Assembly: GCA_011389735.1 (NCBI GenBank)
Contig: JAABTS010000046.1
Span: 1 to 36,169 of the forward strand
Reading direction: 5' to 3'
From: Desulfobacteraceae bacterium
GTDB lineage: Bacteria; Desulfobacterota; Desulfobacteria; Desulfobacterales; JAABTS01
Length of the DNA stretch: 36,169 bases
Shown: piece by piece, positions 1 to 36,169 of the stretch
Position numbering within the stretch: position 1 is the first letter of the stretch
How the letters are laid out: each line of letters begins with the position of its first letter
The notes under the pieces: generated by a model
Seen by the model: the letters and a program-made list of their open reading frames with translations, nothing else
Told to the model about the DNA's origin: nothing
Databases searched by the model: none
Program-made: the position numbers and the translations under genes

Positions 1-82
1 ATAATTTAAATTCAATATATTATGCATTTTAGCAATTTTTATGCCAAGAATTAAAATATCACTACATGTTTAGGACTACCAA

Positions 83-288
83 TCATTGTACTTGTTGTCT
101 GAACTGTGATTTGTATGACCGCTGGAAGCTGGTGCTTCCACAACCGGGGTTCCCAAGCCGGAGCTTGGGAACCAATCTCAGGCTTTGGGAGAGGCAGTGT
201 CATTTGAATGAAAATAACGAGTCAACTTATCAGAGATATTGCGGAAAAAGACAGGATCGCCTTTAAAAAACACAGCATTCTTCGCATG
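83..288. repeat. Long direct repeat, copy 1 (hairpin-rich upstream segment plus 5' end of a DUF4258 gene)
   Basis: This ~206 bp stretch is almost identical to 5436-5637 in the same orientation. It starts at TCATTGTACTTG and ends at CGCATG inside codon 27 of the DUF4258 gene. It contains two perfect or near-perfect inverted repeats: GGAAGC/GCTTCC around 122-138, and GGTTCCCAAG/CTTGGGAACC around 147-173. This copy carries the intact gene, so it is probably closer to the source arrangement. The 82 bases to its left are AT-rich and hold nothing recognisable. Confidence 0.85.
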
Positions 289-531
289 TATGAAAGAGAG
301 ATTCATGCGGATGAAGTCAAAAATGTGCTGATCAAAGGTGAAATTATAGAAAACTATCCTCAAATCAGACCCTTGCCGTGTTGTCTGATTTTGGGGCATG
401 GGGCGGCCGATAATCCCATTCATGCGGTTGTCGCCGTTGATTCGGAAGAACAAATGTTATGGATAATCACGGTTTACAATCCTTCCGAGGATGAGTGGGA
501 CGCCCAATTCAAAAGGAGGAAAAAATCATGA
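208..531 (+). CDS. DUF4258 domain protein, probable toxin-like partner of a TA pair
   Basis: The 107-residue product matches the DUF4258 pattern. It has a basic N-terminal helix with KHSILRMYERE, then a VLIKGEIIENYP strand, a CCLILG strand, and an IHAVVAVD...IITVYNPSEDEW core near the C-terminus. DUF4258 proteins are small RelE/ParE-like folds often paired with a zinc-finger or HTH antitoxin. The next gene is such a partner, and its ATG overlaps this gene's TGA (ATGA), so the two are translationally coupled. The first 27 codons lie in the repeat that recurs at 5436-5637. The family assignment is from motif recognition, and toxicity is an inference from the neighbour. Confidence 0.8.
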   Translation: MKITSQLIRDIAEKDRIAFKKHSILRMYEREIHADEVKNVLIKGEIIENYPQIRPLPCCLILGHGAADNPIHAVVAVDSEEQMLWIITVYNPSEDEWDAQFKRRKKS

Positions 532-758
532 AGTGCGCATTATGTGCCGGCCGGATGGAAAAATCGACCATCGCCTTACCGTATGAAATGAACAAGGAAT
601 ATATGCTCGTCGTTAGAGGGGTTCCGGCTTTTGTATGCAGGCAATGCGGCGATTCCTTCGTTGAAATCGAGATCGTTCGGGAATTGGAGAGAATCGTGAA
701 TGACGCCCGGAAAGACGGCGTTACGTTGGGATTCATCGAATATCGACGGGCGGCGTAG
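528..758 (+). CDS. YgiT-type zinc-finger protein, MqsA N-terminal-like probable antitoxin
   Basis: The 76-residue protein begins with CALC and has CRQC about 39 residues later. This two-CxxC zinc ribbon is typical of YgiT/MqsA N-terminal domains. A C-terminal helix follows (EIVRELERIV), and there is no separate Xre-type HTH as in full MqsA. ATG at 528 is chosen over the upstream GTG at 495 because AAAGGAGGA sits just before it and it overlaps the stop of the DUF4258 gene. Known DUF4258/YgiT-zinc-finger pairs support a type II toxin-antitoxin reading, with this protein as antitoxin and autoregulator. That role is inferred. Confidence 0.8.
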   Translation: MKCALCAGRMEKSTIALPYEMNKEYMLVVRGVPAFVCRQCGDSFVEIEIVRELERIVNDARKDGVTLGFIEYRRAA

Positions 759-812
759 ATGTGGGACTGTCTGTTAATACGGTGAGTTCGGTTATCCTGC
801 CGAAAATAAAGG

Positions 813-846
813 TCATGATCATTGGGGGGGGCGCCCCGAATCATGA
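813..846. repeat. Imperfect inverted repeat in the 759-928 gap
   Basis: TCATGAT and ATCATGA arms close on a G-run and C-run (GGGGGGGGCGCCCC), giving a strong hairpin. The rest of 759-928 is non-coding in both strands as far as I can see. It lies between the intact TA pair and the first decayed one. It could be a REP-like element or the terminator of the TA pair, although no clear T-tract follows. Confidence 0.5.
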
Positions 847-932
847 AAAACGGTTCGCCTGCAGGGGCGGGCACAATGCCGGCCTCTACAACATAACCCA
901 TATTTTCACAGTGAATAAGGAGTGAGATATGA

Positions 933-1010
933 ATCGCCGTGGACACAGGTTTGGAAGATTTCGCCGAAAACCATGACCACTATCTTTACGGAACGGCGAA
1001 ACGCTTATGA
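933..1010 (+). pseudogene. C-terminal fragment of an antitoxin-like gene
   Basis: The open frame encodes a ~25-residue peptide containing VDTGLEDFAENHDHYLYG followed by a basic end, and stops at TGA 1008-1010. It has no credible start: TGA at 930-932 lies directly upstream in frame. This acidic tail ending in HDHYLYG resembles C-termini of small antitoxins that precede PIN toxins. The stop overlaps the ATG of the PIN remnant at 1007 (ATGA), the layout expected of an original antitoxin-toxin operon. The body of the antitoxin is gone. The identification rests mainly on the tail motif and on the gene order. Confidence 0.45.
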
Positions 1011-1103
1011 AACCGGTTTTTGTTGACTGAAATAGTCACAATGGATCATCATTTCGAGCAGGCTGGGTTCAATATTCTGCTGAAAAAAACAATTGATGCG
1101 TAA
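1007..1103 (+). pseudogene. PIN-domain toxin remnant with the middle deleted
   Basis: ATG at 1007 opens with MKPVFVD, the usual first strand of VapC-type PIN proteins carrying the first catalytic Asp, and then hits TGA at 1028. The shifted frame from 1023 reads LTEIVTMDHHFEQAGFNILL to TAA at 1101. This is the typical PIN C-terminus with the last acidic residue and the HHFEQAGF motif. About 90-100 residues between the two are missing. TTGAC at the join fits both a VD codon pair and the LT pair of the C-terminal part, so deletion between short direct repeats is a reasonable inference. Certainly non-functional as a full PIN nuclease. Confidence 0.65.
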
Positions 1104-1213
1104 AGAAGGATTACGATCCGGAGATGGAGACTATTGGCGGATAATTATCGGAATGAATGCGGCGGCCACCCGAACGGATGGGAAGTATGCACATAAACAT
1201 GAAAGGAGGCGTT

Positions 1214-1465
1214 ATGGCGCTTATACGGATTGATTCCAACCGGATAACACTTCCACAAGAGGTATTCAACCGGTTGAAGGGAAAAGAAATACGGTTTGTG
1301 GAATTTCATGACGGTTTCGTCATGGAGCCTGTTTCCATACCCAAAAGGAAAACGGGAATGTTGTCGAAACTCGGCAATCTGAAATCCCGAAGGATTATCC
1401 ATGGGGATCCGGATGAATTGATTCATATCAAGGTTGGCGAATGGAACGAGATCAAGAATTTATAA
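1214..1465 (+). CDS. AbrB/MazE-like (VapB-type) antitoxin
   Basis: The 83-residue protein starts with a SpoVT/AbrB-like strand pattern (ALIRIDSNRITLPQEVFNRL), with a second strand IRFVEFHDGFVMEPV. It ends with GDPDELIHIKVGEWNE, a tail common in VapB-like antitoxins that pair with PIN toxins. ATG at 1214 is preferred over upstream in-frame starts because AAAGGAGG lies directly before it. The reading frame appears intact. The following toxin gene overlaps by 25 bases but has lost its centre, so this antitoxin has no visible functional partner. It may persist as an orphan DNA-binding regulator; that is inference. Confidence 0.7.
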   Translation: MALIRIDSNRITLPQEVFNRLKGKEIRFVEFHDGFVMEPVSIPKRKTGMLSKLGNLKSRRIIHGDPDELIHIKVGEWNEIKNL

Positions 1466-1605
1466 TTTATTTGGACACGCACATCAATTGGACCCGCGAT
1501 CCCTTTGACCGTCTCATTGCCGCCGAAGTAATGCTTTACCCGGATGCGCTGCTGGTGACGAAAGACAGCATGATTCGAGAATATTTCGATAGAATCGTCA
1601 AATGA
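1441..1605 (+). pseudogene. PIN-domain (VapC-like) toxin with in-frame internal deletion
   Basis: The 54-codon frame joins the start of a PIN toxin to its end. Residues 1-14 include FIIYLDTH, the first PIN strand with its catalytic Asp. Residue 17 onward is WTRDPFDRLIAAEV and LLVTKD, the standard PIN C-terminal half with another catalytic Asp pair. PIN toxins of this type are about 125-140 residues, so roughly 80 are missing, including the central acidic residue. The frame itself is open, so a small protein might still be made, but a complete active site is not possible. It overlaps the AbrB-like antitoxin gene upstream, as expected for the parental operon. Confidence 0.75.
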
Positions 1606-1614
1606 AACGTTTTG

Positions 1615-1746
1615 ATGGATAAGGACATGAGGAAAACAATACAAAGATCAAGCACTCCGATTATAGTTATTTTGTTGGGCATGGCGTGTTTCGCCGAAGA
1701 TTTGGCTGTCATATCGGAAGGTACCGCCGTCGCACTTTCATGGTAA
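1615..1746 (+). CDS. Short ORF with a signal-peptide-like start, doubtful
   Basis: A 43-codon frame begins MDKDMRKT, followed by a hydrophobic run (TPIIVILLGMACFA) resembling a signal peptide, and ends soon after at TAA. It has no strong ribosome binding site. It could be the leftover 5' end of a lost secreted-protein gene, or chance. No family is recognised. Confidence 0.2.
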   Translation: MDKDMRKTIQRSSTPIIVILLGMACFAEDLAVISEGTAVALSW

Positions 1747-1781
1747 AGAAAGTAAAAAATAAATTACTGAAGGAGAAACGA

Positions 1782-2030
1782 ATGAATGTACCGGCGATTA
1801 CAAAATTGGACATTATGAATTCGTTGAATTATGTCCCAAACAGCAGTTTGAAAAGCATCAAGGCATATATCGAAAACATCATGTCCGAATCGCATTTGTC
1901 CGCACCCGTCAAACGCAGTCTGAAAGGCATCTGGAAGGATAAAGGGTTTGAAAACATTTCCGATCCGGACGAGGAACTGAAAGCGGCAAGACAGGAACTG
2001 CAACATTCCATTCTCGAAAGAAAGTTCTGA
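1782..2030 (+). CDS. Probable antitoxin of a PIN-toxin pair
   Basis: The 82-residue protein is mostly helical and charged. It ends in a pattern seen in small proteins preceding PIN toxins: SLKGIWKDKGFENI, then DPDEELKAARQELQ and a basic C-terminus. ATG at 1782 is chosen because AAGGAG ends about seven bases upstream; longer in-frame extensions to 1686 read through unlikely basic sequence. Only one base separates it from the PIN gene at 2032, so they form an operon. The toxin is broken, leaving the antitoxin frame intact without a partner. No DNA-binding motif is obvious, and the role comes from tail similarity and position. Confidence 0.65.
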   Translation: MNVPAITKLDIMNSLNYVPNSSLKSIKAYIENIMSESHLSAPVKRSLKGIWKDKGFENISDPDEELKAARQELQHSILERKF

Positions 2031-2031
2031 A

Positions 2032-2426
2032 ATGAGATATTTACTCGACACGGTCGCCCTTGTCAGGCATTTTACGGGAAAAGGCAAAATCGGAAAAAAA
2101 GCCGCTCGGATTCTGGATGCCCTTGAAGATGAAGACAATAATGACGAAATCGTTATTTCCGTTATCAGCCTGATGGAAGTGATGTATCTTGCGGAGAAAA
2201 ACCGAATTGGGATTCATCTCACGGAAACATTGGATATGATCGCCTCTTCCTCAAAATCACAATTGCCGATTTGAATCCCGACATTCTTCGGGTTGCAGAG
2301 TCCACGAATTTTTATGAGTTGCATGACAGATTGATTCTTGCAACAGGCAAATGGTTCGGCATAAATATCATTTCAAGCGACGGCTAGTTTGATCAAGTGG
2401 CGGGAATTGAAACGGTTTGGGATTGA
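2032..2426 (+). pseudogene. PIN-domain toxin broken by a frameshift and a nonsense codon
   Basis: The first frame gives MRYLLDTVALVRHF...VISVISLMEVMYLAEK, a good PIN N-terminus with the first Asp and the central Glu. It then runs out of frame near 2250 and stops at 2272. A frame shifted at that point continues LKITIADLNPDILRVAE, then ELHDRLILATGKWF and IISSDG, the PIN C-terminal half. It next meets TAG at 2385 and would read on to ETVWD and TGA at 2424, the usual PIN ending. Two independent lesions argue for true decay rather than one sequencing error. Together with the genes at 1007 and 1441 this is the third inactivated PIN toxin in 1.5 kb. Confidence 0.8.
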
Positions 2427-2479
2427 ATATAATATATCCAAATAAAATAAGAGAACTTAAAAATATCAGGAGGAAAACG

Positions 2480-3217
2480 ATGCAAAGATGGGGACTTTCA
2501 GCGGCGATTGTGTTCTGGCTGGCGTTTTTGGGCGGCGGTATACCCATGATGATAACGGAAGTCTCCGCCATCGAACTGGACGATCTCGACGACCTGGATC
2601 GTCAGGATGTGGAAGATTACATCGAAAACGCCCGAAAAGCGGCGGACCGGGAAAATTTCAGCGATGCCGACGAGTATGTGGAAAAAGCGGCGAAATACGG
2701 CATTGAAAAGGCGGAATTCGAAAAAGCCCGGCAATATATATCGAAGAAGCGGCAGGAACGGGACGCCCGCCTTGCGGCCGAGCGGAAGGCCGAGGAAGAA
2801 CGGCGGGCTGCTGCTGCGGCCGCGGCGGCAGCGCGGGCGCGGACCTCGTCTTCGAGTACTAGCGGAACCGCTTTGGGACCGAATTCGGGCACGATCCTGG
2901 TGAGATTCGAAGACGGCGGAAATTTCTTCTCTCTCGAAATCGACGAATATACGATCACCATCCAGCGAACTGCCGATCTGGGGGGTAATACCGTCTATGA
3001 TTATCCATTGAAGGACACCGGCGGAACAGGTTTTTTTACCGGCGGAACGGCCAATTTCTTTAGTATTCCATTCGGGTATTACCGCGTCGAAGCAATCGGA
3101 CTGGATGACGGCCGGAAGGTTTACGGCACAGCCTGGAGCAACATCCGCCTCGACTGCGGGCAATTGTCGCTCACGCTTTATGGAAAAGACCGGAGTCCGA
3201 GTTTTTATTGCTGGTAA
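2480..3217 (+). CDS. Exported protein with Ala-rich coiled coil, function unknown
   Basis: The 245-residue protein has a hydrophobic N-terminal segment (about residues 5-28) consistent with a signal peptide or anchor. An acidic stretch full of Asp-Leu follows, then a charged helical segment (about 35-110). Next come a run of alanines after EEERRAAA and a Ser/Thr linker. The C-terminal domain (about 135-245) is strand-rich and Gly/Phe-rich, with TGGTGFFTGGTANFF and the end RSPSFYCW. ATG at 2480 is preceded by CAGGAGG. It lies 19 bases before the ATPase gene, so co-transcription is likely. No known family is recognised. A weak copy of its last ~20 codons occurs at 5766-5834. Confidence 0.7.
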   Translation: MQRWGLSAAIVFWLAFLGGGIPMMITEVSAIELDDLDDLDRQDVEDYIENARKAADRENFSDADEYVEKAAKYGIEKAEFEKARQYISKKRQERDARLAAERKAEEERRAAAAAAAAARARTSSSSTSGTALGPNSGTILVRFEDGGNFFSLEIDEYTITIQRTADLGGNTVYDYPLKDTGGTGFFTGGTANFFSIPFGYYRVEAIGLDDGRKVYGTAWSNIRLDCGQLSLTLYGKDRSPSFYCW

Positions 3218-3236
3218 AAGCAGGAGTAATGATACA

Positions 3237-5042
3237 ATGAAAACGAATCCCGCCATGCCCCCCTGGGCCGTCCGCCCCATTACGCCGGAACCGGTGTACA
3301 CGAATCGGGCCGAACATCTGGAATATCTTTATGAATACGCCCTCGAAACCATACCCCGGCGCAGCATGTCCACCGTGCTTTTGGGGCATCGCCGCATGGG
3401 TAAGACGGAGATTTTCAAGCGGGTGGTGAACCGGCTGTTTTTCGAGCAGGAATATTACGCGGATCCGAACCGGTCGGTCGTACCGGTGTTGTATACCTTT
3501 CAGGAAAAAATCATCGACAAATGGGATTTCGCCGGCGCCTATACGGAAAATTTTCTCAGGTGGTATGTGGCGTTTCGGTTGAGAGATCCGGACATCATTT
3601 CCCCGGAAGCCGTAAAACGGGAAACACTGATCCAACGAGTGCGTTCATCGGAAGGGCTCCGCAAGGAAATGCAATGGACGTTGAACCTTATGGAAGAAAT
3701 CCAAAGCAAGGCGATCATCCTGCCGGAAGAACGGGCGCTCTGGCTGCCGAGAAGAATTTCCGACCGGAATGACAGCTCTATCGTGATGTTTCTGGACGAA
3801 TTCCAGTACACCCGCCTGCCTCAATACGATTTCGATATCGTGGGGCTGATGCAGGAAGCCGTGGAATCCCCCACCTGTCCCCATTTCGTGACCGGTTCGG
3901 CCATGAGCATTTTAGCCGCTGAAATTCTGGGGCGGGGGTCTCTTTTCGGGCGGTTCCGCAGCAGGCCTATCGGTCCTTTGACCGAATACTGGGGCACGGA
4001 ACTCGCTTTACGAAGCGCCCGGTATTACAACGCTGAACTTACCGAAGACATGGCCCCGGTGCTTGCGGCGCGGTGCGGCGGAAACCCATTTTACATCACC
4101 GCCGTACTTCGACAGTCCGTGGAACAGGGAAAACCTCTTTCGGATGAGGAAAGAATCAACGAAATTCTGGCCGTGGATCTTTCCTCCGGCTTCATCTGGG
4201 GCGAATTGAACGACCAGGTGGAGCGATGGATTCACCGCATCAACGAAAGGGGGGTCACAAAATGGATTTTGTACCTTTCCGCTCTGGAAGAAAAGGAATT
4301 CATCGACGTAGAACGGATTCGCCGGGAATTATGGGAAAAAGATCAGCAGAAGGCCGCCATCGAGGATATCCGAAAGGTTCTTGTTCAACTCGCCAGAGGG
4401 GATCTTTTGGAATACAATGAATTAGGCAAATGGTTTCGAAAAGTGGATGATCCGATTTTGCTGGAATTTCTGAAGGTTTGGGGAAAGATCGCAGTCGAAG
4501 GAAACCGGGCTGACCGGGTGCAAAAAGAAATCATTCGAAAATATCAGACGCTGCGGCGAAGCATTCACAATCATCTCGGCTATCTGGGGGAAGTTTATAT
4601 GTCTCAGATTTTGTGGAACAATCAGGATAAAACCCTTCCCGGAACCTTTTTTCACAGCCGAGAGGATATTCTGATCCCCTGGCATTTCAATTATATCGCC
4701 CACCGTACGCGCCTGGGCGCGGCCGCCGACATGGAAATCGACGTTGAAGCCGCCGCCGGAAAAGAAATGTGGATCTGCGAAAGCAAGTGGTGGCGCGGAA
4801 AAAAAGCCGGCGTGAAGGAAGTGGAATCTCTGCTTTACAAGGGCGAGTTGCTCAGGGAAAAAGAAGGGCCGGGGCTGACGATCCTTCGCCTCTGGTTCTT
4901 CGCCCATGACGGGTTTACGGCGGAAGCCCGGTCGCTAATGGTGGAAAAAGGCGTATTGTGGTCGGATCGGGATGATCTGAACGGCCTGCTCGCTTTTGCG
5001 GGTTTGAAATCTTTGCCGGACATTCCGGCGACGGAATCTTGA
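3237..5042 (+). CDS. P-loop ATPase with C-terminal PD-(D/E)XK-like (DUF234-type) domain
   Basis: The 601-residue protein has a Walker A motif GHRRMGKT at residues 50-57 and a Walker B SIVMFLDEFQ with D187/E188. These match the archaeal-type/STAND-like ATPase group. A middle region rich in helices (about 300-430) looks like a winged-helix segment. The C-terminal part has YLGEVYMSQIL and then EIDVEA (D502) and ICESKW (E515, K517), a spacing that fits a PD-(D/E)XK nuclease fold as in DUF234 tails. ATG at 3237 follows GCAGGAG. Role unknown: defence, DNA handling or regulation are all possible. Its neighbours are an exported protein, a nucleotidyltransferase and TA remnants, which favours an accessory or defence setting. 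Confidence 0.75.
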   Translation: MKTNPAMPPWAVRPITPEPVYTNRAEHLEYLYEYALETIPRRSMSTVLLGHRRMGKTEIFKRVVNRLFFEQEYYADPNRSVVPVLYTFQEKIIDKWDFAGAYTENFLRWYVAFRLRDPDIISPEAVKRETLIQRVRSSEGLRKEMQWTLNLMEEIQSKAIILPEERALWLPRRISDRNDSSIVMFLDEFQYTRLPQYDFDIVGLMQEAVESPTCPHFVTGSAMSILAAEILGRGSLFGRFRSRPIGPLTEYWGTELALRSARYYNAELTEDMAPVLAARCGGNPFYITAVLRQSVEQGKPLSDEERINEILAVDLSSGFIWGELNDQVERWIHRINERGVTKWILYLSALEEKEFIDVERIRRELWEKDQQKAAIEDIRKVLVQLARGDLLEYNELGKWFRKVDDPILLEFLKVWGKIAVEGNRADRVQKEIIRKYQTLRRSIHNHLGYLGEVYMSQILWNNQDKTLPGTFFHSREDILIPWHFNYIAHRTRLGAAADMEIDVEAAAGKEMWICESKWWRGKKAGVKEVESLLYKGELLREKEGPGLTILRLWFFAHDGFTAEARSLMVEKGVLWSDRDDLNGLLAFAGLKSLPDIPATES

Positions 5043-5079
5043 GGGAAGAGATGAAGCAGGTTGACAAAACCATCGGGGC

Positions 5080-5556
5080 ATGGCAACAAAAAAAGCCATG
5101 ACCGCCATAAACCGCATTCCGCATATAAAGGGCGTTATGAGCAGAAAAGTAAAGGTTGTTCGTATTTTGAACAAGAATCGAACCCGATTCATAGAAATCG
5201 GCGTCAAGGCCATCGGTATTTTCGGTTCCGTAGCCAGGCAAACCGATGATGAAAACAGCGATGTCGATATTCTGGTGGAATTTGACGAAGACCGGCGAAC
5301 CTTTCGAAATTATAACCTGTTGTGCGATCTGCTTGAAAACCGTCTTGGGAAAGACATCGATCTGGTGACGTTTGACGGATTGAGCCCGCATATCGGTAAA
5401 AAGATATTGAAGGAAGTCGAATATGTCGAGCTTTTTCATTGTACTTGTTGTCTTGTGATTTGTGTGACCGCTGGAAGCTGGCGCTTCCACAACCGAAGTT
5501 CCCAAGCCGGAGCTTGGGAACCAATCTCAGACTTTGAGAGAGGCAGTGTCGTTTGA
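5080..5556 (+). CDS. MNT-type nucleotidyltransferase with a repeat-derived C-terminal tail
   Basis: The core reads IGIFGSVARQ, then SDVDILVEF and later IDLVTF. This is the G-S...DxD pattern of the minimal nucleotidyltransferase family (antitoxin/AMPylase partners of HEPN toxins). The family usually ends near a KKILKEVEYV-like helix, which here ends at about residue 118. The last 40 residues are read from the left part of the 5436-5637 repeat, so the original stop and any downstream HEPN gene have been replaced. A start at 5137 (MSRKVKVVRIL) is equally plausible and closer to family length; no start has a strong ribosome site. The catalytic core looks intact. A HEPN partner is not visible. Confidence 0.75.
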   Translation: MATKKAMTAINRIPHIKGVMSRKVKVVRILNKNRTRFIEIGVKAIGIFGSVARQTDDENSDVDILVEFDEDRRTFRNYNLLCDLLENRLGKDIDLVTFDGLSPHIGKKILKEVEYVELFHCTCCLVICVTAGSWRFHNRSSQAGAWEPISDFERGSVV

Positions 5557-5637
5557 ATTAAAATAACGAGTCAACTTATCAGAGGTATTGCGGAAAAAGA
5601 CAGGATCGCCTTTAAAAAACACAGCATTCTTCGCATG
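5436..5637. repeat. Long direct repeat, copy 2, inserted into the end of the nucleotidyltransferase gene
   Basis: The stretch matches 83-288 with about a dozen substitutions and one four-base gap, including both internal hairpins. Its left edge falls exactly where the nucleotidyltransferase loses family similarity. Its right edge falls inside the DUF4258 coding sequence. The two copies flank about 5.1 kb in direct orientation. Confidence 0.85.
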
Positions 5638-5646
5638 ACTGGATGA
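5557..5646 (+). pseudogene. 5' fragment of a second DUF4258 gene
   Basis: The copy repeats the first 27 codons of the gene at 208 (KITSQLIR, IAEKDRIAFKKHSILRM) with one residue change. The start is ATT instead of ATG, and the frame stops at TGA three codons after homology ends. It is a dead fragment carried by the repeat. Confidence 0.75.
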
Positions 5647-5677
5647 GTTGGAAATTTGCGGTTGAAGGTCATTTCTA

Positions 5678-5884
5678 TTGGGAAAATATCTTACATCAGG
5701 CAACACCGTGATAATTCATATTATCGAACAATATCAGGATATCATAAAAGATTACGATATCTTGAAATTCAGGGTGGCGGGTGATTCTTACCATTTATGG
5801 AAGCGACCGGAGTCCGAGTTCGTATTGCCGGTAACCCATTCATGGGAATTAAAGGTTTTCAGAAATTATTCTGAAAATATATAG
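5678..5884 (+). CDS. Small hypothetical ORF, possibly a TA-toxin fragment
   Basis: A 68-codon frame opens with TTG, or alternatively GTG at 5708, and has no good ribosome site. It reads HIIEQYQDIIKDYDILKFRVAGDSYHLW, faintly like the N-terminus of DUF6516-type TA toxins, then loses any pattern. The same bases in another frame (5766-5834) resemble the end of the exported protein at 2480-3217. It may be chance coding over rearranged debris. Confidence 0.2.
   Translation: MGKYLTSGNTVIIHIIEQYQDIIKDYDILKFRVAGDSYHLWKRPESEFVLPVTHSWELKVFRNYSENI
5766..5834 (+). pseudogene. Fragment resembling the 3' end of the exported-protein gene 2480-3217
   Basis: In this frame the sequence reads VILTIYGSDRSPSSYCR and then TAA. 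The end of the 2480-3217 product is LSLTLYGKDRSPSFYCW and then TAA. About 40 bases ending at the stop match with about five differences. A TGA lies upstream in frame, so only the tail survives. Confidence 0.5.
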
Positions 5885-5958
5885 AGGAATGAGACGCGGC
5901 AACCGGTATCTCGCCGACCGATAAAGTTCTTGTGCTCAGACCGAACCTTCTTTGCCGA

Positions 5959-5987
5959 TTGACATTTCTTCCCGTGATTGATACACG
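5959..5987 (+). promoter_or_regulatory. Candidate sigma-70 promoter for the envelope operon
   Basis: TTGACA at 5959-5964 is followed after 17 bases by TACACG at 5982-5987. The -35 is perfect and the -10 is weak. It sits about 45 bases upstream of the chosen start at 6037 and in the only sizeable gap before the operon. Confidence 0.3.
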
Positions 5988-6036
5988 TTTGAGTGTGAAA
6001 CCGGATTTATCAACCATTTATTGTATTGGATGCAAA

Positions 6037-6942
6037 ATGTTCAAAAGATTGTTTGGAAGAATAACCGGTGTGGTTGCGGGATTGTTGATGGGGGCGATTT
6101 TGGTTTTTACGCCGGTGTTTCCCGTGTGGGGGGTCGAGCCGGGCGGCGGATCTTCCTGTGACTATCCGATTGAAAGCAAGATGAATGTCCGGGATGTGTT
6201 CCGGATTTCGATGGGCGGCGGCGATTCCACTTTTTTTTACACGATTCAGGCGGGGTCTGAATTGGGGCGGAAAGCGGCCTGCCATAAAATCCGAACACTC
6301 CGGAACTCCGGTTATCCCGCCTTTATATCCTATGATCATATATCGCATCGATGGCGGGAAGCGAAGCGGCCGTTCAAAGGGTATGCAATACACACCGCAT
6401 CGTTCGCCGATGTTGAAAACGCCCGTACAATGATCGGCCGGCTCGAATCCAAGGGATTTCCCGCATTTTCAAGGTATATCGAAACGAAATCTTCCAAGGG
6501 CTGGAACCGTGTATACGCCGGTTATTACAAGGATCGGCGGGCTGCATCCCAGGCTTCCGGGGAGCTGAAACAGAAAGGATTTGACTACGCCGCTCCTGTG
6601 TCGTTTCAGGAGCCTTTGTTCAATATTTGTATCGGTCATTTTTCCGGTTTTCAAGACGCCCGAACCGCTGAATCCGAATTGAACCGGGACGGTATCGCCA
6701 ATACGACCCTGAAAAGAAATCCTTACGCCGTTCAAATCGGTTCATTTGAAACTGAAATGGAGCTTCACCGCATTATGGAGAAACTACGGGAAAAAGGCTG
6801 GGCCGCCTATATTTTGCCTCACCGGATAAGGCCTGAAAGAAAGAGGGTTTTGGCGGGCGCTTTCAGAGAAAAAGAAACGGCGGCCCGTTTGATCGAGTTG
6901 TTGAAAACGGACGGATTTGATCCGAAACTGGTTATTCGCTAA
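6037..6942 (+). CDS. Exported protein with several SPOR-like repeats
   Basis: The 301-residue protein starts with a clear hydrophobic segment (about residues 9-32), then a short Gly/Ser linker. The rest is repeats of the SPOR pattern (Y-x-I/V-Q-x-G-x-F, a helix, L-x-x-x-G-F/Y-x-A): FYTIQAGSELGRKAAC, YAIHTASFADVENAR, RVYAGYYKDRRAASQ, FNICIGHFSGFQDAR, YAVQIGSFETEMELH and VLAGAFREKETAARL. SPOR domains bind denuded peptidoglycan at division sites. This number of units is unusual, since most SPOR proteins have one. ATG at 6037 is chosen so the signal segment is N-terminal; ribosome site weak. It heads the operon with the lipoprotein and Tol-like genes, suggesting a periplasmic wall-contacting component. 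Confidence 0.7.
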   Translation: MFKRLFGRITGVVAGLLMGAILVFTPVFPVWGVEPGGGSSCDYPIESKMNVRDVFRISMGGGDSTFFYTIQAGSELGRKAACHKIRTLRNSGYPAFISYDHISHRWREAKRPFKGYAIHTASFADVENARTMIGRLESKGFPAFSRYIETKSSKGWNRVYAGYYKDRRAASQASGELKQKGFDYAAPVSFQEPLFNICIGHFSGFQDARTAESELNRDGIANTTLKRNPYAVQIGSFETEMELHRIMEKLREKGWAAYILPHRIRPERKRVLAGAFREKETAARLIELLKTDGFDPKLVIR

Positions 6943-6968
6943 GTTAAAACGATACATGCAGGAACTGA

Positions 6969-7640
6969 ATGAAACCGAGATATCTATTTCAAACGCTTTT
7001 AGTTACGGCTATGGGATTGCAGCTCGCATGCACGCAAAATATTCATCTGGTGAAGGCCCGTGACGGCGAGTTTCCAGGATATTCATACGATGTGGTCGCC
7101 ATTGATAAGAACGCCGGGGAAGAGGCCGGCATGGGGAAGGACACTCCCTTGATCATCGATCCGGAAACTACCGATATTCGGCTCAACCTGATCGGGCTGG
7201 GCGATCCAATGGCGCTGTCCCATGTGGATACGGCCGGAAAGGAGGCGTATATTCGATCCGTAACGGAGACGGTAAGAAGTTTTGCGCAGGTGGCGGAGGC
7301 CGCATACGGGTCCGGAGACGGGTCCGGCCGGGAGCGGTTTAGAACGGAAACAAACGTATATCTGGGGCTGTACGTGGATTCGCTGTTAAAGGATTTAAAG
7401 GGGGACCTCAGCCCGGAGGCGGATACGGAGGCGGCCCGTCTATATCTGGAATCCGTCCGGTTATGCCGGAATATCGGAAACACCGGCAAGGCTGTTACAT
7501 ATTTGAATCTGTTCGAAAAACGTTACGGCGGAACTCCGGAGGCCGTTGCTCGATCAATCGGGGCCCTGAATCCGTCATCGACGGATATTGTCGACTCATA
7601 CCGCCTTCTCAAAGGCAATCTCGGGGGCTCCACAGAATAA
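6969..7640 (+). CDS. Predicted lipoprotein of the Tol-like operon
   Basis: The 223-residue protein has a short basic N-terminus and a hydrophobic stretch ending in LQLAC, a weak lipobox with Cys at residue 21. It is therefore probably lipid-anchored in the outer membrane or periplasm. The mature part is mostly helical from about residue 85 on (TVRSFAQVAEAAYG, DTEAARLYLESVRLC, KAVTYLNLFEKRYG), with a TPR-like feel but no definite repeat. It lies 26 bases after the SPOR protein and 41 bases before the TolQ-like gene. No Pal/OmpA peptidoglycan-binding signature is present, so it is not Pal. Function unknown; an envelope partner of the downstream proton channel is inferred. Confidence 0.65.
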   Translation: MKPRYLFQTLLVTAMGLQLACTQNIHLVKARDGEFPGYSYDVVAIDKNAGEEAGMGKDTPLIIDPETTDIRLNLIGLGDPMALSHVDTAGKEAYIRSVTETVRSFAQVAEAAYGSGDGSGRERFRTETNVYLGLYVDSLLKDLKGDLSPEADTEAARLYLESVRLCRNIGNTGKAVTYLNLFEKRYGGTPEAVARSIGALNPSSTDIVDSYRLLKGNLGGSTE

Positions 7641-7681
7641 ACACATCATTTACGAGACGATTCAATCGGTAGAAAACCATT

Positions 7682-8395
7682 ATGGACGCCATCAACAACT
7701 TTTTCAGCGTATTTGCGGACGCGGTCATCAACGCGTTGACGATTTTTTTAAACACCTATTCCGGAACCTTGCAGGGGCTTATGTTTCTTATTCTGGCCTG
7801 GATTTTTATGTCGGCGATGCTCAAATGTTTCCAGGCTGTCCGCCGTTTAGCGCCGGTTCGATCCGATGAGATTGAAAAACGGAATTTGTTTCTGGATCAT
7901 GGGGATCAAACGCCGCTTGCGATATCTGCGGCGTCTTTCTTTGTGAAGTCCAGAAGTCATTATCAGCAGGCTGTTGCATCAAAAGAAATTCTAAACCGCC
8001 AGACGCCTCCTGACGAATATGTCAGGGACGCGGCCTTTCAGTACAGCAAGCGGTTTTTCGAGGAAAAATATTTGGAACCGATTTCCATGACGGCCAACTT
8101 GTTGCCGCCTCTGGGATTTATCGGCACCATTATCGGGATGGCGGCGCATTTCATCACCAGTACGGGCGGTATTGACACTCAGGCGACCGCATCCGGAATA
8201 GCGATGGCCTTATACACCACATTGATCGCCCTTGCCGGATTCACAATGATCGAATTTATTAAAAAGATCTGTTATACGGCGTCCCAGAAACGAATCGCCG
8301 AGGGACTGGACGCGGTGGCCGAAAACGGGATTCCTGAGACCCGGACGGCGCCGGGAGTTCAGTTTCAAATTCAGGGGGCGCGAAGCGGATCATGA
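7682..8395 (+). CDS. MotA/TolQ/ExbB-like proton channel subunit
   Basis: The 237-residue protein has three membrane segments at about residues 29-50, 137-160 and 172-196. The order is TM1, a large cytoplasmic loop, then TM2 and TM3, the TolQ/ExbB plan. TM2 contains LLPPLGFIGTIIGM and TM3 contains GIAMALYTTLIALAG, matching the family's conserved Pro/Gly and Thr positions that line the proton path. Such proteins form a pentamer around a dimer of an ExbD/TolR-type protein and use the proton-motive force in the inner membrane. The next gene, overlapping by four bases, is that partner. The sequence is diverged, so I do not call it tolQ or exbB. Confidence 0.8.
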   Translation: MDAINNFFSVFADAVINALTIFLNTYSGTLQGLMFLILAWIFMSAMLKCFQAVRRLAPVRSDEIEKRNLFLDHGDQTPLAISAASFFVKSRSHYQQAVASKEILNRQTPPDEYVRDAAFQYSKRFFEEKYLEPISMTANLLPPLGFIGTIIGMAAHFITSTGGIDTQATASGIAMALYTTLIALAGFTMIEFIKKICYTASQKRIAEGLDAVAENGIPETRTAPGVQFQIQGARSGS

Positions 8396-8880
8396 GAGTC
8401 GAGCGGAATCAGGCATGGCTCTTTGCGTTTACGGATCTGGCGTTTTTGTTATTGATCAGCATTAGCCTGATACCGGATAAGCCTGAAACGCTTGCCTTGG
8501 ATCTGTCCAAAATGAATGTTCCCGCCGTGGCCGATAACAGGGGCGCTAGCCCGGCGCTTGAATCCGACGCCGTATGGCGGTTATGGATATATCCGCGTTC
8601 CGAAGCGCATCCCGCTCCTTTTAAACTGGAACAGGCGGCGCCTGGAGCGGATTCCGAAAATGTTTTGTTTTCCCGGTATATTTCCCGGAAGGCCCTGGCC
8701 GGGGATTTGGCCGCCCTGAAATCGCAAATGAGAACAAAACCGTTGTTAATTCCGGAAAAAACGTCCTATAGCGAGGATTTGCTGTTTGCGGCGTCGGCGC
8801 TGGGCCGCGTATGGGACGGCGCCGGCCGGGCGGACTCGGCCGTCAAAGTCGAGAAAACGAAAAACGTAAGGGCTGAGTGA
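8392..8880 (+). CDS. ExbD/TolR-like single-pass protein
   Basis: The 162-residue protein has one N-terminal membrane segment (about residues 9-27, WLFAFTDLAFLLLISISL). Asp15 lies inside it, as the essential protonated Asp does in ExbD/TolR (their LxDVxFLLL pattern). The rest would be periplasmic and ends with LLIPEKTSYSEDLLFAASAL, similar in place to the ExbD/TolR C-terminal strand-helix. The ATG overlaps the TGA of the TolQ-like gene (ATGA), and its own stop overlaps the next start. It should form the rotor/plug of the proton channel. The periplasmic domain is unlike standard TolR and has a ~70-residue region I cannot place. Confidence 0.7.
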   Translation: MRVERNQAWLFAFTDLAFLLLISISLIPDKPETLALDLSKMNVPAVADNRGASPALESDAVWRLWIYPRSEAHPAPFKLEQAAPGADSENVLFSRYISRKALAGDLAALKSQMRTKPLLIPEKTSYSEDLLFAASALGRVWDGAGRADSAVKVEKTKNVRAE

Positions 8881-10130
8881 TGTTTTCCGATCACTATGGA
8901 TACGGATGGGGAGCGGGAAAGATTGGAATGCCGAGGGGCGTCCGGCTTTCGCCGGGCGCGGCCGATGTCTGTCCCGCTTTTTTGACCGCCGCACGGCGCA
9001 TTGTGGTCAAGGATACAAATAGGGCGGGCGTGATCTTGATTTTTCTGGCAGCGGTTCTTTGTATTTTGATTGTCGCGCGAAACCCCCTTGTGCGGCCGCC
9101 TCGAACGAATCCTCCCGAAATTGCGGGCGGACCTACGATGATCCGGATACCAGATCCGGTCGCGGACGCCGTTACGGCCCCTGAACGGCAACAGGCGAAG
9201 CCCGCAGCCGTTGAAAAACCGCCCCGGCCGGAGGCGGTAAAGCGATATTCCGCGGATACCATACGGCCGGTTCTTGTTCATAAAACGGAACCTGAATCCC
9301 GAGCGGTTCCGGCAATTTCAAAACCGGCCGAACCGGAGACGAACCCCAAAACCTCCGAAACTTCCGACCTGCCGGAGCCGGACATAAAACATCGGAACAC
9401 CGCCGTAGCATCGAATCGCTACTATCCGCGTTCCGCTCACGCCTCGTTGTCGGCTTCCAAAGATAAAAAAGCCCAAACGACGCTCATACCTGTTTCAGTT
9501 TCACAAGCCGGGCTCCGGCTCGTTGATCGAAAACGGCGTGATGTATCCGGAAACGGGCCTCCGGCCCGGTTTCAAAACAAATCGATTCCGGTTGAACCCA
9601 ATGAAAGAATCGATTTCTCCAAACCTCGGATAAAACAAGACATATACTCCGGAAATTTTTCACCTGACGCGTCCCTGAACCGGCCGGGGATTGCCCAGGA
9701 AGGGATGGAGACGGACCGGACCGGATCGACCGTTCGTTTGAAACCGGTTTTTGGAGGTGAGACGAAAAGAAATTTCGGGAAAAGGGACGGGAGTATATCA
9801 GGCAGTTCCCGGAGCGCCGCCGGATGGGGAGGCGCTGAGACTCTGTTCCGGGGCGCCGGCGCTGAAATAAGCCCCGTTTTTCCATTGACGGCATTGAAGG
9901 TCTGCGCTGAACCGGACAGGGAATTCAAATTGCGAAATCGACTGGCTTCCATTTTGGACGGGCCCGGGACGTATGAATCCGGAGATCTGATGTTCCGATT
10001 CAAAGGAACCGCCACGGCCTATTCCCTGGATGTCGAAATTATTGGGGCCGGCGAGGCGGTCGAATCCATCGCCGACAGGTGCGAGGCTCTTGAATCCGCT
10101 ATCCGGTGCGTCCTGAACGATAACCGCTGA
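8880..10130 (+). CDS. TonB/TolA-like single-pass periplasm-spanning protein
   Basis: The 416-residue protein has an N-terminal cytoplasmic stretch, one membrane segment at about residues 49-66 (GVILIFLAAVLCILIVA), and then about 250 residues rich in Pro, Lys, Glu, Arg and Ser. A compact C-terminal region (about 335-416) carries GDLMFRFKGTATAYSLDVEIIG. This is the layout of TonB/TolA: anchor, extended linker, small C-terminal domain. ATG at 8880 overlaps the upstream TGA (TGATG). The TolQ/R-like pair directly before it supports a force-transducing role. The cytoplasmic extension before the membrane segment is longer than usual for TonB. No known TonB C-terminal motif is seen. Confidence 0.6.
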   Translation: MFSDHYGYGWGAGKIGMPRGVRLSPGAADVCPAFLTAARRIVVKDTNRAGVILIFLAAVLCILIVARNPLVRPPRTNPPEIAGGPTMIRIPDPVADAVTAPERQQAKPAAVEKPPRPEAVKRYSADTIRPVLVHKTEPESRAVPAISKPAEPETNPKTSETSDLPEPDIKHRNTAVASNRYYPRSAHASLSASKDKKAQTTLIPVSVSQAGLRLVDRKRRDVSGNGPPARFQNKSIPVEPNERIDFSKPRIKQDIYSGNFSPDASLNRPGIAQEGMETDRTGSTVRLKPVFGGETKRNFGKRDGSISGSSRSAAGWGGAETLFRGAGAEISPVFPLTALKVCAEPDREFKLRNRLASILDGPGTYESGDLMFRFKGTATAYSLDVEIIGAGEAVESIADRCEALESAIRCVLNDNR

Positions 10131-10151
10131 CAAATCAAAAGGAGTTGATTC

Positions 10152-12203
10152 TTGAAAAAATATCTTGTCTGTTTACCGCTTTTATGGGTGTTTGTTCTGA
10201 GTTCGCCGGCGGCCGGAAAATCAGATCCGGAACAATGGGGGCGGATTATGGATGTGGCGCATAAATTCACCTGGTATCCCCGGGAAAATCTTCTCGATCT
10301 TTTAGAACGTTATACTCTGGAATTCGGTTGCGGATTGGACGTGTATTGCGCATCGATGGTCGAACGGATGACCGGAGGGCGGACGTTTCCGGACGGCGTC
10401 ATCGATCCCGGCGCATTTGTTTCCGGGAACCCTCGGGAGTCTTATTATCGGCTGGCGATGGGGCAGTTCAGCCTGTACCTGGCCGGCGGGAACCCGGTTC
10501 ATTTAACCAATGCGCAACTGGTCATGTCGCCTTTGGCGAACCGGATTTCGTTGCCCCGGTTTCAGTTCTGGGATTGTCTGATTCGCGCGCACGCCGGATT
10601 GATCGAGAGAAACCGGGAAAAATTCATGTCCTCGGTCTTTGATATCTGGCAAAACATTATCTTGAAACAGGAAGCTGAAAAACTTTTGACGGATACGGCG
10701 TTTGCGGGCGATTTGCCGTATCTGTACGAAAATCTGGCGTCGTTGGTCATGCAGAAGGGCGTTATTGACGCCGGATTGACGGGTTTGGATCCGCTGTCGG
10801 TTATTATTCTGGATATCAAGGACCGATTGAGCCTGGGAACAGGTTATAAAAACTGGGTTCAGGCGATCGCGGAACGATTGAACGGTTTGAAATCCGATAA
10901 TTGTAATCTCAATTTCGCCGTGGAGATCGTCGAAGGCGTGTCCAGCCGCCACGATTTCGAGGATGCAACGGATCAGAAATCCCTGGAAACCGCCTATGCA
11001 AATACAACAAAATATTTTGTAAGGGCCGCGAATTCCGCAAAAACCGGAAAAGGCAAATCAGCCGTGCTGACATTGCGTATCGGATTTGCACACTATGCAT
11101 TGCAGCGTATGATCGACGGGGACGCCGCGATGGCCGATTCCGCTCGATTTGCGGATCTTCCCGGCGAAGCGGCGTCCCTGACCCGTGAAGCGCTTGAGTT
11201 GTACCGTTCCCTGGCCACGCCTCGCATTCAGGCGGGAGACTTTAAAAAACACGGATTTTTCAGCGAAGAGAACTATATCGAAGCGATGCATCAGTTGTGG
11301 GACGCAGCCGCAAAGCTTCTTGTTGTTCGATCCGATTATCGCAGAACGAAGGGTGCGCGGGGCAAGGCCTCGAATTTCGGATTGATCGAAAAGCCCCTGA
11401 CGGATTATCTGACGCTGTTTGAAGAATACGCTGTCCGCGATCAGGCCGTGGTGCCGGACAACGCTTATTTTCTGGCGGCTTATGTATCCGGAGAGCTGGC
11501 CGGGCTATATCGCAAAGCCGCTTCCAACAGTTCGGACATTTTGATCAATGACCTGGCGATGGCCAGACAGCTTCAGTCCATAGAAATCTATCCCCTTGAA
11601 ATGTACGGAATTCTTTATCTGGCCAATCAGGCGGTTCAGGAGCGGCGGATCAACATGTATTTGAAATACGCCTGCGGAGTCGCTTCCCTGTTTCGCGGCC
11701 TCAATATGGATACGGACACAATTTCGGCTGGATCTGAATTTTCCGAAATACCGGTCATGATTAAAACCGTCTTGCCTGATTTGATCGATCACGCGCCGGT
11801 TCTCGTGGAATTTCTCGACGATCCGGACGAATCAGGCGAGCCGCTTGTCCGGAAAGCGCTGGTCATGTCGGCGCTGCTGGCGAAAACAGGAAAGAAAAGA
11901 GGGCAGGAAATCGCCGAGGGGCTTTTGAGCGCCGTAGCCGGACGGCGGTTTCCGGGGCCTGCCGGAAATACGCACGTCGTACTGAGGGATGTGCTTCCCG
12001 AAGATTTTTACGACGCCGCTGAATCGATTTCCGAACGGGATTATGCGGCTACAGGGACCAAATTGACCTACATGCTTTACGGAACCATCAGCCATGAGGT
12101 ACATGCGTTTATCCGTAAAATGTTTTATAAAATTTCATATCCGGATCATATCTATCCCAGGCTCATGGATCAATCCGGAACCTGGCGGCCGATATTTGAA
12201 TAG
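10152..12203 (+). CDS. Large exported protein of the Tol-like operon, function unknown
   Basis: The 683-residue product has a signal peptide (KKYLVCLPLLWVFVLSSPAAG, cleavage about residue 22). The start is TTG at 10152, supported by AAAAGGAGT eight bases upstream. The mature part is almost wholly helical with no membrane segments, and is rich in Leu/Ala helices such as EAASLTREALELYRSLA and NDLAMARQLQSIEIY. This is consistent with an alpha-solenoid periplasmic or surface protein. It follows the TonB-like gene by 21 bases and precedes the decarboxylase gene by 28 bases. I recognise no domain. As the largest member of the operon it may be the substrate-handling or structural component of the energised system. 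Confidence 0.65.
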   Translation: MKKYLVCLPLLWVFVLSSPAAGKSDPEQWGRIMDVAHKFTWYPRENLLDLLERYTLEFGCGLDVYCASMVERMTGGRTFPDGVIDPGAFVSGNPRESYYRLAMGQFSLYLAGGNPVHLTNAQLVMSPLANRISLPRFQFWDCLIRAHAGLIERNREKFMSSVFDIWQNIILKQEAEKLLTDTAFAGDLPYLYENLASLVMQKGVIDAGLTGLDPLSVIILDIKDRLSLGTGYKNWVQAIAERLNGLKSDNCNLNFAVEIVEGVSSRHDFEDATDQKSLETAYANTTKYFVRAANSAKTGKGKSAVLTLRIGFAHYALQRMIDGDAAMADSARFADLPGEAASLTREALELYRSLATPRIQAGDFKKHGFFSEENYIEAMHQLWDAAAKLLVVRSDYRRTKGARGKASNFGLIEKPLTDYLTLFEEYAVRDQAVVPDNAYFLAAYVSGELAGLYRKAASNSSDILINDLAMARQLQSIEIYPLEMYGILYLANQAVQERRINMYLKYACGVASLFRGLNMDTDTISAGSEFSEIPVMIKTVLPDLIDHAPVLVEFLDDPDESGEPLVRKALVMSALLAKTGKKRGQEIAEGLLSAVAGRRFPGPAGNTHVVLRDVLPEDFYDAAESISERDYAATGTKLTYMLYGTISHEVHAFIRKMFYKISYPDHIYPRLMDQSGTWRPIFE

Positions 12204-12231
12204 CGGCCCATTGTATGATACGGAACCGGTT

Positions 12232-13878
12232 GTGAACAAAAAATATCAAACAATTATCAGCACGGATGCGGAAAAAAGCGGCCTGGTCGCTAATTGGGAG
12301 ACGCTCCAGAGAATTTTCATTCGTCCGGAAAACGAGGCGTCCCGGATCGCTCTGGTGAAATACATGGAACAGATTCTGTTCGGCCTGCATGATTTTTTGC
12401 AAAAACATGTGGGGATCACCCGTGAGGCCGGACTCAGACAATTGTCCGACCGGTTCAAGAACAGCGCCATCGGAAAGCATCCGGAAAAAAAACTGGCGGA
12501 CGTGATCCAGGGAATTATCGAAGACATCGCGCCTCACGCAGTCAATGTGGCATCGCCCTATTTTATCGGCCATATGACGTCCGCCATACCCTTTTTTATG
12601 GTGCATCTGGCCACCATCGTTTCGGCGCTGAACCAGAACGTGGTCAAGCTGGAGACGTCAAAGATCGTTTCCGTTCTGGAACGGCAGGTGCTGGCGAAAA
12701 TTCATCGTATTATTTACGATTTTAGCGAGGACTTTTACGATTTTCATATACAACGGCCGGAAAGTACACTGGGCAGTTTTGTGGAGGACGGAACCCTGGC
12801 GAATTTGACGGCGTTATGGGTCGCACGCAATCGATGTTTCCCCCCCGGGCCCGGATTTGAAGGCGTGGAAGCTGAAGGCGTGGCGGCGGCTTTCCGGGCG
12901 CATCAGGTGGATCGATGCGTCATCCTGGTTTCGCGCCTGGGGCATTACTCCTTGGAAAAAGCCTGCGGGGTCTTGGGAATTGGAAACGGGAACATCATAC
13001 CGGTGGATATCGACGCGGACAATCGGATGGATATCGGCGCGTTGAAACGGGAAATCGCCGTGATCCGGAATCAGAGCCCCGGCGTTAAAATACTTGCGGT
13101 GGTCGGGATTGCGGGAACCACTGAAACGGGAACCGTTGATCCGCTTGGTGAAATCGCCGATGTTTGCCGCACCCACGGCGTTCATTTCCATGTGGACGCG
13201 GCCTGGGGCGGACCTGTGCGGTTGTCCGACAAATATAGAACCTTATTGAACGGTGTCGAAAAGGCCGATTCCGTGACCATTGACGGCCATAAACAGTTCT
13301 ATATGCCCATGAGCTGCGGCATGGTGTATTTCAAGGATCCTCAGGCGATGGATTCGGTCGCCTATCACGCCGCGTATATCGCCAGGCCGGGGTCGGTGGA
13401 TCTGGGCATCCGTTCCCTGGTCGGTTCGCGAAGCGCCGTGTCTCTGATACTGGGATCAGCCATTGAAATCATGGGACGGAAAGGATACGCCCTGCTGATC
13501 GACCACGGCATTGAAACGGCTGCGGCCTTCGCCGAGCTTATCAAGCGGAGGCCTCTTTTCGAACTGGTCACGCCTCCCGAATTGAATATTTTGACATACC
13601 GTATATTTCCCGGCCCTTTGAAGCAGGAATGGCGATCCACCGGGCTCGAAAAACGGAAACAATTGACTCGAAAACTGAACCATATCAATATCACTGTTCA
13701 AAGAATGCAGAGGGAGGCCGGGAACAGCTTTGTGTCCCGAACCACGCTACGCAGATCCGGCGCGGACGATATCGTGGTTCTGAGAAGCGTTATCATGAAT
13801 CCCCTGACGAACATGGCTGTATTGACGGATATTTTGAACGAACAGGAATATTTATACCATCGCCTTCCGGAAACTTGA
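12232..13878 (+). CDS. panP: PLP-dependent group II decarboxylase, PanP-like (putative aspartate 1-decarboxylase)
   Basis: The 548-residue protein is a fold-type I PLP enzyme. HFHVDAAWGG contains the Asp (about 322) that contacts the pyridine nitrogen, and TIDGHKQFYMPMSCG contains the Schiff-base Lys (about 354). VEDGTLANLTALWVARN and VVGIAGTTETGTVDPL are substrate and cofactor loop motifs of the glutamate/aspartate decarboxylase group. Overall length and the N-terminal FIRPEN region fit PanP, which makes beta-alanine from aspartate for pantothenate and CoA. Related glutamate or tyrosine decarboxylases remain possible. GTG at 12232 is used; TTG at 12211 is an alternative, and neither has a strong ribosome site. 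It follows the envelope operon by 28 bases. Confidence 0.75.
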   Translation: MNKKYQTIISTDAEKSGLVANWETLQRIFIRPENEASRIALVKYMEQILFGLHDFLQKHVGITREAGLRQLSDRFKNSAIGKHPEKKLADVIQGIIEDIAPHAVNVASPYFIGHMTSAIPFFMVHLATIVSALNQNVVKLETSKIVSVLERQVLAKIHRIIYDFSEDFYDFHIQRPESTLGSFVEDGTLANLTALWVARNRCFPPGPGFEGVEAEGVAAAFRAHQVDRCVILVSRLGHYSLEKACGVLGIGNGNIIPVDIDADNRMDIGALKREIAVIRNQSPGVKILAVVGIAGTTETGTVDPLGEIADVCRTHGVHFHVDAAWGGPVRLSDKYRTLLNGVEKADSVTIDGHKQFYMPMSCGMVYFKDPQAMDSVAYHAAYIARPGSVDLGIRSLVGSRSAVSLILGSAIEIMGRKGYALLIDHGIETAAAFAELIKRRPLFELVTPPELNILTYRIFPGPLKQEWRSTGLEKRKQLTRKLNHINITVQRMQREAGNSFVSRTTLRRSGADDIVVLRSVIMNPLTNMAVLTDILNEQEYLYHRLPET

Positions 13879-13904
13879 TTTTTAGAAGCTATAGAATGAT
13901 CAGG

Positions 13905-13965
13905 CGTCTGCCGCCCAGTGAAATTTATTTTTGAAAACCGGTGTCTGAAAACATGACGCCATTCG
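13905..13965. repeat. Half copy of the palindromic intergenic repeat
   Basis: GCCGCCCAGTGAAATTTA followed by TTTTTGAAAACCGGTGT resembles the right arm of the repeat at 30391-30569 (CGCAGTGAAATTTAATTTC, then a purine-rich stretch and CCTGTA). Only one arm is present. It lies just after the decarboxylase stop and could help terminate the operon. Confidence 0.4.
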
Positions 13966-13975
13966 ACGGCAAGGG

Positions 13976-14000
13976 TTGACAATTTTAATTTCGCTCCCAT
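13976..14000 (+). promoter_or_regulatory. Candidate heat-shock (sigma-32-like) promoter of htpG
   Basis: TTGACA at 13976 is followed after 13 bases by TCCCAT at 13995 and then TTT. The sigma-32 pattern is CTTGAA, 13-15 bases, CCCCATnT, so the -10 box fits well and the -35 moderately. A leader of about 165 bases would precede the htpG start. No CIRCE inverted repeat was seen. Confidence 0.4.
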
Positions 14001-14174
14001 TTTTTATATCAAATTTAAGTGTGCAAAATATAAACCATACACCGCCATAGCCGTTCAGATATTAAATTCCGATGTGTTATCGGCTGGAGACCTATGAATT
14101 GTATGATCCTCCTTCGATCCTCATGGAATATAGTATCAGGAAACCTGCAAGGCGAATGCAAAAGGGAGAAAATT

Positions 14175-16103
14175 ATGGAAATGAGAAAAGAAACCTGTCA
14201 ATTCAAAACCGAAGTTCAACAGCTTTTAAACCTTATTATCAATTCATTGTATTCGAATCGTGATATTTTTCTTCGCGAATTGATTTCCAACGCATCGGAC
14301 GCGATAGACAAACTGCGTTTCAGGAGTGAGATGGAGCCCGATATATTGGGTGCGGATACTGAGTTTAAAATCAAGATTATTCCTGATAAAGAGAAGAATA
14401 CGATCGAAGTTTCGGACAACGGCGTCGGGATGACCTATGAAGAGGTGATGGAAAACATCGGGACTATCGCCAAGAGCGGAACGGGGGCTTTTTTGGAGGC
14501 CATTGAAAACGCCAAAAAAAAAGAAACCCTGATGCCTGAATTGATCGGCCAGTTCGGGGTCGGATTTTATAGTTCTTTTATCGTGGCCGAAAAAGTGACC
14601 TTGCTAACCAGGTCGCCCGATTCTGAAAAAGGCGTGAAATGGGAATCATCGGGAGACGGCGCCTACTCTATCGAAGAAATCGAAAAAAGCGATCGAGGAA
14701 CCCGGATTATTCTGGAACTGAAAACGCCGGAAGAAGGCGAGAACGATTTTACGGACGAATGGGTAATCAAATCCATCGTCAAAAAGCATTCCGATTATGT
14801 CCGGTATCCTGTTGTCATGGATGTAGACAAGGAAGAGCCTATTCCTGAAAACGAGCAGATCATGGATCAGGACAACAAGCCGGTGGCGACCACTCGCAAG
14901 GTGCGGACGGAAGAAACCCTCAATTCCATGAAAGCCATATGGGCCCGTAACAAAAAAGATGTGACCGAAGAAGAGTATCATGAATTCTATAAGCATCTCA
15001 GCCATGACTGGAACGATCCGCTGACCTATTTGCATATGAAACTGGAAGGCGCCGTTGAATACAGTATGTTGCTGTATATTCCATCCAAAATGCCTTTTGA
15101 CATGTTTTCCAACGAACGCGATAAACACGGTATCCAGCTTTTTTGCAAACGCGTGTTTATCATGGAAAACTGCAAGGAATTGATACCTGATTACCTCAGG
15201 TTCGTAAAAGGCGTTGTCGATGCTCCGGACTTGAATCTGAACATCAGCCGAGAGATTCTTCAGCAGGATCGGTTGGTCCGGAATATCAAGAAAAACCTGG
15301 TTAAAAAGGTTCTGGAGCTTATCAAGAATTTGGACGAAGAAAAATTTACGTCCTTTTATCAAGAATTCGGCCGGATATTAAAAGAAGGCGTGTATTCCGA
15401 TTGGGAAAACCGGGACAAGATCGCCGAGCTTTTGCGTTATTATACGACAAAGTCCCAGGAAAAGCGCATTTCCCTGAAACAATACATCGAGAATATGAAG
15501 CCGGATCAAAAGGAAATATACTATATCACGGGCGACTCTCTTTCGGCGCTGGCCAACAGCCCGCATCTGGAACAGCTCAAGGAACAGGATATCGAAGTGC
15601 TTCTCATGGTCGATCCGGTGGATGAACTGGTGGTGCAGACATTGACCGAATTCGAGAAAAAACCTCTGAAAAGCGCGGAAAAAGGCGATCTAAGCATTGA
15701 CAAGGTCGATGAGAACAAGAAAGACGCCTATACTGATCTGTTCGCTTATATCAAGGCCGAGCTGGAGGATAAAGTCAAGGAGGTCAAACCGTCGTCCCGT
15801 TTAAAAGAATCCGTGGCTTGTCTTTCGGGCGAGGAGTATGATATGAGTTCCTATATGACAAAATTGCTTGAGGCGTCGGGACAGACGATGCCTCCTTCCA
15901 AACGTGTTCTGGAACTCAATGTCGATCATCCGGTGTTGACCAAGATGAAGCAGTTGCACGAGAACGGCGGGCAGAATGAAAAACTGAAAGGCTATTCGAA
16001 TCTTTTGTACAATATGGCGGTGATCAGCGAAGGCGGAAAACCGGAAGATCCGGCCGGATTCTCGAAAATGGTCGGCGACCTTTTTTCCGAGGCCCTGAAA
16101 TAA
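14175..16103 (+). CDS. htpG: Molecular chaperone HtpG (Hsp90)
   Basis: The 642-residue protein has the Hsp90 N-terminal GHKL ATPase domain: [23 protein letters not shown] (ATP-binding Glu/Asn), [17 protein letters not shown] and [12 protein letters not shown] middle domain follows with [20 protein letters not shown], whose Arg contacts ATP, then a C-terminal dimerisation domain. There is no MEEVD tail, as expected for bacteria. ATG at 14175 follows AAAGGGAG; the upstream in-frame ATG at 14094 would add unrelated residues. It acts in the cytosol on client folding under stress. It stands alone between two repeat-rich gaps, with a heat-shock-like promoter candidate upstream. Confidence 0.97.
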
Positions 16104-16203
16104 TCCGTTTTTTGAGCCGCTTCTTATTATTTGAAAAATGATCTGGTTGCAGGTATTATAATCAGAAGGTTCGCTATCGAAGATATAGCTTTTCAGATAA
16201 TCA

Positions 16204-16330
16204 GCGGCTGAACGAAAAACTCCTAACGCTCCCAGTGGATTTGCCAATCCCCGTTGGCCGCGAAATGGACGCGCGGGATGTTACAAAGCCGCTCAGAGCC
16301 CTATTTTGCGGCTTTTCGTTCAAGCACTAA
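16204..16330. mobile_element. MITE-like element, copy A
   Basis: About 125 bp closed by inverted ends: GGCTGAACGAAAAA at the left and CTTTTCGTTCAAGCACTAA at the right. Reverse-complemented, it matches 25809-25931 along its length, including the inner segments GATTTGCCAATCCCCG and CCGCTCAGAGCC. It has no coding capacity, which fits a non-autonomous transposon remnant. It lies in the htpG/HD-GYP gap. Confidence 0.65.
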
Positions 16331-16425
16331 TTAATTTCACTGTGTTGTCGGCCCCGGAATATACGATACGGATAGGATGATTCCGGGCCGGCCGCCTTTT
16401 GATATTGTGAAAACCTGCAAAAAAG
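16331..16425. repeat. Palindromic intergenic repeat, copy next to MITE A
   Basis: The stretch begins TTAATTTCACTGTGTTGTCGG and runs through CCGGAATATACGAT to a facing arm TTCCGGGCCGGCCGCC and GAAAACCTGCA. The two arms are partly complementary. It is related to 18234-18326 and 30391-30569. It directly abuts the MITE end. The rest of the gap to 16530 holds a loose ATTTCTGAAAACCG echo and no gene. Confidence 0.6.
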
Positions 16426-16529
16426 CCGTTTTTCTTTGGCCGTTAGAAGTTTTTGGATATTTAATTTCTGAAAACCGATAGCGCACTGGAATTAATAGCT
16501 GAAAGGCTGTATATAAAGAAATCAATGAT

Positions 16530-18239
16530 ATGGCGGACTCGGATTTTTTAACCGAAGGCAATGTGTTTTCAAAGGACAGGCGGCTCGACAAGCTTCTTCA
16601 GACTGTTGTAAAAGAAGTGAAGTCCTTTGCCGAGGACCAGATCCGGCAGATCAAAAGCAGCGCTGAGATCGGCCTGGCGTTGTCCGTAAAGACGGATATC
16701 AACGCGCTTTTCGAGAAAATCGTGGACCAGGCCCGGACTCTTTCAAACGCCGACGGCGGGACGCTTTACACTCTGAACGCTGAAGGCGACCATCTTTGTT
16801 TTTGTATTCTGCAAAACGCGTCCATGGGAATTCGTATGGGCGGCAACAGCGGTTTTGAAATCACCCTTCCCGATGTTCCACTCTATTTTGACGGCGATCC
16901 GTCGAATCCCAATTATTCCAATGTAGCGTCCCATGTGGCGATTACCGGTGAGATTGTCAATATTCATGATGTTTATGATTATGAAGGTTTCGATTTTTCA
17001 GGAACGCGGAATTATGACAAAACCATAGGTTATCAATCCAAGTCCATGCTGGTGATTCCGCTGAAAAACCATGAAGACCGGATTATCGGGGTTCTTCAGT
17101 TGCTCAATGCGCAAGATCCGGAAACCGGCAAGGTGGTTCCGTTTTCTCATGAATATGAAGATCTGATTTTGTCTCTGGCGTCCCAGGCTGCTGTGGCGTT
17201 GACCAATACGCAGCTTATCAAGGAGCTTCGGGAGCTGTTCATCGCCTTTATCGAAAGTATCGCCACCGCCATCGATAAAAAATCGCCGTTCACGGGGGAT
17301 CATATCCGGCGGGTAGTTGATTTAAGCATGTTGATCGCCCGGCGGATCGACGACGCCGATGAAGGTCCGTTTAAAAACGTGCATTTCACCGACGACGAAC
17401 TGGAGGAATTCAGGCTGGCTGCGTGGATGCACGATGTGGGAAAAATCACCACTCCCGAACATCTGGTCAACAAAGCCACCAAGCTGGAAGGCATTTCAGA
17501 CCGGTTCGAATTGATTGAAACCCGGTTTCATTTGATCGGTAAAACCATTGAAAACGCGGCTTTGCATCAGAGGCTGGCGCTTCTGGAGAACGGCGGCGCA
17601 TCCAATGATGATTTACAGCGTCTGAACGAAAAAGTTATGGCGGAACTCAAACTGCTCGATGATGATTTGGCGTTCATCAAAGCCTGTAACACGCCTTCGG
17701 AATTCATGAGTGATGAAATGCTCGAAAGGCTTCGAGAAATATCCAATAAAAGATATTTGTTTTATGGAAAAAAATACCCGTATTTGAAACAAGAGGAACT
17801 GGTCAACCTTTCGATTAGAAAAGGCACTCTAAACGCGGAGGAACGGAAAGTTATCGAGGGCCATGCTATGATGACCTACGAGATTTTGAGAAGACTTCCG
17901 CTTCCGCGCCATCTCAAAAACCTTCCGCTCTATGCGGCGGGACATCATTTAAAGGTCAACGGTGAAGGATATCCTGAAGAACTTCGGATGGCGGATCTTC
18001 CCTTGCAATCGAGGATTATGGCCGTGGCCGATGTTTTTGAAGCCCTTACCGCCAAGGACAGGCCTTATAAAAAAGCCATGAGTCTTTCTCAAGCCCTTGA
18101 CATATTGGGCAGGATGAAAGACGATGGCCATATTGATCCGGATATCTACACCTTGTTTATCCAAAGCCGGATTTTTCAGGAGTATGCGGTCAAGGAACTG
18201 GCGGTGGAACAAATCGACTATAGCCTTCCGAAAATTTAA
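16530..18239 (+). CDS. GAF plus HD-GYP domain phosphodiesterase
   Basis: The 569-residue protein has a GAF sensor domain at about residues 50-235 (SLVKTDI-like start, DGGTLYTL, SMLVIPLKN, IIGVLQLLNA). An HD-GYP domain follows from about 240, with HD at 301-302 (MHDVGK) and HH at 472-473 followed by NGEGYP (GYP at 480-482). HD-GYP enzymes degrade cyclic di-GMP. Between the HD and the next conserved His (about 445) there are about 143 residues instead of the usual ~28, so about 115 residues are inserted, mainly charged helices. No transmembrane segment. It opens a same-strand signalling cluster with two HDOD proteins and a cyclase. Confidence 0.9.
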   Translation: MADSDFLTEGNVFSKDRRLDKLLQTVVKEVKSFAEDQIRQIKSSAEIGLALSVKTDINALFEKIVDQARTLSNADGGTLYTLNAEGDHLCFCILQNASMGIRMGGNSGFEITLPDVPLYFDGDPSNPNYSNVASHVAITGEIVNIHDVYDYEGFDFSGTRNYDKTIGYQSKSMLVIPLKNHEDRIIGVLQLLNAQDPETGKVVPFSHEYEDLILSLASQAAVALTNTQLIKELRELFIAFIESIATAIDKKSPFTGDHIRRVVDLSMLIARRIDDADEGPFKNVHFTDDELEEFRLAAWMHDVGKITTPEHLVNKATKLEGISDRFELIETRFHLIGKTIENAALHQRLALLENGGASNDDLQRLNEKVMAELKLLDDDLAFIKACNTPSEFMSDEMLERLREISNKRYLFYGKKYPYLKQEELVNLSIRKGTLNAEERKVIEGHAMMTYEILRRLPLPRHLKNLPLYAAGHHLKVNGEGYPEELRMADLPLQSRIMAVADVFEALTAKDRPYKKAMSLSQALDILGRMKDDGHIDPDIYTLFIQSRIFQEYAVKELAVEQIDYSLPKI

Positions 18240-18326
18240 TTTCACTGCGTTGTCGGCCTGGAATATACGACAGTATTATCCCGGGCCCCCGCCTTGTGGA
18301 ATTTAATTTCTGAAAACCTGTATCAA
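18234..18326. repeat. Palindromic intergenic repeat
   Basis: It begins TTTAATTTCACTGCGTTG and continues GTCGGCCTGGAATATACGA. The facing arm is CCGGGCCCCCGCCTTGTGG with AATTTAATTTCTGAAAACC. The left arm overlaps the stop codon of the HD-GYP gene. The folded element could act as a transcription terminator or mRNA stabiliser between the HD-GYP gene and the HDOD gene 12 bases downstream. Confidence 0.65.
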
Positions 18327-18337
18327 GATCGGATAAA

Positions 18338-20218
18338 ATGAGCGAACCGCGATTTCGATTAATTTTTAAAGGCGTCTCCCAAAAGGCCGGGACTCAGAAA
18401 CTGATAATGTTCTTCAAGAAAGAATTCGACCTGACGGAGTCTGCGATACGGAATTTGTTTGTGCATCCGCCTAGAGTGTTGTGGGAGGTGCCGGCGCGAA
18501 GCGATGCGGAAATGATTCAATCCGCCTTGATGAAGATCGGGTGCCTGGCTGAGGTGGAGGCCGTGGTGTCCTATCCCTCATGTTCCTTTACGATATCCGA
18601 AGCCAATGACCGGTTTATGCGAAAGGAGCTGAGCAAAATTTTAAGAGGCCGGACTGATCTGGCGTTGTTCCTGGTAAAAGTGGAGCCGTCGTCCCCTCGT
18701 ACGTTTATACCGTCCATGATGGGCGGGGTGTCCGAAAAGATGAACGTCTTTTTCCGCGAAAGCGACACGGTGCTCAGCATTGACGATGAATACATGATTG
18801 TTCTTGCGTTTTCCACGGATAAAAGCGGTGTTGACGCAGTTCGGAAAAAGATTGTCCGGGGCGTGAAGGAATTGTTCGGCGAAACCAACGTCAACGTGAG
18901 TATCGGATATTCCATTTTTCCAGGCAACGTCCGTTCCTTTGCGGAATTAATCAGCCTGGCGGAACAGGACCGAAAACGCCGAATCCATGATCCGGAGGGT
19001 GCTTCAGTGGAAACCAAACCGGCGTCTGACGCTGCGAGGCCGCTTGTACCATCTGAAAAAGGGCGGCTTTCAAATTATTTGACGGGCGCCTCCGGCAAGG
19101 TCTTTAAACGGATGATGAACATGGATTCCCGGACGCTCATGTCCGGGATCGGCAAATTGCCCCCCCATGAACAAAAAGCCTTTTTGTACCGGCTTCCCTT
19201 TGATTCCGCCGTCGCCGGCCATATCAGCGAGATGATCGGTTCCCATACTTCGTTTCAAATTGATGAAGCCGAAGAAAAGCGGATGGAAGCCATTCTTCAT
19301 CAAATCAAAGAAGAAGAGCGTCCCCGGGCGGACAACAAGATCAAACAGTCGGTGGCTGCGGAATTGAACCGGGCGGAAAACCTTGCCACTCTTCCGGCCG
19401 TCGCGACTCATGTGTTTAAAATCGCATCCAACCCGGATACGTCCCCCGAAGAAATTGCGTCGGTGATTATGAATGATCCGTCATTGACGACGAAGTTGTT
19501 GAAAACAGTGAATTCAGCGTATTACGGAAATCTGAGAAAGGTGCACACCGTCAAGGACGCCGTTGTACTCCTGGGATCTGACGAAATTACGGATCTGGCC
19601 TTCGGACTCGCCGCGTCCAAGGTTTTTGACGCCTTGAAAGGCCGCTTTATCGATCCCAGGCGCTTGTGGCGACATTCCTTGAGCACAGCGCTCATTGCGC
19701 GAAACCTGATTCACGGCGTGTCGGGATTCGAAAAATCGAGAATTATGACAGCAGGTCTGATCCACGACGTGGGGAAAATATTTTTGATCGAGCATTTTAC
19801 GGAATCCTATGAAACCCTTTATGAGGAGGCGGAAATGAATAATCTCCCGATTCCGGATCTCGAAGAGGACATATTCGGCCACACACACGCCTTCATCGGG
19901 AGGCAATTGTGCGCTAACTGGCATCTTCCCGAGTCACTGGCCGATGCGGTCGCCTACCATCATCAACCCATGTCCGCCTCAGAAAATCGTGAAGTCGCCG
20001 CGATTGTCGGACTTGCGGATTATCTGGCCCATTCCGCGATGGATTCGAATTCGAGTCAAAATCGATACTTGAATATAACCCCGATATTGACCATGGGGCA
20101 CTGGATTGTTTTGAAAACGGTTTTTAAAGACCTCGAACATGCGTCGGTGCCGAAAATGGTTGGAAAAGCCGAGGATGTCGTCAAGTTAGGGCACGACCTT
20201 CTGGCGATGATAGAATAG
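18338..20218 (+). CDS. Degenerate GGDEF-like plus HDOD domain signalling protein, paralogue 1
   Basis: The 626-residue protein has three parts. Residues about 1-80 are a small alpha/beta domain. Residues about 85-215 have the fold pattern of a GGDEF domain (LFLVKVEPS, FFRESDTVLSIDDEYMIVLAF, VNVSIGYSIFP) but no GG(D/E)EF motif, so cyclase activity is unlikely. Residues about 345-580 are an HDOD domain: LATLPAVATHVFKIA, DPSLTTKLLKTVNSAYYG, VKDAVVLLG, then LIHDVGK with H476/D477 kept and VAYHH. Most HDOD proteins lack the catalytic HD pair, so retention here is notable. It shares its whole layout with the next gene. HDOD proteins usually act as regulatory scaffolds; the target is unknown. Confidence 0.85.
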   Translation: MSEPRFRLIFKGVSQKAGTQKLIMFFKKEFDLTESAIRNLFVHPPRVLWEVPARSDAEMIQSALMKIGCLAEVEAVVSYPSCSFTISEANDRFMRKELSKILRGRTDLALFLVKVEPSSPRTFIPSMMGGVSEKMNVFFRESDTVLSIDDEYMIVLAFSTDKSGVDAVRKKIVRGVKELFGETNVNVSIGYSIFPGNVRSFAELISLAEQDRKRRIHDPEGASVETKPASDAARPLVPSEKGRLSNYLTGASGKVFKRMMNMDSRTLMSGIGKLPPHEQKAFLYRLPFDSAVAGHISEMIGSHTSFQIDEAEEKRMEAILHQIKEEERPRADNKIKQSVAAELNRAENLATLPAVATHVFKIASNPDTSPEEIASVIMNDPSLTTKLLKTVNSAYYGNLRKVHTVKDAVVLLGSDEITDLAFGLAASKVFDALKGRFIDPRRLWRHSLSTALIARNLIHGVSGFEKSRIMTAGLIHDVGKIFLIEHFTESYETLYEEAEMNNLPIPDLEEDIFGHTHAFIGRQLCANWHLPESLADAVAYHHQPMSASENREVAAIVGLADYLAHSAMDSNSSQNRYLNITPILTMGHWIVLKTVFKDLEHASVPKMVGKAEDVVKLGHDLLAMIE

Positions 20219-20286
20219 CCGGATGGCCTCCTTTTCGTCCATAACCGGCGAGATCAAAATTGGAGGATAAATAACGCCTTGGTTTT

Positions 20287-22185
20287 ATGGAACTTTTTCG
20301 CCTAATTGTTAACGGGCTGGGATCTCGTCATCCGGTCGAACCCGTTTTGAAATACATGAAAACCGGAATCGGCCTTGATGAAAATAGCGTCAAGCGTATT
20401 TTGACGAGACCTCCCGGAATTGTAGTCGCCAATGAATACCTTGACGTTGTAGAACGGCATTCCGCTATTCTGGAACGAATGGGCTGCCGGTTGACCATTG
20501 AGCCCGTATCCATTTATCCAAGGATTTCCTTCATCATCTCGAAACGCGATGAAAAGCTCATTAATAAAGAACTGAGCAAGGTGCTTCGCGCCCAGGCGCA
20601 GGCGGTCATATTTCTGGTGGAAATCCGGCCCTTGAAAACAGGCTTTTTATTTCCTTCGATGATGGGGCCCATAAAAGATAAAATCGAGGACTATTTTAGG
20701 GACAGCGATACGGTTATCGGGATCGACGATCGCCTGCTGGCCGTTTTTTGCTTTGCGACTGGGTTTCGAGGAGCCTTGGTGGTGGCTAAGATTTTGTGTA
20801 AAGCCTTCATGGATCTTTTAAACGGCCATGTCTCCGTCACCGCTGGGTACGCCGTGTTTCCCGAACAGGGCAGGAGCGTCGTGGAATTGTTTACCTTTGC
20901 ACGGATGAACCCAAAGGAGATTATCGGCGATCCGAAAGAATCACGGCAAGGCTGCGTGGCGGTTCAGGAAAAGGTCATGCCCGTCAAATTTTGTTTTACC
21001 AAAGCACATGGAAAAGCGTTCAGAAAGTTGCTTTCAATGGATCCTGAAACGCTATGGACAGGCCTGGGAGTTCTTTCCCGGTCGGAACAACTGGATTTTC
21101 TGGCGAGGCTTCCTTTCGATTCGCCCCTGATTCCCGAACTCAAACAAAAAATTGATAATAATACGCCGCCTACGAACGGCAATCGGCAAAACCTCTTCGA
21201 AACGCTGATCGATCAAATGGAGCTGGAGGAAAGGATTCTCAACCTCCAGGAAATCCGGAACGCTGTTCTGACGAAACTTAACCGCGTGGAGGATCTTCCG
21301 ATCATGCCGTCGATCGCCGCCAATGTTTATAAACTGGCGAATGATCCGCAATTTTCCATCGGATACCTCGCGAAAGTTCTCGAAAACGACACTCTGCTAA
21401 AATCAAAACTCATAACCACCGCCAATTCGGCCTTTTATGGCAGCGTAAGAAAAGTCAAAACTGTAAAGCAAGCCATTGTTCTTCTTGGAGTTGAAAAAAT
21501 AATGGATCTGGCGTTTGGGATTGCAGCCGAAAAAATCTTTGACATTGAAACGCCGAATCAAGCCCAGGCTGTCGATCCGGCGTTCTTTTGGCGTCATTCC
21601 ATTGTCACAGCGCTGATAGCGCAGGAATTGTGTAAGGATATGCAGCAATACAGCAGGACGGGCGTATTTACGGCGGGGCTCCTCCATGATCTCGGGAAGT
21701 TGTTCTTTATTGAAAATTTTCCGGAGCTGTACGGCGGTATCTACAACGAATTAGACGGGCTTGACCCGTTATTCGAGCTGGAAGAGGAACGGCTGGGAAT
21801 TAATCACGCTATCGCCGGAAAATGTCTGTCCATTCAGTGGGCGCTCCCGGAACCGGTCATCGAGGCTATCACCTATCACCATTATCCCCACATGGCGTCT
21901 ACATACTCCGAACTCGCCGCCATGATCGGGCTGGCGGATTATTTATCCTATCAATCGCTTGATTCCGGGAAGACGCCGCATAAAGGCAAAGGAGTATTAA
22001 CCGGGCTTTCTTACGGCCATTTGTTGTATCTTCGAAACATTTATCCTTCGATTGGCAAACAATGGCTGGATCATATGGCCGCCCGAATTAGAAAATTGAT
22101 TGAGGACAACAGTGAATTGATTCATGTTCTGGAAAGAGGTACTTCCCATGACACAACCGCCTTCGGACTTGACAAACGTTCTTGA
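20287..22185 (+). CDS. Degenerate GGDEF-like plus HDOD domain signalling protein, paralogue 2
   Basis: The 632-residue protein is colinear with the preceding gene, and many blocks correspond: FPSMMGPIKDKIEDYFRDSD against IPSMMGGVSEKMNVFFRESD, LARLPFDS against LYRLPFDS, and LPIMPSIAANVYKLA at the HDOD start. The GGDEF-like region again lacks the signature (IGIDDRLLAVFCF at that place). The HDOD part keeps LLHDLGK (H467/D468) and ITYHH. This is a tandem duplication with strong divergence. Its 3' end overlaps the start of the cyclase gene by 38 bases, so the two are likely co-translated and may act together. Confidence 0.85.
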   Translation: MELFRLIVNGLGSRHPVEPVLKYMKTGIGLDENSVKRILTRPPGIVVANEYLDVVERHSAILERMGCRLTIEPVSIYPRISFIISKRDEKLINKELSKVLRAQAQAVIFLVEIRPLKTGFLFPSMMGPIKDKIEDYFRDSDTVIGIDDRLLAVFCFATGFRGALVVAKILCKAFMDLLNGHVSVTAGYAVFPEQGRSVVELFTFARMNPKEIIGDPKESRQGCVAVQEKVMPVKFCFTKAHGKAFRKLLSMDPETLWTGLGVLSRSEQLDFLARLPFDSPLIPELKQKIDNNTPPTNGNRQNLFETLIDQMELEERILNLQEIRNAVLTKLNRVEDLPIMPSIAANVYKLANDPQFSIGYLAKVLENDTLLKSKLITTANSAFYGSVRKVKTVKQAIVLLGVEKIMDLAFGIAAEKIFDIETPNQAQAVDPAFFWRHSIVTALIAQELCKDMQQYSRTGVFTAGLLHDLGKLFFIENFPELYGGIYNELDGLDPLFELEEERLGINHAIAGKCLSIQWALPEPVIEAITYHHYPHMASTYSELAAMIGLADYLSYQSLDSGKTPHKGKGVLTGLSYGHLLYLRNIYPSIGKQWLDHMAARIRKLIEDNSELIHVLERGTSHDTTAFGLDKRS

Positions 22186-23440
22186 GCAAATGCGTCAGGA
22201 AAGAGACGTATTTAAAAAGCAATACCTTAAAGTCAGAAACCATTATGAAAACAAGATCAATGAGCTGTCGATCTTGAAGGAACTCGCGTATACGCTGAGA
22301 TCCGAAAATCTTTACGAACATAATGTGTTTTACCACAATCAGCTCAAGATCATCCAGAAATACACGGGGCTGGCGTTTGTATCGTTGATGCTGGTGAACG
22401 AGGAGCGCTGGGCGCTGTCCGTCGTGGCCAGGTCGGACATGGACGGTCCGGTGATTCAGGCCGAACTGCTGCCTCTGGATGACGGCGTTCCCGGCAGGGT
22501 TATCAATGAAAAAAGCACCATTGTGATTATCTCCGATGAAAACGACGATGGTTTTCTCGAATCCGGAGGGCAGGGGGCCATGTTGTACGCCCCGGTCATT
22601 CATAATCGGGAATCGATTGGCGTACTGACACTTAAACGGTTTGAAAGAAGAGGGTTCGATCAGAACGAAATTCGATTTTATAATCTGGTGGCGGATCAAA
22701 TCTCCACCGCCGTGGTTCTGTCCAGACTCTACACCAAAATGATCCAGGAAGAAAGCCGGCGTTCGCTGCTCAGCCGGTTTTTTTCAAAAACGGTAACCGA
22801 AAAGATTCTTGGCGGCAAGGAAACTCCGAAACTCGGCGGCGAACGAAAATACGCCGCCATCATATTCGCGGATCTTCACGGATTTACGAACATATCCGAG
22901 TCAATGGACCAGGAGAGTGTGGTCGAAATATTAAACGCTTATTTTTCTGAAATGACGCCCATTGTTTTCAAGCACGAAGGAACTCTGGATAAATTGATGG
23001 GCGACGGCATGATGGCGGTGTTCGGCGCTCCGATTTCCAAAGACGACGATACCCTTAGAGCCGTCCGCGCCGTGATTGAAATGGACGCCGCTCTTAAACG
23101 GTTCAACCGCCGGAATTCAGGAAGAAGCTGGCCGGAGCTTAAAATGTCCGTAGGGATCAATTCCGGCGAAGTGGTGGCCGGGTATATCGGGTCCGAAGAC
23201 CATCTCAATTATACCGTTATCGGTGATGAAGTCAATATCGCGCAACGGTTGCAAAGCATTGCCGGGCCCGATGAAATTTATATTTCCAAATCCGTTCGCG
23301 ACAACATTATCTCACGTATCGATGAAATCAAAGGCATATCGCAATTGGTTCCCATGCCAAAACAAAAATTGAAAGGCAAGAAAAAGATGATCGATGTTTT
23401 TCGTATCGAAATCGATGAATCCGTTGATTCTGTTTCTTGA
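22148..23440 (+). CDS. GAF-domain class III adenylate/guanylate cyclase
   Basis: The 430-residue protein has a short N-terminal coiled coil (about 8-45), a GAF domain (about 50-195, with VSLMLVNEERWALSVVA and GVPGRVINE) and a class III cyclase domain (about 230-420). Catalytic features are present: metal Asp in FADLHGFT (D242), second metal Asp in KLMGDGMMAVFG (D286), Lys282 in the adenine-specifying position, and YTVIGDEVNIAQRL with the transition-state Asn and Arg. These favour ATP as substrate and cAMP as product. ATG at 22148 has GAAAGAGG upstream and lies inside the end of the previous gene. No membrane segments, so it is cytosolic; GAF ligand unknown. Confidence 0.9.
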   Translation: MTQPPSDLTNVLEQMRQERDVFKKQYLKVRNHYENKINELSILKELAYTLRSENLYEHNVFYHNQLKIIQKYTGLAFVSLMLVNEERWALSVVARSDMDGPVIQAELLPLDDGVPGRVINEKSTIVIISDENDDGFLESGGQGAMLYAPVIHNRESIGVLTLKRFERRGFDQNEIRFYNLVADQISTAVVLSRLYTKMIQEESRRSLLSRFFSKTVTEKILGGKETPKLGGERKYAAIIFADLHGFTNISESMDQESVVEILNAYFSEMTPIVFKHEGTLDKLMGDGMMAVFGAPISKDDDTLRAVRAVIEMDAALKRFNRRNSGRSWPELKMSVGINSGEVVAGYIGSEDHLNYTVIGDEVNIAQRLQSIAGPDEIYISKSVRDNIISRIDEIKGISQLVPMPKQKLKGKKKMIDVFRIEIDESVDSVS

Positions 23441-23529
23441 TCCTTTTGCGCTTTCCTGACGCCGGGAAAACCTGCCGGCGCACCGGACCGGAATTACCGC
23501 TCCCGTCCCCCGGCCGACGTCTTCGGATT

Positions 23530-24141
23530 TTAAATCAAATTTTCCGGAAAATGAAGCTTGCCGAGCTTTTGCACAGTCTGGTGATGCCACCTCCCTTTGC
23601 CGGATAAAGTCTTGATTTTTGCTTCTTCAAGGCGGCGAGCGATTTGCCTGTAACTCATCCCCTCTTTTCGCAATCCGACAATCATGTCAACCGCTTTATC
23701 TTTTTCCGACATTTCCCTATTGGCCGGCTCCGGTTTATCCGGGGGCCGGGAAACTGTGGTTTCCGGCGCCGGCGTGATCCCGGTTTCCACAAAACGGCTC
23801 AAAGAGTCGGCAATGGTTGACATGGCTTCGGCTTTCTTCTCTTCAGCGGCTGCTAGCTGTCCTCCGATTTGGATCAGAGCCGTTTGGTTTTCAGCGATTT
23901 TTTCGAGAAGATCGTTGATACCGGGTATCAATTTGCCGATCTGTCCCCCCAGATTGTCGCCTTCATTGAATTTTCGAGGGCCGCTTTTACGGCGGTCCTT
24001 GTAGTTCCCCTTATTCTCGTTTGCCCGGTATTGCGGGTTAATGAACTGAGGGTTCGGGATCTGCGTACTGTGGTACGGCTTTCGGTTGCCGTCATAACGC
24101 TTGTCGTTACCGTTCCTTGGCTTTTTATACGAATCACTCAT
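23530..24141 (-). CDS. Basic protein with recombinase-type HTH at the C-terminus, unknown role
   Basis: The 203-residue protein has a very polar, basic N-terminal third rich in Asn, Arg, Lys and Tyr (residues 1-55) that looks disordered and nucleic-acid-binding. A central helix/coiled coil follows (about 65-110, LLEKIAENQTALIQIGGQL), then a Pro-rich linker. The C-terminal segment is IVGLRKEGMSYRQIARRLEE...TLSGKGRWHHQTVQKL. That last part resembles the helix-turn-helix of serine recombinases (RxxGxSYxxIAxxL...GxxWxxxTV), but there is no catalytic domain. ATG at 24141 follows AGGAG on the minus strand. It is convergent with the cyclase gene. A DNA-binding or structural role is inferred. Confidence 0.65.
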   Translation of the reverse strand: MSDSYKKPRNGNDKRYDGNRKPYHSTQIPNPQFINPQYRANENKGNYKDRRKSGPRKFNEGDNLGGQIGKLIPGINDLLEKIAENQTALIQIGGQLAAAEEKKAEAMSTIADSLSRFVETGITPAPETTVSRPPDKPEPANREMSEKDKAVDMIVGLRKEGMSYRQIARRLEEAKIKTLSGKGRWHHQTVQKLGKLHFPENLI

Positions 24142-24814
24142 AAAAACTCCTTTAATGCGGGAAAAAGGTAAAAAAATTGAATATTTCATTCACCGGCGGT
24201 GCGGATGAACCTGGAAAGTCCATTGACCCTCCGTATTTGCCGAAGAAAGTCCGTAAAACATTATTGCGGCGCAAACATTTCTTCACTGGCGACTGGTGTA
24301 AAAAATCGTCTTGATTAAATATTTCTGATGAAGGTTGCGCTGTATGCGCTCGATTAAATCCCTCTTAATAACAATGCAATCATATTGATTGATTGCGCCT
24401 GTATTGTAAATCATATGGCGAGGGATATTTTATTTTATCGAAGGAAAATCTGGCTAAACGCCATATACCAAAAAAATTCGAATGTCAAAGAAAAAATCAG
24501 AATAAATGGAGTCTGATTCGGGTGGGGAAATAAGATCGATTTGATATCATAGAGCCGTTTTTGATCTCCTTATGGCGGCTATAAAAGCCTCTTGAATGAT
24601 ATCAAATGGTTATAGCGGCAACAGGTGCGTGGAATATCCGAGAAGGGAAAATAAGATGAAAAACCCTTTTCAAACCGTTCATAATCATGTACTAACGCGA
24701 ATATCTTTACCGGAAATGAAATTTTACAAGTCGGCCGGTTTGCAAGGCGTCGGGCGTCGGGGTAGGCGGCGCGGTAAAAGGAATTTTCTCTGAACTCTGT
24801 CGAGAGTCAAAAAC
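24142..24814. other. Long AT-rich gap with stem-loops
   Basis: No convincing gene. It separates a minus-strand gene from plus-strand genes, so it should hold promoters for both, but none stands out. It contains a 9-base inverted repeat CATATGGCG/CGCCATATA (24412-24467) and a stronger stem-loop at 24540-24606. A 45-codon frame (24656-24793, MKNPFQTVHNHV to a basic tail) follows a GGGAAAATAAG sequence but matches nothing; I give it low weight. Confidence 0.5.
24540..24606. repeat. Perfect 11-base inverted repeat with nested stem
   Basis: TTTGATATCAT at 24540-24550 and ATGATATCAAA at 24596-24606 are exact complements. Inside lie AGCCG (24553-24557) and CGGCT (24576-24580), which also pair. The whole folds into one ~67-base hairpin with an internal loop. 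It could be an operator, an sRNA or a MITE remnant. Confidence 0.55.
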
Positions 24815-25435
24815 ATGGAGATTAACGAATATCATATTGAACATATGGAGGCTTTTAGAATTATCGGAGAGCTTTCGGACGTTTCCGGGATCATCTCATC
24901 CGAATCGCTGGACGGTCTCGTGGACGGCTATATCGATTTCCGAAACGCCGTCGACCGTTTTTTGGCCGGTTATTTCGGCGATGTTTGCACAGAGCGTTGT
25001 TTTAGAAACAACTTGAGCGCCTGTTGTTCACGGGAGGGAATTATCGCCTTTTTCGCCGACGTCGCCATTAACGTGATGCAATCTCCGCAATCGGAAATCG
25101 ACGCTGTCATGGCGGCGCTTGCGCGGCCGAATCACGGTTCGAAGTGCGTGTATCTCGGAGAAAACGGCTGCCTGTGGCGTGTTCAACCGATAGTATGTCG
25201 GATGTTCCTTTGCGATTCCGCAAAAGACGCCGTATTCTCAAAGGATAAAACCGCGGAAAAAATCTGGAGCGAATTGAAAATCCGGGAACGATTTTATAAA
25301 TGGCCGGATCATCCTACGCTGTTCGACGCTGTCGAGTCCGCATATATCAAAAATGGATTTGATTCATCGCTGATGTATTTTCACAAAAGCCCCGGTCTGG
25401 TCATGGTCAAGCGGCGGGCCGGGCTGGAATCATGA
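24815..25435 (+). CDS. Cys-rich protein, YkgJ-like metal/Fe-S cluster-type, unknown role
   Basis: The 206-residue protein carries a cysteine pattern CTERC...CC, then KCVYLGENGCLW...QPIVCRMFLC. This recalls the YkgJ/UPF0153 group, where conserved Cys residues (often CxxxCC...C.fL..gC......P..Cr.f.C) are thought to bind zinc or an Fe-S cluster. The rest is helical without membrane segments. Start at 24815 is the first ATG, and no clear ribosome site precedes it. It is followed by the small gene at 25465. The cluster type and function are inferred from the Cys spacing only. Confidence 0.6.
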   Translation: MEINEYHIEHMEAFRIIGELSDVSGIISSESLDGLVDGYIDFRNAVDRFLAGYFGDVCTERCFRNNLSACCSREGIIAFFADVAINVMQSPQSEIDAVMAALARPNHGSKCVYLGENGCLWRVQPIVCRMFLCDSAKDAVFSKDKTAEKIWSELKIRERFYKWPDHPTLFDAVESAYIKNGFDSSLMYFHKSPGLVMVKRRAGLES

Positions 25436-25464
25436 ACGCCGCAACTTGAAAGGAATTTGTTTTA

Positions 25465-25740
25465 ATGAAGGACGATAGAGGACTGTATTATTTCCCAAAT
25501 CCGAACAACAAACAAGTCCGGGTGTATGTGAAAAAAATTGACGGGAACATTTGTTTCCGGTTGTGGAAGCAGGACGATCCATGCCTGTGGGACGATCACG
25601 GCTGGGCGCCCTATGAGGCGATCAAGGAGGCGTCTCAATTATATGAAGGGCGCAATTTTGATCCCGGCATGACCTATGATATTGTGCTGGCGAGATATCT
25701 TATTACCGAAGAGTCGAAAAATACGGTGACCGGGATTTAA
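25465..25740 (+). CDS. Small hypothetical protein
   Basis: A 91-residue protein with aromatic-rich strands: GLYYFPNPNNKQVRVYVKK, FRLWKQDDPCLWDDHGWAPYEAI and a C-terminal helix. ATG at 25465 follows AAAGGAA. It is 29 bases after the Cys-rich gene on the same strand, so the two may form an operon. No known family is recognised. Confidence 0.55.
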   Translation: MKDDRGLYYFPNPNNKQVRVYVKKIDGNICFRLWKQDDPCLWDDHGWAPYEAIKEASQLYEGRNFDPGMTYDIVLARYLITEESKNTVTGI

Positions 25741-25808
25741 AAAATATGGGTGAGCGTGTAATCGATTCCATATAGGAAATTTTGGCGTCTTTCATAAATG
25801 CTGAAAAA

Positions 25809-25931
25809 TAGTGCTTGAACGAAAAGTCTCAAAATAAGGCTCTGAGCGGGTTTGTAACCCGCGTGTCCTTTCTCGTGGCAAACGGGGATTGCAAATCCCC
25901 TTGGAGCGTGAGGAGGTTTTCGTTCAGCCAC
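25809..25931. mobile_element. MITE-like element, copy B
   Basis: About 123 bp with terminal inverted repeats: left TAGTGCTTGAACGAAAAG, right (reverse complement) TAGTGGCTGAACGAAAAC. Inner palindromes GCGGGTTTGTAACCCGC and GGGGATTGCAAATCCCC are present. It matches copy A (16204-16330) in opposite orientation. No coding capacity. Confidence 0.7.
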
Positions 25932-25935
25932 TAAA

Positions 25936-26040
25936 TAGTTTACACTTCCCAAATCGGTATCGAAATCGGTATCGAATTATTACGATCCCGATCCCGATCC
26001 CGATCCCGATCCCGATTTTGATTTTGATGAAACTGTAAAC
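25936..26040. repeat. Hexamer tandem array (CGATCC)n framed by inverted ends
   Basis: The core at 25983-26016 is 5.7 copies of CGATCC. On its left is a looser GGTATCGAAATC array (25951-25975), and on its right GATTTTGATTTTGAT, apparently decayed units. The array is framed by GTTTACACTTCC and GAAACTGTAAAC, which are near inverted copies. Each core unit contains a GATC site. A related array in the opposite orientation starts at 36144. Confidence 0.75.
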
Positions 26041-26078
26041 AAGAAATGAAGGATGCCGAAATTTTATATAGTCTTCCA

Positions 26079-26122
26079 GAAATCAAAGTTCACTGCGTTG
26101 CCGGCCCGGGATACACGAATCG
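26079..26122. repeat. Half copy of the palindromic repeat overlapping the end of the GT9 gene
   Basis: GTTCACTGCGTTGCCGGCC followed by CGGGATACACGAAT matches the left arm of the repeat at 18234. The stop codon and about the last twelve codons of the minus-strand glycosyltransferase lie in it. Confidence 0.6.
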
Positions 26123-27081
26123 TATTGCACCAGGCGATTAAAGGCGTCAATCGCCTGAACGGGAGATATCCTCGTCAAGCATAAGGGATGTTCGCAATTG
26201 CGCTCACGGGTTTCAAAGCACGGATCGCAATCGGTGTCTGGCCTGAGGGAGATCGCCTGTTTTCCTTGCGGCCGCCATCGGGCGGGGTCCGAAGGCCCGA
26301 ACAGGGACAGCGTGGGAACCCCGATATACGCCGAAAGATGCGCGACGCCCGAATCGTTGCAGATAAGACCTGCCGTAGACAGCAATGCATCCACAAGCGA
26401 TTCCGGGTTTTCCTCTAAATCCGTATAAGGTATTGAGAATCCGTCCAGAACCGGTTTGATATCCGATTCCGCCGGCCCCAGCAAAAATTTTGCAGACCTG
26501 CCTTTACGGCGAAGCAAATCGTAAATATCCTTATAGAATTCCAAAGGACGGTTTTTCCTGGGACTTCCGGAACCTGGATGAATTGCGATAGTTAATTTTT
26601 CAGGATCAGGGTTCCATTCGACGGCGCGGCCTTTATTAGCCGAAATCACCGGGCGCTGATTTATATCCGGCGGTTCCAACAGGCCCTGATCGGCAAGGCG
26701 GGTCTCAATATGTCTTAAAACATGAATCCGCTCTCCCGCTGGAGGCCGGGGCGGGATTTGACAGGCGACCGCCTTTTTAAACAGTTGGGATACTCTTTGA
26801 AAAAGGGTTGTGGATTCCGAAAGAAGCAGGATCATGTCGTATTGTTTTATTATCGCGGCGGCCTGAGGGCGGGGCCGTTGCGTATACAACGATGAAAAGA
26901 CCGCCGATTCGATCGGATAGGTCGTATCGGCGACGCCCAGGCGCCGGGCGAGATTTCCAGTATTTCCCCGGCAAACCAGATCGATTGCGTCAAAATTCTG
27001 TTTCAACCTTTCCAGCGCCGGAAAAAACACCACTACGTCTCCTAATGCGCCGTGGTGGTATACAAGGATTTTGCCGGCCAT
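26083..27081 (-). CDS. Glycosyltransferase family 9 (ADP-heptose:LPS heptosyltransferase-like)
   Basis: The 332-residue protein has the GT9 N-terminus (ILVYHHGALGDVVVFFPAL) and the C-terminal GT-B domain motifs IAIHPGSGSPRKNRP, LICNDSGVAHLSAYIGVPTL and LFGPSDPARWRP. GT9 enzymes add heptose or related sugars to the LPS core from ADP-sugars, at the inner face of the cytoplasmic membrane. A Cys-rich C-terminal loop (CDPC...C...C) is common in the family. It lies nine bases after the UspA-like gene and closes the minus-strand operon. Its last residues (about SCIPGRQRSEL) are encoded by the palindromic repeat, so the natural C-terminus was altered. Confidence 0.88.
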   Translation of the reverse strand: MAGKILVYHHGALGDVVVFFPALERLKQNFDAIDLVCRGNTGNLARRLGVADTTYPIESAVFSSLYTQRPRPQAAAIIKQYDMILLLSESTTLFQRVSQLFKKAVACQIPPRPPAGERIHVLRHIETRLADQGLLEPPDINQRPVISANKGRAVEWNPDPEKLTIAIHPGSGSPRKNRPLEFYKDIYDLLRRKGRSAKFLLGPAESDIKPVLDGFSIPYTDLEENPESLVDALLSTAGLICNDSGVAHLSAYIGVPTLSLFGPSDPARWRPQGKQAISLRPDTDCDPCFETRERNCEHPLCLTRISPVQAIDAFNRLVQYDSCIPGRQRSEL

Positions 27082-27090
27082 CGGCGGTCT

Positions 27091-27918
27091 TCATCTTCGA
27101 ACCGAATAATTCGGCCCCACGATCAGCATATTGTTCGGTAATATGCTCTGAATAATTTCCATTTTACTTCCGAACAGAAAATCCTTGATCAACCCATGAC
27201 CGAAGGCTCCGATAACGGCCAGCGAATCATGGGGAACATCATAAAGATTCTCTTCCAGTTGGCCGCCCTGAAAAAAAGACCAGCCGCCAACATATTTTTC
27301 GAAATCGGATTCCAGGCAGCCTTCCTTGACAACGGCGTAAATGTCGTCTTTGTTTTTCCCGTCCGCCTGAGTGAACACATAAAGCGGCAGGTTTGACAGC
27401 CTGGCGATTCGGAACCCCAGTTTAAGGGAATTGGTCGCGTTGGCGGAACCTCCGAAAAAAACCGTAATGCTCTTCCATTGTTTAAACGCCCCGCTGGTGA
27501 TGAGTACGGGAAAGACGGCGGATTTTACGATTCGGCGAACTCTTGGACCGATATAGCCGAGCCCGATTTTTGAAGACAGATCACTGATGCTCCGGGGGCA
27601 GCACATAAAATCAAAGTTTGTCGGTATATCCGGCAAAGTGGATGCGGTGAACGCTTTGGGCTCCAAAAATTTGGGTTTTTTGCCGCCCGCTTCGATCAAT
27701 TCCGTCGCATGGGCGATCGCGGTCTCCGGAAAACTGAGATATGATTCGTCCAGATCGATCTGCACCACATCGTTTTCGAAATACATCAGGAATTTGGTGA
27801 ATTTAGGGATATACACCTGAAGCGAAACGCCGAGGGTGTTGCAAAAATAAATGGATTGAAGCAGGGTTTCCCGTCCCAGAGGCGTGTTCCGAAAAATATG
27901 AAATAATTGTGTTTCCAT
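27091..27918 (-). CDS. Universal stress protein (UspA-like), tandem-domain type
   Basis: The 275-residue length fits two Usp domains. The C-terminal one (about 150-275) ends in the ATP-binding signature G-x2-G-x9-G(S/T): GAFGHGLIKDFLFGS, followed by ILPNNMLIVGP. The N-terminal domain (about 1-140) has the alpha/beta order, but its loop RSISDLSSKIGLGYIGPRV lacks a clear signature, so it is probably not ATP-binding. Usp proteins act in stress survival and often bind ATP or partner transporters. It lies between the ClC gene (37 bases upstream) and the GT9 gene, so function tied to the channel is plausible. Confidence 0.75.
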   Translation of the reverse strand: METQLFHIFRNTPLGRETLLQSIYFCNTLGVSLQVYIPKFTKFLMYFENDVVQIDLDESYLSFPETAIAHATELIEAGGKKPKFLEPKAFTASTLPDIPTNFDFMCCPRSISDLSSKIGLGYIGPRVRRIVKSAVFPVLITSGAFKQWKSITVFFGGSANATNSLKLGFRIARLSNLPLYVFTQADGKNKDDIYAVVKEGCLESDFEKYVGGWSFFQGGQLEENLYDVPHDSLAVIGAFGHGLIKDFLFGSKMEIIQSILPNNMLIVGPNYSVRR

Positions 27919-27955
27919 GTTAATTCCTTTTTTGATGGTCGTGTCCGGCCCGGTA

Positions 27956-29683
27956 TCAGGCGGTGGTCGTCTGGACGATCAATTCTTTTCGGTATTGATC
28001 CAGAAGCGTAGCTTTGGAAACCATGCCGATAAATTTATCATCCGCAACCACCGGCATACTGAAAAGCCGTTTGGCGTCCATTCGTTGAAGAACGTCCGGC
28101 AGATCCGCATCAGGCGGGACAATATCCACGTCCGTGTCCATAATTTGTTCCAAAACGACTGCGTCATAAATTTCAGGGTTGAAAATAAAAGGGCGGATGA
28201 CATCCAGATGAATCATGCCGACAAAATGACCGGTGTTTTCATCTTCCACCGGAAAGTAATTTCGTCGGGAGCGTTTGACGATATCGATAAAATCTCTCAG
28301 AAGCATGTTCCGATGCACGGCGATGCAATCCGTTTCAAGTAATTCGGTGACTTTCAAATCCGACAGGACGCGTGCGTCGGTCCCCGGTCTCAGAAGCTGG
28401 CCTTTTTCCTTGAGATCTTTCAAGTAAAAGGAGGCCGGTTCGATGTAATGGCAGATGGACGATGAAACGGCGGACACCACGATCAACGGAAGAATCACGT
28501 TATATCCGCCGGTGATTTCCACGATTAAAAAAATGCCCGTCAACGGCGCCTGCAATATGCCGCTGATTAAACCGGCCATACCCAGCAGCGCGAAATATCC
28601 TTCGTCCACCCATGCCGCCGACGGCCAGATCAGTGACAGGGCGCGATGGTACGTGAGTCCCACAAGGCTACCGATCACCAGGCAGGGCGCGAAAATTCCT
28701 CCGGAACCGCCCCACCCCAGCGTAAAAGATGTCGCCAGCACCTTGGTCAGAACGCATACGGCGGCGATAATTATCCCCCGGCTGAAATCTCCTCGGATCA
28801 TGTCTTGAATGTAATGGTAGCCTTCCCCCAGAGCCACGGGCGTGAACATGCCGATGATTCCAACGGCGCAACCTCCTATGGCGGCCTTGATCCATATCGG
28901 CGCCTTGACTTTCTCGGAGACGTGATGCATTCCCCGCAAAGACCGGGTCAGCAAGATCGACGCGGCCGCCGCAAACAACGCCAGACCAAGACTCGAAGCT
29001 ATGTCCGCCGGATCGATTTCGAATCCGCCATGACCGAAAACAATCTGATTTCCCTGTAAAATCCGGCTGATTTCCGTGCCCGCGACCGACGCCAGGGCGA
29101 TAGGGACAATATTCAAGGCCGTCCATTCTCCCAGGATGACTTCGACCGTGAACACCAGTCCCGAGATCGGCGCGTTAAAGATGGACGATATGGCTCCCGC
29201 CGCTCCGCAGCCTACAATGGTGATGCGTTGCCGTTCGTTGAGGTTGAACATCCTGGCGATATTCGATCCGATGGCGGAACCGCTCATTACGATCGGCGCC
29301 TCGGGACCCGCCGATCCCCCGCTGCCGATGGTGAGGCAACTGGAAACGAGCCTGGAAAAACCGGACCGCATCCGCAAAAGTCCCCCATAACGAGACACGC
29401 TGTAAATCACCTCGGGCACGCCGTGCCCGGCGCCCTCCTTGACGATTTTTTCCAGGAACAAAGAAGACAGAGCCGCGCCGATCGCCGGGATAATAAACGC
29501 CCAATAGTAATCGCGATAGTGGTGGAGCCATTCGAGCATGGCGGACAGGGAGCGGTTGAGCAAAACAGCGGCGATTCCGCTGCAAACACCTACAATCGCG
29601 CCGATTATCATCAACAATAATCTGTCGTTGTTATTCATGAAGCGACGATAGATTCTTGTCAACGGCATGATTTTTTTATCCAT
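27956..29683 (-). CDS. ClC-family chloride channel/H+ antiporter with two CBS domains
   Basis: The 575-residue protein has about ten hydrophobic segments between residues 20 and 410. ClC signatures are present: GSGGSAGPEAPIV at the selectivity-filter/gating-Glu site (usually GxEGP), GWGGSGGIFAPCLVIGS, and LLGMAGLISGILQAPLTG. The C-terminal cytosolic part (about 440-565) carries two CBS units (VTELLETDCIAVHRNMLLRDF and LEQIMDTDVDIVPPDADLPDVLQ), which usually sense nucleotides. It acts in the inner membrane. Its start is only a few bases after the HTH-EIIA gene stop. Channel versus exchanger cannot be decided from motifs alone; the gating Glu is present, but the usual following Gly is Ala. Confidence 0.93.
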   Translation of the reverse strand: MDKKIMPLTRIYRRFMNNNDRLLLMIIGAIVGVCSGIAAVLLNRSLSAMLEWLHHYRDYYWAFIIPAIGAALSSLFLEKIVKEGAGHGVPEVIYSVSRYGGLLRMRSGFSRLVSSCLTIGSGGSAGPEAPIVMSGSAIGSNIARMFNLNERQRITIVGCGAAGAISSIFNAPISGLVFTVEVILGEWTALNIVPIALASVAGTEISRILQGNQIVFGHGGFEIDPADIASSLGLALFAAAASILLTRSLRGMHHVSEKVKAPIWIKAAIGGCAVGIIGMFTPVALGEGYHYIQDMIRGDFSRGIIIAAVCVLTKVLATSFTLGWGGSGGIFAPCLVIGSLVGLTYHRALSLIWPSAAWVDEGYFALLGMAGLISGILQAPLTGIFLIVEITGGYNVILPLIVVSAVSSSICHYIEPASFYLKDLKEKGQLLRPGTDARVLSDLKVTELLETDCIAVHRNMLLRDFIDIVKRSRRNYFPVEDENTGHFVGMIHLDVIRPFIFNPEIYDAVVLEQIMDTDVDIVPPDADLPDVLQRMDAKRLFSMPVVADDKFIGMVSKATLLDQYRKELIVQTTTA

Positions 29684-29688
29684 TCAAC

Positions 29689-30372
29689 TTAGCGGGATAC
29701 TTCAAGCCGTTTTTCGAATTCGGCCACCATGGAATAAAGTGCGTCCGGTTCCGGCTCCTTTTTCAAAAACGAAATAAAATCGCCGTCCCGAACACAGAAC
29801 GCAAGCCTTGATAAAAGATGAAGATGTTTTTTGATGTCCGGACTGGACAGGATAAACAGAACGAACACCGGCCTGTCGTCGACCGCTTTGAAATCAATGG
29901 GACTTTCCAGAAAGCAGGTGGTGATAAAGGAGGTTTCGCAAATATCCGATATGGGAGTTCGAGGGTGAGGAATGGCGACGCCTCCGCCGATTCCCGTGGA
30001 TGTCATTCGCTCCCGTTCTATAAGCATACTTAACAGGCGTTGTTTCATCTTTTCGGAAAGACCCGGAATAACCGAGACCGCATTTTGCAACACTTCATCG
30101 ATCCCGTCGCCTGGAGCCTTATAAAAGACGCCTCCCTGAATCATCGCGGACGCCAGAGAATCCGGGTGATCAACCGTCATAGAGCCTTCAACGGACGGAG
30201 TTTCGGAAAAGTCGATATTGTGTTCTTTGGCCCACCGGATCAAAACGCCGCGGCTGAATTCACAGGCGTCCCCTTTTCTAAGCACCGGAATCCTGCCCTG
30301 GCGTATCCACCTGTCCAGGGTGTCCCGAGGGATATTGAGTTTTTTTGCCAGGTCTGATGATAAAAGTTTCAT
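29689..30372 (-). CDS. HTH (excisionase-like) plus PTS EIIA (PtsN-type) regulator
   Basis: The 227-residue protein has an N-terminal MerR/excisionase-like helix-turn-helix (about 5-45: AKKLNIPRDTLDRWIRQGRIP...EFSRGVLIRWAKEH). An EIIA-Ntr domain follows (about 75-225) with the phospho-accepting His in GIGGGVAIPHPRTPI. No EIIB/EIIC partner is encoded nearby, so it probably acts as a regulator rather than in sugar uptake. ATG at 30372 is preferred to the TTG at 30399, which lies in the palindromic repeat. It is first in a minus-strand operon with ClC, UspA-like and GT9 genes. A phosphorylation-sensing controller of the transporter is inferred. Confidence 0.85.
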   Translation of the reverse strand: MKLLSSDLAKKLNIPRDTLDRWIRQGRIPVLRKGDACEFSRGVLIRWAKEHNIDFSETPSVEGSMTVDHPDSLASAMIQGGVFYKAPGDGIDEVLQNAVSVIPGLSEKMKQRLLSMLIERERMTSTGIGGGVAIPHPRTPISDICETSFITTCFLESPIDFKAVDDRPVFVLFILSSPDIKKHLHLLSRLAFCVRDGDFISFLKKEPEPDALYSMVAEFEKRLEVSR

Positions 30373-30390
30373 CGCCCCCGTCTCGCTATA

Positions 30391-30569
30391 GGTTTTCAAA
30401 AATTAAATTTCACAAGGCGGCGGGCCTGGGATTGTTGCATTTTGTGTTGAATGCTAAATGTTAAATGCTAAATGAGGGGACTCACATTCAACATTCAACA
30501 TAATAAAATTCGTATATCCCAGGCCGACAACGCAGTGAAATTTAATTTCTGGAAGACTACCTGTAAAAA
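30391..30569. repeat. Full palindromic intergenic repeat with a repeat-rich loop
   Basis: Left arm GGTTTTCAAAAATTAAATTT through CACAAGGCGGCGGGCCTGGGA. Right arm TCCCAGGCCGACAACGCAG through TGAAATTTAATTTCTGG. The arms are imperfect complements about 50 bases long. The loop contains AATGCTAAATGTTAAATGC and ATTCAACATTCAACAT, short tandem words that also partly pair. It separates two minus-strand units (trmO side and HTH-EIIA operon). The remaining gap to 30653 shows no gene. Confidence 0.75.
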
Positions 30570-30653
30570 CTTTCAAGGTTGAATTACAATCACAACGAAC
30601 AAGGTTACAACGTCATCAAACTCAAAGCAAGGATTTTTTCCGGCGGCGTGGAT

Positions 30654-31067
30654 TCAAACCCAATCCGGAACCGTCACATCCTCTTTTATCAGTTTGTCCA
30701 TCGGGATATACGCCTTGATATCGATCACCGGCGTGTTGTCATAGGCGTCGATTTCGTCGATATGAATGATATTTTTTTCCACCCCTAAATTTTTACAATA
30801 GGACAGGGCGATCAAATTGGGCCTGACCGGAGAATGCGTGGCGAAAACTCCGGTCAGCGGATTGGACGGATTTTTACGCGGATGGACTTTTCGTATGTTT
30901 CGTTTTCCCTGAGTATCGTTTTTATCGAACCAGTACAATACGATGATATGGGAAAAACCGTTCAATCCTTCAAGGGCCTCTGTATATTCATGATCGATCT
31001 CGATCCGGGTCGATTCGTTTTTCTTCAATACATAACCGATTGGAACGATGTTAAAAGATGTATTCAT
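30654..31067 (-). CDS. trmO: tRNA (N6-threonylcarbamoyladenosine37-N6)-methyltransferase TrmO-like
   Basis: The 137-residue protein matches the TrmO/UPF0066 (TsaA) beta-barrel family: IVPIGYVLKK start, IEIDHEYTEALEGLNGFSHIIVLYWF, then GVFATHSPVRPNLIALS with the conserved T-H/R-SPxRPN loop that binds S-adenosylmethionine, and an end PVIDIKAYIP. It would methylate t6A37 of tRNA-Thr. The length is at the short end because it lacks the C-terminal extension of enterobacterial TrmO. It is monocistronic by position, with palindromic repeats on both sides. Confidence 0.85.
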   Translation of the reverse strand: MNTSFNIVPIGYVLKKNESTRIEIDHEYTEALEGLNGFSHIIVLYWFDKNDTQGKRNIRKVHPRKNPSNPLTGVFATHSPVRPNLIALSYCKNLGVEKNIIHIDEIDAYDNTPVIDIKAYIPMDKLIKEDVTVPDWV

Positions 31068-31072
31068 TGGAT

Positions 31073-31132
31073 GAACTTTCTCCTACAGGTTTTCAGGAAT
31101 TTAATATCGCCAGGCGGCGGGCCCGGCTATCT
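31073..31132. repeat. Half copy of the palindromic repeat
   Basis: CTACAGGTTTTCAGGAATTT then CGCCAGGCGGCGGGCCCGG matches the left arm of 30391-30569. The other arm is missing. It lies in the leader of trmO (transcribed leftwards) and downstream of the AGPS-like gene. Confidence 0.55.
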
Positions 31133-31182
31133 CCGCGCCCCAATTTTTTGCAATCAATGAAAGGGCGCTATGCAACGGTTTT

Positions 31183-32919
31183 TTATCTTCGATGTCCAGG
31201 CGCTTTCCGCTTTTCCCAATCCGCCAGGTCAAGCCCCAGGGATCCGCCCGGATTCATAATGTTATTGGGGTCGAAATGCTTTTTCAAGGCTCGAAGCACG
31301 CCCATTTGTTCCTTGCCCAGATGAGCGTCCATCCAGGGGCCGATCATTTTGCCTACTCCGTGATGATGGCTCAAGGAACCGCCGTGAGCGACGATACGGT
31401 CGATAACGCCCCGGTGGAAAATTCGGAATTGATCGAGTTCGTCCATTTTTCCGATAAATATGAAGTAAAGGTTGGTTCCCTGGGGATAGAAATGGGATGC
31501 GTGGGTCATGCAAATGGTGTTCGGCCTGGCTTTAATATACTCCCGGACGCCTTGATGGAGCCGGTGAAGAGCGTCCCATGACACTCCCGATTCCAGCGTG
31601 TCGATCATAATTCCGTAATCGTTTAGATCCTCCCGCATGTACGGATCCGCGAACCGGCCATGCTCCCATTGTTTCACCGGATATCCGGTCAAAGACATCC
31701 CCCCGTATTGCTTGCAGATTCGCTTGACGTTGGCGTAGACGTTTTTGGAATATCCTCTCTCCCCTTCGGTGTGTCCGATACACAGGCAACGTTCTCGAGG
31801 GCGGTAGCCTTTGAAATCCATGATTTTATCGAACGGCGAACCTTCGACTCCGTAGAGTTTCAGGGCGACGTCCGTCTCTTCGGGATCGGAAATCCGAAAT
31901 ACGGACGGCGTTCCGAATTCCCCCTGGAATATCTCCCGGGCGGCGTCGACGGTCGATTCCCAGGAGGGAAAAATGAATGCAAACCGTTTTCGAGTTCCCG
32001 GCGTATACCGGAAAATTTTCAGAGTGGCGGACACAAGCACGCCGTAAGCGCCTTCGCTGCCGATCATAATATCGCTCACCTTGGGGCCGGTGGCTGTTGA
32101 CGGATAATTCAGGGTGCGGATTGTTCCGGCAGGCGTCACATATTCCTGACTTACCACGATATCTTTCATGTCGCCGTAATAGGAAGACTGCTGTCCCGAA
32201 CCCAGAGTTACGATCCATCCGCCCACTGACGAATATTCAAATGATTGCGGAAAATGGCCGCAGGTGTAAGATCTTTTTGCGCCCAGCCGTTCAGGGGCGT
32301 CATTGAGTATTTGTTCATATTCAGGCCCCATCATGCCGGGTTCCACGGTGATCGTCCCGTTAGTTTCGTTAAATTCGAGTATCCGGTTCATATACGTTCC
32401 CATGACCAGGACGACCCCGCCTTTGACGCATCGGACTCCGAAATTGACCGAAGATCCGCCCCCGTAAACATACACCGGAATTTTTTCGGTGTTGCAATAG
32501 TCCACAATGGCCTTCACGTCCTCTTTGTCCCTGGGATGAAGCACCAGATCCGCCGTATCGCCGTTGATCCCGTTCCTGAGCATCATGGCCTCTTCCAGGG
32601 TTTTTCCGCTGGCGTATTTGACGCGGGAAAAATCGTCCGCATGGACGTTCTCCGCGCCGATCGTATTCTTGAACCAACCCACCTGATCCTGGGAAATACG
32701 AACCGGAGCGTCGCAGACCACCGGTTCATCGCCCGTTTTTCGCTTTTCCCTGAAATCATCGTCGGTCATGTTGAATTTTTCTTTGAGCATGGCGTATAAA
32801 CGATGGTTGGGATGCTTGAAGCCGTCAGGCGCCCCCCATTTGAAGACGGCCCGGTATGTCCCTTCCCTGGGCGGTTCCTCCGACCACTGGGGCTCGAACG
32901 ATTTTTTTGACGTGAACAT
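31183..32919 (-). CDS. FAD-binding oxidase, alkyldihydroxyacetonephosphate synthase (AGPS)-like
   Basis: The 578-residue flavoprotein has a PCMH-type FAD domain (about 115-300: LVLHPRDKEDVKAIVDYC, VYGGGSSVNFG, FEYSSVGGWIVTLGSG, IMIGSEGAYGVLVSA). A C-terminal cap follows, with SLSHHHGVGKMIGPW and IMNPGGSLGL. The HHHGVGK motif is the AGPS hallmark that separates it from D-lactate/glycolate oxidases. AGPS swaps the acyl chain of acyl-DHAP for an alkyl chain, making ether lipids. ATG at 32919 follows AGGAGG. Together with the kinase (14 bases upstream) and the G3P dehydrogenase it forms one operon. Activity is plausible, but the acyl-DHAP supply gene is not in the window. Confidence 0.85.
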   Translation of the reverse strand: MFTSKKSFEPQWSEEPPREGTYRAVFKWGAPDGFKHPNHRLYAMLKEKFNMTDDDFREKRKTGDEPVVCDAPVRISQDQVGWFKNTIGAENVHADDFSRVKYASGKTLEEAMMLRNGINGDTADLVLHPRDKEDVKAIVDYCNTEKIPVYVYGGGSSVNFGVRCVKGGVVLVMGTYMNRILEFNETNGTITVEPGMMGPEYEQILNDAPERLGAKRSYTCGHFPQSFEYSSVGGWIVTLGSGQQSSYYGDMKDIVVSQEYVTPAGTIRTLNYPSTATGPKVSDIMIGSEGAYGVLVSATLKIFRYTPGTRKRFAFIFPSWESTVDAAREIFQGEFGTPSVFRISDPEETDVALKLYGVEGSPFDKIMDFKGYRPRERCLCIGHTEGERGYSKNVYANVKRICKQYGGMSLTGYPVKQWEHGRFADPYMREDLNDYGIMIDTLESGVSWDALHRLHQGVREYIKARPNTICMTHASHFYPQGTNLYFIFIGKMDELDQFRIFHRGVIDRIVAHGGSLSHHHGVGKMIGPWMDAHLGKEQMGVLRALKKHFDPNNIMNPGGSLGLDLADWEKRKAPGHRR

Positions 32920-32933
32920 GATATTCCTCCTGG

Positions 32934-34487
32934 TCAATATTTTTCCGGATAACCGGTAATATCTCGAATTTCCTGATAAATCGGTTCCAACGCCGGATAG
33001 ATTTTTTGATACACCCGATGAAAGAGATCCGCGTAAATTTTCACATTGTCCGGGTTCGGTTCAAATTCAGTGTCATAATGCACCATTTGATCGATGGCGC
33101 GGTCAAACGATGAATGAACTCCGCATCCCACCGATGTCACAATGGCCGCGCCCAGCCCGGACGTTTCATAGGTTCCGCCCCGAACCATGGGAATATTGAA
33201 AATATCCGCCGTGATTCGGCAAATTTCATCGCTCTGGCTGGCGCCTCCGGATACCGCCGCTTTTTCGATTTTGGCCCCCGCCGCTTTTTCGATTTTATGC
33301 AGCCCGTCCAGAAGCGCGTATCCCAGCCCTTCGATTACGGCTCGATACACATGCGCGCGTTTATGCACATCGCCGAATCCGATCATAGCGCCTTTTGCCG
33401 CCGGATTCTTGAAACCGGGGCTCCAGTACGGCTGAACAACGAGCCCCATCGATCCCGGCGGAACCGTCTCCAACAGCCTGTTCAATAAAATTTCCGGAGG
33501 CACTCCCTGTTCAGCCGCCTCCCGGATTTCCCCATGAGCGAATTCGTTCTTGAACCAGGTGATCATCCAGTAGCCACGGAAAATTTCAACCTCCGGGTTG
33601 TATTTCCCGGGAATCGGCGCCGGATAAGCCGGCATGAAACGGATCGGTTCGCAATAGTTTTCAGTGGTGGTTTGAACCGTGGCTGTGGTGCCGAAACTGA
33701 GGCTCGCCATGCGTTTATCCAGAACGCCCATGCCCAGAGTTTCACAGCCTTTGTCCGATCCGCAGGCGATTACCGGCGTTCCTTTTGGGATTCCGGTTTC
33801 ACGATGGGCTTTGTCCGTTATTTCACCGATCTGTTCGCCGGGAGCTGCAATTTCAGGCAGCTTATCCTGCTCGATAGGGCATAACAGAGCGCTCATTTCT
33901 CCGGGGCCCGCCCATTTCAATTTTCGGTAATTAAACGGAATATGGCCGATCTGAGACGCCGTGGAATCCTTGAACAGGCCGGTCAGCCGATGATTCAGAA
34001 ATCCGCTGATTTGAAGATATTTATAGGTTTCATCCCAGATATGCGGTTCGTTCTGCTTGATCCAGTTGCATTTGGCTTGAGCCTGCACCCTGGCGATAAC
34101 TTCCTCCATGCCCACGGCCTTGTAAGCTAATTGCACGAGCGGATTGGGGAAATACACGGGGCCGGCTTTACGGTGGTCGAGCCAGATGATCACCGGTCGA
34201 AGGGCGGCTCCGTCCCTGTCTACATTTACCATGCTGGATCGTTGCGTGGTGACTCCGACTCCAGCCACGGCGGCGAACGATTCGGGCTCGGTCCGGCTAA
34301 GCGCCTGACACGCTTTGCACACGCTTCGCCAGTAGAGTTCGGGATCTTGTTCCGCCCAGCCCGGCTTGCGGCTGTAATAGGGTTCGTATTCCACCTGAAC
34401 CCTTTTCAGGAGCCGGCCGTCATGCGAAAACAGAAGCGCTCGTAAACTTTGAGTTCCACAATCTATCGAAAGCAATGTTTGATTCAC
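32934..34487 (-). CDS. FGGY-family carbohydrate/polyol kinase
   Basis: The 517-residue protein has the FGGY/hexokinase-fold ATPase motifs: SIDCGTQSLRALLF at the N-terminus, GVGVTTQRSSMVNVD, PVIIWLDHR, ACGSDKGCETLGMG with the catalytic Asp position, LSFGTTATVQ, and AAVSGGASQSDEICRITADI in the C-terminal domain. FGGY kinases phosphorylate sugars or glycerol. The motifs do not match GlpK closely, so the substrate is open. Its place between a G3P dehydrogenase and an AGPS-like enzyme favours a three-carbon or alkylglycerol substrate (inference). It begins 33 bases after the dehydrogenase stop. Confidence 0.88.
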   Translation of the reverse strand: MNQTLLSIDCGTQSLRALLFSHDGRLLKRVQVEYEPYYSRKPGWAEQDPELYWRSVCKACQALSRTEPESFAAVAGVGVTTQRSSMVNVDRDGAALRPVIIWLDHRKAGPVYFPNPLVQLAYKAVGMEEVIARVQAQAKCNWIKQNEPHIWDETYKYLQISGFLNHRLTGLFKDSTASQIGHIPFNYRKLKWAGPGEMSALLCPIEQDKLPEIAAPGEQIGEITDKAHRETGIPKGTPVIACGSDKGCETLGMGVLDKRMASLSFGTTATVQTTTENYCEPIRFMPAYPAPIPGKYNPEVEIFRGYWMITWFKNEFAHGEIREAAEQGVPPEILLNRLLETVPPGSMGLVVQPYWSPGFKNPAAKGAMIGFGDVHKRAHVYRAVIEGLGYALLDGLHKIEKAAGAKIEKAAVSGGASQSDEICRITADIFNIPMVRGGTYETSGLGAAIVTSVGCGVHSSFDRAIDQMVHYDTEFEPNPDNVKIYADLFHRVYQKIYPALEPIYQEIRDITGYPEKY

Positions 34488-34520
34488 AATGTCCTCCAGG
34501 TCCCCTTTGAGAGTTCAGAA

Positions 34521-36077
34521 TTAGATTTCCGGCAGGCTGTAACAGGCGTCCCAGGTTTTTTGATACAGTTCGATTTCTTCGGCCCAGCGCTGTTCATTCC
34601 ATCCGAGTACAGGCGCGCAAAGGGCTTTGACCTTCTCAAGACAGCTCCGGCCGCCTTCGGGAGTCAGAATTCCGATTCGAACGCGCCTGAGCAGCAAGTC
34701 CGTCAAATGCCTGATGTTTTCATGTTTTGCCGCGTGGGGCAGTTCCGCCCATAGATTATACGTTCCGGGAATGGGGGTAAGATCACCGGGAGATGCGTTT
34801 TCGAGAAGATCGGCGGCCGCCGAACCGTACCTGCCGAAAAGCCGTCGAATCGCGGCTGTATCCGGATATGTCGCGTCGCTTAGATCCGGGGAGACCGGAT
34901 CAAAAATCCGCGACTTGCGATTCGGCGGGGAAACGGATTTGATGAAAGGCCGGGCCGCTTTGAGCGCGTCCAGCGCAAGCAGCCTGAAGGTCGTCAATTT
35001 CCCCCCGGTTATAGTCACCAGCCCCTTGTCCACCCAGACCACATGTTCGCGTGATTCTTTCGACGGGTCTTTGCCGCCGGAGCTTAAAACCGGACGCACC
35101 CCGGCAATGGTGGCGATACAGTCTTTTGTGGTGAGTTTCATGTTCGGAAAAACAGCGGAAAGCGCTTCCATTAAATATTGCACTTCGGTTCGAGAAATTG
35201 AAGGCTCCAGCGATAAATCGGATTCATGATCCATATCCGTCGTTCCCAAAAGAACCACGCCTTCCCACGGAACCGCAAACACAGGACGGTTGTCCGCTGG
35301 ATGCGTAAAACTGACCGCCCGGTCGATAGGCAGGGCGTCGCCGGGGAAAATCAGATGGCTCCCGCGCAGTGGCCTCAGACGCCTGTTGGGATTCGGAGAT
35401 GCATGGAGCCCCTCGGCCCAGGCCCCCGTTGCGTTGATGACCGCCGGAGCCGAGAATGAGATCCCTTTTCCGGTTTCGGCGTCTTCGGCGGCCACGCCGG
35501 CCACGTCGCCTGATACGTTCCGGACGATTTCTCGCACTGATGTATAATTCAAGGCCGATCCGCCCGCCTTTACCGCTTCGTTGATCAGCCGCAACACCAG
35601 CCTGGCGTCGTCCACCTGCGCGTCCATGAATTGAAAACCGCCTGTAAGGCCCTTGCGGTTGATTCGAGATACATGTTTCAGCAATTCATCCCGCCGGAAA
35701 TACTTGTGCCGGCGTTTCATCGCCATGAAACTGTACACGGACAGACCCGCTTCAAGCAGAAAACGGCCCGGGGAAACGCCTTTGTACACCGGCGCCATGA
35801 AATCGACACCTTCGACCAGGCCGGGAGCTTCCTGGAGCAGCCGTTCCCGTTCCCTGACGGATTCATAAGTAAGAAAAATTTTTCCTTCTTTTAAATACCG
35901 GAGCCCGCCGTGAACCAGTTTCGATGAACGGCTGGACGTTCCCCACGCAAAATCACGAGCCTCGATCAGAAGCGTTTTGAGACCGGCCCGAACAGCCTCC
36001 CGCAAAACGCCGGCGCCGGTCACTCCACCGCCGATCACGATCAAATCCCACTCCTGATTGAATTGTTCCTGTTTCAT
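34521..36077 (-). CDS. glpD: FAD-dependent glycerol-3-phosphate dehydrogenase (GlpD/GlpA-like)
   Basis: The 518-residue protein has an N-terminal Rossmann FAD site (DLIVIGGGVTGAGVLRE with GGGVTG at 16-21, and LIEARDFAWGTSSRSSKLVHGGLRYL). These are the classic GlpD signatures. GAWAEGLHA and VVLLGTTDMDHE mark the DAO domain, and a C-terminal DAO_C helical domain (about 395-510) ends the protein. It oxidises sn-glycerol-3-phosphate to DHAP, passing electrons to membrane quinone. ATG at 36077 follows GAAGGGAG on the minus strand. As first gene of the operon it would supply DHAP for the AGPS-like enzyme or feed glycolysis. Confidence 0.92.
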   Translation of the reverse strand: MKQEQFNQEWDLIVIGGGVTGAGVLREAVRAGLKTLLIEARDFAWGTSSRSSKLVHGGLRYLKEGKIFLTYESVRERERLLQEAPGLVEGVDFMAPVYKGVSPGRFLLEAGLSVYSFMAMKRRHKYFRRDELLKHVSRINRKGLTGGFQFMDAQVDDARLVLRLINEAVKAGGSALNYTSVREIVRNVSGDVAGVAAEDAETGKGISFSAPAVINATGAWAEGLHASPNPNRRLRPLRGSHLIFPGDALPIDRAVSFTHPADNRPVFAVPWEGVVLLGTTDMDHESDLSLEPSISRTEVQYLMEALSAVFPNMKLTTKDCIATIAGVRPVLSSGGKDPSKESREHVVWVDKGLVTITGGKLTTFRLLALDALKAARPFIKSVSPPNRKSRIFDPVSPDLSDATYPDTAAIRRLFGRYGSAAADLLENASPGDLTPIPGTYNLWAELPHAAKHENIRHLTDLLLRRVRIGILTPEGGRSCLEKVKALCAPVLGWNEQRWAEEIELYQKTWDACYSLPEI

Positions 36078-36143
36078 TGATACTCCCTTCATAGCCTGAT
36101 TCGGCGAATTTTTTCAAATAGAGGCAGGTTCATTTGAATTCAA

Positions 36144-36169
36144 ATCGGGATCGGGATCGGGATCGGGAT
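36144..36169. repeat. Hexamer array (ATCGGG)n at the window edge
   Basis: At least 4.3 copies of ATCGGG run off the window. It is the reverse complement of the CGATCC array at 25983-26016 and sits just upstream of the glpD-like operon, about 65 bases before its start. Promoter elements are not clear in the remaining bases. Confidence 0.75.

Follow-up and report, generated by a model that had tools for sequence, protein, structure and literature searches.

Outputs have been identified for few of the ion-driven TolQR-class motors, and the locus studied here raises the question of which of its genes form such a machine, whether that machine is distinct from Tol-Pal and what it drives. An initial annotation of the window (the whole 36,169-nucleotide stretch of DNA) had proposed an undescribed Tol/Exb-like operon of six genes at 6037-13878, with a multi-SPOR protein among its components. 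All six open reading frames (ORFs) were found, and the ATGA and TGATG overlaps it described were borne out by the ORF coordinates (a 4-base overlap between Q and R, and TGATG at the R/A junction).

A conserved five-gene cassette and its surroundings

Five of the genes, in the order LIPO-Q-R-A-SOL, constituted a conserved unit at 6969-12203 on the plus strand (Table 1). The order was kept at 27 non-redundant loci, the window included. The initial annotation had tied its proposal to recurrence of the gene order in other genomes, and because the order recurred at 26 other non-redundant loci, the cassette genes are real, far beyond chance. The same order, R segment and YGxG tail were observed in two genomes of one genus (G752 and G887) held out from the earlier work.

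Table 1. Features of the locus in window coordinates
Feature	Coordinates	Strand	Basis or remark
Exported protein with SPOR repeats	6037..6942	+	PF05036, E 4.8e-28
LIPO, small exported helical protein, probable lipoprotein	6969..7640	+	QLAC
Q, TolQ/ExbB/MotA-type channel subunit, divergent clade	7682..8395	+	PF01618
R, TolR/ExbD-type subunit, WLFxFxDxAFLLL membrane segment with Asp15	8392..8880	+	
A, putative periplasm-spanning transducer	8880..10130	+	Tail, TM helix, linker, C-terminal domain
A, C-terminal domain	9855..10127	+	Predicted alpha-beta-beta-beta-alpha, pLDDT 86.2
SOL, 683-aa exported all-helical solenoid	10152..12203	+	AlphaFold2 model
PanP-like PLP decarboxylase	12094-13878		Outside the cassette, though inside the range first annotated

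Of 297 genomes surveyed in the phylum, 6 carried SOL, as did 7 of the 389 in the order, G752 and G887 among these 7. SOL always lay inside such a cassette, and the phylum of a Nitrospirae MAG yielded the cassette in 1 of 198 genomes, the one already known. The contig scan returned 66 stretches, 37 of them confirmed; its loci are a lower bound because one strict pattern was used. Left out of the counts were the duplicates L036, L037, L038 and L039 (of L047, L048, L066 and L060), L043, L044, L045 and L070 (of L072, L078, L081 and L069) and L122 (a duplicate of L077), together with L046 (a channel match only). The window's R, A, SOL and LIPO had no family match among Pfam and NCBIfam models, PADLOC gave no match, and scans for promoters and terminators gave results close to chance. 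No paper describing the cassette was found in the open-access literature. The cassette is a rare, narrowly distributed and so far unnamed gene set; the proposal of an undescribed, separate operon held, except for its SPOR component.

The SPOR gene (ORF 5932-6942, with its likely ATG at 6037 as first annotated) encodes three SPOR stretches according to Pfam and stops 26 bases upstream of LIPO in the same direction, an arrangement compatible with a division machine whose working end is the multi-SPOR protein. Such a SPOR-led machine is nevertheless very improbable. No homologue of the protein was found at the other cassette loci (phmmer, E 1e-5), a null result that is weak by itself because SPOR domains are divergent, and SPOR matches lay away from the cassette in 10 of 14 other cassette genomes, namely all ten whose cassette contig is known. 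By these comparisons the SPOR gene is apparently a local addition outside the conserved cassette. The PanP-like gene had no homologue at the 12 loci compared, so that of the range first annotated LIPO-Q-R-A-SOL was retained and both flanking genes were removed.

Motor subunits, arm and exported partners

Q matched MotA_ExbB in Pfam with 34.8 bits (cut-off 22.9), and its T149 and T180 were invariant in eight aligned Q proteins. All 39 Q proteins of the window's type formed one clade in the tree (support 100/100). Sequence searches of solved structures returned weak matches to PomA, MotA and ExbB for Q and nothing convincing for R. The window copy of R had no Pfam match; ExbD (PF02472) was matched by 4 of 10 R family members (best 1.3e-5), the channel Asp, Asp15, was invariant in all ten, and the R profile detected one R-type gene per locus. 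Judged from sequence, Q and R constitute a divergent TolQ/ExbB plus TolR/ExbD motor, with both the channel domain (in Q) and the membrane-Asp ExbD/TolR-type partner (R) of the TolQR/ExbBD/MotAB superfamily.

A second or divergent Tol-Pal system would likewise combine a TolQ/TolR-class motor, a TolA-like arm spanning the periplasm from a single helix, exported partners including a probable lipoprotein, and possibly a wall or outer-membrane theme; the LIPO profile also weakly matched the genome's own YbgF/CpoB (E 8e-4, 11.8 bits). However, Q reached 16.7 bits on the TolQ equivalog model, below its cut-off of 221, whereas the genome's other TolQ scored 234.2. In agreement with the initial annotation, Pfam detected no TolB, Pal or TonB-dependent receptor in the 21 window proteins scanned, and a Tol-Pal operon exists elsewhere in the genome, at G000:C433, where TolQ, TolB, Pal and YbgF exceeded the NCBIfam cut-offs. 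The cassette further differs from Tol-Pal in its solenoid SOL and the YGxG tail of A. These differences leave a Tol-Pal identity highly improbable.

A comprises 416 residues from the ATG at 8880, or 417 from a GTG at 8877, arranged as a cytoplasmic YGxG tail, a TM helix lacking His, a long Pro/Lys-rich linker and a C-terminal domain with two invariant Cys, which possibly form a disulfide. Simple patterns for the SHLS docking motif matched none of 38 A proteins, although they matched the genome's own TolA, and no His was present in the predicted TM core of the 35 A proteins in which it was located (four of 39 were not located). A cytoplasmic [Y/F/C][G/S]xG tail, a pattern defined after inspection of the sequences, was present in 35 of 38 A proteins, and strict YGxG in 25; the A gene of L064 was missed by the motif script, and its tail FGRG is visible in the sequence. 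The C-terminal domain had no sequence match to TolA or TonB, so an outer-membrane target of A is an assumption. Foldseek returned nothing at E<=0.001 for this domain, VIA gave Z up to 2.6 with TolA and TonB not among the matches listed, and a sequence search of solved structures gave nothing convincing. The description of A as TonB/TolA-like held for its layout, with the SHLS pattern absent and the C-terminal domain giving no match by sequence.

The Pro-rich linker of A resembles that of TonB, as would befit an energiser of the Ton type serving a TonB-dependent receptor whose gene lies elsewhere. Such a role is scarcely probable given that A had no TonB family match, that no receptor was among the window proteins scanned, and that LIPO was present in 27 of 27 loci of the window's type and SOL in 26 (the 27th runs off its contig). 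A similar layout is that of the vWA force transducers, described by Williams-Jones et al. (2025; PMC12204202) as uncharacterised motor-linked arms with a TM helix, a linker and a non-TonB C-terminal domain, sometimes with an adjoining TPR gene. Those arms carry a vWA domain, combined with an SHLS motif in some and a pore helix resembling that of TolR in others, whereas A has a C-terminal domain of ~90 residues, no SHLS and a separate R partner. The literature considered also included PMC12505986 and PMC9389320.

SOL begins with a signal peptide-like start. Its AlphaFold2 model, like the others a monomer, was an all-helical solenoid (mean pLDDT 87.6, pTM 0.84), in agreement with the exported helical protein first annotated. 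None of 32 SOL members matched a Pfam family at E 0.01, and a sequence search of solved structures gave nothing convincing. Foldseek gave a best E of 0.054 and VIA a Z of up to 11.7; the latter is within the range of helical repeats, and neither search named a relative. The signal peptide of LIPO ends in an atypical lipobox. A relaxed lipobox pattern was matched by 16 of 30 LIPO members (one of the 30 truncated) and not by 14, including the seven from Geomonas, so the lipoprotein assignment, likely for the window protein on its sequence, does not extend to the family as a constant trait.

Exchange of motors and outputs

Two patterns of exchange were observed. At L041 and L042, in two genomes of one family, LIPO, the Cys domain of A and SOL were kept with a different motor, consisting of an ExbD and ExbB-type channels that grouped with AglR-like proteins in the tree (99/91); the A proteins at these loci, whose start codons are uncertain, had no YGxG tail. 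At 12 other loci (Desulfoluna, Desulforapulum and others), Q and R were kept, and eleven of these loci had the tail. There the C-terminal domain of A was a different one (11 compared), and the exported proteins also differed. Because of these two patterns, the tail appears to follow the motor and the C-terminal domain of A to follow SOL/LIPO. A match between the A profile and the second-type arm (probability 97.5) was rejected, because the profile already held two second-type arms (L058, L062); the C-terminal domains alone gave 0.2. The LIPO profile weakly matched a second-type protein (probability 31).

These natural swaps hint at the binding partner of each end of the arm. We tentatively propose, at somewhat less than even confidence, a third mode of linking a 5:2 proton motor to an arm in the periplasm, by a cytoplasmic YGxG tail and not an SHLS helix, within a modular platform where a single motor class may drive at least two unrelated outputs and one output may be driven by two motor classes. 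With its diagnostic signature (WLFxFxDxAFLLL in R and YGxG at the start of A), the cassette is a defined five-gene machine, and the re-use of such motors becomes testable, for example in Geomonas, a genus with named strains.

The grouping of the exchanged channels with AglR-like proteins also bears on an Agl-Glt/Nfs-like gliding or spore-coat machine, which shares the layout of a TolQR-class motor, periplasm-spanning arm, envelope solenoid and outer-membrane barrel. The Q profile gave 71 bits to an AglR-like protein and 38.5 to the genome's TolQ, but this profile had been built with the AglR-like channels of L041 and L042 included. Luciano et al. (PMC3169522) describe the Agl-Glt core as clustered in Geobacter. 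However, two cassette genomes, Geobacter G157 and Geomonas G400, have a separate locus of an AglR-like gene and two adjacent ExbD genes besides the cassette, and AglRQS has two ExbD-like subunits (AglQ, AglS) where the cassette has one R-type gene. The SOL, A and LIPO profiles gave no convincing match to proteins of the Agl-Glt-like locus (the best was SOL to a 668-aa protein, hhalign probability 23.6), and profile comparisons meant to reveal GltC, GltD, GltE and GltG homologues were weak, the references being chosen by locus layout and not by Glt models. An Agl-Glt/Nfs-type machine is quite unlikely. An A-profile match to proteins of that locus was discarded, as it covered the TM helix and Pro-rich linker only.

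Possible purposes of the cassette

We favour, with confidence somewhat above even, a proton-motive-force-driven trans-envelope force transducer, in which the tail of A docks on Q/R and its C-terminal domain engages SOL/LIPO. By homology, Q and R would assemble in the inner membrane as a TolQR/ExbBD-class proton channel motor, protons passing via Asp15 of R and the conserved threonines of Q. A would be the moving arm; the swap pattern suggests that its tail, replacing SHLS, docks on the cassette motor, while its single helix would cross the membrane and its long linker the periplasm, and co-inheritance suggests that its Cys-containing domain engages SOL and/or LIPO. SOL would serve as a helical solenoid scaffold in the periplasm, and LIPO would probably sit at the outer membrane in those species where it carries a lipobox, so that motor cycles would pull or reposition an outer SOL/LIPO complex. 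The most likely purpose would be outer membrane-peptidoglycan coupling, as in Tol-Pal, because wall-binding domains recur beside the cassette (SPOR in the window, AMIN or OmpA in Geobacter and Geomonas).

An OMP-barrel protein family, from neighbour-protein clusters built by single linkage, adjoined the cassette at 13 of 27 loci and not at the other 14. Four of these neighbours were checked in Pfam: two carried AMIN, one OmpA and one TSP_3 repeats, and the barrel proteins with AMIN or OmpA stood in Geobacter and Geomonas. The OmpA and AMIN neighbours are a hint towards the cell wall; AMIN, OmpA and SPOR are common domains, so the neighbours may be unrelated to the cassette.

The Geomonas cassettes lie within a Lap-type giant-adhesin region, a genus-level hint of surface assembly that favours a purpose other than wall coupling. 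The cassette would then energise a surface adhesin like Salmonella SiiA/SiiB, the motor controlling whether a giant adhesin secreted by the type I route is retained, released or displayed; we consider this unlikely. To our knowledge, SiiAB has no TolA-like arm and no solenoid, both of which are predicted for the cassette. The likeness is that of a proton channel beside a giant adhesin, seen here in Geomonas only; SiiAB, of SPI-4, is described as a proton channel that serves to retain SiiE (PMC6272769). Pfam scans of 21 window proteins revealed no giant type I secreted adhesin, the giant-protein cluster occurred at no locus outside Geomonas, and a search of the window's draft genome yielded no LapG. 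All seven Geomonas genomes had LapG; over the 40 cassette genomes it was present in 13, five of which are of the second locus type, and the adhesin explanation was demoted because LapG was absent from the other 27. Upstream of the Geomonas cassettes, TolC-like ORFs were present at seven of seven loci, an ABC exporter at six, LapD at five and LapG at four (assigned by cluster, one copy of each checked in Pfam). An ORF of one giant-protein cluster started after SOL at six of the seven loci, with a gap of about 345 bases in L071 and 428 in L069, and the giant protein of L071 contained 14 Cadherin_4 stretches and RTX repeats.

Gene content of the window locus and its relatives

The cassette encodes a small exported probable lipoprotein (LIPO), a TolQ/ExbB-type channel subunit (Q), a TolR/ExbD-type subunit (R), a TolA/TonB-like periplasm-spanning arm (A) and an exported helical solenoid (SOL). 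It is a new, narrow family of Tol/Exb-type envelope machines, putatively driven by protons, and no description of it was found in the literature searched, which consisted mostly of papers accessible without subscription.

Cassette genes and the adjoining SPOR gene in the window
Feature	Position	Strand	Family recognition of the ORF
SPOR	6037-6942 (from ATG)	+	recognised by Pfam and NCBIfam
LIPO	6969-7640	+	no Pfam/NCBIfam family above cut-off
Q	7682-8395	+	weak, by Pfam and NCBIfam
R	8392-8880	+	no Pfam/NCBIfam family above cut-off
A	8880-10130	+	no Pfam/NCBIfam family above cut-off
SOL	10152-12203	+	no Pfam/NCBIfam family above cut-off

The R segment WLFxFxDxAFLLL, invariant in an alignment of ten R proteins, supplied one strict pattern, which yielded 37 loci when scanned against 84,980 species genomes. 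Profiles were built from these and earlier loci, and duplicates were removed before counting. The Q-R type of motor was present in 39 non-duplicate loci, window included, labelled as Desulfuromonadales, Pelobacter, Geomonas, Geobacter, Geobacteraceae, Desulfoluna, Desulfobacteraceae and one Nitrospirae MAG. The full cassette was found in 27 of the 39; SOL was present in 26 of these, the remaining one running off its contig, and a second SOL copy in six. The other 12 of 39 (second-type loci) carried Q-R, an arm A' and then other exported proteins. The motor cassette is rare: R was detected in 4/395 genomes of the window's phylum and 1/198 of the Nitrospirae MAG's phylum. SOL occurred in 6/297 genomes of the window's phylum, all six in such cassettes (two with another motor), and in 7/389 of its order, all seven in such cassettes. 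Two genomes of one genus (G752 and G887), used in no profile beforehand, showed the same gene order, an R segment ending FLLV and arm tails reading YGWG and YGLG.

The SPOR protein had no homologue by phmmer (E 1e-5) at other cassette loci, and SPOR matches lay away from the cassette in all ten other genomes with a known cassette contig. Downstream of SOL were a PanP-like PLP decarboxylase (603.8 bits vs cut-off 606.1), for which no homologue was found in 12 loci compared, and then HtpG. Upstream of the cassette (3105-5556) stood a protein with a weak, below-cut-off AAA/ATPase_2 match and, after it, a minimal nucleotidyltransferase. Several signalling proteins follow one another at 16530-23440, with GAF plus HD domains, a pair of HDOD proteins and a GAF-guanylate/adenylate cyclase.

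Motor and arm

In a 70-sequence tree, all 39 Q proteins fell into a single long-stemmed clade (support 100/100); because the tree has long branches, the deeper placement of this clade is uncertain. The channel-helix threonines T149 and T180 were invariant in eight Q's, and R kept the membrane-segment Asp. The window's genome is a 6.5-Mb draft, with the window as contig C374, and belongs to the same taxonomic order as a MAG labelled Desulforapulum autotrophicum (G017, locus L066). It also encodes a separate Tol-Pal operon, in which TolQ, TolB, Pal and YbgF exceed their cut-offs and TolA stays under its own, together with two MotA-like proteins, an ExbB-like protein of 505 aa and a further ExbB/ExbD-like pair. 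On the minus strand of its contig C45 (L097, 1602-8688), a reverse transcriptase, Cas1 and Cas2 adjoin another orphan MotA_ExbB/ExbD pair and several unassigned proteins, part of them exported-looking.

The arm begins with a cytoplasmic tail of ~30-70 residues, followed by a single TM helix. A long linker rich in Pro and Lys then leads to a C-terminal domain, cut at 84-94 residues, which contains two invariant cysteines and has a predicted alpha-beta-beta-beta-alpha fold. R and A overlapped by four bases in 23 of the 35 loci listed. For docking, TolA and TonB rely on an SHLS motif within their TM helix (PMC12204202). A simple SHLS pattern, which does match the genome's own TolA, was found in 0/38 A proteins; these instead carried a cytoplasmic tail motif, [YFC][GS]xG, defined after inspecting the sequences, in 35/38 (strict YGxG in 25/38), and the three remaining tails look degenerate. 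The motif occurred within the first 22 residues of 39/463 same-locus ORFs (>=150 aa), A genes counted. Judged from these sequences, the motor-arm coupling signature of the cassette is apparently different from that of Tol/Exb.

Natural exchanges of motor and output parts

Loci L041 and L042 keep LIPO, SOL and an arm A bearing the Cys domain, but their motor genes comprise two ExbB-type channel genes and a separate ExbD-like gene. One of the two channel genes of L042 (1607-2908), placed between the other ExbB and the separate ExbD, encodes a 434-aa chain joining ExbB-type channel and ExbD-type domains; its 439-aa homologue is at 4787-6103 of L041 (domains assigned by Pfam in L042 only). These channels cluster with AglR-like proteins (support 99/91), and the A tails, whose start codons are uncertain, are without the motif; this exchange comes from one family.

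The converse was seen in the 12 second-type loci, where the Q-R motor accompanied an A' tail motif in 11/12 (L062 degenerate, L064 read by eye). Across 11 compared, the C-terminal domains of A' and A had no detectable kinship (hhalign probability 0.2), and the other proteins had no match to SOL. From these two exchanges, the A tail appears to track the motor and the C-terminal domain SOL/LIPO; this pattern, an inference from gene distribution, is the strongest functional evidence on the cassette. After A', L058-L068 and L040 carry up to three further exported families of about 690, 570 and 480 aa, none of which matches a Pfam family above cut-off in the Desulfoluna copy.

Outer parts and possible purpose

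SOL was confidently predicted as an all-helical solenoid (pLDDT 87.6, pTM 0.84); the members listed have a signal peptide-like start, and no Pfam family was matched at E 0.01 in 32 members. A lipobox match was present in 16/30 LIPO proteins. A gene of a single OMP-barrel family lay beside the cassette in 13/27 loci, ten upstream in the same direction and three downstream and convergent; the four proteins checked contained AMIN (L073, L078), OmpA (L071) or TSP_3 repeats (L051). Our best guess at the purpose, a tentative one, is coupling of the wall and the outer membrane.

Adhesin handling ranks next and seems improbable. All seven Geomonas loci lie within a Lap-type giant-adhesin region (e.g. 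L071, 1-20443), marked by TolC-like ORFs (7/7), a C39-peptidase ABC exporter (ABC exporter ORFs in 6/7), LapD (5/7), LapG (4/7) and a cadherin/RTX giant protein, whose ORF follows SOL in 6/7; however, the link is not general, because LapG was found in only 13/40 cassette genomes. In eight Desulfuromonadales/Pelobacter loci (L049-L056), a tail-specific protease gene (Prc-like, S41; identity checked in L050) is located upstream of LIPO.
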